From Bacillus nitratireducens (GTDB lineage Bacteria; Bacillota; Bacilli; Bacillales; Bacillaceae_G), in NCBI RefSeq assembly GCF_001884135.1, contig NZ_MAOC01000038.1, positions 62,001 to 126,000 on the forward strand: 64,000 bases of DNA, given 5' to 3'. The notes under the pieces were generated by a model. That model was given only the letters and a program-made list of their open reading frames with translations. It was not told where the DNA came from and searched no databases. A program made the position numbers and the translations under genes. This document shows positions 1 to 64,000 of the stretch, one piece after another. Each line of letters begins with the position of its first letter. Position 1 is the first letter of the stretch.

Positions 1-148
1 TCCAAATTTCACCACCTATACCTCCTAAGTTATAGTATTTCCCATTATGGATGCTCATCATCACTTTCTCCCCATCCATATCGCTCACTACATTTTCCTG
101 ACCTTGTACAACAAAACTGTGTAATGAAATTGTTTGTTTACTACTCAT
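1..148 (-). CDS. PqqD-like lasso peptide leader-binding protein (B1/RRE), 3' part missing
   Basis: Only the first 49 codons are in the window; the gene continues off the left edge. It begins MSSKQTISLHSFVVQ and contains the stretch MSIHNGKYYNLGGIGGEIW, the 'x-x-N-G-x-Y-Y-x-L-x-x-x-G-x-x-I-W' pattern of small PqqD/RRE proteins. In Bacillota lasso clusters such a protein (B1) binds the precursor leader and hands it to the B2 protease. The ATG overlaps the stop of the upstream kinase gene by one base (TAATG), so the two are translationally coupled. B2, transporter and any nucleotidyltransferase genes would be expected further left, outside the window. Confidence 0.82.
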   Translation of the reverse strand, partial: MSSKQTISLHSFVVQGQENVVSDMDGEKVMMSIHNGKYYNLGGIGGEIW

Positions 149-1077
149 TATTTTTCCTCCTCTTTTAAAGACTCTAGAATTTTGGATACTAAATCATGTG
201 CCGTAAACTTTGAAATAGGACGTCTCAATTGACACATATCTATTTTGTTGACGATATTTGTTGAATGCATAAAATGCCATTCCATCATCCCCAATCGTGG
301 GATTAATGAATTCCTATATGTATGACGTAGCAATGTGCGTAGTCTCTCCAGTCCTTCAATCTGCTGAAGTTCAACATCCCCATTTTCTACTTTCACTAAT
401 TCGAATACACCTGCCAATGGTAATGGTTCCTCGAAAAAGTTAGCTGTAACGGGGACAGCATATTTAGTTTCCCTTTCAAATAATGGCTGATAATGCGCTG
501 TCTCCATTCCAAACTGATCAAGACTCTCTTTCCATAACTTTTGCTGCGGGTAAGATGGTGTAACAAAAGGAGTATTATCCTCAGAAAGAGACACAGCAAT
601 TACATCATCACTTAAAAGCTTATAGCCTTTGCTTAAAAGGGCTGATGCAAGAGTTGATTTTCCAGCTCCTGATCTTCCTACAAAAGCATACGCCTTTCCA
701 TTGATGGCTATTACACTTCCATGCAGAGGGAGTATTTTTCTCTGCATCAACAATGCCCCCATACAAGTCCCAAGAATATAAAGCCGAATCTTATCTTGAT
801 CAGACCCTTTCATAGGTGAAACAATGATTTTTTCTCCATTTTTAATACAAAACGTAGCAGTTTCGGGGATTTGAAACATAATTAATTCTTCTTCAACTAC
901 AAACACTGACTTCGGAGAAGATAACTCTCCCCATAATTGGGACAAATCTGCAGTTTCTATTTTTACGTCTACTTCATTTTCGTAATTACTTACTTGAGGC
1001 AATTCCGGCAGGGGAATCTCACTTAATAGGGCTAATCCGAAGGCTTTGTAAATCTCTTTCTTTACAGTATGTATCAT
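148..1077 (-). CDS. HPr-kinase-like lasso peptide C-terminal serine kinase
   Basis: A protein of 309 aa if it starts at the ATG at 1077, which has GGAGTG six bases upstream; the frame is open to a GTG at 1086. It shows the HprK-type P-loop GRSGAGKS (residues about 134-141), a preceding LHGS, and SDD (about 156-158), but no N-terminal HPr kinase regulatory domain. Proteins of this kind in paeninodin-type clusters (PadeK/ThcoK) phosphorylate the side chain of the last residue, a Ser, of the lasso precursor. The precursor encoded just upstream here does end in Ser. The gene lies between the precursor and the PqqD-like gene and overlaps the latter by one base. HprK involved in carbon catabolite control is excluded by context and by the missing domain. 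Confidence 0.85.
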   Translation of the reverse strand: MIHTVKKEIYKAFGLALLSEIPLPELPQVSNYENEVDVKIETADLSQLWGELSSPKSVFVVEEELIMFQIPETATFCIKNGEKIIVSPMKGSDQDKIRLYILGTCMGALLMQRKILPLHGSVIAINGKAYAFVGRSGAGKSTLASALLSKGYKLLSDDVIAVSLSEDNTPFVTPSYPQQKLWKESLDQFGMETAHYQPLFERETKYAVPVTANFFEEPLPLAGVFELVKVENGDVELQQIEGLERLRTLLRHTYRNSLIPRLGMMEWHFMHSTNIVNKIDMCQLRRPISKFTAHDLVSKILESLKEEEK

Positions 1078-1109
1078 CTTTCTCACTCCAAATAGTTGAA
1101 AAATTGATT

Positions 1110-1147
1110 AAAAAAAACCCTTATACCGTAATTAAACTATATAAGGG
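1110..1147 (-). terminator. Intrinsic terminator between lasso precursor and kinase genes
   Basis: Read on the minus strand: an 8-bp stem CCCTTATA / TATAAGGG with a 14-nt loop, followed by eight T. It begins 38 bases after the precursor stop codon and ends before the kinase ribosome binding site. As part of one operon it would act as a partial terminator, leaving more precursor mRNA than kinase mRNA. Confidence 0.8.
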
Positions 1148-1184
1148 CTGTAAAGCATATAAATCTCATTTAAATATTAGTGCA

Positions 1185-1316
1185 TTAGCTGTGGTGAAGA
1201 GCGCCTTGCTCATCCTCATCTTCAAAAACTTGGTCAACAAGTCTCTTTCCAGGTCCAGCCATTGTCATGTTGATATCAAGTACTTCTAATACTGGTGATT
1301 GCCATTCTTGTTTCAT
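1185..1316 (-). CDS. Lasso peptide precursor (A), paeninodin type
   Basis: A 43-aa peptide, too short for usual gene calls. ATG at 1316 with GGGGGTG six bases upstream. The leader (residues 1-19) runs MKQEWQSPVLEVLDINMTM and has Thr at the penultimate leader position (T18), needed by lasso proteases. The core (residues 20-43, 24 aa) starts AGPG, has Asp at core position 9 (D28) for a nine-member isopeptide ring with Ala1, then an acidic EDEDE tail and a C-terminal HHS. Paeninodin has the same plan: AGPG start, Asp9, acidic tail, final Ser that becomes phosphorylated. The gene sits 14 bases after the cyclase gene and is followed by a strong terminator. Product inferred; not proven to be made. 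Confidence 0.9.
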   Translation of the reverse strand: MKQEWQSPVLEVLDINMTMAGPGKRLVDQVFEDEDEQGALHHS

Positions 1317-1330
1317 AATTTCACCCCCTT

Positions 1331-3268
1331 TCAAATATATTTTTTGATAAATCGATAAACAATAAGACTACGCATTAAAATTCTAAAATCTGGATCAAAC
1401 ACGTATTCTACTCGTGGTTCTCCTTGAATTTTCAAAATCGCGCTCTTAATAATCTCCATATTAAAAAAGTTAGAGGCCACTGGGTCTTTACTAAGCTGCT
1501 GAAGTTCCTCGATAAACATTTTCCATGAAGGAATCATGCGATGAACCACATCAGCTGCCTGTATTCCCCGCACACGCTGATTTAACCTTACTTTGTCAGG
1601 AAGAAATCCTTTTGTGGACCTCCGGACAAGTGCACGATTTAAGCCATTTTGAACAAATTGTTCGAGTGGTAACGATAAACAGAATCGAATTACCCGTAAG
1701 TCATTCGTTGGATCATGCCCTTGTAAACCATAACGCAAGGAGAGCTTTGTTCCACTTGTACCCGTTGTATTCCACAAGTTTAGCTGTTCAAAATGTTTCT
1801 GCCTTATTTCATATATATTTGGGATAGAGGCCCCTGTTACTTTCACACCATGTTCTTCAAGCTTTCTAAATACATCAGTACGTTTGGCAAGTTCTGGACT
1901 AACTAACGTTGGCAGTTCGTATTGCTGTTCTGAGGAAAACATGTTTTTTATCGATGGGAATGCTTTCTCCCCTACAACTTTCAGTATTCTCGATTTTTTG
2001 ACTCCAACGTTCTTACCATACAAATCAATTTCACGATAAAGCTGCAACCAGCTGAACTTTTTAAGTAAAATCGCATAATAATCTAAAGCTGGCCCCCAAG
2101 AGATTGTGAAATTTCCTCTCGCTCCATTTAAGAGCACCCCAATCCCTTGTTGTTGAGCTTTTTCATAAATTCCTTTCACCCAGACGGAATTTTCGAAAAA
2201 TTTATATGGCATCTCCATAATCTCAAGCCAATCATCAATTTCTGAGAAAGAATTTTCTCCCGGAAAATTCAAATAATTCCCTTTAATATTCCCTACATGT
2301 TGTACTGTAGTTTGAATAAATGGCTTTTCATCAGCAATCGTATGACCACGAGTCCAATCAGTAAACCCTTCCGCAGGTACCGAGCTGAATGTATATAATT
2401 TTTTGTTCTCTTTTTGCAGGGCTCTCGCAGCAAAGCTAGCAACAGCTCCTGAATCTAATCCCCCACTTAAATGAGAACCAACATTACGATGAGTACGTAA
2501 CCTTGATGTTACTGCGCTTTCAAATACGTCCCTGAACGCCTCTTCATAATCTTCATTTGATTTGAGTTGCAACTGCTCCTCTACAAATAACGTGTCGTAT
2601 TTCGCAATACTAACTCTTCCCTTAACTACGGAGATAGTATGAGAAGGCGGGACTTGCTCTATATTTTTATGCACTGTTGAAAATGCATCTATTGTATCAA
2701 GCATATTAGGTATCGCTAAATATTCAGCTAACCATTGCTCATTCAATTCCTTCCCAACGTACGGTAAAGAAAACAGCGGTTTTATGCTAGTACAAAAAGC
2801 AAATTGATTTTGATTGCGGTAAAAGTAAAAAGTCCGACTTCCTGAAAAATCACGTGCACCAAAGAGCAATTGCTTTCTCTCATCCCAAATCATAAAAGCA
2901 AAATCACCAATTAGATACTTTGGTACATGCTCTCCCCACTTTTGATAAGCGAGTAAAATCAACTTACTATCAGGCATCTCTCTTCTATGTACCTTGTCTA
3001 CTTGCAATCTATCGAATAATTCATTGCGATTATCAATAATAGCATCAGCAGTTATAACCAACTGTGTTTCATAATCATAGTAGGGTAATTGTTCATTAAT
3101 AGATTCAGATGTTATCCATTTTGCATGGGAGCCAAAAAAAACATTTTCCTTGTGCCATATATCGGTATTGTCACCTGGATAACGAGATAAATCTTTCATG
3201 ATTCCAATCCTATGTTCAGGCGGTATCGGTTCTCCATTTAAATGATAAATTCCGGTTATTGCACTCAT
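1331..3268 (-). CDS. Lasso cyclase (C), asparagine-synthetase-like
   Basis: A protein of 645 aa with the two-domain plan of AsnB: an N-terminal Ntn-hydrolase-like glutaminase domain (about 1-220) and a C-terminal ATP-binding synthetase domain with the PP-loop SGGLDSG at 268-274. The protein begins MSAITGIYHLNG, so the catalytic Cys2 of true class II glutaminases is absent, and it cannot release ammonia from glutamine in the usual way. This is typical of lasso cyclases, which adenylate the Asp/Glu side chain of the core and close the macrolactam with the N-terminal amine. Start ATG has GGGAGG five bases upstream. It is the first gene of the visible cluster, directly before the precursor gene. 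Confidence 0.88.
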   Translation of the reverse strand: MSAITGIYHLNGEPIPPEHRIGIMKDLSRYPGDNTDIWHKENVFFGSHAKWITSESINEQLPYYDYETQLVITADAIIDNRNELFDRLQVDKVHRREMPDSKLILLAYQKWGEHVPKYLIGDFAFMIWDERKQLLFGARDFSGSRTFYFYRNQNQFAFCTSIKPLFSLPYVGKELNEQWLAEYLAIPNMLDTIDAFSTVHKNIEQVPPSHTISVVKGRVSIAKYDTLFVEEQLQLKSNEDYEEAFRDVFESAVTSRLRTHRNVGSHLSGGLDSGAVASFAARALQKENKKLYTFSSVPAEGFTDWTRGHTIADEKPFIQTTVQHVGNIKGNYLNFPGENSFSEIDDWLEIMEMPYKFFENSVWVKGIYEKAQQQGIGVLLNGARGNFTISWGPALDYYAILLKKFSWLQLYREIDLYGKNVGVKKSRILKVVGEKAFPSIKNMFSSEQQYELPTLVSPELAKRTDVFRKLEEHGVKVTGASIPNIYEIRQKHFEQLNLWNTTGTSGTKLSLRYGLQGHDPTNDLRVIRFCLSLPLEQFVQNGLNRALVRRSTKGFLPDKVRLNQRVRGIQAADVVHRMIPSWKMFIEELQQLSKDPVASNFFNMEIIKSAILKIQGEPRVEYVFDPDFRILMRSLIVYRFIKKYI

Positions 3269-3596
3269 TTTTTCCTCCCACTACGAGACAATTAAGGGAA
3301 AACCCGATGGATAAGTAAATTACTAGATATATCAAAAAAATGTTATTAATATACTAGAAAACCCTTTCCTCAAACTACCTCGTTTACGCATAACAGATTT
3401 TAAAACCCAATTTTATAGCCTTAAATCTTTTTCAGTTGAAGTATTCAAGCTTCCAGGCTACCTATCCTATTGTAAACCCTTGCATTTTAATTTTCTCAAA
3501 AAAGAACAAAGGTGTGATTTTCTTAATTCGAATCAAAATATTACCATCTGAATTTTATATAAATAAAAATCACTGAATTTAATATATCGATAAAAC

Positions 3597-3624
3597 GTTT
3601 ATATTCTTTATAAAGAATATAAAC
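3597..3624. repeat. Perfect 28-bp palindrome upstream of lasso cluster
   Basis: Arms GTTTATATTCTTTA and TAAAGAATATAAAC are exact reverse complements with no spacer. It lies about 330 bases upstream of the cyclase start codon. It could be an operator for a dimeric regulator or an RNA cruciform; there is no adjoining T-run, so a terminator is unlikely. Confidence 0.75.
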
Positions 3625-3735
3625 TCAGATTACCATTTCACTATTACATTGTCAAGTATCTATATACTCAAGAAAGTGAATATTTATGTATCTTTTTTAG
3701 TAACTGTAAGAACAAATAATACAGTACAACTTTAA

Positions 3736-3763
3736 TCGGTAGGAGGCTTTACATCCCTACCGA
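3736..3763. repeat. 8-bp inverted repeat
   Basis: TCGGTAGG and CCTACCGA separated by 12 bases. No T-run follows on either strand, so this is not a clear terminator. It is the only GC-richer stretch in the surrounding AT-rich spacer. Confidence 0.5.
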
Positions 3764-4003
3764 CTATTAATCTCATCAATCGAGCTTTTACGAACATTCC
3801 ATCTATCTTCTAAGTTTCCCTAAAATCTTAAGGTAGTGCTCTTAATGCTCATAAATAGCAGGATAAACGTTATATCTTACAAATACACAGGATAATTTTC
3901 ATCTTTTTATATTTTTAAAATTTCTGTGCTATGATATTTTATATAATTTATTATTAACCCACTAATTAAAGTTGATTTTTCACTTGTTATGTTCTCTATT
4001 ACT

Positions 4004-4046
4004 TTATTCTCCTGCTTCTTTAATCGAAACCGGAGAATAACCTTTT
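4004..4046 (+). terminator. Terminator-like hairpin (+ strand)
   Basis: A 9-bp stem, TTATTCTCC (4004-4012) and GGAGAATAA (4032-4040), followed on the plus strand by CCTTTTTAT. It could end a plus-strand transcript from the spacer, or act as an attenuator in front of the broken frame that starts at 4084. No intact plus-strand gene was found before it. Confidence 0.45.
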
Positions 4047-4083
4047 TATATTTATACCATTTTCACAAAGGGGATGATATAAT

Positions 4084-4230
4084 ATGCGTTTACCACTAAT
4101 AAAAAATACCATTCGCATTTACCACAAGATTATGTACGCTTACTATTTCACTCTTTATAGGGATTGCCGTGACCTTCATTCAAAGAAAATTTTTTTCAGT
4201 AAAATGAGATTTCATAAAAACAGCACTGAA
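4084..4230 (+). pseudogene. Possible remnant of a small membrane protein gene
   Basis: An ATG at 4084 with AAAGGGG upstream opens a short frame, MRLPLIKNTIRIYHKI. After about codon 17 the plausible continuation lies in the next frame and reads TLTISLFIGIAVTFIQRKFF, a hydrophobic segment with a basic end. This looks like the first part of a membrane protein (for example a sensor kinase) broken by a frameshift and truncated. The family is not identified and the call is tentative. Confidence 0.3.
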
Positions 4231-4296
4231 TGAGATATTAAATCCTCCTAGTTCATTAACACCCTTCTTAATTAAAGCTGTTTCTATTTTTTATCT

Positions 4297-5466
4297 TTAC
4301 ATGCCAGCACTTACCATCAATATATTCTTAATACATGTAATAACTCTTGTCTGATCTTTTTCTGTCATACCTGATCCAGACGGAAGACATACGCCTGTTG
4401 CAAATAATTTTCTAGAAACATCCTCACTCTCACTATGCGGATAATACATTACATCTTCAAATAAAGGTTGCATATGAAGAGGCTTCCAAACAGGACGCGC
4501 CTCAATGTTTTCATTTTCCAGTTGTTTCAGTAATGCCTGAATCGGTACTCCTGTTTTTTCTTCATCTACAGTAAGAACTGTAAGCCATCGGTTTGAATAA
4601 GTATCCTCTAACTCAGGCATAAACTGTATCCCTGAAATATGAGATAATTCTTGATAATATCTATCAAATATTCGTCTTCTTGCATGTACTCTCTCTTGTA
4701 AGACCTGCAGCTGTGCTCTACCTACACCTGCTAAAACATTACTCATACGATAATTATATCCAACCTCACTATGTTGGTAGTGTGGAGCCGGATCTCTTGC
4801 TTGAGTAGCTAAAAATCTTGCTTTTCTCAATGCCTCGACATCATTTGAAACAAGCATGCCTCCACCTGAAGTTGTAATGATTTTATTGCCGTTAAACGAA
4901 TAAATACCAAATTTTCCGAATGTCCCGCTTTCTTTACCTTTATAGGAAGAACCGAGCGATTCTGCCGCATCTTCTATCACTGGGACATCATATTCATTAC
5001 ATAACGAAAGAATTTCATCCATTTTAGCGCTTTGTCCATATAAATTTACAACAATGACAGCTTTCGGAGGTATTCCTTTCTCATTTGCATCACGTAATGC
5101 ACGTTCTAAAGCTTGTGGCGACATATTCCACGTTTCAAGCTCAGAATCAATAAATACTGGTTTAGCCCCTAAATATAAAATTGGATTTGCGCTCGCTATA
5201 AAAGTAAGACTTGAACAAAACACCGTATCTCCATCATTTACATCCAGTAAGCGAAGTGCCAAATGGATAGCAGAGGTTCCTGAACTAACTGCAGCCGCAT
5301 CAAGAACTCCAACATGGGATGAAAGTTCACTTTCAAACGCATCTACATTTGGACCAAGTGGAGCAATCCAATTCATATCAAATGCTTCCCCTATATATTT
5401 TTGTTCATTACCGCTCATATGTGGAGCGGAGAGATAGATTCTTGTTTTTTCCTGTGAGTATACCAC
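4297..5466 (-). CDS. epsN: UDP-4-keto sugar aminotransferase (EpsN/PglE family)
   Basis: A DegT/DnrJ/EryC1/StrS-family PLP aminotransferase of 389 aa, very like B. subtilis EpsN (shared IYLSAPHMSG start, NWIAPLGP, and EDAAESLG). The Schiff-base Lys is in SFNGNKIITTSGGG (about residue 195). It would convert the UDP-4-keto-6-deoxy sugar made by EpsC to the 4-amino sugar, a step toward UDP-di-N-acetylbacillosamine. GTG at 5466 was chosen because GGAGAG lies eight bases upstream; the in-frame GTG at 5475 overlaps that site. Last gene of the exopolysaccharide operon, 13 bases after epsM. Confidence 0.9.
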   Translation of the reverse strand: MVYSQEKTRIYLSAPHMSGNEQKYIGEAFDMNWIAPLGPNVDAFESELSSHVGVLDAAAVSSGTSAIHLALRLLDVNDGDTVFCSSLTFIASANPILYLGAKPVFIDSELETWNMSPQALERALRDANEKGIPPKAVIVVNLYGQSAKMDEILSLCNEYDVPVIEDAAESLGSSYKGKESGTFGKFGIYSFNGNKIITTSGGGMLVSNDVEALRKARFLATQARDPAPHYQHSEVGYNYRMSNVLAGVGRAQLQVLQERVHARRRIFDRYYQELSHISGIQFMPELEDTYSNRWLTVLTVDEEKTGVPIQALLKQLENENIEARPVWKPLHMQPLFEDVMYYPHSESEDVSRKLFATGVCLPSGSGMTEKDQTRVITCIKNILMVSAGM

Positions 5467-5479
5467 TTTAAACACTCTC

Positions 5480-6112
5480 CTATAATTCTTTTTTTATTAC
5501 TCTAGCTGGAATACCAACTGCCTTACAATTCGCTACAATGTCACGGATCACCGTTGCTCCGGCACCGATAACGGACCAATCGCCAATTGTAATATTTGGA
5601 ATCACATTAACTCCTGCTCCTATATGTACTCCTATTCCTACAGTAACGGATCCTGTAAGCACTGCATTTGGGGAAATATGTGCAAAATCATTTATCTTAT
5701 TATCATGTTCAATAATAGCGCCTGAATTGACAATAACGTGATTCCCAATTTCAACATCTGCATTAACAATTGCACCTGGCATAATAACTGTACCAGTTCC
5801 AATCTTTGCACTTAAACTAACAATAGATTGTTTATGTATAAGCGTCGCATAGCGATGACTGGGAATCTCTAACTGCTCCATAATTATCTTTCTTGTTCTG
5901 TTATTCCCTATAGCTATCACGAACTTTGTATCTACATGCTCATCCATTAACTTTACAGCTGCAGAAATAGGTCCAAAATAGACACCATCCTCAATTTTTA
6001 ACTCTTTATACACATCATCTAATTGCGCAATGATTTCATAATTTCCATACGATAGGATAATATCTCGGATTACTTTACTATGACCACCTGCCCCAATCAT
6101 AATTATTCGCAT
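5480..6112 (-). CDS. epsM: Sugar O/N-acetyltransferase (EpsM/PglD family)
   Basis: A protein of 210 aa starting MRIIMIGAGGHSKVI: an N-terminal Rossmann-like PglD_N domain (GAGGHSK), then hexapeptide repeats that build a left-handed beta-helix (from about residue 90). NeuD/PglD-type enzymes acetylate the 4-amino group of UDP-amino sugars with acetyl-CoA, which fits its place between epsN and epsL. The ATG at 6112 has GAGGAGG eight bases upstream; a longer frame to 6145 would overlap epsL and lacks a ribosome site. Fourteen bases separate it from the epsL stop. Confidence 0.88.
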   Translation of the reverse strand: MRIIMIGAGGHSKVIRDIILSYGNYEIIAQLDDVYKELKIEDGVYFGPISAAVKLMDEHVDTKFVIAIGNNRTRKIIMEQLEIPSHRYATLIHKQSIVSLSAKIGTGTVIMPGAIVNADVEIGNHVIVNSGAIIEHDNKINDFAHISPNAVLTGSVTVGIGVHIGAGVNVIPNITIGDWSVIGAGATVIRDIVANCKAVGIPARVIKKEL

Positions 6113-6125
6113 CCATCTCACCTCC

Positions 6126-6722
6126 TCAAGAATTCTTTGTACCATTAAATTTTTCCACAGTTACATGCCCAACCTGATTGATTCCTTCTGACTTAAATAC
6201 TTTCTTTACCGTTAACAACAAAATTTTCATATCAAGCCAAAAAGTCCGTTTTTTTGCATACCATACATCAAAATCAAATTTTTCCTCCCAAGAAATCGCG
6301 TTTCTGCCATTTACTTGGGCCCATCCCGTAATCCCTGGTCTGACATTATGCCGCTTGGCCTGCTCTTCTGTGTATAGTTCCAAATACTCCATCAATAATG
6401 GTCTTGGACCTACCAAACTTAAGTCCCCTTTTATAACATTAAACAACTGTGGCAATTCATCTAAACTATATTTTCTCAGAAACCCTCCGAAACGGGTAAA
6501 CCTTACATCATCGGGCAACGCATTCCCCTCACTATCCTTCTCGTCAGTCATAGTTCTAAACTTATAAAGAAAAAAAGGGACACCATGCAATCCCGGGCGT
6601 TGCTGCTTAAATATGATAGGGGAACCCAACTTAATTCTAACTAAAACAGCCACTATTATAATAAGAGGTAAAAGAAACACCAATAATGACAAAGAAACGA
6701 ACAAATCGAAAAGTCTTTTCAT
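6126..6722 (-). CDS. epsL: Undecaprenyl-phosphate sugar phosphotransferase (EpsL)
   Basis: A 198-aa bacterial sugar transferase of the short PglC type: one N-terminal hydrophobic segment (about 10-30) and the catalytic domain with KFRTMTD, LRKYSLDELPQL and LSLVGPRPLL. It transfers a phospho-sugar from its UDP donor to undecaprenyl phosphate at the inner membrane face, starting each repeat unit. With EpsC, EpsN and EpsM it forms a four-gene set expected to put a bacillosamine-type sugar first. Start ATG at 6722 follows GGAGTATG. Confidence 0.9.
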   Translation of the reverse strand: MKRLFDLFVSLSLLVFLLPLIIIVAVLVRIKLGSPIIFKQQRPGLHGVPFFLYKFRTMTDEKDSEGNALPDDVRFTRFGGFLRKYSLDELPQLFNVIKGDLSLVGPRPLLMEYLELYTEEQAKRHNVRPGITGWAQVNGRNAISWEEKFDFDVWYAKKRTFWLDMKILLLTVKKVFKSEGINQVGHVTVEKFNGTKNS

Positions 6723-7068
6723 ATATAATCATACTCCTAATTTGATTTATGTATTAACCTCTACTCCATAACTGTCTAAAACTTCTATCTTCATAAAAAG
6801 CAGCCCCATTCATAGTTGAAAAATAACAAATTGATTTACTTTTTTATTTAAGGACATGTCATGCAAAATACTTAATTAAAATACTCAGTAATAAGAACAC
6901 CACCATATTCAACAGAGCATAGTGGTGTTTCATTTCTAAAAGATTCTTAATACTTTCCTTTTATTTACTTGCTCTTACTTTAAGCATTATAATTTTGTGT
7001 CAATTCATTAGGCGCTGGTGCTCGATGGATTGGGTCAGTAACGGGATTATAGAAATGTAGATTTCAAA
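6723..7068. other. 346-bp spacer between flippase gene and epsL
   Basis: No gene is supported here. It contains an 8-bp inverted repeat (6896-6929). Bases 6990-7050 give a short open plus-strand frame ending in ...GARWIGSVTGL that has no start and no recognised relative; it may be a decayed gene end. The spacer is a natural breakpoint between the strain-specific interior and the conserved epsLMN end. Confidence 0.5.
6896..6929. repeat. Inverted repeat, possible weak terminator
   Basis: AACACCAC (6896-6903) and GTGGTGTT (6922-6929) form an 8-bp stem with an 18-base loop. The plus strand continues TCATTTCT and the minus strand CTTATTACT, so the T tract is poor on both sides. It may reduce read-through from the flippase gene into epsL. 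Confidence 0.4.
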
Positions 7069-8616
7069 TTAAAAAGTGCCCTTTTTGTGTGACTGAATTT
7101 TCACCCTCAGGTTTCCAATTATACTTTTAACAATTCCAAATAAATACTTAAATTCATCTGTCTTATAAAAAACAAATACATAAATAGCATTTGGAATTAT
7201 TAAACAAATCATCCCTCTTAATATTAATTCTAGTAATCCATTATACGGAATAAGACCACATATTAAACTTGTGATAACACAAGCTCCTAACCCTATCATC
7301 ACATAGTAAGTATATTTTAAAAAATAATCTCTAACCGGTTTACGGAATACTTTCTTATATACTAAATAAGGAGCAATCCAAAATGGAACCACTAGTGTAC
7401 TTATAAGTGTTCCAATAAAAACACCTGTTATGCCCATATATTGCACCAAGACAATAGAAGCCACCAGATTCACGGCAGCCTCTAAAAAGGGCGCATACCT
7501 ATCTTCATGAAAAATCCCTGATGTTGTCTTGACCATAGATATAGAACGTCTCATTCCTGATACATAAAAATTTATCATTAATATAATTAATACACTTATA
7601 TCCATAATAAATTTCGAACCAATCCATAAAGTAATAAAGGGTTGCATTATAATATATAAAAATATGGAAAAAAATGAGTATATCCAAAAATTACAAAGCA
7701 TAGTAATCTTAAATATGCTATAAATTTTTTCATCGCTTTCTTTTGCAACCAAATTCCCTACACTATGATTTATATTATCAAAGATTTGATTTATAAAAGT
7801 TCTACAAATGTTAATTAACATATAATAATTTGAATACAATCCAACAGCTGTAACACTGACAAAAGACGCAATTAACATGTTATCAGTACCAAAGACAATA
7901 TATCCGCCTATATTATGTAACACTAAAGCCTTTACATTTTTAACAATATTACTTTTGGTTTCACTATCTAATTTGCTTGCTGCTTTATTTTTTAAAAATG
8001 GGTACATCTTATCTACCAATATAGCCAAGAACGCAGAGGTACTGATTGTTATAATAATATCGATTATTAGATATAAAATATAACTATGCGTAAAGTATAA
8101 AATTCCTATTTTAATGCAAGTAGATATAATAGATGAGATAGAATAAATCCCTGTAACAATATATCCCTTTTGACAAACATTTAAAAATGAGGTTTTATAA
8201 GAAAATAGATAAGATGAAGCTGTATTAATTAAAAATATAATATAAATAAAATGAATATTGTCTACCTTTGCATCTTTAGCGATATATCCAAGAAAAGGTG
8301 ACAAAAGTAATCCTAGTAACAATACTATTAAAGCTATTGCCATATATGCCTTTCTATAAAAATTCATAAGCATATTGATTCTATCCTGATTATTTTCTGC
8401 CACTGGTTTATATAGATTATATATGATAGCAGATCCTATTCCTGCTTCAGCTAAAGATAACATTCCTAATATATTAGTAAATAATCCATTTACCCCCAGA
8501 TACTCAACACCTAAATAAGTAATAAATATGGTTCTGGAAGCAAAACTTAGTAACGTAATAATAACTTGACTGCCTATACCGGCTGATATATTAATTATTG
8601 AATTTTTAACTCTCAT
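7069..8616 (-). CDS. Wzx-type polysaccharide flippase
   Basis: A hydrophobic protein of 515 aa with about 12-14 membrane segments spread over its length, starting MRVKNSIINISAGIGSQVI as many oligosaccharide flippases do (EpsK position in B. subtilis eps). It would move the undecaprenyl-linked repeat unit to the outer face of the membrane for EpsG to polymerise. ATG at 8616 has GGGAGG five bases upstream; the frame extends to 8628 only over that ribosome site. Codon use is strongly AT-rich, like the rest of the interior of the locus. Confidence 0.85.
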   Translation of the reverse strand: MRVKNSIINISAGIGSQVIITLLSFASRTIFITYLGVEYLGVNGLFTNILGMLSLAEAGIGSAIIYNLYKPVAENNQDRINMLMNFYRKAYMAIALIVLLLGLLLSPFLGYIAKDAKVDNIHFIYIIFLINTASSYLFSYKTSFLNVCQKGYIVTGIYSISSIISTCIKIGILYFTHSYILYLIIDIIITISTSAFLAILVDKMYPFLKNKAASKLDSETKSNIVKNVKALVLHNIGGYIVFGTDNMLIASFVSVTAVGLYSNYYMLINICRTFINQIFDNINHSVGNLVAKESDEKIYSIFKITMLCNFWIYSFFSIFLYIIMQPFITLWIGSKFIMDISVLIILMINFYVSGMRRSISMVKTTSGIFHEDRYAPFLEAAVNLVASIVLVQYMGITGVFIGTLISTLVVPFWIAPYLVYKKVFRKPVRDYFLKYTYYVMIGLGACVITSLICGLIPYNGLLELILRGMICLIIPNAIYVFVFYKTDEFKYLFGIVKSIIGNLRVKIQSHKKGTF

Positions 8617-8664
8617 TTTTCCTCCCACTTCAGAAAGTATGAAAACACTTTCAACCCAAGAGCA

Positions 8665-9672
8665 TTACCTGATTTCTCTTTTATATGCTGCAACTATTAA
8701 AGGATACACTTTAAACTTTATTGCTAAATAATATATATACTCCTTAAAGTTATTGCATCGATATGAAAAACCAATTCCTTTTACACTATCTGAGAACATT
8801 TCATAATTCACTATTCTACGAAAAGCATTATTAACATCCACATTAGGGTCGCTTTTTAAATTATTAATCAAGAGTCTATATATGTGATTTATATAATAAT
8901 TAGCCATATCTTTTTTAAATTGCTTATCGTGTAGTAAACCAAATTCTTGTGAAAGTTGTCTTCTCATTTGATATTGTAAAACTAAACTGTTCTCTAAATT
9001 TGGTTTATACGGAACCCTCATTAAGCTATTTGGATTATTAATAGTATAAAAATAAAGAACTTCTGAGACTGCACATACCCTTTGTGAGTGCAATAAAAAC
9101 TCTAAATTAAAAATAACATCTTCTCCAATAAACACTTGTTCATTAAATCTGATGTTTTTTTCTTTTATAATGCTTAAATTGTATATATACCTCCATGCGA
9201 AGCATAGATCATTCTTGGAATGAACATTTGGAGAGCTCAGTATAAAATCTCTCCCGTTCATAACAGTATCTAATTTGAAGTTAGGAATAATACTATTATT
9301 ATTTGGAACAGTTTTGTATCCGCATATTACAGCATCACACTTTTCATCTTCCGCAATACCATATAACCTAGTAAAATAGTTTTCGCTTACCACATCATCG
9401 GGATCTATAAACACTATATACTTCCCTGTAGCAGCCTCGATCCCTGCATTCCTTGCGCTACTCACTCCTCCATTTTCTTTATAGATTACTTTAATTCTAT
9501 TATCCTTTTCTACATATTCTTCACATATTTCACCACATTTATCTGTTGAACCATCATTGACTAGAACTAATTCAATATTGACGAAAGGCTGTTTTAAAAC
9601 ACTTTCAATACATCTAGCTAACCATTTTTCCACATTATATATGGGAACAATAACACTTATTAATTCATGCAA
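8665..9672 (-). CDS. Family 2 glycosyltransferase
   Basis: A GT-A fold transferase of 335 aa: ISVIVPIYNVEKWL at the start, VLVNDGSTDKC (nucleotide binding), GVSSARNAGIEAA, and the metal-binding DPDD at about 90-95. It adds one sugar of the repeat unit in the cytoplasm; donor and acceptor cannot be read from sequence. TTG at 9672 is preferred because GAGGTG is six bases upstream. Similar in plan to the GT2 gene at 16788-17819. Confidence 0.85.
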   Translation of the reverse strand: MHELISVIVPIYNVEKWLARCIESVLKQPFVNIELVLVNDGSTDKCGEICEEYVEKDNRIKVIYKENGGVSSARNAGIEAATGKYIVFIDPDDVVSENYFTRLYGIAEDEKCDAVICGYKTVPNNNSIIPNFKLDTVMNGRDFILSSPNVHSKNDLCFAWRYIYNLSIIKEKNIRFNEQVFIGEDVIFNLEFLLHSQRVCAVSEVLYFYTINNPNSLMRVPYKPNLENSLVLQYQMRRQLSQEFGLLHDKQFKKDMANYYINHIYRLLINNLKSDPNVDVNNAFRRIVNYEMFSDSVKGIGFSYRCNNFKEYIYYLAIKFKVYPLIVAAYKREIR

Positions 9673-9715
9673 TCCTTTCACCTCTACATTACTTACATAA
9701 GTTAAACCCTCATGC

Positions 9716-10642
9716 CTATCTTATTACAGCTTTAATTTCGCTTAAATATTTCTCATCTTGAATATCGCCCACATTTTGTCCAGCACCTGCTTCACATACG
9801 TACTTATTTTCAATTTTGATTTTAGTTTTTGCTTGTCTTAAAAACCATTCGTATTCAATATCCACATGCCCTATATCAATTGCTTGATATCCCTCTTTAT
9901 ACAAATCATATGCTAATATAGTAGCAGTAGGCCCTATCGCTAATAGAATCAATTTAGATTTATTATTTTTTTTTGCTGCTGTTAAGATTTTATTGTAATG
10001 TAAGAATGCATGCTCCTCTGGTACTAAAATCCTTTCAATTGATTTAGCATTGTCAAACAGATCATTTCCAATACCTAATCTACTCTTACTACCCTCTATT
10101 AAAACTATATCCCTATCTTTCCATATTAATTTTAATAATATAAACCATTCTTTACATTTTGACTTATCTCGAAAGGGATAATAGAATCTCGATATAAAGG
10201 AATTATAATATATTTTTCCCTTCTTCAAGTCTTTATACCACTTTAATCTATATTTTGCAGTATGAAGACTCCAATAATCCTTTGGTTCATCTGCATATTT
10301 TGATAAATCTTGAAAAACATCCGGCAAACAAACTAAGAACTTCTCATCTTCACTTAGCAATATTTCTTTTAATCTTTTTGATAACAAATGATCAGCCCGT
10401 TGAAATGTTATATCTAGATTATGAATTAATTTAAATTCACCATCACCATACCTGGCTACGGAAGCTTTATCATGAATAATTTTTTTTAAAGTTTCATCTA
10501 TAGATTGAATTCTAGGGGGCTTGAAAAAGCACTTCGTGAATCGATCTTTTATGATAGTTAATCGATTCAAACTCTGAATTTTGATATCGATCAATTTATT
10601 CCAAATAAAAACTAACATACTTTTTATTTTTATTTGCACCAT
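9716..10642 (-). CDS. GT-D fold glycosyltransferase (SP_1767/DUF1792 type)
   Basis: A 308-aa protein whose core (about residues 45-300) resembles the GT-D family: SVARYGDGEFKL near the N-terminal end of the domain, then DVFQDL and a late ILLAIGPTATILAYDL followed by IDIGHVDIEYEW. In streptococci such enzymes transfer glucose during glycan extension on serine-rich proteins; in capsule loci they are assigned to repeat-unit assembly. Good ribosome site (AAAGGAG) before the ATG at 10642. Substrate unknown. Confidence 0.75.
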   Translation of the reverse strand: MVQIKIKSMLVFIWNKLIDIKIQSLNRLTIIKDRFTKCFFKPPRIQSIDETLKKIIHDKASVARYGDGEFKLIHNLDITFQRADHLLSKRLKEILLSEDEKFLVCLPDVFQDLSKYADEPKDYWSLHTAKYRLKWYKDLKKGKIYYNSFISRFYYPFRDKSKCKEWFILLKLIWKDRDIVLIEGSKSRLGIGNDLFDNAKSIERILVPEEHAFLHYNKILTAAKKNNKSKLILLAIGPTATILAYDLYKEGYQAIDIGHVDIEYEWFLRQAKTKIKIENKYVCEAGAGQNVGDIQDEKYLSEIKAVIR

Positions 10643-10770
10643 ACCAAGCTCCTTTCTAATACTTTTCTCGATAGAGCATTAGATTATCTTTCCTCTTTTT
10701 CTTAAGAAAATTACTCTTATCCCTCTATTCACATCTTACATACTATTTATTCTTATTATTTTCCAATTTT

Positions 10771-11937
10771 TCAACTAGCCTTTTTTCTCAATGAAACATC
10801 GCCTCTAGAATTTTTAGTGGCAAGTTTCCGGCCTATTTTTATTGATGGAATTTCAATAAATTTATAACATAAGACCGACACAACCATAGTAAATAAGAAA
10901 GAAATTAATAAAATTAAAGGCACTGATATCTTTCCATAGAAAATATGAACTGTTGTTAATAGAACAATTGGATGTACTAAATAAAGACTATATGATATTT
11001 CCCCTATAAATTGTACTGGTTTAATCAGTAATAATTTAGAAAATAGTTTTGAACTTAGAGCGGATAGAATAATTAAAACTGCACCAAAGCATATATACCA
11101 ATCGATGATAATAAGATACAAATCATAATCGATTTCACCAATTAGTTTGGAAAGTAACATAAATGGGATACGGGGATAGCTAAAAAATAAAAGACCTAAA
11201 GGCAATAATATATATTTTACTTTTGAATTAATAATTTTACTCACTAAATATTCTCTGTTTTTGGCTAGTAGTGCACCAATAATAAACATTGAGCTATAAT
11301 GTAATGTGATAAAGTAATTGGTGGATACTGGCATATTAAATTCGCTTGGAATGTTCTTCATTAATAAATAACCAATAACTGATAAAAACATCGCTATCCC
11401 AATACTTACTTTCCAGTTTACTCTAAGTAAAAGAAAAATAATTAAAGGAAACACTATGGAAATTCGCATCTCGTGAACTAATGACCAAATCACCATAATA
11501 AACGCATCAGAATTAAATTCTCTCAAGAATAAAATATGATCTATTACTCTATTAAAAGAAACTTCTATGTTCCATGAACCCCATTGTACCAAACCAGGAA
11601 TGGTACCAATTTTAGAATGAATCCCCAATTTAATTCCTATTGCAATAAAAAGAATCATAATATAAGGAATGTAAATCCTACAAACTCTTTTAATAAGATA
11701 CTTTAAATAATTAAATTCCGTCCCTTTATAAAAAGGCAAGGATAGAACAAATCCACTTAACACAAAAAATATAATAACAGCCGAATGACCTTGCCATAAT
11801 ATAGAAAAATAGGTCCCAAATGTTGAATACATTACCTTTTTACCTAATATCGGAAATAATGCTAAGAAGTGCCCTAATAGAACAATGATTGCAGCAATAC
11901 CCCGAAGGGAATCCAATTCTTTATAACGTCCCGTCAT
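10771..11937 (-). CDS. Membrane O-acyltransferase (acyltransferase 3 family)
   Basis: A 388-aa integral membrane protein with about ten membrane segments. The N-terminal ELDSLRGIAAIIVLLGHF holds the family's essential Arg and His; FFVLSGFVLSLPFY and the late SYSLYLVHPIVLL are also typical. Family members (OafA-like) acetylate sugars of surface polysaccharides or lipid-linked intermediates. In this locus it most likely decorates the exopolysaccharide. GAGGGA lies before the ATG. The acyl group and target are inferred. Confidence 0.85.
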   Translation of the reverse strand: MTGRYKELDSLRGIAAIIVLLGHFLALFPILGKKVMYSTFGTYFSILWQGHSAVIIFFVLSGFVLSLPFYKGTEFNYLKYLIKRVCRIYIPYIMILFIAIGIKLGIHSKIGTIPGLVQWGSWNIEVSFNRVIDHILFLREFNSDAFIMVIWSLVHEMRISIVFPLIIFLLLRVNWKVSIGIAMFLSVIGYLLMKNIPSEFNMPVSTNYFITLHYSSMFIIGALLAKNREYLVSKIINSKVKYILLPLGLLFFSYPRIPFMLLSKLIGEIDYDLYLIIIDWYICFGAVLIILSALSSKLFSKLLLIKPVQFIGEISYSLYLVHPIVLLTTVHIFYGKISVPLILLISFLFTMVVSVLCYKFIEIPSIKIGRKLATKNSRGDVSLRKKAS

Positions 11938-12009
11938 AATTCTTCCCTCTGTTCTAAAATAAAATTTATTAATCTTACTATTGAAATTTAGTCATCTTTA
12001 TAAGGATGA

Positions 12010-13191
12010 CTAAATTTTATAATTATTACGTAAATTAATTAATCTAATACAAAACCCTTGTGTGAATGGCAAGATATCGAATAACGTAGAATATACACCT
12101 ATATCCTTCGTATCACCTTGAGAGAAGTCGACCGCTCCGTTTCTTCTTGTCACTCCCATCAAATAACCGATAGCTTTATCTGCACTTTCCAAACATTCCT
12201 TTGAAATATCTTCTATCTTTGCTGCATTTAACATAAACCATCCCAGTGTGGATGTAGCGGAAGAATCTGGTCCGCATTCGTTCCTGGTTACAGTCCAATT
12301 CCAATTGCCTTGTTGTTGAAATTTCATCGTAGCTTTTGCAAATTTACGTACACTTTCTTCTAATACAGGTTTATAGCTGTTGTTTTCTGGTAATTCATTC
12401 CACGTATCTATAAGACCTATAGCAAACCATCCAAGACCTCTTCCCCAGCCATATAAACCTAGAGGAACTTTATCTTCTAATCTATAAGCATGACATGGTA
12501 TATGACTTAAGTTTAACATTCCATATGTTTCATATTCTTTAATCTGCTTTACAGCCAAATCTATACACTCACTTTTGTTATACCTAATGCCGTAAGTCAC
12601 TAAAAATGGACATATGAAACCTATGGTATCTACATAGCGATACCCTTTCATAAACTTCCTATATTCTATTGTACCATCTTCACCTAAATGCTCTTGTATC
12701 ATTTCCCAAGTAGCATCCAAGGCTTTTTTATATTTATCTATATCCTCAAAATCCAGCTTCATGATCGCATAAGCAAGTATTGCCCCATCTACATACTGAG
12801 GTTTGTGCGCCCACTGACCATTATGATCAAATTTAGAGTTCAAAAACTTCGTAATTTCATGTTTCACTGCTTTGTCATCGTTATATTTCAGGTATTCAGA
12901 CAACCCTAATAGTAAAGATGCTTCTTGCCAATGCTGTATAGCACTTTTCGTATAATTTCCTTTCAACATATCAATTGCTATTAATCTTGTGTTATCAGTT
13001 ACCTTAATCTTTGGTGTTTTATTTAGCCACTTAACACCTATATGAGTGATTGACTGATTCCATAAGCTTTTATCCGTATATCTTCCTATTTTTATTCTTC
13101 CCAACCAATTCTTTCCTATAGGAATGAAATCAATCACTACAATAATTGCGATTACAGCAAGTAACACAAAGCACGCTGCCTGTATAACCAT
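12010..13191 (-). CDS. Membrane-anchored GH88/GH105-type unsaturated uronyl hydrolase
   Basis: A protein of 393 aa. Residues 1-25 form a hydrophobic anchor or uncleaved signal; the rest is an (alpha/alpha)6 barrel protein of the YteR/GH88 kind, with YVDTIGFICPFL and GWGRGLGWFAIGLIDTW as recognisable landmarks. Family members remove unsaturated uronic acids from the ends of oligosaccharides made by polysaccharide lyases. Placement inside the eps operon suggests a role in trimming or remodelling the cell's own polymer; this is inference. AAAGGA lies before the ATG at 13191. Confidence 0.72.
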   Translation of the reverse strand: MVIQAACFVLLAVIAIIVVIDFIPIGKNWLGRIKIGRYTDKSLWNQSITHIGVKWLNKTPKIKVTDNTRLIAIDMLKGNYTKSAIQHWQEASLLLGLSEYLKYNDDKAVKHEITKFLNSKFDHNGQWAHKPQYVDGAILAYAIMKLDFEDIDKYKKALDATWEMIQEHLGEDGTIEYRKFMKGYRYVDTIGFICPFLVTYGIRYNKSECIDLAVKQIKEYETYGMLNLSHIPCHAYRLEDKVPLGLYGWGRGLGWFAIGLIDTWNELPENNSYKPVLEESVRKFAKATMKFQQQGNWNWTVTRNECGPDSSATSTLGWFMLNAAKIEDISKECLESADKAIGYLMGVTRRNGAVDFSQGDTKDIGVYSTLFDILPFTQGFCIRLINLRNNYKI

Positions 13192-13211
13192 ATAATTATG
13201 TCCTTTCTATA

Positions 13212-14393
13212 CTACTCAAATAATGTATATAATTTTTTTATCTCCGACTCGGTTCCTAGCTCTTCATCTGATAAGTTCTTTATTAACTTATTTCTTAATT
13301 CTTCATTATGTATTAATTTCTTAATTCCCTCCGAAAGTGAGTGAGCATCCATGTCTATAATCAGCCCATTTTCTTCATTTTTAATTTGGTCTTTAGCTGT
13401 ACTGAAGTTTGTTACCACTATTGGTTTATGCAGTATTTTTGCTTCGTCTATTGCGATAGACTTTCCTTCGAACCTGGATGGTTGTACATATATATCTGCT
13501 TCTCTTATATACGGATAGGGATTTTCTTTCAGTCCTAACAGTAAAAAATAATCTTGAAGGTGATTTTCTTCTATCATTTTTTCTAACTTACCTCGCCCTT
13601 CCCCTTCTCCAATGATATACCACTTTATTTCATATCCATCTCCAACCAGATTCTTACAGGCTTCTATAGCCAAATCAAATCCCTTTTCATGACTTAACCT
13701 TCCTACAGAAACAAGCTTTACCCCTTTACGCTCTAGATCTATCTTTTCCTGTGACATTTTATTTATCGTACTTGGAGATACGATGTTATGAATAACACCT
13801 ATTTTGTCGTTATATATAGAAAATCTTTGTTTTAAAACATTGGCACATTCCTCAGACACCGTCACTATATGATCCAATGAACGAAAATAACCCCTATCAA
13901 TGTTAGGATCCATTCCTAATTTGTCATAATCAGTGTGTATAAAACCAATTTTCTTATTCGCATTTACTTTGTCTATACAAAAGTAAACTGGGTTCTTTTC
14001 TAAGTACCCAATCGCTACATCATACTTTTTACTTATATTCTGTAAAGATTTTGATAGATATCGCCATACTCTCTGTTCACAACGAGCCTTGTTTTTTTCA
14101 CTTTTAAATATGTAACCTGCACAAACCCTTGATAAGGCTATATCTAGTCTTCCTTGTCGCAAGCATTTCATGATAGCTGCTTTTATCGGCATATCAAACA
14201 ACTGATACTCAGGAGGTTCTTCTAATACATTCACTTGTTTAGGAATTTTATTAAGGAATAAACCTTCATGCTTAAATAAAAATAAATCCACATTATAGCG
14301 AGAGTAATCCATCGTATTCAACAGAGAGATTAATGACTTCTCCGCCCCACCGCAGTTCAAATTATTGATAACAAATAATACGTCTTTTTTCAT
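13212..14393 (-). CDS. Family 4 glycosyltransferase (paralogue 1 of 3)
   Basis: A GT-B fold, GT4-family transferase of 393 aa. N-terminal NNLNCGGAEKSLISLL, central VSVGRLSHEKGFDLAIEA (donor side), and IREADIYVQPSRFEGKSIA with the EX7E-type motif. It retains donor stereochemistry and acts on the cytoplasmic lipid-linked unit. It is clearly a duplicate of the next gene (14406-15596): the same order of motifs and many identical blocks, such as AKILHKPIVVTNF. ATG at 14393 has AAAGGTG upstream; the frame opens at 14402. Confidence 0.87.
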   Translation of the reverse strand: MKKDVLFVINNLNCGGAEKSLISLLNTMDYSRYNVDLFLFKHEGLFLNKIPKQVNVLEEPPEYQLFDMPIKAAIMKCLRQGRLDIALSRVCAGYIFKSEKNKARCEQRVWRYLSKSLQNISKKYDVAIGYLEKNPVYFCIDKVNANKKIGFIHTDYDKLGMDPNIDRGYFRSLDHIVTVSEECANVLKQRFSIYNDKIGVIHNIVSPSTINKMSQEKIDLERKGVKLVSVGRLSHEKGFDLAIEACKNLVGDGYEIKWYIIGEGEGRGKLEKMIEENHLQDYFLLLGLKENPYPYIREADIYVQPSRFEGKSIAIDEAKILHKPIVVTNFSTAKDQIKNEENGLIIDMDAHSLSEGIKKLIHNEELRNKLIKNLSDEELGTESEIKKLYTLFE

Positions 14394-14405
14394 AATAATC
14401 ACCTT

Positions 14406-15596
14406 TTAAAGAATTCCGTAGAGCTTATTTATTTCTTTTTCGGTTCCTAACTTTTCTGTAGATAAATTATTTACGATTCTTTCCCTTAATTCTATATCTT
14501 TGATAAGCCTTTCAATTTCAGTTGCTATTCCTTCTTCAGACATCTCAGCAATAATTCCGTTTATTCCATGATTTATTTGATCTTTTGCAGTTTCAAAGTT
14601 AGTCACCACTATCGGTTTATGCAATATTTTTGCTTCATCAATTGCTATAGACTTACCTTCATACCTAGATGGTTGCACATATATATCTGCTTTTCGTATA
14701 TAAGGATAGGGATTTTCTCGAACCCCCAAAATTGTAAAATGGTTTGATAGATGATGATCTTCTATTAAACGTTCTAATGCATCTTTTTCATTTCCATCCC
14801 CTAATACGTACCAATTTATCTTGTATCCTTTTTCAAGAAGTAACTTGCAAGATTTCACTGCTAAATCTAAACCCTTTTCATGACTTAATCTGGCGACAGT
14901 AATAATATTGGTATAATGTCTATCAAACAAACTGTCATCTTCTATATCTTCTTTAGATAAATCATATATAACGCCAGGAGCTACTATATTATATATAATC
15001 GTAACTTTATTTTTTAGTTGTGGAAAATTTTCTTGTAACGATTTTGCACACTCTTCTGAAACCGTTATTAGATTATCTAGTTGTTCAAAATATGAGTTAT
15101 CGAACTGGCAATCCATACCTGAATTCGAGTAGTTTGTATGTATCCATCCAGCCTTTTTTTTGGCATTGACCTTATCAACTACGAAGTATATTGAAGACTT
15201 TTCAAGATAGCCTATCGCTGCATCATACTCTTTTTCTAACACTTCAAATGACTTACTTTGATATTCCCATGTATACTGTTCTGAAATTGCAGCTTCCTTT
15301 ATCAATCTATTTTTAATAGTGAACATCAATCTTGAATATGCTAAATCAATTTGTCCATTCTTTAAAAAGCCCATTATTGAATTTTTAAGGCTAGATGCAA
15401 ATATTTTATAATCACTTGGCAGATCTAATATATTTACCTCTCTTGGTATCGAATTTATGAATATTCCTGTTTTATTAAACAAAAATAAATCTACATCATA
15501 TAAACTGTAATCTATCTGAGATAGTAAATTTATCAAGCTTTTTTCTCCACCACCAGCAGATAAACTAGGCATAACAAATAGTAGTTTTTTTTTCAT
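14406..15596 (-). CDS. Family 4 glycosyltransferase (paralogue 2 of 3)
   Basis: A GT4 transferase of 396 aa: MPSLSAGGGEKSLINLL, TVARLSHEKGLDLAVKS, and IRKADIYVQPSRYEGKSIA. Block identity with paralogue 1 extends through the C-terminal half (AIDEAKILHKPIVVTNF in both), pointing to a local tandem duplication followed by divergence of the acceptor-binding N-terminal half. ATG at 15596 has TGGGG six bases upstream; an extension to 15608 would overlap this site. It ends 12 bases before paralogue 1. Confidence 0.87.
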   Translation of the reverse strand: MKKKLLFVMPSLSAGGGEKSLINLLSQIDYSLYDVDLFLFNKTGIFINSIPREVNILDLPSDYKIFASSLKNSIMGFLKNGQIDLAYSRLMFTIKNRLIKEAAISEQYTWEYQSKSFEVLEKEYDAAIGYLEKSSIYFVVDKVNAKKKAGWIHTNYSNSGMDCQFDNSYFEQLDNLITVSEECAKSLQENFPQLKNKVTIIYNIVAPGVIYDLSKEDIEDDSLFDRHYTNIITVARLSHEKGLDLAVKSCKLLLEKGYKINWYVLGDGNEKDALERLIEDHHLSNHFTILGVRENPYPYIRKADIYVQPSRYEGKSIAIDEAKILHKPIVVTNFETAKDQINHGINGIIAEMSEEGIATEIERLIKDIELRERIVNNLSTEKLGTEKEINKLYGIL

Positions 15597-15609
15597 AATG
15601 TACCCCAAA

Positions 15610-16770
15610 TTACTTAGACAATTCTTTCAAATATTCTACTGCTTTGTAAGACATTTTCTTTATATTAGGTATAGATTGTCGTAGCTTTTGCCTTATCTCC
15701 TCTTCCTCTCGTACCATCTCATCAAATCTTGCTTTTAATTTATTACTATCAGATATCTCCTCTATATCTAAAACTAATTTTTCTTCCCCAAATATATCTT
15801 TAGATATCCCTTTGGACTTTACACTATATCCCAATACCATAGTCGGAATAAAACTAGAGTAAGCAGCTATAGTTGCATGCGTTCGAGCTCCTATAAAGAA
15901 ACGCATTCTAGCTATATACCCCTTATACTGTATTGCATTTAAGTTATCTGGTAACAGAATCACTCTGCCTGTGTCCTTAAATTCTTTGTAATATTTGTAG
16001 AGAACTTCGTAATCATTGTTCCCATCTTCAATAACGTGAGGTGTAAGAGCAATCGTCATATCTGTCGTATTTAATATATGATTAATTAACTCTCTTACCG
16101 CAACTTGAGAATTCTCATTTCTATTCCATACAAGCGGGCTAAAATTAAGACCCATTGTATTTCCTTCCTGCCATCCATTAGGCAACTCCAATTCTTCTTT
16201 TTCCATTGTAAATGCAGCATCAGCACACAATTGAACGTTATTTAATCCTTGTTTTTTTAACATATTATAGGTAAGACTTTCGCGTGCTAATATTAAATCA
16301 AAGAGCTTTAGATCTTCCAACTTTCTTTCAGACATATCCTCTTCTCCTATAGAACATCCCCATAGTACTAGCTTTTTCCCCTGCATTTTTACTCTTCTAT
16401 CAATCTCATACCACCCAGGTTGCTCTCCATAGCAATAATTATCCCCCCCGATAGATAAACATACATCGGAACTTTTTATATGCTTTATTATGTTATGATG
16501 AATTTTCCCTAATGCATAAGACTCATCGTTAAAGAGTTTCACTTTAACTGAGGACAATAACCAATCATATGAATATTTTTTCAGACTGCGGCTAGAACCA
16601 TCATATATATAATCTAACTTATTGATTACCTTATCTGTTTCAGGTCTATCTGATGCCAAACATACTTTTGCTCCATCTATTTTTTCTTTTATAATATTTG
16701 TAGAAGCTCGAACTATCGCTTCGCACCCTCTATTTAAACTGCCCCCATGGGCAAACATCATAAACTTCAC
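15610..16770 (-). CDS. Polysaccharide pyruvyl transferase family protein
   Basis: A protein of 386 aa with the features of the PS_pyruv_trans family (CsaB/WcaK/EpsI-O kind): N-terminal GGSLNRGCEAIVRAS, SIGGDNYCYGE, and C-terminal GARTHATIAAYSSFIPTM. These enzymes move pyruvate from phosphoenolpyruvate onto a sugar as a ketal, giving the polymer negative charge. B. subtilis eps also holds pyruvyltransferase genes. It lies among the glycosyltransferase genes with short spacers (13-17 bases), clearly in the same operon. Confidence 0.85.
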   Translation of the reverse strand: MKFMMFAHGGSLNRGCEAIVRASTNIIKEKIDGAKVCLASDRPETDKVINKLDYIYDGSSRSLKKYSYDWLLSSVKVKLFNDESYALGKIHHNIIKHIKSSDVCLSIGGDNYCYGEQPGWYEIDRRVKMQGKKLVLWGCSIGEEDMSERKLEDLKLFDLILARESLTYNMLKKQGLNNVQLCADAAFTMEKEELELPNGWQEGNTMGLNFSPLVWNRNENSQVAVRELINHILNTTDMTIALTPHVIEDGNNDYEVLYKYYKEFKDTGRVILLPDNLNAIQYKGYIARMRFFIGARTHATIAAYSSFIPTMVLGYSVKSKGISKDIFGEEKLVLDIEEISDSNKLKARFDEMVREEEEIRQKLRQSIPNIKKMSYKAVEYLKELSK

Positions 16771-16787
16771 ACTAAATTCCTCCAGTT

Positions 16788-17819
16788 TTATTTATTTCTA
16801 AGCCTGCTGTAAGAGACTGCGAAGTATAACCCCACAGTAGATTTTCTTTTAATCATATTTATTAAAAATTTCTCATATCTACCAAGCTTGCTATAAGTTA
16901 CTTCACAATATAGCGGCAATGCCTCTCTAACATATTTATTGCATATCATATTTTTTATGTATTCATATCTCTCACTAAACCGTATTTCCTTAGACGGTTC
17001 AAAATAAATATATACGTAGGAAATTACACTATTTATAAACTTTCTTGATTTCAATTCACGTATCTTTGCCTTATCGACCTTTTCGATGTAAATTTTCGGT
17101 AGTTCCATATTATATACTTCCACAGCTCGCTTGAAATAATCTTTTTTTGAGATATCCCGAGTTGCGCTACCCGCTACATCCCTATAATAATATCCCGTAT
17201 AATCTATATATTTCATATTAGTTGCATTACTAAAAAATTGAATATTAAACATTCCATCTTCTCCTAATGCGACCTTCTCTGGAAACTTCACATTATTTTT
17301 CGTTATTATGCTATTTTTATAAATTTTGTTTACAGCAGTATTTAAATTATCGCTTTTAAGAAAATAGGTTAATATCTCTTTATTTATATATTCTTTTTTT
17401 AGAACGATATTAGTTGGAAATGGATATTCAATTGTTACCTTATGCCCTTCAATCTCACTTCTTAAATTTGATATAATTACATCACAATTGCTTTGTTTTG
17501 CTGAATTATACAGAGTTTCATACATATCCGCTTCTACATAATCATCAGCATCAACAAATCCAATATATTCACCATTAGCTATAAGAAGTCCTTGATTCCT
17601 TGCAATACTCACACCTTGATTTTTTTGATTTATAAGTATAATCCTGTCATCTAGTGCCCTATACTTTTCAATAATCTCTACGCTATTGTCCGTTGAACCA
17701 TCATTAATAAAGATAAATTCGCAGTTATGAAGCACCTGATTTAACAGTGATTCTATACACCGAGTAATATATTTACCAGCATTATAAACCGGTATAATTA
17801 CACTGACATTTCTATTCAT
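16788..17819 (-). CDS. Family 2 glycosyltransferase
   Basis: A GT2 transferase of 343 aa. Starts with VSVIIPVYNAGKYI, then FINDGSTDNS, GVSIARNQGLLIA and the metal site DADD near residue 92. The C-terminal half is rich in basic and aromatic residues with no membrane segment. ATG at 17819 has AAGGGGTG eight bases upstream; a TTG at 17825 is less likely. Transfers one sugar to the growing unit; donor unknown. Confidence 0.86.
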   Translation of the reverse strand: MNRNVSVIIPVYNAGKYITRCIESLLNQVLHNCEFIFINDGSTDNSVEIIEKYRALDDRIILINQKNQGVSIARNQGLLIANGEYIGFVDADDYVEADMYETLYNSAKQSNCDVIISNLRSEIEGHKVTIEYPFPTNIVLKKEYINKEILTYFLKSDNLNTAVNKIYKNSIITKNNVKFPEKVALGEDGMFNIQFFSNATNMKYIDYTGYYYRDVAGSATRDISKKDYFKRAVEVYNMELPKIYIEKVDKAKIRELKSRKFINSVISYVYIYFEPSKEIRFSERYEYIKNMICNKYVREALPLYCEVTYSKLGRYEKFLINMIKRKSTVGLYFAVSYSRLRNK

Positions 17820-17903
17820 GGGCAATTCACCCCTTTGCTTTGAATCCCTTATACTTTCATTTTTTAAAATTTTTGTAGTTGTACCAATACACTTAATAAC
17901 CTT

Positions 17904-19100
17904 TTAAGCCTCTATAATTTCATACAACTTATTTAATTCATATTTATTACTATAATCAGTATTACTACAATTGTTAGCTAACTGCTTTCTTACGGTAGCA
18001 TCCTTATACAATTTTTCTATTCCATCTGCTATTCCTTCAACGGATAATTCCGTAATATATCCGTCAACCCCATTTTTCACTTGACTGTTTGCGGTTGTAT
18101 AATTTGTAATTAGGACTGGTTTTGCAAGTATCTGAGCCTCTCCTACTGTAACAGCTTTTCCCTCATATCTAGATGGTTGGACATATAAATCAGCTTCTTT
18201 TATATATGGATATGGATTGATTTGCTTTCCTAGCAACACAAAGCTATTTTCTAATTTCAAATCCCTTATTAGATTTTTAATCATTGTTTCGTCTCCACCA
18301 TATCCAACTACATACCAGGCTATATTCTCATAGCCTTTATCCTTCAATATCCTTAAAGCCCTAACAGCATTATCGATTCCTTTTGCATGAGATAGTCTAG
18401 CCACAGTTATAACTTTAAAACGGTTATCAAGAAGCATAGGGGTATCTATTTCTTCATTCGCCATATCTCTAATAAACTGCGGGGAGGTTATATTTTCCAT
18501 TACTATAACCTTATTTTTTAATGCACTATATTTTTTTAAAAATGAATTTTTGCATGCCTCTGATACAGCTACAATACAATCAAATTTATTCCATACTTTT
18601 AAATCCATCTCTATATCTGTCTCAATTGTAGAATAATCTGTATGAATCCATGCTATTTTTTTCTTAGCCTTGACCTTATCTGCTACAAAATAATGTGGCC
18701 ACAAATAACTAATTGCAACATCATACTCTTTATCTAGTTTAGGTAAAAATGGAATAGCATATTTCCACATTAATTGCATTTGATAATATCCTGTCTCTAC
18801 TATTCCTTTAGCTTTTCCTGCAAAACGAGTATTTATCTTAGATAAAATTCTAGAAAATCCAATGCCATACTCTTTATCCTTTAATGTTTCTCCGATTGAC
18901 TTCCTAAAGGTGGTGTATTGTGGAATTTCTTCTAATAAATTTACCTTGTTACAAACTAATTCCATAAAATCCCCTTGATGCCTATACAGCATTAAATCAA
19001 CAGCGTATTTTTTGTAATCAAAACCCTCAAGCATACTTATAAGGCTTCTTTCTACCCCTCCAACTTCCATATCAAATGAGGCCACCAGTATATCCTTCAT
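17904..19100 (-). CDS. Family 4 glycosyltransferase (paralogue 3 of 3)
   Basis: A protein of 398 aa with GT4 landmarks: VGGVERSLISMLEGF near the N terminus, TVARLSHAKGIDNAVRAL, and IKEADLYVQPSRYEGKAVT. It is related to the two GT4 genes at 13212-15596 but more distant, so it is an older duplicate or a separately acquired relative. AGGAGG lies five bases before the ATG. It follows the GT32-like gene after nine bases. Confidence 0.87.
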   Translation of the reverse strand: MKDILVASFDMEVGGVERSLISMLEGFDYKKYAVDLMLYRHQGDFMELVCNKVNLLEEIPQYTTFRKSIGETLKDKEYGIGFSRILSKINTRFAGKAKGIVETGYYQMQLMWKYAIPFLPKLDKEYDVAISYLWPHYFVADKVKAKKKIAWIHTDYSTIETDIEMDLKVWNKFDCIVAVSEACKNSFLKKYSALKNKVIVMENITSPQFIRDMANEEIDTPMLLDNRFKVITVARLSHAKGIDNAVRALRILKDKGYENIAWYVVGYGGDETMIKNLIRDLKLENSFVLLGKQINPYPYIKEADLYVQPSRYEGKAVTVGEAQILAKPVLITNYTTANSQVKNGVDGYITELSVEGIADGIEKLYKDATVRKQLANNCSNTDYSNKYELNKLYEIIEA

Positions 19101-19109
19101 ATATGCCTC

Positions 19110-19850
19110 CTAATTTTTTGTAACAAATTTTCTTATCCGCGCTATATTTTCTCCACCTATAACCTTAGATGCTAACAGTTTTAAACCACTCTTCAATCTT
19201 GCTTTAGGTGGTAACCAACTTTTATAAAAATGATGCATTGCATATGTATTTGGAGTAATAAATTTTCTACAGTTAATATAATCATATGGAGAAAAATATG
19301 TTTGAGGATAGAAGGCTCCTATCCCACTTATTTCTTGATATTTTCCATTCAACTGTAATCCTTTATTTTTTAGTATCTCGCTTATAATGGCCACATTGGT
19401 TAAACTGTCATACTTTCCGTCCTCTTTAATAAAACTTTTTTCTTCGTATGAATCTAGAAACATTCTTATTAACACATTTCCTTTAGTCGCTCCTATTGTA
19501 CTTGTAGCTATATAGTTCTCTTGTTCAAATCCCCAAAATGAATCATGATGTAGCATATCATCAAAAGATTTGAATACCTCCACATCCGTATCTAAGTAAA
19601 TTCCTCCAAATTTATAAAGAGCGTATACTCTTACATAATCACTTACAAATGCAAATTTTTTGTATTCATAGGCTTCCTTGACATATAAATTACAATTTAT
19701 ATCAAAATTATCTTCATTCCACTCAATTATTTCATAACCAGCTAAATTCTCTTTCCAGCTATCTATACATTTTTTTACTATTATAGGTTTTTCTCCTTTA
19801 CCAAACCAACAATAGTGAATGGTGCGTGGAATCTTTTCTGTAAATGCCAA
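19110..19850 (-). CDS. GT32-type glycosyltransferase (DXD sugar-binding)
   Basis: A protein of 246 aa: IPRTIHYCWFGKGEKP at the start, then YEIIEWNEDN and the DXD region KFGGIYLDTDVEVFKSFD (metal and nucleotide-sugar binding). This is the Gly_transf_sug (OCH1-like) family common in capsule loci. TTG at 19850 with GGGG eight bases upstream. Belongs to the same transcript as its neighbours. Sugar specificity unknown. Confidence 0.85.
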   Translation of the reverse strand: MAFTEKIPRTIHYCWFGKGEKPIIVKKCIDSWKENLAGYEIIEWNEDNFDINCNLYVKEAYEYKKFAFVSDYVRVYALYKFGGIYLDTDVEVFKSFDDMLHHDSFWGFEQENYIATSTIGATKGNVLIRMFLDSYEEKSFIKEDGKYDSLTNVAIISEILKNKGLQLNGKYQEISGIGAFYPQTYFSPYDYINCRKFITPNTYAMHHFYKSWLPPKARLKSGLKLLASKVIGGENIARIRKFVTKN

Positions 19851-19953
19851 CTCAGTATCCCCTTTCTAAACTATATAGAATAATATACCTATACACCTAA
19901 ATTTCCATATTTCATTGATCAACTAGTCATTAACATATTTCACCTTAAAAAAC

Positions 19954-21027
19954 TTAGAAATTTAAAAAATTACTTTTATAAATAATGTTTAATGTTATTA
20001 CATTCTCGTATGCATAGAAAATAAAATAAAATACTAATATTGCATAATAAACTAGTTTTTGGTCTTTATCAGTAAATAATTTTATAATCCATGAAATTAA
20101 AATTAATTGGTATAATCCAAAATATATAGAAAATCTTGCAAAAATCCAATTTTGTGTTGAAATTATCATGAATACAAGTCCTAATATAGACATATTTACT
20201 ACATAGTCACTTTTAGGAAATATTTCCCTAAGTTTCTCTCTTCCAATGTAAGCAATAATAATTGGAGGAATATTAACTCCAACTCTAAGTATATTTGCTC
20301 CGCCCTCAGAAAAGTTCTTGTAATCTCCATACTGACTATCTCCTATGACTGAAAATAACGTATCTAAAAATTGATTAAACCCTATAACTATGAATACAGA
20401 GCAAAAAAGGGTTACATACGTTTCCCATGACCATGCTTTTCTCCTAATCATAAAATATATTGGAATAAGGATAAGTGCAGTTTGATGTATTGTTGATGCA
20501 AATAGAATAATTAGAATATACTTTTTCCAGTTACCTTCAAATATATATTTTGTTGCAGCAAAAATAATTGCTGCTGCAAGAAATTGCCTTATCCCATTCA
20601 TTGATATTAAATACATTCCACCTGTTATATATACATATAAACTTAATTCGAACATTCTTGTATATTTATATAAAACCAACACAATAAGTACATTTGTTAT
20701 TAGTGCCGTTACAAAAATCAATATTTGAGGGTCATTAGAGAACTGTTTTAAAATCATCTGAAGCACATTAAAACCCATATCTTTTCCTTCTTTTATATGT
20801 TCCCAATCAAACGTATCTTTTTTATAAGAATACATATAAAAAAAAGTATCCCCGATATTATTACGGAGACCAGACACCATTACAAGAATAACTATTGTTA
20901 AAAATACTAACAGCTTATTTGGCTTTGATTGAACAATGTGTGGTCCCATTATTACAGGAGTAGAAAAATATCTTGCTAAAAAAGAAAGAATATAAACTAA
21001 GACCAGCGTAACCCAAAATATAAACAT
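19954..21027 (-). CDS. EpsG-family polysaccharide polymerase (Wzy-like)
   Basis: A very hydrophobic protein of 357 aa with 9-11 membrane segments and the EpsG-family landmarks: an early VSGLRNNIGDTFFYMYSY (extracytoplasmic loop with Arg and Asp) and NGIRQFLAAAIIFAATKY in mid-protein. EpsG-type proteins link repeat units outside the membrane in Wzy-dependent systems. It corresponds to epsG in the B. subtilis operon. AAAGGA precedes the ATG at 21027. Confidence 0.85.
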   Translation of the reverse strand: MFIFWVTLVLVYILSFLARYFSTPVIMGPHIVQSKPNKLLVFLTIVILVMVSGLRNNIGDTFFYMYSYKKDTFDWEHIKEGKDMGFNVLQMILKQFSNDPQILIFVTALITNVLIVLVLYKYTRMFELSLYVYITGGMYLISMNGIRQFLAAAIIFAATKYIFEGNWKKYILIILFASTIHQTALILIPIYFMIRRKAWSWETYVTLFCSVFIVIGFNQFLDTLFSVIGDSQYGDYKNFSEGGANILRVGVNIPPIIIAYIGREKLREIFPKSDYVVNMSILGLVFMIISTQNWIFARFSIYFGLYQLILISWIIKLFTDKDQKLVYYAILVFYFIFYAYENVITLNIIYKSNFLNF

Positions 21028-21177
21028 TTTTAAATTCCTTTCATATTATAGATTGTAAATATAAAACTCTTTGCTATTCTTTAACCAAATAATTCAATAA
21101 TATAGCCTATCAGTCCTATATTTCTCTTACAATCTAAATACATGTGACAATAAAATACATAGTTAATTAAAGACCTA

Positions 21178-22080
21178 CTATTTATTTTTCAAAACAGTAG
21201 CTTTACTCGTCTTTTGAATATAAAAATGAAGCATAATCCCAAAAGGTGTAGCCACCAAAGTAATAAGCTTACATGGGGACTCAATAAGAAATTTATAGTT
21301 TTTGATCATCAAGTTGCTAGATACATAATGTATAGATTCTCGAAATTTTTCTTTTAATGTAGGAGCATATTTCATAGCAACTTTTCTAAAGAATGAGAAC
21401 CCTTGGGGGTTTTTTCTATATTGCTTAATAATGTTCATGCTAGATCCATCTGCTAAATACTCAACATGACAAAGAACTTTATTCATGATGAGTAAAGGCT
21501 GCTCTTGATCAATAAGAATATATTTATAACTTAAAGGACAGTACTTTTCGCCCGGAAATATTGGATATGGTGGGGTTTTTCGTGTTAACTCTGATCGATA
21601 AACTAACTTTTTATCACCTGTGACTTTATATTTCGCATGCAAATCTGTCAGTTTAGATTCCTTCACATGTTCCGGCATCATCGTTCCAATAACTTTTCCA
21701 TTTGGATTAGCGTCTAATCCTATTATGCCAGCGTAATCATTACTTCCATACTCCTTCCAAAAACGAGTGATATTTTCAACGGCATCATCCGCCATATAAT
21801 CATCAGAATCAATACAAACATTAAGTTCCGTATCAATTAATTCGTAAGCAGTATTATGTGCCCCGTGCATTCCCTGATTCTCTTGATAATGATACTGAAT
21901 TGAGATACTGCCTTGGGAAATCCAATTTTCTATTAACTCTCTTGTGTCATCTGTAGATCCATCATCAATAATTAACCAAACAAAATCCTTACTTGTCTGT
22001 CGCTTTAAACTTTCATAACATAAATGCAGCGTGTAAGCACGGTTAAATGTAGGTGTAAAAATTGTAAGAGTAGGTTTCAA
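21178..22080 (-). CDS. Family 2 glycosyltransferase
   Basis: A GT2 transferase of about 300 aa beginning KPTLTIFTPTFNRAYTL, then LIIDDGSTDDTRE and a CIDSDD metal site; GMHGAHNTAYELI is the usual third block. TTG at 22080 is chosen because GGAGAG is seven bases upstream; the ATG at 22095 has no ribosome site, but it cannot be excluded. The gene lies 30 bases after its upstream neighbour's stop, within the operon. Confidence 0.85.
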   Translation of the reverse strand: MKPTLTIFTPTFNRAYTLHLCYESLKRQTSKDFVWLIIDDGSTDDTRELIENWISQGSISIQYHYQENQGMHGAHNTAYELIDTELNVCIDSDDYMADDAVENITRFWKEYGSNDYAGIIGLDANPNGKVIGTMMPEHVKESKLTDLHAKYKVTGDKKLVYRSELTRKTPPYPIFPGEKYCPLSYKYILIDQEQPLLIMNKVLCHVEYLADGSSMNIIKQYRKNPQGFSFFRKVAMKYAPTLKEKFRESIHYVSSNLMIKNYKFLIESPCKLITLVATPFGIMLHFYIQKTSKATVLKNK

Positions 22081-22110
22081 TTTACATCTCTCCATCAATC
22101 ATCTAATCTA

Positions 22111-23205
22111 TTAAAATTCATTCCCTAATATTGTTAATATACTATTTAATACTAATCTATCAGGTCTTACATATTCATGGTAATATCTATAATTGTTAAT
22201 CATCATTTGATATCTATAATTTTCATCATTTGATAAAGTATATATTTGATTTATACATTCTTCTGGTGTTTTAAAAACAAGATAATTTTGACCATCACGA
22301 AAATCACCTGGGACTTCATAATGTAATTCTTCTGTTACTATAGCCTTGCTTGCTGCAACATACTCTGCAAATTTCCAACCAATAGATTGATGTAATCCCA
22401 TAGTTGCAATACAAATTGCAGATTCTTTTACCTTTCTTAGGTAATTATTCCGCTCAGTAGCTTTTCCGTCTTCTATAACAATATCTGCATAATTTTTATA
22501 TGCAAATTCTGATGGTGCTACTCCTCCATAAAATTTATCTCCAAACTCTTTTCGACAAAGTCTAATGCATGTTGCTCGAAAATCATTAATATATGCACGT
22601 TCTTCCTTTTTATTCGAAGAAATTTGCCCTTCATAATCTCCATTTACATCCCATAACCTAGCCATAAAAAGAATTTTTGAATCTATTTCTTTATGAGGTA
22701 TATCTTCAAAAGAATTAATACGATATAAACCATTGTAATATTGAGACAACGGAACCTTCCGTATTACTTTCTTAATTTTCTCCCTAAGTGGATCTTGAGG
22801 CATCGGTGAATGCGCAATATTTCCAGGTATTGTAACCATATAATTTAATCCAAGAGGATAAATTTTTTCCTTATGCCTTAACTTTGAATTATAAAAACTA
22901 TTAAAACTTCGCTTAAAGTAAAAGTCGTATTTTTCTAACAATACATTCATAAACTCAACATAATCCTGATTTTGCTTAAGCAAATTATCATAACCATCAT
23001 TAACATCATATAACACTCGAGTTTTCCCGTTGATTATAACTTCCATCATATTATAAGGTAATTGATCTTGATGATTCTTACTAAGTTTCTCTATCCTCAA
23101 GTCTATTACTCCTTGTTGAGCAAGTAGAACAAAACCTGCAGTTATATTATAGAGATGCAGCGGAACTTCTCCTAGCCTAAGACAACATGAAACTCTTGAC
23201 ATCAT
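22111..23205 (-). CDS. Glycosyltransferase-like protein of unknown specificity
   Basis: A soluble protein of 364 aa that I do not assign to a named family. The C-terminal third (GLHQSIGWKFAEYVAASKAIVTE, written from the region around residues 280-305, in which GWKFAEYVAASK is the key part) looks like the donor-binding end of GT-B enzymes, where an E holds the nucleotide sugar; LFMARLWDVNGDYEG marks the domain border. Codons 10 and 11 of the open frame are both ATG, and AAGGAG lies four or seven bases before them, so the true start is 23205 or 23202 and not 23232. Confidence 0.6.
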   Translation of the reverse strand: MMSRVSCCLRLGEVPLHLYNITAGFVLLAQQGVIDLRIEKLSKNHQDQLPYNMMEVIINGKTRVLYDVNDGYDNLLKQNQDYVEFMNVLLEKYDFYFKRSFNSFYNSKLRHKEKIYPLGLNYMVTIPGNIAHSPMPQDPLREKIKKVIRKVPLSQYYNGLYRINSFEDIPHKEIDSKILFMARLWDVNGDYEGQISSNKKEERAYINDFRATCIRLCRKEFGDKFYGGVAPSEFAYKNYADIVIEDGKATERNNYLRKVKESAICIATMGLHQSIGWKFAEYVAASKAIVTEELHYEVPGDFRDGQNYLVFKTPEECINQIYTLSNDENYRYQMMINNYRYYHEYVRPDRLVLNSILTILGNEF

Positions 23206-23259
23206 TGTGCTCCTTTTTAATCCTTTAGACATTATTTAAAATATAGAAGTTACTATTAA

Positions 23260-24360
23260 TTAAAGCGCTTGAAGATAAAAATTCTCAAGCCAAGTAGCCG
23301 ATTCACTTATATCATATCCTTCTTTCTTGATATATCCTTCTACATCTTGCATACGTTTATTGACATCCAATATATCCTGCGCCCATATTTCGGGAGAGGT
23401 ATTTATGCTTTCAAAACTCACTAGACCTGCTCCCATGTCTACTTCTTTAGTTATCGCATCCGAGATTACACAAGATAACCCAGCTCCTTGCGCTTCTATA
23501 AGAGTAACAGGCAATCCTTCATGAATGGATGGGAATGCAAATACATCAAAAGCTTGAAGTAAATGGTCGATATCGCTCCTTATGCCAAGAAACTTTACAT
23601 TAGCCCCTAAATTTAATTCTTCCACTTTTTGTTCAATCTTTAACCGTAACGGACCATCCCCCACCAAAACAAGAACGGAATCTCTTCTAAGTTTAACTAA
23701 CTGAGCAAACACTTCGATAAGGAATCCATGATTTTTTTGATGCGCAAACCTTCCTACATGCCCTACTACAAAGTTATCAACTGTAAGATTTAGTTCCTCT
23801 CGTATCTGTTTTCTAATTTCGGGGGAAAATGAAAACTTTTCAGGCTCAATTCCATTTTTTAAAATCGTGGCAGTATCTGTTTTACCTGCAAATAACCAGC
23901 GAGATGCTGCATCCGAACATGCTAAAAGATGTGTCGCACTTCGTAATATATACTTCCCTGCATACCACTTATATACTTTCGCAGCAACTCCACCTTCACT
24001 GCTAGTATTGTGACTATGTGCGATACGAACTGGTATACCGGCTTTCTTAGCTGCACGTAACACAAATCCACTCATCTTATCCATGTGTGAGTGTACAATC
24101 ATATATTCTTGATGAGATTCAAAAAAATTATCTAAAGACTTTATGTATTCGTTATGACCACCATCAGTAATATATGGAATCCTGTGCACTTTCCCACCTA
24201 ATTCCGATATTTCTGTATCGAAAACACCTTCCTTACAAGTAAGAAAATCAAACTGCACTTTATTTCGATCTATATTCCGGTACAAGTTCATAATAAGGGT
24301 TTCTGCACCACCACGGTTCATATTGACTACAACATGTAAGATTCTTAATGGACAATCCAA
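23260..24360 (-). CDS. Family 4 glycosyltransferase (EpsF-like)
   Basis: A GT4 transferase of 366 aa: RILHVVVNMNRGGAETLIMN at the start, VGHVGRFAHQKNHGFLIEVF, and AFDVFAFPSIHEGLPVTLIE with the EX7E motif. This pattern is that of EpsF/CapM-like enzymes. TTG at 24360 has GGAGG seven bases upstream and overlaps the end of the preceding gene by 16 bases, so translation is probably coupled. Confidence 0.86.
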   Translation of the reverse strand: MDCPLRILHVVVNMNRGGAETLIMNLYRNIDRNKVQFDFLTCKEGVFDTEISELGGKVHRIPYITDGGHNEYIKSLDNFFESHQEYMIVHSHMDKMSGFVLRAAKKAGIPVRIAHSHNTSSEGGVAAKVYKWYAGKYILRSATHLLACSDAASRWLFAGKTDTATILKNGIEPEKFSFSPEIRKQIREELNLTVDNFVVGHVGRFAHQKNHGFLIEVFAQLVKLRRDSVLVLVGDGPLRLKIEQKVEELNLGANVKFLGIRSDIDHLLQAFDVFAFPSIHEGLPVTLIEAQGAGLSCVISDAITKEVDMGAGLVSFESINTSPEIWAQDILDVNKRMQDVEGYIKKEGYDISESATWLENFYLQAL

Positions 24361-25499
24361 TCTAACGCCTCCGTTCTACTCATAAACATGGTGTAAATAT
24401 AGCTCTTTTCTTCTAATACTTTATTGACGGCATAATTATTTTTAATAATCTCACGACCAGACTCTCCGAATATGCCTTGTAAGCTACTATTTTCAGCAAG
24501 ATATTTTATCTTTTCTGCCATTGTCTGTATGTCTTCACGACCTACTGTCCAACCATTTACACCATTTTGAATTAACTCTTTATGGCCCCTGTTCTCACTG
24601 GCTATAACAGGCAATCCGCAAGCCATCGCTTCCATAATATTAACTGGTAACCCCTCACGTAGACTGGATGCAACAGAAATATCACAAATAGGTAAAATTT
24701 TTGCAATATCATTCCTATAACCAAGGAAATCTATCATTTCAAATACACCCATTTGTTTAGCTAAATTTTTGCAATCATTTATCAAAGGACCATTCCCAGC
24801 GAATAGAAGCCTCGCATTGGGAACATGATCTTTTATTAAGGCCAATGAACGAATCAAAAACTGCTGATTTTTATTTTTATTAAACTCAGCCGCATAAAAC
24901 ATTAAAAAATCATCCGGTTTATAACCCATCTCAATCCTTAGACAATTCTTTTGAGCCTCACTAACTGGTTTAAAATATTCTGTGTCCACTCCCACCCCAT
25001 GAATTTGTTCAATTTTAGGTACTTTAAACTTTCGCTGAACAGCCAAGTTATAATCTTCTTGGTTAATTGTAATGAGGCAATCTGTATAATTTGCTAGCAC
25101 TTTTTCAATTGGATAATATAACAGCCAATTTGCAAGCGGGGCACCTTTACAAAAATGAAATCCATGCGCAGTATATAAAACTTTTGTTCCATGCTTTCTA
25201 GACTTTCTTGCTGCCAAACGTGCAACGGCTCCCCCCATCGGGGTATGGCAATGAATAATTTTATATTGATTTTCATCAATAATATCTTTCAGCTCTTTAT
25301 AAGCCTTAATATTCTTAAATTGCAAAGGTGACCTTTGAATAGAAATGTCATACTTCTTATCCACATATGGAAGTTCCATGTTGCCAGCAGCAGCAACATG
25401 GACTTCCCAGCCTTGTTCTTTAAACCATTTCATATACGGCAAATGAAATGCTTTAAAGTGAAAGTCTACCGTCGCACAAAATAATACTTTATTTTCCAT
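24345..25499 (-). CDS. epsD: Family 4 glycosyltransferase (EpsD-like)
   Basis: A protein of 384 aa beginning MENKVLFCATVDFHFKAFHL, with TAHGFHFCKGAPLANWLLYY and the donor-site block SSLREGLPVNIMEAMACGLP. The start and the position directly after epsC match EpsD of B. subtilis. ATG at 25499 has GGGTG six bases upstream; the open frame reaches 25508. Expected to add the second sugar to the lipid-linked unit. Identity by similarity and position only. Confidence 0.82.
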   Translation of the reverse strand: MENKVLFCATVDFHFKAFHLPYMKWFKEQGWEVHVAAAGNMELPYVDKKYDISIQRSPLQFKNIKAYKELKDIIDENQYKIIHCHTPMGGAVARLAARKSRKHGTKVLYTAHGFHFCKGAPLANWLLYYPIEKVLANYTDCLITINQEDYNLAVQRKFKVPKIEQIHGVGVDTEYFKPVSEAQKNCLRIEMGYKPDDFLMFYAAEFNKNKNQQFLIRSLALIKDHVPNARLLFAGNGPLINDCKNLAKQMGVFEMIDFLGYRNDIAKILPICDISVASSLREGLPVNIMEAMACGLPVIASENRGHKELIQNGVNGWTVGREDIQTMAEKIKYLAENSSLQGIFGESGREIIKNNYAVNKVLEEKSYIYTMFMSRTEALDWIVH

Positions 25500-25614
25500 A
25501 TATATCACCCTACAATTGTTATATTGTAACTAACCACCTGTTCATACTTCATTCTCATTTCTCTACATAGTAAAACATAAGTCTAAGCATATATATGCAG
25601 ATCAAAATCCATAT

Positions 25615-27429
25615 TTACATCATATTTTGTGGAGTTATATGACTATTTGCCAATGTCAATACACGTTTTCTTAATTCCGTCTTCTCCAGATTCTTATAAG
25701 TTTGGAGAACTGATTCAATTTCGTTTATACAAAGGTTCGATGTTTTACCTATATAAATTTTAGGATGAATTTGTTGTTCATGTATTTCTTCTTTTTTCAA
25801 TAGTTCTTCAAAGAGCTTCTCTCCAGGTCTTATTCCAGTAAACTCTATTTGTATTTCTTCTAGCGAATTTCCTGATAATGTAATTAAATTTTTCGCAAGA
25901 TCTACTATTTTCACAGGATCTCCCATATCTAATACAAATATTTCTCCTCCTTTAGCTAATGCACCAGCCTGTATTACAAGCTTGGATGCCTCTGGAATTG
26001 TCATAAAGTAACGAATCATATCTGGATGTGTAACCGTAACTGGACCACCTTGCTTAATTTGTTTTTTAAACAACGGTATAACACTACCGCGGCTTCCTAA
26101 TACATTACCAAATCTTACAGCCACAAACTTTGTATTACTTGTTTTGTCCAAGTTTTGAATTACCATTTCAGCAAGCCTTTTTGTTGCTCCCATTACACTT
26201 GTCGGATTCACAGCTTTATCTGTAGAAATCATTACAAACGTCTCGACCTCATTCCAGCTTGCCGCTTTTGCCACGTTTGTTGTCCCAATTAAATTGTTTT
26301 TGATAGCTTCTTCGGGGTTACGTTCCATCAATGGTACATGCTTATGTGCAGCGGCATGATAAACAACTTGAGGCTGATATTGACTCATTACTGACATCAT
26401 TTTCAGATCATCCTGTACATCAGCAATTTCTGTGGTAACGACAATATCTGTGTCACCGTATAGCTCTTTCAATTCCATTTCGATAGAATAAATACTATTT
26501 TCACCATGACCTAATAAAATCAATTGTTTTGGGTTGAATTTTGCAATTTGACGACAAATTTCAGATCCAATTGAACCACCAGCACCAGTTACTAAAATAA
26601 TTTTATTAGTAATAAATTCTGAAATACTTTCAATATCCAATTCAACAGGATCACGTCCTAATAAATCGTCTACTTGGACATCACGAAATTCATTCACTGA
26701 AACTTTTCCAGTCACTAAATCCTCTAGCATTGGAAGAATTTGTGTTTTTACTTTTGTCTTGGAACATTCTTGAAAAATCATATTTAATGCTTTCTTGCTA
26801 AGTGAGGGAATTGCTATTATGATGCTATCGATATCTAATTGCTGAACAGCAAATTCAATACGATCAATTCCTCCAACTACCGGTATTCCAAGAATATCCA
26901 AACCTTGTTTCTTTATATTATCATCTATAAATACCACAGGCAGTAATTCAGTATCATTACTATTCAAAAGTTGCCTTACAACCATTGTACCTGCAGAACC
27001 CGCACCAATAATTAGTGTTCTTTTTTTGTCGTCCCCTTTTTGAATATAAGCATCTCTGAACATCCGCCATAGAAAACGTGATCCTCCAATCAGTAAAATA
27101 TGAATCATCCAAGTTACAACAAGAAGACGGAAATAAATATCTTGAACCAATATTTGTTGTACTACTGCTGTTGTGATAACAGAAAGTGTGATTGCTTTTA
27201 AAATAATTAGCAATTCCCCTACACTTGCATACTCCCATGCTTTTTTATAAAGCTTATAAATAAACGAAAAAATATGATGGCTAAGTAGCAGCGTCATTGC
27301 ACTCACTACGATGGGAAATGTTATGACATTGAAATCAGCACTTACCAAGAAGCGACTAAAGAAAACCGTAGTTAATACGATTAAGGAATCAATTAAAATT
27401 AATAAGGATAATCTCTGACGATATGTCAT
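25615..27429 (-). CDS. epsC: Membrane UDP-GlcNAc 4,6-dehydratase (EpsC/PglF)
   Basis: A protein of 604 aa: four N-terminal membrane segments (about 10-110), a first Rossmann domain (LIIGAGSAGTMVVRQLL), and a second, catalytic SDR domain starting LVTGAGGSIGSEICRQI with STDKAVNPTSVMGATKR. This is the long WbpM/FlaA1/PglF type. It makes UDP-2-acetamido-4-keto-6-deoxyhexose, the substrate of EpsN. It is the first gene after the structured RNA leader, with a G-rich ribosome site before its ATG. Confidence 0.9.
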   Translation of the reverse strand: MTYRQRLSLLILIDSLIVLTTVFFSRFLVSADFNVITFPIVVSAMTLLLSHHIFSFIYKLYKKAWEYASVGELLIILKAITLSVITTAVVQQILVQDIYFRLLVVTWMIHILLIGGSRFLWRMFRDAYIQKGDDKKRTLIIGAGSAGTMVVRQLLNSNDTELLPVVFIDDNIKKQGLDILGIPVVGGIDRIEFAVQQLDIDSIIIAIPSLSKKALNMIFQECSKTKVKTQILPMLEDLVTGKVSVNEFRDVQVDDLLGRDPVELDIESISEFITNKIILVTGAGGSIGSEICRQIAKFNPKQLILLGHGENSIYSIEMELKELYGDTDIVVTTEIADVQDDLKMMSVMSQYQPQVVYHAAAHKHVPLMERNPEEAIKNNLIGTTNVAKAASWNEVETFVMISTDKAVNPTSVMGATKRLAEMVIQNLDKTSNTKFVAVRFGNVLGSRGSVIPLFKKQIKQGGPVTVTHPDMIRYFMTIPEASKLVIQAGALAKGGEIFVLDMGDPVKIVDLAKNLITLSGNSLEEIQIEFTGIRPGEKLFEELLKKEEIHEQQIHPKIYIGKTSNLCINEIESVLQTYKNLEKTELRKRVLTLANSHITPQNMM

Positions 27430-27870
27430 AATAGGCCCCCCTCTCTAAATTTTTTATATATAACAAAAGGAAATCCTCATAATTGTTATCTTAGAATTAA
27501 AAGATTTATATATTGAATATGTCTAGCTAAACATATAGACAAGGAAAATAATCAATAACCAACTAATACAAAGTTCCTATCTACAAAATCCTTTAGAAAG
27601 ACTTTCTAGACAAGAACCTCAAATAAGTTTGGGCATCTAACCCTCCCTCACACCACACTCTTGACGACTAACGTCTAAGGTTCTTCAACCCACAGTATGA
27701 TCGAGTGTCTCCATTGATAGTGGTAAGGAGACATCACCGTACCCTATAATTTTTTATAGGTGGTCTTTCATTCTCTACTATAAAACATATGAAAAGCTTC
27801 TCATCCTTACGTCACCCATTAGGAAAGCGCTGTATTATCATTTTATGTATAATCAATTCTAATAAATCTC
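27430..27870. other. 440-bp intergenic region between epsB and epsC
   Basis: No coding frame is supported. The central part (27612-27760) folds into several hairpins on the minus-strand RNA and is described as an EAR-like element. A short perfect palindrome, TAGAAAG-A-CTTTCTA (27594-27608), lies just downstream of it in the direction of transcription. The rest is AT-rich and featureless. Confidence 0.6.
27612..27760 (-). ncRNA. Structured leader RNA, probable EAR (eps-associated RNA) element
   Basis: On the minus-strand RNA, in order: hairpin CCTATAA/TTATAGG (27743-27760, 4-nt loop), hairpin TGTCTCC/GGAGACA (27706-27733, 14-nt loop), then a long-range stem AAGAACCT/AGGTTCTT (27612-27619 with 27678-27685) enclosing GACG/CGTC and GGG/CCC hairpins. 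EAR elements of Bacillales lie between the second and third genes of eps and capsule operons and help RNA polymerase pass terminators over long operons. The position here is exactly that, before a 23-kb operon. I could not compare it with the EAR consensus, so the assignment rests on place and structure. Confidence 0.65.
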
Positions 27871-28530
27871 TTATACTTTTTTATTTAGAATAGCCCCTAC
27901 AAGCTTTCCTTTTGTTAAATCTAAGGCCCTATTCGCTTCAACAACTGCTTCACTAGCAGTTTGATAGCAACTTAACACCAATAATACCCCATCACATTGA
28001 CTAGCTAGTATATTTGTATCTATAACCTCAAGAAGGGGCGGAGAATCAAATAAAATAATGTCATACTGCTCTACGGCTTTGCTAATTAAGTTTTGCATAG
28101 ATGGTAAACTAAGCATCTCAGCTGGATTATTAACTTCGGGACCACTTGTCAATATATGTACATTTTTGATTTCTGTCTGCATTACCACTTTTTCTAATGC
28201 TGATTTTCCCTCCAAAATATTTGTTAATCCAGATTTATTTTCCATCCCAAAAATCGCATGTAGTTCCGGAGTTCGCAAATCCGCATCAACAACTAAGACT
28301 TTTTCATCTCGCTGAGCCATAGAAACCGCCAAATTTGCCACAGTGGTGGTTTTACCTTCTCCATATCCAGGAGAAGTAATAATTATAGTTCTTGTTTTGT
28401 CCGTGCCGATTGCAAATTGAAGGTTAGTACGAATTGTTCGATATTCCTCAGCCATCTTCGATTTCGGAGCGATATGAGCAATTAAATGACTATTATCAAG
28501 GATACGGCTTTGCTTTTTATTATGAATCAA
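27871..28530 (-). CDS. epsB: BY-type tyrosine-protein kinase (EpsB/CpsD)
   Basis: A protein of 219 aa with the three nucleotide motifs of bacterial tyrosine kinases: Walker A SPGYGEGKTTTVANLA, Walker A' VLVVDADLRTPE, and Walker B ILFDSPPLLE. It works with EpsA, which supplies the membrane activator segment, to set polymer length and output. The protein ends ...GAILNKKV and shows no Tyr-rich tail, unlike many BY-kinases. TTG at 28530, with GGAGGGG upstream, overlaps the end of epsA by 11 bases. Confidence 0.87.
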   Translation of the reverse strand: MIHNKKQSRILDNSHLIAHIAPKSKMAEEYRTIRTNLQFAIGTDKTRTIIITSPGYGEGKTTTVANLAVSMAQRDEKVLVVDADLRTPELHAIFGMENKSGLTNILEGKSALEKVVMQTEIKNVHILTSGPEVNNPAEMLSLPSMQNLISKAVEQYDIILFDSPPLLEVIDTNILASQCDGVLLVLSCYQTASEAVVEANRALDLTKGKLVGAILNKKV

Positions 28531-29218
28531 ATGTTTTCCCCTCCACTATTACACTTTCTCTCTTACTTGTTTTATCTACTATATTATTTTTCTTCATTTG
28601 AGAAACACTTCCTAAAACGGGAACCGGTAATAATTTTTCAATGTTACGTTCCGATTTAATTGTTTCATCAAGAGAATCCAATACAAAGACTACTCCGATA
28701 CTCAGTATAAGACCGGCAGCCAAGGCCATCTCAATCGCTTTTGCATGATTCAAGTTTATCGGTAAAGGATGCTCTTGTACTTTTGCTTCTGTTAAGATGC
28801 GGACATTCGAAAAATTTAGGATAGCATTGGCTTCTTCTTTATAAACATTTGCTGTAGCATTAGCAATTTTGACTGCCTGGGCTGGATTAGTATCCACAGC
28901 CGTAATAACAAAAACCTGTGACTCTTCAATCTTTCCAACACTGACCTGTCCGTTCAATGCATCTGCTGATTTTTGCGAATTTAATTGCTGGGCCACTTTC
29001 TCTAAAACAATAGGTTCCTTTATCATCACTTTAAGTGTAGCTATAGCATCGGCATTAGCTGGAATGAGGATTCTTGCAGAAGACGCATATAAAGGCGTTT
29101 TCATGAAGATGCTATATATACCACCAATACATGCCGCTAATATCGTAATTACTGCAATAATCCAAAATTTTCTTTTTATAACATTAAATAATTTTTTTAA
29201 GTCTATTTCCTTTTCCAT
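28520..29218 (-). CDS. epsA: Wzz-type chain-length regulator / kinase activator (EpsA)
   Basis: A protein of 232 aa with two membrane segments (about 15-37 and 170-190) bracketing an extracytoplasmic Wzz domain; PLPINLNHAKAIEMALAAG is the Pro-rich motif before the second segment. The cytoplasmic tail would bind and switch on EpsB. First gene of the exopolysaccharide operon; a TATAAT box on the minus strand at 29301-29306 is a candidate -10 element. Confidence 0.87.
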   Translation of the reverse strand: MEKEIDLKKLFNVIKRKFWIIAVITILAACIGGIYSIFMKTPLYASSARILIPANADAIATLKVMIKEPIVLEKVAQQLNSQKSADALNGQVSVGKIEESQVFVITAVDTNPAQAVKIANATANVYKEEANAILNFSNVRILTEAKVQEHPLPINLNHAKAIEMALAAGLILSIGVVFVLDSLDETIKSERNIEKLLPVPVLGSVSQMKKNNIVDKTSKRESVIVEGKTFDS

Positions 29219-29349
29219 GTTTCCCCTCCATTACTGTCTATTTGATTAATAAAAAAGCAAATCGTAGGTAAATTAAATCGTATAACCTAAGTTAATTTTG
29301 ATTATACCGAACATAACTTACTAAATCATAAACAGGATGAATTTTCCGA

Positions 29350-29377
29350 GTATATATTTTATTCAGAAAATATATAC
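29350..29377. promoter_or_regulatory. AT-rich 11-bp inverted repeat upstream of epsA promoter
   Basis: GTATATATTTT and AAAATATATAC are perfect reverse complements with a 6-base spacer. A run CTTTTTTT follows on the plus strand, so it could also end plus-strand transcription. It lies about 45-70 bases upstream of the TATAAT candidate for eps, where an operator could act. Confidence 0.45.
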
Positions 29378-29534
29378 CTTTTTTTCATTAATCTTAATAT
29401 ACTCGATATTCATTTTAGTTCTTGATAATGAACCCGTCAATATAAATTTATACATCAAATCCATCGATTACCTTAGTATATTTAATTCAATTATCCTTAT
29501 ATAAATTCAAAAATAACGGAGTTAGTATAGTCAT

Positions 29535-29720
29535 ATGGACACAACTTAGTTAAGTCCTTACAATGGATTTCAAGGAGGCAGTGTCCGGATGACAAACAAG
29601 AAATTTAATGAAGAGTTTAAAAAATGGTGGTTGAATTATATCATTCGGGACAATCTGTAAAAGCATTAAGCAGCGAGTATGGCGTATCAGAAGTAACCAT
29701 TTACAACTGAATTAAATAAT
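29535..29720 (+). pseudogene. IS3-family transposase OrfA remnant
   Basis: From 29535 a terminal-repeat-like start TGGACACAACTTAG, then at 29589 an ATG with AAGGAGG upstream. The frame reads MTNKKFNEEFKK, loses one A in an A-run, and continues in another frame as VVELYHSGQSVKALSSEYGV and SEVTIYN, the helix-turn-helix start of IS3/IS150 OrfA. The Trp codon expected after TIYN is TGA. The rest of the element (orfB) is missing. An old insertion next to the exopolysaccharide operon. Confidence 0.75.
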
Positions 29721-29843
29721 GTTCTACAAGTATGATGACCGAAAAAAGAAATATCATTAAAAGGTTAATCCCCAAAACAGATTTACCTTAACTTTTTACC
29801 AAGTATATTGACTCTAATTCATAAAAATTTAGCATCCTTTTCT

Positions 29844-29884
29844 AAAAAAAGACTTCATTTCTAATGAAATAGAAGTCTTTTTTG
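29844..29884 (-). terminator. Bidirectional terminator after galU
   Basis: AAAAAGACTTC and GAAGTCTTTTT form an 11-bp or longer stem with a 15-base loop, with A/T runs on both sides. It begins 13 bases after the galU stop codon. Confidence 0.85.
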
Positions 29885-29896
29885 TGTCGTTAAAAC

Positions 29897-30778
29897 TTAA
29901 TTATAAACCATTTCGCTTTCTACTAACTTTTTCATATAGTCTAATAGCTCTTTTCTTAGGTTTTCATGTTGCAGTGCCATTTCAACAGTTGTTTGAATAA
30001 ATCCAAGCTTTTCTCCAACATCATAGCGTATCCCTTCAAAGTCATAAGCAAACACACGTTGGATTTCATTTAAACGCTGAATTGCATCTGTTAACTGAAT
30101 TTCTCCACCTGCTCCAGTTTGTTGATCTTCTAGGAACATAAATATTTCTGGCGTTAATACGTACCGTCCCATAATTGCTAAATTAGATGGTGCTGTTCCT
30201 TTAGCAGGTTTTTCCACAAATTTACTCACTTGATAACTACGATCCTTTTTCTCTAATGGATCAATAATGCCATAACGGTGTGTTTCATTTTCTGGAACCG
30301 TTTGAACACCGATTACTGATGATTTTGTTACCTCATATTGATCCATTAATTGACGTAAGCATGGCGTTTCAGCTTGAACAATATCATCGCCAAGTAATAC
30401 AGCAAATGGTTCATTCCCAATGAATTTACGTGCACACCATACAGCATGTCCTAGACCTTTAGGCTCCTTTTGACGAATATAATGAATATTGATTTTCGAA
30501 GACTCTTGTACCTTCTCAAGAATTTCATGCTTTCCTTTTGATAATAGGTTCTGTTCTAATTCAAAAGAATGATCAAAATGATCTTCAATTGCACGTTTTC
30601 CTTTTCCCGTTACAATAATAATATCTTCAATTCCAGACTCAATTGCTTCTTCCACAATATACTGAATTGTTGGTTTATCAACAATTGGTAGCATTTCTTT
30701 CGGCATAGCCTTTGTCGCCGGTAAAAAACGAGTTCCTAATCCTGCAGCCGGAATAATGGCTTTTCTTACTTTTTTCAA
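29897..30778 (-). CDS. galU: UTP--glucose-1-phosphate uridylyltransferase
   Basis: A nucleotidyltransferase of 293 aa: [20 protein letters not shown] (UTP-binding loop), [18 protein letters not shown], and [10 protein letters not shown]. It makes UDP-glucose for wall teichoic acid, glycolipid and exopolysaccharide synthesis. TTG start with AGGAGG seven bases upstream. It has its own terminator and lies upstream of the eps operon, with which it probably cooperates but is not co-transcribed. Confidence 0.93.
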
Positions 30779-31014
30779 TGAAAATCCTCCTAGTAATCTA
30801 AAACGTATTTATATAAATCATAAATCTAACCACTAATAAAAAGAAATAGAGAATTTAATTACACTCCTATATAAAATAAATTATCTATATATTTTATATT
30901 TTTAATTTTATGATGTCTACCTATTCATATTTCACACGTTATTATTCTATGACTAAAGATATTACTAATACAACATCAATAAAATATTATATCGATATCT
31001 CTGTTAATGCCTTC

Positions 31015-31735
31015 TTATTCTGTTTTATTTTTTTGTACTTGCTCTTCTAAAATATTTTCCCACTTGTCACCAACGACATTAAAAGTATACCCCTCAACAT
31101 TCTTTTTAGCCTTGTGACCATATTCTTTTCTTAATTCTTCAGATCCTATTAAAGTCATTAATAAATTAGCAAGATCATCAATATTTCCTTCTTCTACAAG
31201 CAATCCGTCTTCTTTATTTTTAATTATTTCAACAGGACCTGTACAAGCAAAACTTACAAAAGGAACCCCTACTGACATGGCTTCAATGATCCCCCCCCAA
31301 AAGGTTCCTATCTGGAACTTAAAACATAAATTGATGAATTAAGCATCTCACCAATAATATCATTCGTCTTTGGCATTAGAAAAATATTATTATAAGCTTT
31401 ATGATCAAAAATCTGTTGTCGAAGAAGTTGTTCATCTTCTCACGAACCAAACATTCCCAACTTCCAATCCGGATATTTCTCTATAACTTTAGAAAAAACA
31501 GGAACTAAAAGATCGAAATCTTTCTGAGGTACATATCTACCTGCAGCAATCATTACCTTTTTATCCAATCCAGCTGTTTTCTCAGGGATTGCTGTAGCAT
31601 TTTCTGCTTTATATAACTTTACCCGAGTTCCTTCTAATAGTAATTGATAGTCATTAATTTCTGAATCTGTCAAACAAGTTAACAATCTAATTCCCCATGA
31701 TATTGACTCAAATCCACATTATCACATTAAAAATT
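31015..31735 (-). pseudogene. Family 4 glycosyltransferase pseudogene
   Basis: Remains of the C-terminal half of a GT4 enzyme. The 5' fragment includes VMIAAGRYVPQKDFDLL and GMFGS, then a TGA (where Gly is expected in GSGEDEQLL) near 31438. The same frame goes on to NSSIYVLSSR and hits TAG near 31305. A run of eight G (31291-31298) then shifts the frame, and the last piece gives GTFWGGIIEAMSVGVPFVSF through VQKNKTE at 31015. A further frame break lies near 31690. The start and N-terminal half are gone. It is a relative of poly(glycerol-phosphate) glucosyltransferases. Confidence 0.8.
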
Positions 31736-32144
31736 TCCCTTGTTATATTAAATATTGATTCCTTTAAATAAGATCAAATGTACCGTATGTAATTACCTTT
31801 TTCATACTTCATTGTCCCCTGTGAAATATTCCCTTTATAATTGGTTAAAGAAAGTAAATTAAAACAGAGATTTCCCCGCATCATGAAATCATAAAAGCCC
31901 CTGTAAACCTAAACAAATTTACATATAATTTACATCAGGTTCGCATAAAATTCACAATAGTGATTATCGCATACTTTTCATTTACAAACTATTACCATTA
32001 ATATGCAGTTTTTGTCATACACACTCTAGGAAAACGCTTTCTTCGTTAGTTCTACAAAGTTCTATTTATCTTCTTCAACTACAAAAAAATCAGGAAGAAA
32101 ACATCCTCTTCCTGATTTTTACTACTTTTATACGTTTTTGAACC
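31736..32144. other. Intergenic region between mbl and glycosyltransferase pseudogene
   Basis: No gene is supported. Apart from the mbl terminator (32083-32120) I see only AT-rich sequence, probably the eroded N-terminal half of the pseudogene. Confidence 0.5.
32083..32120 (-). terminator. Terminator after mbl
   Basis: AAAAATCAGGAAGA and TCTTCCTGATTTTT pair perfectly over 14 bp with an 8-base loop, flanked by A and T runs. It begins 25 bases after the mbl stop codon and can work on both strands. Confidence 0.88.
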
Positions 32145-33146
32145 TTATCGTAATGCACGACGTGGTAATTTATCGATGTTTTCTAACATGATACCTGTAC
32201 CAACAGCAACACATTGCATTGGGTTTTCAGCAATTAATACTGGTAATTTTAACTCTTCTGCTAGAAGCATGTCGATACCGTGTAATAAAGCTCCACCGCC
32301 TGTTAGAATAACACCACGGTCAATAATGTCCGCAGATAGTTCTGGTGGTGTGCGCTCTAGTACGCCTTTTGCAGCTTGTACAATGATAGCCGCGTCTTCT
32401 TTTAGTGCTTCTGTAATTTCTTCAGAGCATACTGTAATTGTACGTGGTAAACCAGTTACCATGTCACGTCCGCGAATTTCAAGCTCTTCACTACGTGCAC
32501 CTGGGAATACTGTACCAATTTTAATTTTAATATTTTCTGAAGTACGTTCTCCAATCAATAGCTTATACTTACGTTTAACGTAGTTTAAGATCTCCATATC
32601 AAACTTATCGCCAGCCATTTTGATAGAGGAAGAGGTAACAATGTCACCCATAGAAAGTACGGCAATATCTGTTGTACCTCCACCAATATCAACAACCATG
32701 TTTCCGCTTGGCTGGAAAATTTCCATACCAGCACCAACTGCGGCTACTTTTGGTTCTTCTTCTAAAAATACTGTTTTACCACCTGAACGTTCAGCAGCCT
32801 CACGAATTGCTTTTTGTTCTACAGATGTGATATTTGTTGGGCAGCAAATTAAAATGCGAGGTTTTGAAAAGAAGCTCTTCACGTCCAATTTGTTAATGAA
32901 ATACTTTAACATTGCTTCTGTAATTTCGAAATCTGCGATTACACCATCTTTAAGCGGACGAATTGCCACAATATTACCAGGTGTACGTCCCACCATACTT
33001 CTTGCTTCTTCACCTACTGCTAATACTTTTCCACTATTACGATCAATTGCCACAACAGATGGCTCATTTAATACAACACCCTTACCTTTAACATGAATTA
33101 ATACGTTAGCCGTACCTAAGTCAATTCCGATATCTCGCGCAAACAT
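32145..33146 (-). CDS. mbl: Actin-like cell-shape protein Mbl
   Basis: An MreB-family protein of 333 aa: IGIDLGTANVLIHVKGKG (phosphate 1), VVDIGGGTTDIAVLSMG (phosphate 2), and GVILTGGGALLHGID (adenosine motif). It forms filaments under the membrane that guide side-wall synthesis. Adjacency to spoIIID is the classical Bacillus arrangement for mbl, not mreB. The ATG at 33146 gives the usual MFARDIGIDLG start; GAGGAGG is 11 bases upstream. An upstream in-frame start (33173) would add nine residues and is unlikely. Confidence 0.92.
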   Translation of the reverse strand: MFARDIGIDLGTANVLIHVKGKGVVLNEPSVVAIDRNSGKVLAVGEEARSMVGRTPGNIVAIRPLKDGVIADFEITEAMLKYFINKLDVKSFFSKPRILICCPTNITSVEQKAIREAAERSGGKTVFLEEEPKVAAVGAGMEIFQPSGNMVVDIGGGTTDIAVLSMGDIVTSSSIKMAGDKFDMEILNYVKRKYKLLIGERTSENIKIKIGTVFPGARSEELEIRGRDMVTGLPRTITVCSEEITEALKEDAAIIVQAAKGVLERTPPELSADIIDRGVILTGGGALLHGIDMLLAEELKLPVLIAENPMQCVAVGTGIMLENIDKLPRRALR

Positions 33147-33307
33147 TCCCGTCTTTTCCTCCTCGATATTCAAAATCAGGTTACACCCGAATTCTTTTAC
33201 ACCTAATTTCTGATTTTATCATAAATTTAACAGAAACGTAATATTCGCAAAGAGAATTTTTCTGAAAAACATTACCGAATCTGTAAGGAATGTTTGCTGT
33301 TTTGCAT

Positions 33308-33580
33308 TTATTGACGTACAGGCTTTTCTATATCTTCTTTTCTATACTTCTGCTTCGTTGCTTCTCCCCCTCTTAAATGACGAATAGACTTATGATAATC
33401 AAGAATTTCTTTCACTTCATTTGCGAGCTCTGGATTAATTTCTGGCAAACGTTCTGTTAAATCTTTATGGACTGTACTCTTTGATACCCCAAACTCCTTT
33501 GCAATTACACGCACTGTCTTTCTTGTCTCCACGATATACTTGCCAATCTTGATAGTTCTCTCTTTGATGTAATCGTGCAC
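33308..33580 (-). CDS. spoIIID: Sporulation transcriptional regulator SpoIIID
   Basis: A 90-aa DNA-binding protein that switches mother-cell genes between the SigE and SigK stages. The helix-turn-helix is VRVIAKEFGVSKSTVHKDL, and the basic C-terminal part (HLRGGEATKQKYRKEDIEK) contacts the minor groove. The start is the GTG at 33580 (protein VHDYIKERTIKIG..., read as Met), with GGGAGG upstream, matching B. subtilis SpoIIID in length. The frame stays open upstream to a GTG at 33706 that also has a good site (GAGGTGA). A SigE-like promoter lies at 33748-33776. Confidence 0.93.
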   Translation of the reverse strand: MHDYIKERTIKIGKYIVETRKTVRVIAKEFGVSKSTVHKDLTERLPEINPELANEVKEILDYHKSIRHLRGGEATKQKYRKEDIEKPVRQ

Positions 33581-33747
33581 ACCACTCGCCTCCCTAAATT
33601 GGATGTGAGAAGTGTGAAATGAGACTCGCTGCATACGACTATGAAGTAAATGTGAGTGCTGTTTGTAAGCGTTAAACATTCTTGGATTTATAATGAAAGG
33701 ATTCACGATTTCTCACCTCAAACACTCTCTTTGCATTGGTTTATACC

Positions 33748-33776
33748 ATTGTATTGCCCGCACTACTGATATATGC
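33748..33776 (-). promoter_or_regulatory. Candidate SigE promoter of spoIIID
   Basis: On the minus strand GCATATA-like -35 (GCATAT at 33771-33776) and AATACAAT -10 (33748-33755) separated by 15 bases; the SigE consensus is about kmATATt - 14/15 - cATACAnT. SigE control of spoIIID is established in B. subtilis. Confidence 0.6.
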
Positions 33777-33859
33777 TACATGTTCACTATTTTTGCGGAC
33801 TAAGTTAAGAAAAATTACGTTTTTTTGTGAGAAATACGTTAAAGATGACAATTATAGCG

Positions 33860-33894
33860 AAAAAAAGTGACACCTCTTTATAAAAGGTGTCACT
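33860..33894 (-). terminator. Terminator after 44-aa membrane peptide gene
   Basis: AGTGACACCT / AGGTGTCACT, a 10-bp stem with a 9-base loop, followed on the minus strand by TTTTTTTCG. The stop codon of the upstream small gene (33890-33892) lies inside the stem. Confidence 0.85.
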
Positions 33895-34024
33895 CTTCTC
33901 GATCACAATCTTCTTTCAACAACTGATGGTGGGGAACTTCCTTCTTACCGGCAATATAATAATATAAAGCGAATAAAACAAACAATAAAATAATAGCAAT
34001 CGACAGAACAGATAAAAATGACAC
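33890..34024 (-). CDS. Small single-pass membrane protein (44 aa)
   Basis: A GTG at 34024 with GGAGGGG five bases upstream opens a 44-codon frame. Residues 3-24 form one membrane segment (LSVLSIAIILLFVLFALYYY within it); the tail is charged and ends DREE. It has its own terminator overlapping its stop and lies 141 bases after spoIIQ, so it may be transcribed by read-through from spoIIQ or on its own. No family recognised; a sporulation role is suggested only by position. Confidence 0.65.
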   Translation of the reverse strand: MSFLSVLSIAIILLFVLFALYYYIAGKKEVPHHQLLKEDCDREE

Positions 34025-34117
34025 AGTATCCCCTCCCTTTTGTAATATATATTCGAGAATCTCGTCATTTTTCCTTGTTATTGCAACTTTTTTCTCGAAA
34101 TTGATTATTTTTATATG

Positions 34118-34163
34118 AAAGTGAAAAAATCAGCTCTCCTAATGAGAACTGATTTTTCACTTT
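34118..34163 (-). terminator. Terminator after spoIIQ
   Basis: AAAGTGAAAAAATCAG pairs with CTGATTTTTCACTTT (one bulged A), with an inner CTC/GAG pairing. It directly follows the spoIIQ stop codon and is symmetric enough to act both ways. Confidence 0.8.
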
Positions 34164-34164
34164 A

Positions 34165-35088
34165 TTATTCTTGTGAAGAAGAACCGTTAGATGATTCTGT
34201 AGAACCATTCGTTGATTTTTCTTCTTTTTGAGATTGCTCATCTTGTTTGCCATTCGTTTCTTTATCACTAGTCGAACCGCTTGTTGATTTCTCTTCTTTT
34301 TGAGACTTATCTTCTGTTTTACTTTCTGGTTTCGTGCTTGTTGACTTTTCTTCTTTTTGAGATTTGTCATCAGCTTTTTTACCAGAAGCATTTGTCGCCT
34401 TTGCAGCACCTGCATCAGCTTTAATTTCTGCTACTGATTTATTTAAATAACGCTCAGGATTCACAGCCACATTGTCTTTACGTACTTCAAAGTGAACGTA
34501 AGAACCTGCATCTTTATTCATTGCACTTAGACCTGATTTCCCTAACACTTCACCTTGCGCAACTCTTGCACCTTTTTCTACTTTCACACTGCCTAAGCTT
34601 TGATAAGATGCTGCTACACCATTTCCACTATCTACTGTTACAACATAACCAAGAAGTGAATCTTTTTCAGCTTTCGTTACTGTACCACTTAAAGCAGCTG
34701 TAACATCAAATTCTTTTCCGTTCTTCGCAGCAATGTCGATTCCTTTATTAGGGGAATATGTGTTGTTATAAAAGACAAGTGCTTTTTCTTGTTCCGCCTC
34801 TGATGCTGCATCTTCATAGAATTTCTTCTGTACTACTACTTCTGCATTTGCTGCAGCTGGCATTTTCACTACTTCTGAAGACTTTGTTACTGGTACTGCT
34901 GGATCTTCCGTTTGTGTATACGGCGTTGCTTGATCTTGGTTCGGAGCTTTCTTTGGATTAGCTCCTTGGAACCATAGCGCAACCATTAAGATTACCGCTG
35001 CACAAGCAATGTATAGTGCCGGAAACACCCATCTTCTTTGAAATAAATGTACTACTTTTCGCGACTTTTTATTATTTCTTCCTCGCAT
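34165..35088 (-). CDS. spoIIQ: Stage II sporulation protein SpoIIQ
   Basis: A forespore membrane protein of 307 aa that binds SpoIIIAH of the mother cell across the intermembrane space. Basic cytoplasmic start, one membrane segment (about 20-42), and a LytM/M23-like domain (about 80-225). Metal ligands of active M23 enzymes are changed: SPNKGIDIA where HxGxD-type His is expected, and SYVHFEV in place of HxH, so it should be structural, as in B. subtilis. From about 235 the tail is low-complexity with repeated KSQKEEKST units. A SigF-like promoter lies at 35110-35138. Confidence 0.92.
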   Translation of the reverse strand: MRGRNNKKSRKVVHLFQRRWVFPALYIACAAVILMVALWFQGANPKKAPNQDQATPYTQTEDPAVPVTKSSEVVKMPAAANAEVVVQKKFYEDAASEAEQEKALVFYNNTYSPNKGIDIAAKNGKEFDVTAALSGTVTKAEKDSLLGYVVTVDSGNGVAASYQSLGSVKVEKGARVAQGEVLGKSGLSAMNKDAGSYVHFEVRKDNVAVNPERYLNKSVAEIKADAGAAKATNASGKKADDKSQKEEKSTSTKPESKTEDKSQKEEKSTSGSTSDKETNGKQDEQSQKEEKSTNGSTESSNGSSSQE

Positions 35089-35109
35089 TCCATCATCACC
35101 TCAGCAATC

Positions 35110-35138
35110 ATTTTGAACAATATTCAATCATCCTATAC
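35110..35138 (-). promoter_or_regulatory. Candidate SigF promoter of spoIIQ
   Basis: Minus strand: -35 GTATA (35134-35138), 15-base spacer, -10 GTTCAAAAT (35110-35118), against SigF consensus GyATA - 15 - GGnnAnAnT. Transcription would start about 15 bases before the ATG, just enough for the GAGGTG ribosome site. spoIIQ is a known SigF gene. Confidence 0.7.
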
Positions 35139-35222
35139 AACCTATAACTAATTAATTTTCGACAAAATTTGTGAAAATATGTATAGGAATTGCAAAATTT
35201 CCGAGGAAATGATAGAAAAAGG

Positions 35223-35250
35223 AAAAAACTGAGCGTTTGAGCTCAGTTTT
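35223..35250 (-). terminator. Terminator after ABC permease gene
   Basis: AAAACTGAGC and GCTCAGTTTT, a 10-bp stem with a 6-base loop and an A/T run on each side. It overlaps the last base of the permease gene. Confidence 0.85.
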
Positions 35251-35957
35251 TAGTCCATTTTTTTCTTTCTATAAATGAAGAGCGTAATAACAAGTACTGC
35301 AACTAACCAAATAGTTATGTTCAATAAATTATTAGTAATTGCACTAAAACCTCCACCTTTTATAACACCGCTAACTGCAAGACCGATATGACGAGTTGGT
35401 AAATAATCGATTATTTTTGTAACGACTTCATTCTTCACAAACATTCCAATTAAATCACCGAAAAGAAATGTCATTAATATTGGTAATCCAATTGTTGATG
35501 TTTGCGGCACATTTTGAGCTAATAATCCAATACAAGTACCAATGAGGTTAAATATTAGCATTCCAAGAACAAAGATGAGTAATAATAATGCAAAATTGCC
35601 TTCTAATTTACCTAAAATAAGTAGATTAATAAAACAGATTGCAACTGTAATCATACCTGTTAATGAACTTTTACCAATTAATACTTCAATAGATGATGCT
35701 GGTGATAGCATAAGAACACGAAGCGTATTTTTTTCCTTTTCTTCAGCGATAAGCATCGCCTGTACAAAGCCTCCAACCATAACTAACGCCATCGCAGTTA
35801 ACGTACTTGCTCCAACTTCTCTCATATTATCTGAGCGACTAAATAATACCGAAAAGACAAGTGGCATTACCAACATAATTAAAGTTTGTGAATTCGTTTT
35901 AAAATCCTGTAACTCTTTCCGGAAAATCGCTGAAAATCGTCTCATTGAAAATGTCAT
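35250..35957 (-). CDS. ABC-2 type transporter permease
   Basis: A membrane protein of 235 aa with six membrane segments and an ABC-2 layout: amphipathic MRRFSAIFRKELQDFKTNSQ first, then EEKEKNTLRVLMLSPAS before the third segment. The ATG at 35957 overlaps the stop of the ATPase gene (TAATG) and has GGGAGGGG upstream, so the pair is translationally coupled. Substrate unknown; ABC-2 exporters of this size move drugs, peptides or antibiotics. Confidence 0.87.
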   Translation of the reverse strand: MTFSMRRFSAIFRKELQDFKTNSQTLIMLVMPLVFSVLFSRSDNMREVGASTLTAMALVMVGGFVQAMLIAEEKEKNTLRVLMLSPASSIEVLIGKSSLTGMITVAICFINLLILGKLEGNFALLLLIFVLGMLIFNLIGTCIGLLAQNVPQTSTIGLPILMTFLFGDLIGMFVKNEVVTKIIDYLPTRHIGLAVSGVIKGGGFSAITNNLLNITIWLVAVLVITLFIYRKKKMD

Positions 35958-36799
35958 TATAATCCCCTCCCAGTAACTTCTATAAAGATATCGCCTAACG
36001 TTGGTTCGTGCGAATGAATAGATAGTAATTCGCCTTTTTTCATCCATTCTGAAATGCGTTTTGCCCCTAATTCATCTTTTTTCACAATTTCTTTCTTCTT
36101 ATCTGTTAACACAACTTGTATTTGATCTTTCGCATATTGCAAGCGAAGGTTTTCTGGTGTATCAAGAGCTACTATTTCTCCTCCACATAGAAAGGCAATG
36201 CGGTTACAAAGCGTTTCTGCTTCATCCATGTTGTGCGTTGTTAAGAAAATCGTTGTTCCTTCTTTATTTAAGTCTTTTAAGATTTTATGAATGTTTTGTA
36301 CGTTTACTGGATCAAGTGCAGATGTTGGTTCATCTAAAAAGAGGATATCTGGTTTATGAAGAATTGCTCTCGCTAGTATGACGCGCTGCTTCATTCCTTT
36401 TGATAACTTTTTCACTTGTGTTTTTTTATCATCTAGTAAGTTCACTTGTGCTAACACTTCATCAATTCGTTCTTTTTTACAATCGTATAAGTCACAAAAT
36501 AATAGTAAGTTATCATAAATGCTAAGTCTTTCATATAAGCCGCTATTGTCTGTTAAAATACCAATTCGTTTGTAATCGATGCTACTTGGTCCCGTAATGT
36601 CTTTCCCTAACACTCTTACTGTTCCAACGCTATGAAGCAATTGAGATGTTAATATTTTTACTGTTGTTGTTTTCCCGGATCCACTCGGTCCGAGGAATCC
36701 AAAGATTTCTCCTTGCTTCACCTCAATATTTACATTTCGAAGGGCTGTTTTTCCATCGAAACTTTTCATTACATCTTTCATTTCAATTGCCAATGTCAT
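35957..36799 (-). CDS. ABC transporter ATP-binding protein
   Basis: A 280-aa ATPase: Walker A GPSGSGKTTT, signature LSKGMKQRVILARAI, Walker B ILFLDEPTSALDP, and switch His in FLTTHNMDEAETL. It pairs with the permease gene that it overlaps. The LytTR regulator gene lies 181 bases upstream, separated by an inverted repeat (36919-36945) that could be its binding site. Confidence 0.9.
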   Translation of the reverse strand: MTLAIEMKDVMKSFDGKTALRNVNIEVKQGEIFGFLGPSGSGKTTTVKILTSQLLHSVGTVRVLGKDITGPSSIDYKRIGILTDNSGLYERLSIYDNLLLFCDLYDCKKERIDEVLAQVNLLDDKKTQVKKLSKGMKQRVILARAILHKPDILFLDEPTSALDPVNVQNIHKILKDLNKEGTTIFLTTHNMDEAETLCNRIAFLCGGEIVALDTPENLRLQYAKDQIQVVLTDKKKEIVKKDELGAKRISEWMKKGELLSIHSHEPTLGDIFIEVTGRGL

Positions 36800-36918
36800 T
36801 TCGTCATCCCCTTTGTTTTTTCTTTTTATAGATGAAAGTCGCCTTAGCGCTTTTCGTTTGTTTGTTTCGCTTTTCTTGACTCAATCATATGAAAAACAAA
36901 GGGTTTACGCAGTAAAAT

Positions 36919-36945
36919 ACCGGTAAAAGGAGTATTTTTACCGGT
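36919..36945. promoter_or_regulatory. Inverted repeat between LytTR regulator and ABC transporter genes
   Basis: ACCGGTAAAA and TTTTACCGGT, a perfect 10-bp inverted repeat with a 7-base spacer. Read on the minus strand it is a stem followed by ATTTTACTG, a poor T tract. It may be the terminator of the LytTR gene, an operator for the ABC genes, or both. Confidence 0.5.
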
Positions 36946-36980
36946 GAACGAATCGTATTTTGAGCTTATTGGAGCATTTT

Positions 36981-37988
36981 TTATAGCCCAATTACACCTT
37001 TTAATTCATCCATTCGCCCTTTCGAAAGCGGAATCGAACTTTTTCTTTCATCATCCAAAATTAAACTGAAACTATTACGTGTCCACGTAATGACTTCTCG
37101 CACTCTTTGTAAATTAACAAGGTACGAGCGATGACATCTAAAGAAACCGAATCCTGTTAATCTCGTTTCTAGTTCACTTAATGTTAATGCACATACGAAA
37201 TCGCCTTCACGAACGTGAATATGTGTTACTCCGTTTTGCGTTTCAATAAAATGAATCTCCATTGGGTCTAATAAAATGATTTTATCGTTCACTTTCGCTG
37301 GTATTCTTTCTAACTTCATTTGCGGAATCATTTGAACGACTTTTTCTCCATCCACTTCTTCAACTTCTTCTTGCTCAATTTCTACTTTTTTCACACCATC
37401 ATTATTTAATATGTATACATCTTCTGTTAACGAAAGGGCGTCCGATAAGAAAGATGACGTAATAAAGATTGCCTTTCCTTGCTCTTTCATTTTCATAATC
37501 GCTTTTCGAATAATAATTGTACTCTCTGTATCTACGTTTTGCTCTGGTTCTTCCAAAATAACTAAATAAGGATTATGAATCATAACTCGCCCGATATGAA
37601 GACGGCGTTTCTCTGAAAAGGACAATTTTTCTATTTTAACGTTTAACTTATCTAGGAGACCGACATATTGTACTACTTCTTCTATACTCATATGTGATTC
37701 ATAAAGCCCTAATAAGAACTTGAAGTATTCCTTCACCTTCAAACGGTCGTATGCTTCATCTTTCAAAAAACAAAAACCGATGCGTGAATATACTTTCTTT
37801 CCAATCGGCTCCCCTTCAAATAACACACTGCCCGAAGAAGCCTCTTCTTCTCCGATAATAATGCGATGCAACACTTTAGCTGTATGATTATTACACTGCA
37901 AAACAACACATTGTCCTTTTTCAACCTTCAATTCAACTGCCGGTAACTGGTTCGTCTTCCCTAATTGTTTCAACTCCAATAACGCCAT
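36981..37988 (-). CDS. LytTR regulator fused to a degenerate ABC ATPase domain
   Basis: A protein of 335 aa. Residues 1-210 follow an ABC ATPase from end to end (GxxGxGKT position reads CNNHTAKV, signature LSFSEKRRLHIGR, Walker B YLVILEEPE), but the P-loop glycines are lost. Residues about 230-335 are a LytTR DNA-binding domain (DPMEIHFIETQNGVTHIHVR, FFRCHRSYLVNL). The next genes encode an ABC exporter, so a likely role is to control that transporter, perhaps by contact with its subunits. There is no receiver domain or partner histidine kinase nearby. The ATG at 37988 follows GGGGGAG. Confidence 0.82.
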   Translation of the reverse strand: MALLELKQLGKTNQLPAVELKVEKGQCVVLQCNNHTAKVLHRIIIGEEEASSGSVLFEGEPIGKKVYSRIGFCFLKDEAYDRLKVKEYFKFLLGLYESHMSIEEVVQYVGLLDKLNVKIEKLSFSEKRRLHIGRVMIHNPYLVILEEPEQNVDTESTIIIRKAIMKMKEQGKAIFITSSFLSDALSLTEDVYILNNDGVKKVEIEQEEVEEVDGEKVVQMIPQMKLERIPAKVNDKIILLDPMEIHFIETQNGVTHIHVREGDFVCALTLSELETRLTGFGFFRCHRSYLVNLQRVREVITWTRNSFSLILDDERKSSIPLSKGRMDELKGVIGL

Positions 37989-38083
37989 TCTGTCTCCCCC
38001 AAATGTTTTTTTATCCTATTATACCAAACAATTAATGGAAAATTATGATATTTAATACAATATTTTTATACTGTATCAGCAAA

Positions 38084-38109
38084 GAAGGCTATCCATCAGG
38101 ATAGCCTTC
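38084..38109 (-). terminator. Terminator after acyl-CoA ligase gene
   Basis: GAAGGCTATCC and GGATAGCCTTC, an 11-bp perfect stem with a 4-base loop, followed on the minus strand by TTTGC. The stem is strong and the T tract is short. Confidence 0.75.
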
Positions 38110-38113
38110 TTCT

Positions 38114-39730
38114 CTATTTCTGCTCTACCATATAAGTCTTCAGCTGATCACGAAGTGCTCTTTTTAGGAATTTCCCTACAGATGTTTTCGGAATTTCATT
38201 TACGAATAAAATATCATCTGGCATCCACCATTTCGGGAATTCGGCTTCTAGTAAAGCATACAGCTCTTCTCTTTCTACTGCTTGTCCTTCTTTTAACACG
38301 ACGCAAGCAACAGGACGTTCTTGCCATTTTTCATGCGGAACTGCCACGACAGATGCTTCTAATACGTTATCGTGTGACATTAAAGCATTTTCTAAATCTA
38401 CTGAAGAAATCCATTCACCGCCGCTTTTAATTAAGTCTTTCGTACGATCAGCAATTTTAATAAATCCTTCCGAATCAACTGTAACGATATCTCCTGTATG
38501 GAGCCAACCATCTTTCATCGATTCCTCTGTACGCTCATCTTTATAATAGCTACCAGCGATCCATGGGCCTCTTAGGCAAAGTTCTCCCATTTCTTCCCCG
38601 TCCCACTTAACTTCACCGTCTTGTCCAATCACTTTCATTTCTAGCCCAGGGAATAAATATCCTTGGCGAGAGCGCAAGTTATAATATTCTTCTTTCGGTA
38701 AATCGCGTTGATATGATTTCGGACAATTAATTACAACAGCAGGACTCGTTTCTGTCATTCCATATATTTGTCTAAATGCAATTTCGTATTTCTCTTCATA
38801 CGTACGAATCATACTTTGCGGAGCCGCTGATCCACCTGACCATATCGTTTTTACGCTACTAATATCATATGGATGCTTCTCAAGTTCCTGTAATAAGCCA
38901 ATCCAAATTGTCGGCACGCCAGCCGTAATTGTTACTTTCTCACTTTCAATTAACCCCGCTAAAATTTTCGGTGTGAAATGCGGTCCTGGTAATACGAGTT
39001 TTGTCCCAAACCATGTACTCGCAAACGGTAATCCCCATGCATTAACATGGAACATTGGAACGATAGGCATACAAGTGTCTACTTCTGATATATTCCCGCC
39101 ATCTGCAAGCCCAAGTGTATAACTATGGAGCGCAATACTACGGTGTGTGTAAACTACACCTTTCGGTTTTCCTGTTGTAGCTGATGTATAGCACATACCG
39201 GCTGGTTCTTTTTCATCTAAATCTTTTACAAACGGAAATGTCTCATCGCCTTCTTCGAGTAATTGGTCATAATGATATGCTGGTGATAGTGTTGTGTGAG
39301 GTAGTTTATGATCGTCTGTCATAATAATAAAGGCTTTTATATGCGGGATTTCGTGTTGAATACTCTCTAATATAGGTACCATATCTTCATCGACAAGAAT
39401 GATTTTATCTTCTGCATGATTAATAATATATGAAATGTGATCAGCGGAAAGTCTTAAATTTATCGTATGTAGCACCGCTCCGATTCCTGGAATCGCAAAG
39501 TATGCTTCCAAATGCCTATGATGGTTCCAAGCAATTGTCCCTACTTTATCCCCTTGTTCAATCCCCATTTTCGTTAATACACTAGCGAGCCTTCTCGTCC
39601 GCTTTGCAATTTCTCCGTATGTTAATGTATGAATACGCGATGCAGTCCGTGAAACAACTTCCTTTTTCGAAAAATATTTCTCCGCTCGTTCCATCATGGA
39701 CGGAATGAGAAGTGGTACATCCATCATCAT
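38114..39730 (-). CDS. Long-chain fatty acid--CoA ligase family protein
   Basis: An AMP-binding (ANL) enzyme of 538 aa: CYTSATTGKPKGVVYTHRS (ATP loop), IYGMTETSP, GWLHTGDIV, DRTKDLIKSGGEWIS (hinge) and a C-terminal PKTSVGKFLKR with the catalytic Lys. It activates fatty acids to acyl-AMP and then acyl-CoA for beta-oxidation or lipid synthesis. Substrate length cannot be read from sequence. Three ATG codons open the frame; the first, 39730, follows AGGGGG. It forms its own unit with a terminator. Confidence 0.9.
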   Translation of the reverse strand: MMMDVPLLIPSMMERAEKYFSKKEVVSRTASRIHTLTYGEIAKRTRRLASVLTKMGIEQGDKVGTIAWNHHRHLEAYFAIPGIGAVLHTINLRLSADHISYIINHAEDKIILVDEDMVPILESIQHEIPHIKAFIIMTDDHKLPHTTLSPAYHYDQLLEEGDETFPFVKDLDEKEPAGMCYTSATTGKPKGVVYTHRSIALHSYTLGLADGGNISEVDTCMPIVPMFHVNAWGLPFASTWFGTKLVLPGPHFTPKILAGLIESEKVTITAGVPTIWIGLLQELEKHPYDISSVKTIWSGGSAAPQSMIRTYEEKYEIAFRQIYGMTETSPAVVINCPKSYQRDLPKEEYYNLRSRQGYLFPGLEMKVIGQDGEVKWDGEEMGELCLRGPWIAGSYYKDERTEESMKDGWLHTGDIVTVDSEGFIKIADRTKDLIKSGGEWISSVDLENALMSHDNVLEASVVAVPHEKWQERPVACVVLKEGQAVEREELYALLEAEFPKWWMPDDILFVNEIPKTSVGKFLKRALRDQLKTYMVEQK

Positions 39731-39970
39731 TTTTCATTACCCCCTGTTGTTATATTTTATATATTCACATAACTGTATTATAACACGCAGTATGCAGGGT
39801 AACTTCCATTTATTTCTACAAATAATGACAAAAAGGACGTTCCGAAATTGAACCTCTGACTAAAGCTATTTTCTTCTTTGTCATGATTGCAATGATAATC
39901 GAATTTATATCAACGGAAATTGAGTTATATCGACTTAACTGCAAAATGCGAAAAAAATAACCTACCAACA

Positions 39971-40010
39971 AAAAAACCGTCCCAACTACCATTTGGGACG
40001 GTTTTCTTTT
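39971..40010 (-). terminator. Terminator after spoIID
   Basis: AAAACCGTCCCAA and TTGGGACGGTTTT, a 13-bp stem with an 8-base loop and A/T runs on both sides, beginning directly after the spoIID stop codon. Can act on both strands. Confidence 0.88.
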
Positions 40011-40015
40011 TCACC

Positions 40016-41080
<1,065 letters not shown>

Positions 41081-41243
41081 CTATGGAATCTTTTAGAACA
41101 TACTTGGGGGTATCGATATAAAGTGAAACTTTAATGAGGTGAAGTTGTACTGATCACAAATAGCGAAATAAAACGAAAATTTTCTAAATATTTTTACTGA
41201 GACGTGCATAAGTATAGAATTTCTTGACTATAACAGTAATAGT

Positions 41244-41285
41244 AAAAAAAATAGCCCCTATGTCAAAAGACATAGAGACTATTTC
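41244..41285 (-). terminator. Terminator after murA
   Basis: On the minus strand AATAGTCTCTATGTC pairs with GACATAGGGGCTATT over 15 bp (two G-U pairs), loop TTTT, followed by eight T. It begins right after the murA stop codon. Confidence 0.88.
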
Positions 41286-41287
41286 AA

Positions 41288-42592
41288 TTAAGCGTGAAGA
41301 TCAGAAACTTCTTGTTCTTTCACTTCTTCTACTTTTTCGTTTACACGTTCAATAGTTGCACCTAATGCAGCTAATTTCTTATGGAAGTTTACATAGCCAC
41401 GGTCAAGATGTTTTAACTCTGTTACACGAGTATAACCTTCTGATACTAAACCAGCTAAAATTAATGCTGCTGCTGCACGTAAATCAGTCGCGCCTACTTC
41501 AGCACCTTGTAAGCTGTTTGGACCGTTCATAATTACAGAACGACCTTCAATTTTAATATCAGCATTCATACGACGGAATTCTTCAACGTGCATAAAGCGG
41601 TTTTCGAATACCGTTTCAGTAATCATGCTTGTTCCTTCAGCTTGTAATAGTAATGCCATCATTTGTGATTGCATGTCTGTTGGGAAACCTGGGTGAGGCA
41701 TAGTTTTAATATCAACCGCCTTTAACTTATCTGGGCCGATAACACGTATACCTTCATTTTCCTCAACAATTTTAACACCCATTTCTTCCATTTTCGCTGT
41801 AATTGAGCGTAAATGTTCAGGTACAGCATTTTCAATTAAGACGTCTCCACCAGTAATTGCTGCTGCAACCATGAATGTTCCTGCTTCAATACGGTCAGGA
41901 ATAATAGGGTGGTTTGCGCCATATAATTTATCAACGCCTTCGATACGAATCGTTCCAGTTCCAGCTCCGCGTACTTTCGCTCCCATCGCATTTAAGAAGT
42001 TAGCTAAGTCAACGATTTCTGGTTCTTTCGCTGCGTTTTCAAGGACTGTTGTCCCTTTTGCTAATGTCGCTGCAGACATAATGTTTTCTGTCGCGCCTAC
42101 GCTTGGGAAGTCTAAATAAATTTTAGCTCCTTTTAGTTCTCCCTCTACGTACGCCTCAACAAAACCGTTACCAACTTTTACTTTTGCTCCCATTGCTTCG
42201 AAGCCTTTTAAATGTTGGTCAATTGGACGTGAACCAATTGCACATCCACCAGGAAGTGCAATACGAGCACGACCGTTACGTGCTAATAATGGACCCATTA
42301 CTTGGACAGATGCACGCATTTTACGTACATACTCAAATGGTGCTTCAATGTTTAATTCTTTAGAAGAATCGATTGTTACTTGGTTATTTTCAAATACGAC
42401 TTCAGCATTTAAATGACGTAATACCTCGTTAATTGTGTATACATCAGACAAAACTGGTACTTCAGATAGTACATTCTTTCCATCACTCGCTAATAGGGCT
42501 GCAGCGATTATAGGTAATACAGCATTTTTTGCGCCCTCAACACGCACTGTGCCGTTCAACCGCTTTCCGCCACGGACGATGATCTTTTCCAA
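41288..42592 (-). CDS. murA: UDP-N-acetylglucosamine 1-carboxyvinyltransferase
   Basis: A protein of 434 aa for the first committed step of peptidoglycan synthesis: enolpyruvyl transfer from PEP to UDP-GlcNAc. It has [14 protein letters not shown] at the start and the PEP-loop [15 protein letters not shown] with the catalytic Cys at 117, the target of fosfomycin. Neighbours ywmB and spoIID identify it as the murAA (MurA1) copy of Bacilli. TTG start with GGAGGGG six bases upstream. Confidence 0.94.
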
Positions 42593-42631
42593 ATTATTCC
42601 CCTCCGTGTCCTTTTTTCAGTATCTATTCAC

Positions 42632-43336
42632 TCAATACTCAGAAGTTATGATCGGTGTGCCAACCACAATTGTATCTTTGTTGTCTGTAGAACGTATTGC
42701 TATTTGCACATTTATTTTCTCTCTATTTATCGAAAGAGCGTCATTCCACTTTTTATTATATGCGGAGACTGACACAAATGCTCTTTCTTCTGTCTGTTCG
42801 ATCGCTCTTGCTGAAAGATCTTTCAAAACCTGATTGGTTTTATTTTGCAAAACACCTTCAATCTTATCATTCAATACACCTTGAACACAAGTGTAAATTG
42901 TAGGTTTTCCATTAAAAATTTTATTCATTTTCTGAACGTACTTCGGGTCCCATTTCGCCCCGCTTACCTCAAATATAATGAAAGTGTTTTCTTTAGTATT
43001 TTCCTTAGTCCAAGTTACTACTACTCGTTCTTCATATGAAGAAGATTTTTTATAGGATGTAGCTTTATATCCATCTGGAGATTGTTCTAATTCCCAACTT
43101 TCGATATTTGCCTTTTCCTTCACATCGTTTAACAATTTTTGAAACGTATGTATATTAGAAATTGTTTTTGTTTCTCGCGCTAACCATGACCACCGCTCTA
43201 CTTTTGCATCATTCTTCTCTAAAGTTGCGATCATGCTCTCCATCTTCTGTTCATCGCTTATAGGTTTCATCTCTCTATATCCAACCAAAAATAAAACAAC
43301 ACTCAAGACAACGATAAGAATGGCTTTAAGCTTCAA
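42632..43336 (-). CDS. ywmB: YwmB family protein
   Basis: A protein of 234 aa with an N-terminal hydrophobic segment (signal peptide or anchor, about 3-20) and an extracytoplasmic domain of the YwmB/TATA-box-binding-like family. Function unknown; the gene is constantly found before murA in Bacillus. The ATG at 43342 immediately abuts AGGAGGGG and is too close; the TTG at 43336, six bases from it, is the better start. It lies 39 bases before murA. Confidence 0.82.
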   Translation of the reverse strand: MKLKAILIVVLSVVLFLVGYREMKPISDEQKMESMIATLEKNDAKVERWSWLARETKTISNIHTFQKLLNDVKEKANIESWELEQSPDGYKATSYKKSSSYEERVVVTWTKENTKENTFIIFEVSGAKWDPKYVQKMNKIFNGKPTIYTCVQGVLNDKIEGVLQNKTNQVLKDLSARAIEQTEERAFVSVSAYNKKWNDALSINREKINVQIAIRSTDNKDTIVVGTPIITSEY

Positions 43337-43387
43337 TTTCATCCCCTCCTATCCCCATTGTTAACGGAGATATGAGGTTCTATACAC

Positions 43388-43624
43388 TTACTTTACTAAA
43401 TACGTTAAACTCTTTGAATAGCCTAAATAATCAAGGAAAAAGTTACTGACAGATGTCCCAATCGCAATCGTAACTAGGATGAGTAATACTCTCGTCTGCA
43501 TCACTTTCCCAGACTTCATTAAACGCTCAATGTGAATACCTTGCAAGGCCCACCACGTAATAGTAATAAACAATAAATGCGAAACAATGGCAATCAGTGC
43601 TTGTTGCCCTAAAAGTTGTGCCAA
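43388..43624 (-). CDS. ywzB: DUF1146 family small membrane protein YwzB
   Basis: A protein of 78 aa with two membrane segments (about 10-30 and 45-65). YwzB/DUF1146 proteins are encoded between the energy genes and ywmB-murA in Bacillus; function is not known. TTG at 43624 with AAGGGG seven bases upstream. It may head the ywzB-ywmB-murA transcript. Confidence 0.85.
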   Translation of the reverse strand: MAQLLGQQALIAIVSHLLFITITWWALQGIHIERLMKSGKVMQTRVLLILVTIAIGTSVSNFFLDYLGYSKSLTYLVK

Positions 43625-43795
43625 AAAATCGACCCCTTTTTTGTTTGGCTACTACTTACGCAAAATGTAAAAACGATACCATAATAAGTAGGAGCCGCAC
43701 TTTTTCAAACGCGAATAGGCTTCTTACATTTCAAATCGTAATTTCCTCTCAAAAAACATATATTTATATACGTTTCCGTTTGCTGTTACTCCAAA

Positions 43796-43830
43796 ATAAA
43801 AAGCGCAGAGTACGGACTCTACACCCTTTA
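43796..43830 (-). terminator. Possible terminator after nuo operon
   Basis: On the minus strand AGAGT-CCGT-ACTCT, a 5-bp stem (one further G-C pair outside a mismatch), then GCGCTTTTTATTTT. The stem is short, but the place just after nuoN and the T tract fit. Confidence 0.5.
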
Positions 43831-43836
43831 TTTTCA

Positions 43837-45357
43837 CTATTGTACCACGTTACCCAAGAAGAAGAAATCCTTCATTAATGGAAAATATTCATAAAAGAAA
43901 TTGTAACCAATCATCGGCATAATCCCTAGTATTACAATCGAAATTGCACAAAACCCCATGACAATCTTTATATTTAACGGTAACCGAAGCCTCTCTTCTG
44001 TCTCTCCAGTGCGGAAAAACATTTGCTGTAATATCCGAAAGTAATATACGAATGAAACAACTGTTGTCCCCATCATAATAGAAGCTAATACGTAATGAGC
44101 AGGTTCAACATGGAGTGCCCCTAAAAAGATGTTAATTTTCCCGATGAAACCAGCTGTCCCCGGTATTCCAGCTAACGATAAAATAAAGATTGTCATCACT
44201 ATAGCTGTAAATGGAGATCGCTTGTATAATCCTGTAAAAATCGTCATATTTTCCTTATCATTTTGTAAGATTAATCCGTGGATGATTGCAAATGCTCCTA
44301 TATTCATAAGCATATATGCAAGCATATAAAACCACATACTATCCATCGTGAACTGTGATAGCGCCACAAGAGGCACGAGCAAATACCCAGCATGCGCGAT
44401 ACCTGAATAGGCAAATAGACGTTTTACGTTGTATTGCTTTAATGCTACTACATTCCCAATAATCATCGTAATACTAGCTAGCACAGCAATGTATATACTC
44501 ATACGCCCGTACAAAGATTGTGCGTCCCCTTGGATTTCCACACCTGCAAACACCATAAGAAACAAGCGCGTAATGAGTAGAAAACCAGCAATTTTAGAAA
44601 TCGTTCCGAGAAAAGCAGTGACAGGTGTAGCCGCTCCCTCATACACATCCGGTGCCCACATATGAAATGGAACTGTTGCAATTTTGAATGAGAGTCCAAC
44701 AAGTAAAAGTAGAAATGCGAGAGCTAACAATAATTGAATACCCCCGGCCAATCCTTGCGTAAGTGCCTGTTGCATTTCCACTATGTTGGTCGATCCTGTA
44801 ATACCGTATAAATAACTCATTCCAAAGAGCGTAATTGCTGTTCCAATTCCTCCGTTAATGACGTATTTCATTGCCGCCTCATTCGATGCGCGGTTTCTTT
44901 TTCGGATTCCTACAAGAATGTAGGAAGAAAGCGACAGCAATTCTAAACCGACGAATAGTGTGATGAAATCAACGCTCGAAGCCATGAACATCGCTCCAAG
45001 AAGCGCCATTAACATTAAGTAATAATATTCTCCCTTATCTTGAATAGGATCCTTTTCATCATCGCTCATTGCCATACATAAGACGAGAGCTGCCCCGATT
45101 AATAACAATGTTTTAAACCCTTTTGAAAATCCATCTAACACAAACGATCCATTTAAAATATCTCCCGCTGGTTCACTATATAGCGTAATTAATGACACGG
45201 CTGCTAATACGACGGCTGCGATTGCACCAATCGCAACGTGCCTATGGTTCAGCTTAAAAAACAAATCACATATGGAAAGAAGGATGGCTGCCCCAAGAAT
45301 AATGAATTCCGGCACCATCAGATGCCACGACAAGCTAAGTAACGTATTCATATCCAT
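43837..45357 (-). CDS. nuoN: NADH-quinone oxidoreductase-like subunit N
   Basis: A protein of 506 aa with about 14 membrane segments, one of the three antiporter-like proton-pumping subunits of complex I. Landmarks: GLELLSLSSYILVG with the conserved Glu, SFKIATVPFHMWAPDVYEGA with the conserved Lys, and FAYSGIAHAGYLL. Last gene of the nuo operon, one base after nuoM. GGGGGTG precedes the ATG. Confidence 0.93.
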   Translation of the reverse strand: MDMNTLLSLSWHLMVPEFIILGAAILLSICDLFFKLNHRHVAIGAIAAVVLAAVSLITLYSEPAGDILNGSFVLDGFSKGFKTLLLIGAALVLCMAMSDDEKDPIQDKGEYYYLMLMALLGAMFMASSVDFITLFVGLELLSLSSYILVGIRKRNRASNEAAMKYVINGGIGTAITLFGMSYLYGITGSTNIVEMQQALTQGLAGGIQLLLALAFLLLLVGLSFKIATVPFHMWAPDVYEGAATPVTAFLGTISKIAGFLLITRLFLMVFAGVEIQGDAQSLYGRMSIYIAVLASITMIIGNVVALKQYNVKRLFAYSGIAHAGYLLVPLVALSQFTMDSMWFYMLAYMLMNIGAFAIIHGLILQNDKENMTIFTGLYKRSPFTAIVMTIFILSLAGIPGTAGFIGKINIFLGALHVEPAHYVLASIMMGTTVVSFVYYFRILQQMFFRTGETEERLRLPLNIKIVMGFCAISIVILGIMPMIGYNFFYEYFPLMKDFFFLGNVVQ

Positions 45358-45358
45358 C

Positions 45359-46861
45359 CTACTTCACCCCCAATGTTTTCAACGTATTTTGAAGCGGATC
45401 CCCTAGTAGTTCTGGCATTACTCCAATTGCGATAATAGAAACGAGAAGTAATATAACAGGAACGTACTCCCATCCGTGTATATCAGATTTCGCTTCCCAT
45501 TCTTTCTTACCAAATGTCACTTGAAGTGTCGCTCTTAATACGTATACAGCGGTTAAAATAATTCCAAGTACACCTACGGCAGCGATAACAGGTTGCCCTT
45601 GGAATAAACCGAGAAAGGCAAGGAATTCGCTAATAAATCCAGACATCCCTGGCATTCCAAGCGATGCCATACCTCCCGCTAGGAAGAAGCCGCTAAGCAC
45701 AGGAACACTTTTTGCGAGTCCACCAAGCGCTGTAATATCTGAAGTCCCAAAACGCTCTTCAATCATGCCAAGTAAGAAGAAGAGCAATGCCGCAATTAAA
45801 CCGTGAGACACAACCTGGAACAGTGCCCCTTGTATACCTGGTGCATTTAACGCCGCAAGCCCCATTAATACAATGCCCATATGCGAAACACTAGAGTAAG
45901 CAAGCACCTTTCTAAAGTCCGTTTGGATGAGTGCTAGAAAGGCCCCGTACAATAAATTAATGACTCCTAAAATCGCAATTAGCGTTGCAAAATCACGAAA
46001 ATGTTCTGGAAATAATCCTTTCCCGAAACGAATAATACCGTACGCTCCAATTTTCAGTAAAACTCCCGCATGAAGCATAACTACAGCAGGATGCGCTTCT
46101 ATGTGTACATTGACCATCCAGCGATGCAAAGGGAAAACAGGAAGCTTAATCGCAAAAGCAATCATTATGGCAAGAAACAAGCCGAACTGTAAGCTACTTG
46201 AGACAGCCATTCCTTCCCCAGCACCTACACTCGTTAATATTTCTTTAAGCTCCGTAATATTTGTTGTACCTGTTTTCGCAAACAAAACCGAGAAAACGAT
46301 AAGTAAAATAGCTGATCCGATACCGTTATATATTAAATAACTATATGCAGCCTTTTCACTCGACAATTTCCCCCACTTGCCAATTAATAAAAACATTGGT
46401 GGCAACGTAATTTCAAAGAAGATGAAGAACAGCATTAAATTTTGAGCAGCGAAGACACCGAGCATCCCTATTTCTAGCAGGAGTAATAGCATGTAAAATG
46501 CTTTTAAATTTCTTTTAATGGAAAATGCTGCAATTGCTGCAAGCACCGCTAGTAGGGCTGTCAGCACCATCATTACAAGCGATAAACCATCAATACCAAT
46601 CTCGTAATAAATGGAAAACCATCTTTTATCTACCGCTGCAAAATCCCCAAATTTAATCCATTTCACTTTCTCATCAAATATCGATAAACTCTTTCCTGAA
46701 ACATATGTACAAGCGAGGACGATAGCGATACCAAATGGAAGTGCCGTCCCAAATAAACCAAGCGCTCGCACTGTACGCGATTCTTTTTTCGGCGTTAACA
46801 CAAGCAAGAGAATCCCTAAAAGCGGGGAGAAAATGAAGAACGTTAATAGCAATCCATTCAT
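45359..46861 (-). CDS. nuoM: NADH-quinone oxidoreductase-like subunit M
   Basis: A protein of 500 aa, antiporter-like subunit with about 14 membrane segments. FFIFFEITLPPMFLLIG carries the key Glu, AIKLPVFPLHRWMVNVHIEA the key Lys/His region, and LAYSSVSHMGIVLMG the second Lys-rich helix. Its ATG overlaps the nuoL stop (ATGA), so translation is coupled. Proton channel role is established for the family. Confidence 0.93.
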   Translation of the reverse strand: MNGLLLTFFIFSPLLGILLLVLTPKKESRTVRALGLFGTALPFGIAIVLACTYVSGKSLSIFDEKVKWIKFGDFAAVDKRWFSIYYEIGIDGLSLVMMVLTALLAVLAAIAAFSIKRNLKAFYMLLLLLEIGMLGVFAAQNLMLFFIFFEITLPPMFLLIGKWGKLSSEKAAYSYLIYNGIGSAILLIVFSVLFAKTGTTNITELKEILTSVGAGEGMAVSSSLQFGLFLAIMIAFAIKLPVFPLHRWMVNVHIEAHPAVVMLHAGVLLKIGAYGIIRFGKGLFPEHFRDFATLIAILGVINLLYGAFLALIQTDFRKVLAYSSVSHMGIVLMGLAALNAPGIQGALFQVVSHGLIAALLFFLLGMIEERFGTSDITALGGLAKSVPVLSGFFLAGGMASLGMPGMSGFISEFLAFLGLFQGQPVIAAVGVLGIILTAVYVLRATLQVTFGKKEWEAKSDIHGWEYVPVILLLVSIIAIGVMPELLGDPLQNTLKTLGVK

Positions 46862-48720
46862 CGTAAATCCCCTCCCGTATATAACAAAATAATTATGAGC
46901 ACTGCGAGCGAAACGGCCGTTACAGTTCCATACACTTGTACATTCCCGTTTTGAAGCCGCGATCCTAGACGGCTCATACCTTTAACCAATCCCGCAATTA
47001 AAACTGCAATTCCTTCTACAACGTATACTTCAAATAAGCGAAGCACATAAGCGATCCCTTTCGTAATAGGAAGCACCGTAACATTGTAAAGTTCATCCAC
47101 ATAATATTTTTCTTTCAAAAGGTTATAAAGAGGCGTCGCTTCTCCGCCTGCCCAATCTCTAGAGATAGCTTTCTTACCATATATGAAATATGCGAGGGCA
47201 ATTCCCGCAAATGAAACGAGCATTGCAACAATCATAATCCAAACAGGTCCATGCACTTCCTGCACTTTGAATCCTACATCTTTCGTAAGCCAATCCCCAA
47301 GAAACGTTCCGAACCACGGTGTATTTATATAGCCTGCCACTACCGCAAGAACACCAAGGACAATCATCGGATACGTCATTGTGCGAGGTGATTCATGCAC
47401 CTCTTCCTCCGTCTTCGTTTCCCCTGTAAAAACAAGAAAGTATAGACGGAACATATAAAATGCTGTTAGAAATGCCGCAATTACCGCTAAAACGAATAGA
47501 AAGTAATTGCCATTCATCCAAGCCACCGCTAAAATTTCATCTTTACTAAAAAATCCGGAAAGAAGAGGAACACCACTAATTGCAAGTGTGCCTATTAAAA
47601 ATAGTGCACCGGTAACTTTCATCTTTTTCTGTAAACCGCCCATTTTATTAATGTTTTGCGTATGGACTGCATGAATTGCACTTCCTGCCGCCAAGAACAG
47701 TAATGCTTTAAAAAAGGCGTGTGTCGTTAAGTGAAAGATACCAGCTACATAACCCGCAGAGCCTAGCGCAAGCATCATATACCCGAGCTGACTAACTGTG
47801 GAATAAGCAAGAACCCTCTTAATATCCGTTTGTACAAGACCAATAGAGGCCGCAAAGATTGCGGTGAAAGCCCCAACGATTGCAACAGTTTGCATCGCTA
47901 CCACACTTGCTGAAAATAGTGGGAACATCGTCGCTACTAAATATACGCCGGCTGCAACCATCGTTGCCGCGTGAATAAGCGCCGAAACAGGCGTCGGTCC
48001 TTCCATTGCATCTGGCAACCATGTATGAAGCGGAAACTGACCTGATTTCCCCATTGCACCGATAAAAATTAATATCGCCGTTATTGTAATCATAGAAGGA
48101 GAGAGGTCACCGGTCTGAATCGCTTTAAAAATCGCGTCATATTCAAAACTACCTGCGTGCCAAAAAATTAAAATCATCCCAATAAATAGCCCAACATCCC
48201 CAATGCGTGTCATAATAAAAGCCTTTTTCGCAGCAGCCTTCGCTTCTTCTTTAAAGAAATAAAAACCGATAAGTAAAAACGAACCAAGGCCGACTAACTC
48301 CCAAAATATATAAAGCTGTAATAAATTCGTCGATATAACTAGCCCAAGCATCGCAAATGTAAAGAGCCCTAAATATGCATAAAAGGTTGGTAATCTTTCG
48401 TCGCCTTTCATATAACCTTTTGAGTACACATGTACAAGAAAACTCACAAGCGTAACGATAAACAACATTAAAGCTCCTAATGCGGTAACTTCAAAACCAA
48501 ATGATATATCTATATCTCCTACCCTAAGCCATACCCACTTATGCTTCACTGCCTCGGATGAAAACCGTTCTATTAGTACCACTACCGCGGATATAAAAGA
48601 GAGAAAGGTAAAGAAAATACCTAGTACACTACTTCCCTCTCTAATTTTCTTCCCGAACATAATAAGTATCAAAAACGAAACAAGCGGGAAAAGCGGTATG
48701 AGCCATGCATAATCGATCAT
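46858..48720 (-). CDS. nuoL: NADH-quinone oxidoreductase-like subunit L
   Basis: A protein of 620 aa, the most distal antiporter-like subunit, with a long lateral helix in its C-terminal part (from about 490). IFWELVGLGSFLLIGF, GKSGQFPLHTWLPDAMEGPT and LAYSTVSQLGYMMLALG are the standard motifs. GGGGGAAGG lies before the ATG at 48720. Followed by a four-base overlap with nuoM. Confidence 0.93.
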   Translation of the reverse strand: MIDYAWLIPLFPLVSFLILIMFGKKIREGSSVLGIFFTFLSFISAVVVLIERFSSEAVKHKWVWLRVGDIDISFGFEVTALGALMLFIVTLVSFLVHVYSKGYMKGDERLPTFYAYLGLFTFAMLGLVISTNLLQLYIFWELVGLGSFLLIGFYFFKEEAKAAAKKAFIMTRIGDVGLFIGMILIFWHAGSFEYDAIFKAIQTGDLSPSMITITAILIFIGAMGKSGQFPLHTWLPDAMEGPTPVSALIHAATMVAAGVYLVATMFPLFSASVVAMQTVAIVGAFTAIFAASIGLVQTDIKRVLAYSTVSQLGYMMLALGSAGYVAGIFHLTTHAFFKALLFLAAGSAIHAVHTQNINKMGGLQKKMKVTGALFLIGTLAISGVPLLSGFFSKDEILAVAWMNGNYFLFVLAVIAAFLTAFYMFRLYFLVFTGETKTEEEVHESPRTMTYPMIVLGVLAVVAGYINTPWFGTFLGDWLTKDVGFKVQEVHGPVWIMIVAMLVSFAGIALAYFIYGKKAISRDWAGGEATPLYNLLKEKYYVDELYNVTVLPITKGIAYVLRLFEVYVVEGIAVLIAGLVKGMSRLGSRLQNGNVQVYGTVTAVSLAVLIIILLYTGGDLR

Positions 48721-48749
48721 TGTTTCCTTCCCCCTTTTCGGTCACAATG

Positions 48750-49064
48750 CTATCCTTTGAGCGTATCCATCTCATCTACATGAACTGTCGGACGATTACG
48801 GTACAAAGCAATCAAAATTGCAAGACCTACCGCTGCCTCCGCTGCCGCTACAGACATCGTAAACAGCGAAAAAATTTGTCCTGTTAAATTCGGAAACAAG
48901 CCTAATTTACTAAACGCTACTAAATTTAAATTGGCCGCGTTAAGCATTAATTCGATACAAACTAATACAATTACTGTATTTCGCTTTGTTAAAGCTCCAA
49001 ATAAGCCGATGCAAAACAAAATAATCGCAAGTGTTAAATACGCAGAAGCCGGAACGCTACTCAT
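48750..49064 (-). CDS. nuoK: NADH-quinone oxidoreductase-like subunit K
   Basis: A protein of 104 aa with three membrane segments and the two buried Glu residues of NuoK ([13 protein letters not shown] and [13 protein letters not shown]). It links the quinone site to the antiporter subunits. The ATG at 49064 has GAGGAGG six bases upstream and gives [13 protein letters not shown]; the longer open frame to 49097 lies inside nuoJ. It overlaps the end of nuoJ by eight bases. Confidence 0.92.
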
Positions 49065-49581
49065 GGGAATCCTCCTCTCCCTCATCCTTCTTCGCAAGGA
49101 TAATCGCTCCTACAAGTGCTACAAGTAAAATAACTGAGGTTAATTCGAATGGAATAATATATTTTGAATAGAGAAGTGTACCGATTTGAAGTGTGTTATT
49201 TTCATGGAGAGGTAAACTTCCTTGTGTGCTTTGATTTGAAAAATCGATACTATTAACAGCGAAATACATAACTGCTCCAAATGCTACAACCGCAAAGAAG
49301 ATAATCCATTTTCGAAGAGTAAGGCGCGATTCATTTTCCGCATTATGTTTCGTTAACATAATGCCAAAAATCATAATAATAGTGATTGCACCAGAGTAAA
49401 GTAAAATTTGTGCAACTCCGATAAATTCGGCCGATAAAAGAAAGTACAAGCCTGCAATGCTAAGAAATGTAAGTACAAGAGCCAGCATCATATGCATTAC
49501 TTTCGTTAAGTTCAGCATAAGCACTCCGCCGATAATCGCAGACAAGGATAGGATAAAGAATGCTACAAACTCGCCATTCAT
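49057..49581 (-). CDS. nuoJ: NADH-quinone oxidoreductase-like subunit J
   Basis: A protein of 174 aa with five membrane segments; [20 protein letters not shown] includes the conserved central helix with its pi-bulge region. It is part of the proton-pumping membrane arm. The ATG overlaps the nuoI stop by four bases. The C-terminal tail is short and acidic ([11 protein letters not shown]). Confidence 0.92.
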
Positions 49582-49997
49582 GCTTTATTCTCCTTCCTGA
49601 CGTTCTCGTCGTTTTCGTCGAGCCACTGCAAATTTTTAAATAAATCATCACGTGAATACTCTGCGAGTTCGAAGTTATTCGTCATTACAATTGCCTCTGT
49701 CGGACAAACTTCTGTACATAAATCGCAAAGAATACAAATTTCAAAATTTATATCATACGTGTCGATAATTTTTCCTTTTTTCGTAGGATCAGGATGTTTT
49801 TTTCCCGTTAATTGAATGCAATCTGTCGGACAAATGTTAGAACACTGATTACAAACAATACATTTCTCTGGATAAAACTTTTGAATACCCCGAAAGCGGT
49901 CTGGTAATGGTAGCGGCTGATTCGGATAATCATACGTCACCTTTTTCTTACTCAAATTACTAAGCGTATATTTTAACCCTTTAAATAGTCCTTTCAT
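49578..49997 (-). CDS. nuoI: NADH-quinone oxidoreductase-like subunit I (two 4Fe-4S clusters)
   Basis: A protein of 139 aa with two CxxCxxCxxxCP motifs, CIVCNQCSNICP and CILCDLCTEVCP, for clusters N6a and N6b. It passes electrons to NuoB and the quinone. In a complex without NuoEFG it could be close to the entry point for electrons. AAGGGGGTG lies before the ATG at 49997. Confidence 0.93.
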   Translation of the reverse strand: MKGLFKGLKYTLSNLSKKKVTYDYPNQPLPLPDRFRGIQKFYPEKCIVCNQCSNICPTDCIQLTGKKHPDPTKKGKIIDTYDINFEICILCDLCTEVCPTEAIVMTNNFELAEYSRDDLFKNLQWLDENDENVRKENKA

Positions 49998-50022
49998 CTC
50001 TTACTGGCACCCCCTTTATAGA

Positions 50023-51024
50023 TTAGAAGAATAGCTCCTTAATCAATGCCGTTAAGAAAATATTTGCAAGTGCGATTGGTAATAATACTTTCCAGCCAAA
50101 CTCCATTAACTGGTCACCTCTTATGCGAGGGAACGTAACGCGGAACCAAATTAACAGAAAGACCACACTGCTGAATTTCAAAGCAAACCATACGGCTCCT
50201 GGAATAAATCCAAGGAACATAACTGGGTTCCAGCCTCCTAAAAAGAGTACTGTAATTAAAGATGCCATCCCGAAGAAATACACATACTCTGAAAGCATGA
50301 AAAACGCCCAGCGAAAACCTGAGTATTCTGTATGGTATCCAGAAACAAGTTCTGACTCCGCTTCGGGTAAATCAAACGGTGTCCTATTTAGCTCTGCAAC
50401 TGACGCAATTAAGAAAATAACGAAACCGATTGGCTGTGCGAAAATGTACCATACCTTCTCCTGCGCCGCTACAATCTCATTTAAATTAAGACTACCTGCT
50501 AACAAAACGACGCCAATTACACTCATCACAAGTGGAATCTCATAAGAAATCATTTGCGCCGCTGCACGCATCCCTCCTAAAAGGGAGTATTTATTATTTG
50601 ATGCCCATCCCCCAGTTACAACGCCAATCGTCGTAATCCCAGAAACAGCAATGTAATACAGCAATCCTACACCAATATCCGCGAACTGAAATTTATCAGT
50701 AAACGGGATAACCGCAAGCACCATAAATGCTGGTGCGAATGCAATAACAGGCGCTAATATAAACAACGGTTTATCTGCAGCTTTCGGAATACTATCTTCT
50801 TTTAATAATAATTTCAAAACATCAGCTACCGTTTGTAGTAAACCGAACCGGCCCCCAACTTGGTTTGGTCCAATCCGCCCTTGCATAAATCCCATCACTT
50901 TCCGTTCTGCCAAAATACCGTATGTAACAAAGCCCAGGACTGCAAATAATAGAAGCACCGCTAATCCGAAAAAAATGAAGAAATTCGTCCAGCTTGAAGG
51001 TGATTGTAAGAGCGTCTCAATCAT
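50023..51024 (-). CDS. nuoH: NADH-quinone oxidoreductase-like subunit H
   Basis: A protein of 333 aa with eight membrane segments; it forms much of the quinone chamber. RKVMGFMQGRIGPNQVGGRFG and FDLPEAESELVSGYHTEYSG (conserved acidic loop) are characteristic. The ATG overlaps the nuoD stop by one base (TAATG). Confidence 0.94.
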   Translation of the reverse strand: MIETLLQSPSSWTNFFIFFGLAVLLLFAVLGFVTYGILAERKVMGFMQGRIGPNQVGGRFGLLQTVADVLKLLLKEDSIPKAADKPLFILAPVIAFAPAFMVLAVIPFTDKFQFADIGVGLLYYIAVSGITTIGVVTGGWASNNKYSLLGGMRAAAQMISYEIPLVMSVIGVVLLAGSLNLNEIVAAQEKVWYIFAQPIGFVIFLIASVAELNRTPFDLPEAESELVSGYHTEYSGFRWAFFMLSEYVYFFGMASLITVLFLGGWNPVMFLGFIPGAVWFALKFSSVVFLLIWFRVTFPRIRGDQLMEFGWKVLLPIALANIFLTALIKELFF

Positions 51025-52124
51025 TAGCCATCAACCTCCCCAAGTACAATATCAACCCCACCTAAAATCGTAATTAAATTGGCGATGTTCTCACCTTTCA
51101 ATAACTTCGGTAAGATTTGCAAATTATAAAAAGACGGTCTTCGAAATTTCAAACGGTACGGTTCTTTCTTTCCATCACTAGCAATATAACAACCAATCTC
51201 TCCCCGCGGTGACTCTATACGGACAAACGCTTCTCCCTTAGGCGCTTTAATAATTTTCGGCACTTTTGCCAGCACGGCTCCATCTTTTGGGAACTGCTGG
51301 ACAGCTTGCTCAACAATTTTTAATGACTCCTCAATCTCTTGCATGCGGCAAACGTAACGATCCCAAGCATCTCCCACACTCCCAACAGGAATGTCGAAAT
51401 CAAAACGATCATAAATGGAGTACGGTTCATCCTTGCGAAGATCCCAGTTTACTCCGGTACACCGCAAATTCGCTCCGCTTAAAGAATACGAAATCGCTTC
51501 TTCCGCGCTATATATACCAACGCCTTTTACGCGATTTAAGAAAATCTCATTACCGCTAACGAGATCATGATAACCTGCCAATTGCTCTCGCATATACGGA
51601 ACAAACTCTTCCACTTTTTCAATCCAACCGTCCGGCGCATCCCACTTTACACCCCCGACTCTCATATAGTTAAAAGTAAGACGGGCACCGCATAATTCGT
51701 TTAATAAATTTATAATCATCTCTCGTTCACGAAACGCGTATAAGAACGGGCTGACCGCTCCTATATCAAGAAGATTTGTCCCCCACCAAACGAGGTGGCT
51801 TGCAATCCTTCCAAGCTCCATTGCAAGTACTCGTAAGTATTCGGCCCGCTCCGGGATTTCAAGCCCCATCATCGTCTCTACAGCATGGCAAATGACGTAA
51901 TTATTCGTCATCGCTGATAAATAGTCCATTCGATCTGTATATGGGATAATTTGCGTATACTGCAAGCTCTCAGCAATCTTTTCTGTTCCGCGATGCAAAT
52001 ACCCAATAACTGGTGTAGCCTCTTTAATAATTTCCCCGTCAATCTTAATTACAAGCCGAAACACACCATGTGTACTCGGGTGCTGCGGTCCAACATTTAA
52101 GAGCATCTCTTCCGTACGGATCAC
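51024..52124 (-). CDS. nuoD: NADH-quinone oxidoreductase-like subunit D (49 kDa type)
   Basis: A protein of 366 aa: [16 protein letters not shown] with the quinone-binding His, [18 protein letters not shown], and a C-terminal [14 protein letters not shown]. It is the hydrogenase-like subunit at the quinone site. GTG at 52124 with GGAGGTG six bases upstream. It is separate from nuoC, unlike the nuoCD fusion in enterobacteria. Confidence 0.94.
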
Positions 52125-52127
52125 AAG

Positions 52128-53285
52128 CTACACCTCCACATCATACGGTTCATAATCTTTCCTAAGTGGATACCCAACCCAATCATCCGGCATTAAAATG
52201 CGAGATAAATTAGGATGACCTTTAAATACAATACCTAGCAAATCATACGCTTCACGCTCCGGCCAATCTGCCCCTTTCCAAAGCGGCGTCACCGATTCTA
52301 CTTGCGGCGCTTCCCTATCCAGCTTTACCTTCACTGCTACTGACTGTTTCTTTCCATATGAAAATAAATGAACATATACTTCCATATGTGTCACAAAATC
52401 CGTCGCATGTAGCTCTGACATATAATCAAAAGCAAGTCCCTCATGCAATCGCATTAACTCCATCACTTCATAATATTTTGAAGGCTCCGCCACAAGAGTT
52501 GGGACATCTTTTGAAAGCTTATTAATATAGGAATCTACTAATGCATATTCCCCTAACTTCTCCTTAACAACCTCCACATACTGATTTAAATATGGTTGGT
52601 TAACTGATGGTTCTTCCTGCTGCGGTTCATCTTCTACCTTATTTACAGCTCCCTTTGCTCTTGCCGCAGCAGCGGCTTTCGCTTTTGCAGCTGCAATAGC
52701 CTTTGCTTTTTCATCTCCAGAATTCCCATCACCTTGCGAAGATTTTACTTTTGCTAGCGCCGCTGCTTTTGCCTTTGCAGCTGCTACGGCCTTTGCCTTC
52801 GCTTTTGCTTTTTCTTCGTCAGTTACTTCTTCTGTTCCTTCTCGCTTTTGCTTCGCTAGCGCCGCTGCTTTTGCCTTTGCAGCTGCTGCGGCTTTCGCCT
52901 TCGCTTTTACTTTTTCTTCATCCGGTACTTCTTCTGTTCCTTCTCGCTTTCGCTTCGCTAGTGCCGCCGCTTTTGCCTTTGCGGCTGCTGCGGCTTTCGC
53001 CTTCGCTTTTGCTTTTTCTTCATCCGGTATTTCTTCTGTTCCTTCTCGCTTTTGCTTCGCTAATGCCGCCGCTTTTGCTTTTGCGGCTGCTGCGGCAAGA
53101 CGTTTTGCTTCTTCTACATTAACTTCTTTATCTTTTGGTAGCGCTTTCTCTTTTTCTCGATGTTCTTCTTCAAGTTTAGACATTTCCGTCTCATGTTTCG
53201 CAGCAAGACGTTTTCGCGCTTCCTCTTTCGCATGACGAGCTGCTTCTCTCTTCATACTTTCTAAGTCTTTATTTGGATCACTCAT
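52128..53285 (-). CDS. nuoC: NADH-quinone oxidoreductase-like subunit C with Lys/Ala repeat extension
   Basis: A protein of 385 aa. The C-terminal 155 residues are a normal NuoC (30-kDa) domain, with [18 protein letters not shown] and [19 protein letters not shown]. The N-terminal 230 residues are charged and helical: [16 protein letters not shown] units in tandem with a 34-residue (102-bp) period at about 52830, 52932 and 53034, followed by shorter AKAKAAA units. A normal NuoC begins close to the 30-kDa domain, so the extension is extra. The ATG at 53285 overlaps nuoB's end by four bases. Confidence 0.92.
52770..53100. repeat. 102-bp tandem repeat inside nuoC
   Basis: TCTGTTCCTT recurs at 52831, 52933 and 53035, exactly 102 bases apart, with the surrounding sequence strongly conserved. 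The unit encodes 34 residues. Such repeats can change in copy number by slippage or recombination. Confidence 0.85.
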
Positions 53286-53800
53286 TTATTCGTCACCTGC
53301 TTCCCTGTCTTCGCCTCGTAACGAATTTTTTCTTTTAATTTATTAATTCCATAAATTAAAGCAGCAGGGTTTGGGGGGCATCCAGGAATATATACATCAA
53401 CTGGTACAATTTGATCTACGCCTTTCACAACTGCATATGAATTCACATACGGACCACCGGCTGTTGCACAAGATCCCATCGCAATTACCCACTTTGGTTC
53501 AGGCATTTGATCATATAAGCGCCGAACAATAGGCGCCATTTTCTTCGTTACCGTTCCTGACACAATCATGACATCCGATTGTCTTGGTGACGTCCGAAAA
53601 AATGACCCAAATCGATCTAAATCGTAATGTGATGAACCTACTCCCATCATTTCAATCGCACAGCATGCCAGTCCAAATGTCATCGGCCATAAAGAGTTGC
53701 TCCGCGCCCATCCCTTGAGCTGTTCCAATGTAGAAAAAAAGATATTCCTTTCTAATTCCGCTCGCTCCTGTGGGTGTAATTCCTCAAAATTTATAACCAT
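53282..53800 (-). CDS. nuoB: NADH-quinone oxidoreductase-like subunit B (cluster N2)
   Basis: A protein of 172 aa carrying the last iron-sulfur cluster, N2: [14 protein letters not shown] (tandem Cys), [12 protein letters not shown] and [15 protein letters not shown]. The ATG at 53800 ([10 protein letters not shown]) has AGAAGGTG upstream; an extension to 53821 lies inside nuoA. It overlaps nuoA by ten bases. Confidence 0.94.
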
Positions 53801-54159
53801 TGTAACACCTTCTTTTTCCAAGCATACGCTAATCCAACCAACAACATCACAACAAAAATGAGCATTTCAATCAGTGCAAATAAACCAAGCTTGTCATATG
53901 CAACAGCCCATGGATATAAAAATAAAGTTTCTACATCAAAGATGACGAACAATAAAGCAAAAATATAATAACGAGCATGAAACCGAATATTCGCATCATG
54001 AAAAGGCTCAATTCCACTCTCATACGTCGTCGCTTTCGCTGCACTCGGTTTATTTGGACGCAGCATTTTCCCTAATGTAAGAGCCACTACCGGCAGCAAT
54101 ATACCTAATAGCAAGAAAATCAAAACGATCATATAACTATTTTCATATACACTTGCCAT
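53791..54159 (-). CDS. nuoA: NADH-quinone oxidoreductase-like subunit A
   Basis: A protein of 122 aa with three membrane segments. The loop [20 protein letters not shown] (conserved, near quinone site) and [14 protein letters not shown] are typical. First gene of the nuo operon; GGGGGAGGG lies before the ATG. Promoter candidate at 54270-54299. Confidence 0.93.
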
Positions 54160-54217
54160 TGTGAAACCCTCCCCCCTGAATTAAGAACAAGTTCACATAG
54201 TAAACAATATGTCTTAC

Positions 54218-54258
54218 TTGCATTATTTATTATTTTTAAATTTTTCTAAATAATGCAA
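54218..54258 (-). promoter_or_regulatory. 12-bp inverted repeat at 5' end of nuo leader
   Basis: TTGCATTATTTA (54218-54229) and TAAATAATGCAA (54247-54258) are perfect reverse complements with a 17-base spacer. It starts about 12 bases downstream of the nuo -10 box, so it would lie at the very 5' end of the mRNA as a hairpin, or be a DNA operator that blocks early elongation. Confidence 0.6.
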
Positions 54259-54269
54259 CTATTTTAATC

Positions 54270-54299
54270 ATTATAGCAAACTTCAAATTCCTATGTCGA
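54270..54299 (-). promoter_or_regulatory. Candidate SigA promoter of nuo operon
   Basis: Minus strand: -35 TCGACA (54294-54299), 18-base spacer, extended -10 TGCTATAAT (TATAAT at 54270-54275). A close match to the SigA consensus, about 105 bases before the nuoA ribosome site. Confidence 0.7.
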
Positions 54300-54347
54300 T
54301 ATATTGGGGACAGAAACAACAATTAATACTTGCTAAACAAATCTATT

Positions 54348-54375
54348 TTTACAACTCATTATAAATGTGTAAAAT
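54348..54375 (+). promoter_or_regulatory. Candidate SigA promoter of GGDEF-EAL gene
   Basis: -35 TTTACA (54348-54353), 16-base spacer, -10 TAAAAT (54370-54375), about 85 bases before the ATG at 54467. Confidence 0.55.
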
Positions 54376-54466
54376 AAATATAGAAATTCTATATATTTTT
54401 CAAGCAATCCTAAAAAAACATAAACTACAAAAGGTGGTTCTTATGTATATACAGTAGGTGATATAA

Positions 54467-57196
54467 ATGACAAAACAAGCACACGTAAGTATCCTTATAA
54501 GCATTTCATTGTTGTATATAACTATTCATTACGTATCAGTGCCCTTTTTATATGAGTACGCACTCCCATTTCAAATATTAACGGGCATCAGTACCATATT
54601 AATTGATATTACAATTTGCAGTTATATATTTTATTTTTCAAATGTAAAACAAGGGTTATCCCGTTTGTTTTGGATAACATTAACTATCGGATCCTTCTCT
54701 TATTTCATCGGTGATATAGTAGTTGCTTATCAACGCTTAATTCTACATGACTACTATACATTCGTTGATCCATCAGACTTTTTTTACTTATTATTTTTAA
54801 TTAGCCTTGCATTTGCCTTTCTATATGAAATTATTTATGGCCGAAACTTATTGGAACAGCTTTCTACGATATGTGATATTTGTATTATTGTTACAGCTCA
54901 ATTTACTTTAAGCTACTATTTGCTTATCGAAAGAACCATTCATATTTTCACAACATCATATATCGACATGTTTGTTCAACTCACGTATCCAATGGCTGAT
55001 TTACTCTTTCTTTTAATAGGAATCAATCTTTTATTTAGACCATTATTCTTACTACCAAAACAAGTTGGTGCTCTTCTTGGCAGTGCTTTAATTTTGTATG
55101 CTACTGCGGATGCTATGTATTCTTATATAAAATACTTCCAGCCTGAGCACTCTATGTTCACAGTTGCTCCATTCTATCAAGTAACTTTAGTATTGGTAGC
55201 AATCGCTTGTATACTTCACACAAAAGAACCTGAAAAACATGAACAAGTATTACTAACACCTCGATTGGGTGAATCAATCCGATTATCATTACCGTATATT
55301 TCTGTAGTGATGCTTATTGTTTTTATATTGGTCGAAAATGTTTTTGCACCTATCCTAGTAATTGGACTGATGGTAACTTTCGCCTTCGTTCTCATACGCC
55401 ACATGTTAGTCCGAAGACAAAATAAAATATTATTGCTAGCACAAATGCAATTCAACTCGGAACTCGAGAAACAAATTGAACTACGTACAGAAGATTTAGT
55501 AGAACAAAAAAACGAGTTATATCATAACCAACAAATGTTTAAATCTTTATATGAGCATCATCCAGATCCAATTTTCACATTAGATTTGTACGGTAATTTT
55601 CTAAATGTAAACAACGCTGGAACCACTTTACTCGGTTATCAAACGAATGAATTATTAAACCAACCATACTATTCACTTATGTATGAAGAAGACTTGGAAG
55701 AAATCATTAATGCCTTCCATCACGTAAAAAAAGGGAAATCTATTTCTTTAGAAATACGGGCATATCATAAAAATAAAGATATTTACTATTTGCATGTCAC
55801 AGCTGTTCCCATCTTTTTAAAGGAACATATTTCTGGGGTTTATTTAATGATTAAAGATATTACAGAAAGCAAGCAGCAACAAGAACAAATTAACTTCCTA
55901 GCATATCACGATACTTTAACGGAGCTTGCAAATCGCCGTTCATTTCATCAACATTTAGAAAAAGCGATTGCACGAGCAAAAGTATCAAAAAGACCCTTTG
56001 CTGTTATGTTTATCGACCTAGATCGCTTTAAAGTTATTAATGATACCCTTGGTCACCGGATAGGAGATCTCCTATTAATTGCAGTAGCAAAAAGGCTCGA
56101 ACGAATATCGACACAGAATATGAAACTTGCTCGACTAGCTGGGGATGAGTTCACAATCCTTATCGAAAATTATGAAAAAAGAACAGATGTAAAAAGGATA
56201 GCTGATATGATTGTAGTAGCTATGAACGAACCATTCGAAATCGAAAATCAACATTTACACATCTCACCGAGTATCGGAATTGCCATATACCCTGAAGCAG
56301 GCGAAGACCCACTGTCTATTTTGCAACATGCCGATATGGCCATGTACGAAGCAAAAAATAAAGGGAAAAATCGCAGCTCCCTTTACACGAAAGAACTATA
56401 TAAGAAAATGGAACGAAAAGCTCGAATCGAAAAAGATTTGCCACTCGCTTTAGTAAACAACGAATTTTATCTCGTCTATCAACCACAAATTGATACGACA
56501 ACAAATAAAATTATCGGTGCTGAAGCATTAATACGTTGGAAACATCCACTATTAGGTGATATTTCACCATGCGAGTTCATCCCAATTGTAGAAGAGACAC
56601 CACAAGTCGTTCCTCTTGGACATTGGGTGTTAAGAGAATCTTGTCGTCAACTAAAAATATGGCAAAGTTTTGGATACACAAACTTAAAAATGAGTGTCAA
56701 TTTATCAGCGAGAGAATTTCAACAAAATCAATTAATCGAAAATATTTCACGAATACTAAAGGACGTTGAGATTGACCCGAAAGATGTAACACTTGAACTA
56801 ACAGAACGAATTGCGATGATTGATGAAAAAGAAACATTATCTAGACTAAAGCAATTAAAAGAATATGGTATTCAAACGTCCATTGATGACTTCGGTACCG
56901 GCTATTCTTCTCTTGCTTATTTATCAATTTTCCCTATCGATACATTAAAAGTACCAAAAGAATTTACACAACTAGCCGATCATCGACCTGAAGAAAGAGC
57001 CATCGTTTCCACTATCCTTTCTCTTGCAAATACTTTAAATCTCTCCGTCGTTGCTGAAGGAATTGAAACAGAAAAACAGCTTAAATTTTTGAAAAAAAAT
57101 AACTGTAATTACATGCAAGGTTACTATTTCAGTAAACCTCTAACAAGTAAAGAATTTATAAGATTTCTACAAAAAACACCCAGTATGAACCAATAG
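54467..57196 (+). CDS. Membrane GGDEF-EAL protein with PAS domain (c-di-GMP turnover)
   Basis: A protein of 909 aa. Residues 1-315 hold about eight or nine membrane segments, then a short coiled coil, a PAS domain (about 350-460, HHPDPIFTLDLYGNFLNVNN), a GGDEF domain with RLAGDEFTIL (the A variant of the signature) and an EAL domain with GAEALIRWKHP and SIDDFGTGYSS. The usual KIDxSF block of EAL reads KVPKEF here, which removes a conserved Asp. It could make or break down c-di-GMP in answer to a membrane or PAS signal. It is the only plus-strand gene here; AGGTG precedes the ATG. Confidence 0.88.
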   Translation: MTKQAHVSILISISLLYITIHYVSVPFLYEYALPFQILTGISTILIDITICSYIFYFSNVKQGLSRLFWITLTIGSFSYFIGDIVVAYQRLILHDYYTFVDPSDFFYLLFLISLAFAFLYEIIYGRNLLEQLSTICDICIIVTAQFTLSYYLLIERTIHIFTTSYIDMFVQLTYPMADLLFLLIGINLLFRPLFLLPKQVGALLGSALILYATADAMYSYIKYFQPEHSMFTVAPFYQVTLVLVAIACILHTKEPEKHEQVLLTPRLGESIRLSLPYISVVMLIVFILVENVFAPILVIGLMVTFAFVLIRHMLVRRQNKILLLAQMQFNSELEKQIELRTEDLVEQKNELYHNQQMFKSLYEHHPDPIFTLDLYGNFLNVNNAGTTLLGYQTNELLNQPYYSLMYEEDLEEIINAFHHVKKGKSISLEIRAYHKNKDIYYLHVTAVPIFLKEHISGVYLMIKDITESKQQQEQINFLAYHDTLTELANRRSFHQHLEKAIARAKVSKRPFAVMFIDLDRFKVINDTLGHRIGDLLLIAVAKRLERISTQNMKLARLAGDEFTILIENYEKRTDVKRIADMIVVAMNEPFEIENQHLHISPSIGIAIYPEAGEDPLSILQHADMAMYEAKNKGKNRSSLYTKELYKKMERKARIEKDLPLALVNNEFYLVYQPQIDTTTNKIIGAEALIRWKHPLLGDISPCEFIPIVEETPQVVPLGHWVLRESCRQLKIWQSFGYTNLKMSVNLSAREFQQNQLIENISRILKDVEIDPKDVTLELTERIAMIDEKETLSRLKQLKEYGIQTSIDDFGTGYSSLAYLSIFPIDTLKVPKEFTQLADHRPEERAIVSTILSLANTLNLSVVAEGIETEKQLKFLKKNNCNYMQGYYFSKPLTSKEFIRFLQKTPSMNQ

Positions 57197-57214
57197 TTCA
57201 CACTGGGTGTTTTT
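57172..57214 (+). terminator. Bidirectional terminator between convergent genes
   Basis: AACACCCAGT(A)TGAAC and GTTCA(C)ACTGGGTGTT pair over 15 bp around CAATA, with A and T runs outside. The stop codon of the GGDEF-EAL gene (57194-57196) is in the loop. It faces the convergent DUF975 gene as well. Confidence 0.88.
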
Positions 57215-57228
57215 ATCCTGTTATTTGC

Positions 57229-57243
57229 GGGGGATGGCCCCCC
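57229..57243. other. GC-rich hairpin GGGGG-ATGG-CCCCC
   Basis: A 5-bp all-GC stem in an AT-rich intergenic stretch, just after the DUF975 gene. No T-run follows on either strand, so it is not a standard terminator. Confidence 0.4.
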
Positions 57244-57261
57244 ACTGATTAAAGCTTCACT

Positions 57262-57915
57262 TTATAGTGTTGGAATTTTTTTCTCGTAATATTCTTCTGC
57301 AATCTCTTCGTAAAAAGCTGCTGACGTAGTATAAAAATATGGAATTAACCATAAAAATCCAATCCCTAATGTAATACAACTCAATATAAACCAACCAATA
57401 AAACTTAAACATAAAATGAAATACTCCATTTTATGTCCGTCCATCATACGACGGCTTTCTGTAATAGCTTGATTTATGGAATACTCCGGATGATCATTTA
57501 TTATAAAGTACGTCATCGCATAAGAAAATGATTTAATAATACCTGGAATAATAAATAGTAAGCACCATAAGAAAATATAAATGTTTACTACTATATATAA
57601 TAAAAATGACTTTATAAACTTACTTCCTTCTGTAAACCACCTGAATATATGCCCAATACGCGCTTCTTTTTCACGAATTAGATGTAACGCTAAATAATAA
57701 CCACCTATCGTTAATGGACCTACCACCAATATTGTAATAACTTCTACTGTAAGTGAGTTATTTACTTCTTTCCAATCCCAAACCTGAGAGAAAACGAAAT
57801 CAATACTAAAACTAAAAGCTGAAATAAGAATCGAAATAAGTAGTGTTGCCCCGACAGCTAATCCCCATTTTCCTTCTAGTGAGTCCAGCGCTTCTCCTTT
57901 TAAATCACTAATCAT
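57262..57915 (-). CDS. DUF975 family membrane protein
   Basis: A protein of 217 aa with about five membrane segments: GEALDSLEGKWGLAVGATLL at the start (family pattern), SYAMTYFIINDHPEYSINQAI in mid-protein, and a last SFIGWFILSCITLGIGFLWL. It is a paralogue of the next gene (57960-58745), with the same motifs in order. Function unknown. The ATG has GGAGG six bases upstream. Confidence 0.82.
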   Translation of the reverse strand: MISDLKGEALDSLEGKWGLAVGATLLISILISAFSFSIDFVFSQVWDWKEVNNSLTVEVITILVVGPLTIGGYYLALHLIREKEARIGHIFRWFTEGSKFIKSFLLYIVVNIYIFLWCLLFIIPGIIKSFSYAMTYFIINDHPEYSINQAITESRRMMDGHKMEYFILCLSFIGWFILSCITLGIGFLWLIPYFYTTSAAFYEEIAEEYYEKKIPTL

Positions 57916-57959
57916 ACCTAGCCTCCTATACGTAACAATTCTATTAGTATAGCATATTA

Positions 57960-58745
57960 CTACTGCAATTCACCTTTTGCAATATAGCGATAAAAATGCG
58001 CTGTCGTTGTACCTACATATGGACTAAGCCAAAGAAATCCTATTCCAAGAGTAAAAGTAGCTAAGATAGCCCATCCTATGAAGCTAAGCCATAAAAGAAA
58101 CAAATCTAGTTTATGTCCCTTCATAAGGTTCTTACTTTCTTTCATCGCCTGTGACACGCTATAATCTGGATTTTCAATCATAACATAATACGTCATCGCA
58201 TAAGAAAAATACATCACAATCATGCCGACAATCGAAATAGCTAATAATACGAAGAAAGCAATTGCAAACGACATATTCCCTTCTTCACCAAAAAACGCGA
58301 ATAAACCTAGTAACAACATCGGGATCCATGTACCTGTATATAACAAAATTGCAAGCATAGCCCACATTGTTTTCATCATTCTTTTAAAACCACGAAATCC
58401 TTCGAATAGGTGATCTACTTTTGCACCTTCTCGTTTACTAATTTGTAGCAGTACATTCGTATAGCCGTATGATGTAATACCGTAAGATGCATTACTTAAA
58501 ATGATCATTATGCAATAAAAAATTCCAAATGTAATACCTGCCCCAGTTGATATTGTTTCCTCTTCAAGTGAGCCTGTTAAACCAGCAAATAAAAAAAATA
58601 TAATAATTCCTGGAATTAAAAGTATAAGCATTGCAACCATTGCAACAACATAACTTAAAATAAAATATAAAATCGTTGATCCAACACCTAGTCCCCAATT
58701 TCCCTTTAAAGAGTGCAACGCTTCTCGTTTCATTTCACCGATCAT
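57960..58745 (-). CDS. DUF975 family membrane protein
   Basis: A protein of 261 aa with six membrane segments. Shares REALHSLKGNWGLGVG, SYAMTYYVMIENPDYSVSQA and SFIGWAILATFTLGIGFLWL with the neighbour, so the two arose by tandem duplication. The spacing (44 bases) suggests one transcript. AAAGGAG precedes the ATG. No function is established. Confidence 0.82.
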   Translation of the reverse strand: MIGEMKREALHSLKGNWGLGVGSTILYFILSYVVAMVAMLILLIPGIIIFFLFAGLTGSLEEETISTGAGITFGIFYCIMIILSNASYGITSYGYTNVLLQISKREGAKVDHLFEGFRGFKRMMKTMWAMLAILLYTGTWIPMLLLGLFAFFGEEGNMSFAIAFFVLLAISIVGMIVMYFSYAMTYYVMIENPDYSVSQAMKESKNLMKGHKLDLFLLWLSFIGWAILATFTLGIGFLWLSPYVGTTTAHFYRYIAKGELQ

Positions 58746-58851
58746 TGATTCATCTCCTTTACGAAATATAAATTGTTGTACATTCTCTACTTATACAAAC
58801 ACCAATATAATCATACCATTTTTGTAAAATTATTCATGAACTATCATTTAT

Positions 58852-58888
58852 AAAAAAAACCGTAAAGGCAAAGCCTTTACGGTTTTTT

Positions 58889-58890
<2 letters not shown>
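58852..58890 (-). terminator. Terminator of the atp operon
   Basis: AAAACCGTAAAGGC and GCCTTTACGGTTTT pair perfectly over 14 bp with a 3-base loop, flanked by eight A and eight T. It overlaps the last bases of atpC and can act both ways. Confidence 0.9.
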
Positions 58891-59302
<412 letters not shown>

Positions 59303-59310
59303 CTAAGGCC

Positions 59311-60810
<1,500 letters not shown>

Positions 60811-60843
60811 CTAAAAGAGCCGCTTCCACTTTTATTGAATCTA

Positions 60844-60944
60844 GCTCCGGCGGTTAGAATGTTCGGTGGCTTCGCTTTTTCCTGCGAGGCACAAATCGCC
60901 TCTACGTCAAAAGCTCCATCCCCCTCTCATTCTGAACGAACCGC
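60844..60944 (-). repeat. Hairpin repeat copy 1 (atpG-atpD spacer)
   Basis: GCGGTT (60850-60855) pairs with AACCGC (60939-60944), and AGAATG (60856-60861) with CATTCT (60928-60933), leaving a 5-base bulge. Inside is a further hairpin GAGGC/GCCTC (60885-60902). The left part (AGCTCCGGCGGTTAGAATG) is nearly the same as in copy 2 at 62030-62090. Confidence 0.7.
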
Positions 60945-60959
60945 TTCCACCTTTTAATA

Positions 60960-61826
<867 letters not shown>

Positions 61827-61910
61827 TCACCACCTTTTTTCCGGAAGTTGGCACGATTAGTAAGAATCCTCTTCCTAATCTAGGTTGCAAGATATTCTTG
61901 CTCATGATTG

Positions 61911-61944
61911 AAGGAAAAGAATAGGTGCACCTACTCTTTTCCTT
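61911..61944 (-). repeat. 34-bp near-perfect palindrome between atpA and atpG
   Basis: AAGGAAAAGA (61911-61920) and TCTTTTCCTT (61935-61944) pair, and the centre TAGGTGCACCTA is itself a palindrome; there is one A-C mismatch. The T tract is missing, so it is more likely an mRNA processing or stability hairpin than a terminator. Confidence 0.65.
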
Positions 61945-62029
61945 TACATAACCGTCAGCAATCTCAAAAGCTGAGATGCCTTTATATGATCTAGCTAAGC
62001 CACAGTCGGCTTCACTTTTTATTTATCTA

Positions 62030-62090
62030 GCTCCAGCGGCTTGAATGCTCGGTGGCTTCACTTCTTCCCCCTCACATTCAGAACAGCCGC
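62030..62090 (-). repeat. Hairpin repeat copy 2 (atpA-atpG spacer)
   Basis: GCGGCT (62036-62041) pairs with AGCCGC (62085-62090), and TGAATG (62042-62047) with CATTCA (62075-62080), leaving a 4-base bulge. Compared with copy 1, two positions of the stem differ on both sides in a way that keeps pairing (T-A to C-G, and A-T to T-A). Confidence 0.7.
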
Positions 62091-62105
62091 TTCCGCTTTT
62101 ATTTA

Positions 62106-64000
<1,895 letters not shown>

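What the first reader, a model, noticed from the sequence alone, without database searches (positions are those of the whole stretch)
1..3268. Paeninodin-type lasso peptide cluster with an overlooked 43-aa precursor gene
Between the AsnB-like cyclase gene and an HprK-like kinase gene lies a 43-codon frame (1185-1316, minus) with a strong ribosome site, leader Thr at -2, core start AGPG, Asp at core position 9 and a C-terminal Ser. With the PqqD-like gene at the left edge, this is a near-complete lasso set. Seen: all four frames and motifs. Known: AGPG/Asp9/terminal-Ser architecture and HprK-like kinase from paeninodin (and the related pseudomycoidin) clusters. Inferred: ring Ala1-Asp9 and export of a mature peptide.
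Basis: partly seen in the sequence, partly recalled or inferred. Interest (0 to 1): 0.88.

Follow-up and report, generated by a model that had tools for sequence, protein, structure and literature searches.

The report
Lasso operon with conserved precursor hairpin
The window holds part of an ordinary paeninodin-type lasso-peptide operon, and right behind its precursor gene lies a small RNA hairpin whose stem sequence is shared by such precursor genes across many Bacillota genera.

Summary
At 1-3268 (minus strand) lie a lasso cyclase C, a 43-codon precursor A, an HprK-like kinase K and the start of a PqqD-like B1. A hits NCBIfam "paeninodin family lasso peptide" at 61.5 bits (cut-off 27). "Overlooked" is too strong: C-A-K-B1 is the published Firmicutes order, found in 82 of 90 relatives. 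The cluster is a new member of a known family; its 24-residue core differs from all 160 parsed cores. B2, nucleotidyltransferase and transporter lie beyond the left edge, unseen.

The new part lies behind A: a hairpin (1154-1109, minus), stem GCCCTTATAC/GTATAAGGGC, then eight T. It follows 96 of 112 precursor genes (shuffled: 2 of 112). Single-side transitions in the stem keep G-U pairs 66 times and break the pair twice, so it acts as RNA. A covariance model run on 398 genomes put 54 of the 60 best loci behind a precursor, orphans included. Rfam has no match. Best reading: a partial terminator favouring precursor over enzyme mRNA; why its sequence is conserved is open.

The parts
1331..3268 (-). 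C: AsnB-type lasso macrolactam cyclase, 645 aa, SGGLDS motif, starts MSAITGI (no Cys at position 2)
   Evidence: NF033535 398 bits, below its cut-off of 525; Asn_synthase; SGGLDS here and in 106 of 107 relatives
1321..1331 (-). ribosome-binding site of the precursor (AAAGGGGGTGA), meeting the stop codon of C
   Evidence: sequence
1185..1316 (-). A: paeninodin-family lasso precursor, 43 aa; leader to Met19, core AGPGKRLVDQVFEDEDEQGALHHS
   Evidence: (NF033524 61.5 bits)
1109..1154 (-). conserved precursor hairpin: 5' arm 1148-1139, loop 1138-1127, 3' arm 1126-1117, T run 1117-1110
   Evidence: 42.9 bits; the window copy was itself in the model; -14.4 kcal/mol, z -4.4
148..1077 (-). K: HprK-like precursor kinase, 309 aa, with LHGS, SGAGKS and LLSDD
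1..148 (-). B1: PqqD-like leader-binding protein (RRE), cut by the window edge, 49 aa visible
   Evidence: NF033536 71.7 bits on a fragment, cut-off 80
4297..30778 (-). context: extracellular polysaccharide locus in the same orientation (GalU, Wzz, BY-type kinase, CapD-like, EpsG-type, glycosyltransferases, sugar transferase, DegT)
   Evidence: Pfam on 7 of its genes, 6 with a match; the flippase-like 7069-8628 had none; the other names by reading the translations

Best explanation
This is the upstream half of a paeninodin-family lasso operon at the end of a polysaccharide locus. A is bound through its WxxP leader by B1; K phosphorylates the C-terminal Ser; B2 (outside the window) removes the leader after Met19; C closes a ring between Ala1 and Asp9 around the tail; a nucleotidyltransferase and a transporter (outside) probably decorate and export it. 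Behind A the transcript forms a sequence-conserved hairpin with a U-tract that most likely works as a partial terminator and 3' stabiliser: it ends many transcripts after C-A, giving more precursor than enzyme mRNA, and lets some polymerases through to K-B1-B2-NT-D. Shown here: genes, motifs, order, hairpin, its RNA-level conservation and its link to precursors. Inferred: every enzymatic step (by homology), the unseen genes, and the termination function.
For: Family: with PMC5067487 (C A K B1 B2 D order, passage) and PMC9266682 (kinase on the C-terminal Ser, passage). Hairpin: behind 96 of 112 precursor genes against 2 of 112 shuffled; 66 wobble-keeping against 2 mismatch-making single-side transitions and 31 both-side Watson-Crick changes; 98.4% of cells paired, covariation score 0.193 against 0.137 (sd 0.007) shuffled; 27 of 29 pattern sites in 27 whole genomes lie behind precursors; model search, 54 of the 60 best loci fetched, 43 of the 49 not in the training alignment. 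Terminator: T at 0.70/0.66/0.74/0.58 in positions +1 to +4 (spacer 0.38), U-tract in 42 of 91 against 14% expected; window T8. Analogue: the mccA-mccB terminator of microcin C with its short monocistronic mccA mRNA (PMC6495379 passages). Four tandem precursors in L134 share one hairpin behind the last, as expected for a transcript end.
Against: B2, NT and D are not visible for this operon. C scores below the curated cut-off of the lasso-cyclase model (398 against 525) and B1 below its own (71.7 against 80, on a fragment). 49 of 91 hairpins lack a clear U-tract, and termination alone would not conserve the stem sequence. 16 of 112 precursors fail the hairpin test; 6 of 27 cluster-bearing genomes and 6 of 20 further precursor genomes lack the strict pattern; 12 single-side transversions and 10 both-side changes in the 91 hairpins do not fit pairing or only partly. 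Hairpins were chosen by pairing, which lowers the number of mismatches seen. No transcript or mass data.
Confidence: 0.8

Rival explanations
1. The hairpin is a sequence-specific RNA site for a protein (cluster-encoded or a Bacillota RNA-binding protein or RNase) that controls processing, stability or translation of precursor mRNA; termination is secondary.
For: Stem sequence is conserved across genera while loops are not: pair 2 is C-G in 91 of 91, pair 4 in 90 of 91. A clear U-tract is missing in 49 of 91. Orphan precursors have it away from the cluster, but their genomes hold a cluster.
Against: No partner known; the finder required 7 of 10 matches to the 5' arm, so the conservation figures are partly by construction.
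Confidence: 0.35
2. The palindrome is a DNA site: an operator or a recombination/exchange site for precursor cassettes.
For: Perfect inverted repeat in many copies; travels with precursors, including second and orphan copies.
Against: Half-site spacing takes all values from 4 to 13 plus 21 and 22; stem changes are strand-asymmetric (66 to 2), which a DNA palindrome would not be expected to show; found behind, not in front of, the precursor.
Confidence: 0.05
3. It is just an ordinary intrinsic terminator and the likeness between genera is chance or recent transfer.
For: T enrichment; 6 of 30 fetched Bacillales loci and 7 of 9 sites in genomes without a known precursor are hairpins with no precursor found.
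Against: 27 of 29 strict sites in 27 whole genomes lie at precursors; cyclases are only 54-65% identical to the window's while the stem is nearly invariant; loops and spacers are not conserved.
Confidence: 0.1
4. The lasso operon is incomplete or dead beyond the left edge, so no mature peptide is made.
For: Left flank unseen; some relatives show no B1 or B2 in reach.
Against: All visible frames intact with active-site motifs; 70 of 90 relatives show B2 directly after B1 in the order C A K B1 B2, although several loci are cut short.
Confidence: 0.1

Closest known systems
Paeninodin family lasso peptides (padeCAKB1B2D, Paenibacillus dendritiformis; NF033524)
   Same: gene order as far as visible, Thr-2, AGPG core start, Asp9, C-terminal Ser, HprK-like kinase, split B
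   Different: new core (K5, R6 in the ring; EDEDEQGALHHS tail) against AGPGTSTPDAFQPDPDEDVHYDS as listed in a table of PMC11594732; leader WxxP here, YxxP in that listing; left half of the operon unseen
Paenibacillus pectinilyticus lasso cluster (L009)
   Same: 18 of 24 core residues identical including DEDEQGALHHS; same hairpin; polysaccharide genes beside it
   Different: second precursor with its own hairpin, and LPP-type genes (SpI, second RRE) upstream
Terminator-like inverted repeat behind lasso precursor genes (PMC5974421, passage, citing its reference 40)
   Same: position between precursor and processing genes, proposed regulatory role
   Different: no conserved sequence is described in the passage read; here the stem sequence is shared across Bacillota genera and follows orphan precursors too
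mccA-mccB terminator of microcin C (PMC6495379, passages)
   Same: hairpin behind a short precursor gene, with a short monocistronic precursor mRNA
   Different: different peptide class and sequence; ribosome-linked termination is reported there, not tested here

Membership tests
Paeninodin-type lasso cluster | precursor matches the curated family model | tested here: met
   NF033524 61.5 bits, cut-off 27
Paeninodin-type lasso cluster | leader WxxP motif and Thr at -2 | tested here: met
   WQSP and NMTM in P0001; motif from PMC13381572 (section read)
Paeninodin-type lasso cluster | acidic ring partner at core position 7-9 | tested here: met
   Asp9; 131 of 160 distinct cores have Asp9 when parsed with a fixed leader spacing
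Paeninodin-type lasso cluster | C-terminal Ser and HprK-like kinase with H-K-D-D | tested here: met
   Ser24; LHGS/SGAGKS/LLSDD (in 85, 83 and 80 of 89 relatives' kinases); 159 of 160 cores end in Ser
Paeninodin-type lasso cluster | lasso cyclase C | tested here: inconclusive
   NF033535 398 bits at 6e-119 but below its cut-off of 525; 54-65% identity over full length to the cyclases of 79 loci
Paeninodin-type lasso cluster | discrete B1 (RRE) | tested here: inconclusive
   NF033536 71.7 bits on 49 aa, cut-off 80; cut by the window edge
Paeninodin-type lasso cluster | B2 peptidase and ABC transporter | not testable with these tools
   beyond the left edge; no genome held
Paeninodin-type lasso cluster | threaded, phosphorylated product | not testable with these tools
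   needs mass spectrometry
LPP (linear polyphosphorylated peptide) cluster, PMC13381572 | SpI peptidase, second RRE, YxxP precursor | tested here: inconclusive
   no RRE-motif small frame with a ribosome site other than A in the window; no SpI or second RRE noticed on reading the frames of 110 aa or more in 4200-33800, not searched by profile; left flank unseen
Intrinsic terminator (for the hairpin) | stable hairpin followed by a U-tract | tested here: met
   window: -14.4 kcal/mol and T8; in relatives U-tract in 42 of 91. The tool's own scan with loops up to 8 did not list it (loop here is 12)
Rfam family (for the hairpin) | match to any curated family | tested here: not met
   no match at E<=1 in window 1-4300

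The most novel reading that the evidence does not exclude
The stem GCCCUUAUAC/GUAUAAGGGC is a dedicated cis-acting RNA element of paeninodin-type precursor genes, recognised by a conserved trans factor, that sets precursor expression separately from the enzymes and marks orphan precursors placed at the far end of polysaccharide loci; it can be used on its own to find lasso precursors.
Probability: 0.4. Interest if true: 0.75.

Novelty: new variant of a known kind. Interest (0 to 1): 0.55.

Why it matters
The cluster itself adds one core to a large known family (new member). The hairpin is a feature of that family that I did not find in print (searches; term look-ups) or in Rfam: it gives a testable handle on how Bacillota may balance precursor and enzyme levels, it may matter for yields when clusters are moved whole, and it led to two genomes whose precursors a protein search at 1e-6 had missed, one of them an orphan at the opposite end of a polysaccharide locus. 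That orphan placement links paeninodins, whose role is unknown, still more closely to polysaccharide loci.

Tried and rejected
Extending the window to the left: no genome held; the genome-contig scan gave cyclases up to 65% identity only; the host looks like Bacillaceae (AtpD best 91% among 397 genomes) but among 19 genomes of the nearest family only three held a cyclase at E<=1e-150, 52-61% identical (one search found one genome in the genus).

A second precursor in the window: none by motif and ribosome site, and one hairpin only. An upstream antiterminator copy of either arm: no more than in shuffled sequence. A DNA operator: disfavoured by wobble asymmetry and variable spacing. My first hairpin detector was too loose (50 of 87 against 38 of 87 on the reverse strand) and was replaced. 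Hairpin behind LPP precursors: in L001-L079 every model hit with E<=0.001 lies within about 165 bases behind an A gene, on one or the other strand of the palindrome (in L069 the A gene is weak, E 2.8); weaker hits elsewhere, such as L027:13158 (E 0.005) and L006:5867 (E 0.036), were not followed.

Papers on paeninodin and pseudomycoidin themselves (PMC4919450, PMC6993621) are not held, so I cannot exclude that they mention the hairpin.
Full report
OBSERVATION. On the minus strand of 1-3268 lie C (1331-3268), A (1185-1316), K (148-1077) and the start of B1 (to 148), all open and in the order C-A-K-B1. A is 43 aa with a strong ribosome site. NCBIfam NF033524 (paeninodin family lasso peptide) matches A at 61.5 bits against a cut-off of 27; C matches the lasso cyclase model at 398 bits (cut-off 525), the B1 fragment the lasso PqqD model at 71.7 (cut-off 80), and K matches HprK-type models weakly, below their cut-offs (Pfam). 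Of the small frames in the window that carry the lasso leader motif near a start codon, only A has a ribosome site by a simple pattern.

FAMILY. A scan of genome contigs with C gave 79 loci, 54-65% identical (the best 80 of 250 matches are kept); the genome search added 11. In these 90 loci the order C A K B1 occurs in 82 (78 as printed, 4 read on the other strand) and C A K B1 B2 in 70 (67 plus 3), although the 11 added loci are only 3-5 kb long. PMC5067487 (passage) states the Firmicutes order as C A K B1 B2 D. Of 160 distinct cores, parsed with a fixed leader spacing, 131 have Asp9 and 159 end in Ser; none equals the window core, and the nearest, from Paenibacillus pectinilyticus (L009), shares 18 of 24 residues. 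The kinase residues described for PadeK and its kin (His-Lys-Asp-Asp; PMC9266682 passage) are present.

CONTEXT. The operon lies behind a polysaccharide locus in the same orientation. In 51 of 79 loci at least three genes similar to those of the window's locus lie within the fetched flanks (no control set was run). PMC13381572 (introduction, two result sections and discussion read) already reports that paeninodins and LPPs often co-localise with capsular polysaccharide loci and that their roles are unknown; it does not contain the words hairpin, terminator, intergenic, stem-loop or inverted repeat.

HAIRPIN, PRESENCE. Between A and K the window transcript forms a hairpin (1154-1109) of -14.4 kcal/mol, z -4.4, ending in eight T. 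A pattern search in the 90 loci plus window (1.8 Mb) found the stem in the A-K gap of 65 sources (64 loci and the window), in 8 A-C gaps of double clusters and in 3 A-D gaps; the rest of the 131 matches are mostly the same palindromes read backwards, 2 lie behind an A without a next gene in reach, and one site (L064:8504) is elsewhere. A freer test, allowing up to three changes in the 5' arm, found it behind 96 of 112 precursor genes (89 loci and the window), against 2 of 112 after shuffling. The 16 failures are in L017, L018, L023, L038, L041, L042, L062, L070, L072, L073 (two), L075, L076 (two) and L078 (two); L072 has a copy farther off, as has L069, whose precursor was too weak to be counted.

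HAIRPIN, RNA LEVEL. In 91 distinct hairpins, single-side transitions keep a G-U pair 66 times and break the pair 2 times; there are 12 single-side transversions; 31 both-side changes give Watson-Crick pairs, 2 give G-U and 10 do not pair. The two kinds of transition would be expected to be equally common in a double-stranded DNA site. The selection asked for 16 of 20 points on similarity and pairing, which lowers the share of mismatches but would pass a single one. Loops run from 4 to 22 bases without conservation; the distance from the stop codon is mostly 13-54 bases. On 57 aligned copies 98.4% of cells pair, and the covariation score exceeds 500 of 500 shuffles and all slid controls (the shuffles ignore kinship, and the number of pairs with both-side change is less telling, 4 of 500 shuffles and one slid version reach it).

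HAIRPIN, SPECIFICITY. In 27 whole genomes of about 145 Mb the strict pattern occurs in 21 genomes, at 29 places: 27 behind precursors, one of them a second cluster (L093), and 2 elsewhere (L091, L092); the reversed control pattern has sites in 2 of 27. In 20 further precursor genomes (of 22 given; G052 and G119 left out because they had supplied training loci) 14 have it behind the precursor and 6 do not; the 22 also hold 5 sites with no precursor found (L104-L108) and two more at precursors (L103, L109). Of 40 genomes without a precursor at 1e-6, 9 had a site; 2 of the 9 turned out to be missed precursors, L100 (full cluster) and L102 (orphan), and at 7 none was found. The reversed control had sites in 5 of these 62 genomes. 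Model R1, run on 149 Paenibacillales and 249 Bacillales genomes, hit 38 and 56 at E<=1e-4; only the best 30 loci of each were fetched: 30 of 30 and 24 of 30 lie within 150 bases behind a precursor; in six (L140, L161-L164, L170) the better-scoring strand of the palindrome was the one opposite to the precursor. Eleven of the 60 were in the training alignment; of the other 49, 43 lie behind a precursor, some of them met before in earlier calls. Lower-scoring hits were not examined and may hold more false ones.

ORPHANS. In G069 and G238 an orphan precursor with the hairpin sits just before Wzz, and the C-A-K cluster sits at the other end of the same polysaccharide locus 25-31 kb away. G230 has a further one, next to an ABC transporter gene on a separate 9.6 kb contig. 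The window shows no such orphan.

FUNCTION. T is enriched after the stem and then A, as in intrinsic terminators; 49 of 91 lack a clear U-tract. A terminator-like inverted repeat behind lasso precursors is known as a kind (PMC5974421 passage, citing Severinov 2007), and microcin C has a terminator between mccA and mccB with a short monocistronic mccA mRNA (PMC6495379 passages). I therefore favour partial termination plus 3' protection. What is not explained is the conservation of the stem sequence itself, which suggests a recognising factor. I found no report of it in searches (listings; passages opened) or by term look-up, nor in Rfam; the two key papers are not held.

VERDICT. The cluster: new member of a known family, interest about 0.3. 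The hairpin: real, RNA-level, strongly tied to precursors and not found described; mechanism likely but untested. Overall 0.55.

Noticed in passing
L174-L175 (G069), L176-L177 (G238): An orphan paeninodin-type precursor with hairpin lies directly before Wzz at one end of a polysaccharide locus, the lasso cluster at the other end, 25-31 kb apart.
   Followed up: partly
L103:5720-5950, L048:14183-14341, L073:17100-17261, L153:1228-1464 (strand coordinates): Precursors whose cores start with K or G and are rich in Pro, Gly or His; the core of L103 has no acidic residue at positions 7-9, so the usual ring could not close.
   Followed up: no
L010, L016, L030, L044, L046, L052, L053, L079 and others: A precursor type NGPGNANADCFDV...SNASC with two Cys, often the second precursor in C-A-C-A-K clusters, possibly disulfide-bearing.
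   Followed up: no
L134:627-1360 (minus-strand coordinates): Four tandem precursors (AGKGW..IDWVTYDDADLYNP type) with one hairpin behind the last.
   Followed up: partly
L057: A contig labelled Pseudomonas sp. ISL-84 carries a typical Bacillota paeninodin cluster with Wzz/BY-kinase neighbours; probably mislabelled or contaminated.
   Followed up: no
L007: A MAG labelled Thermincola ferriacetica carries a complete cluster, C 60% identical to the window's; transfer or a binning error.
   Followed up: no
window 43837-54159: Frames in series that look like a complex I operon (two of them confirmed by Pfam); not found in all Bacillaceae (recalled).
   Followed up: partly
window 54467-57196 (+): A PAS-GGDEF-EAL protein of 909 aa beside the complex I genes.
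   Followed up: no
window 3269-4296: A 1 kb gap between the polysaccharide genes and C without a clear gene; promoter-like sites in 1-7000 are no more than in shuffled sequence.
   Followed up: partly
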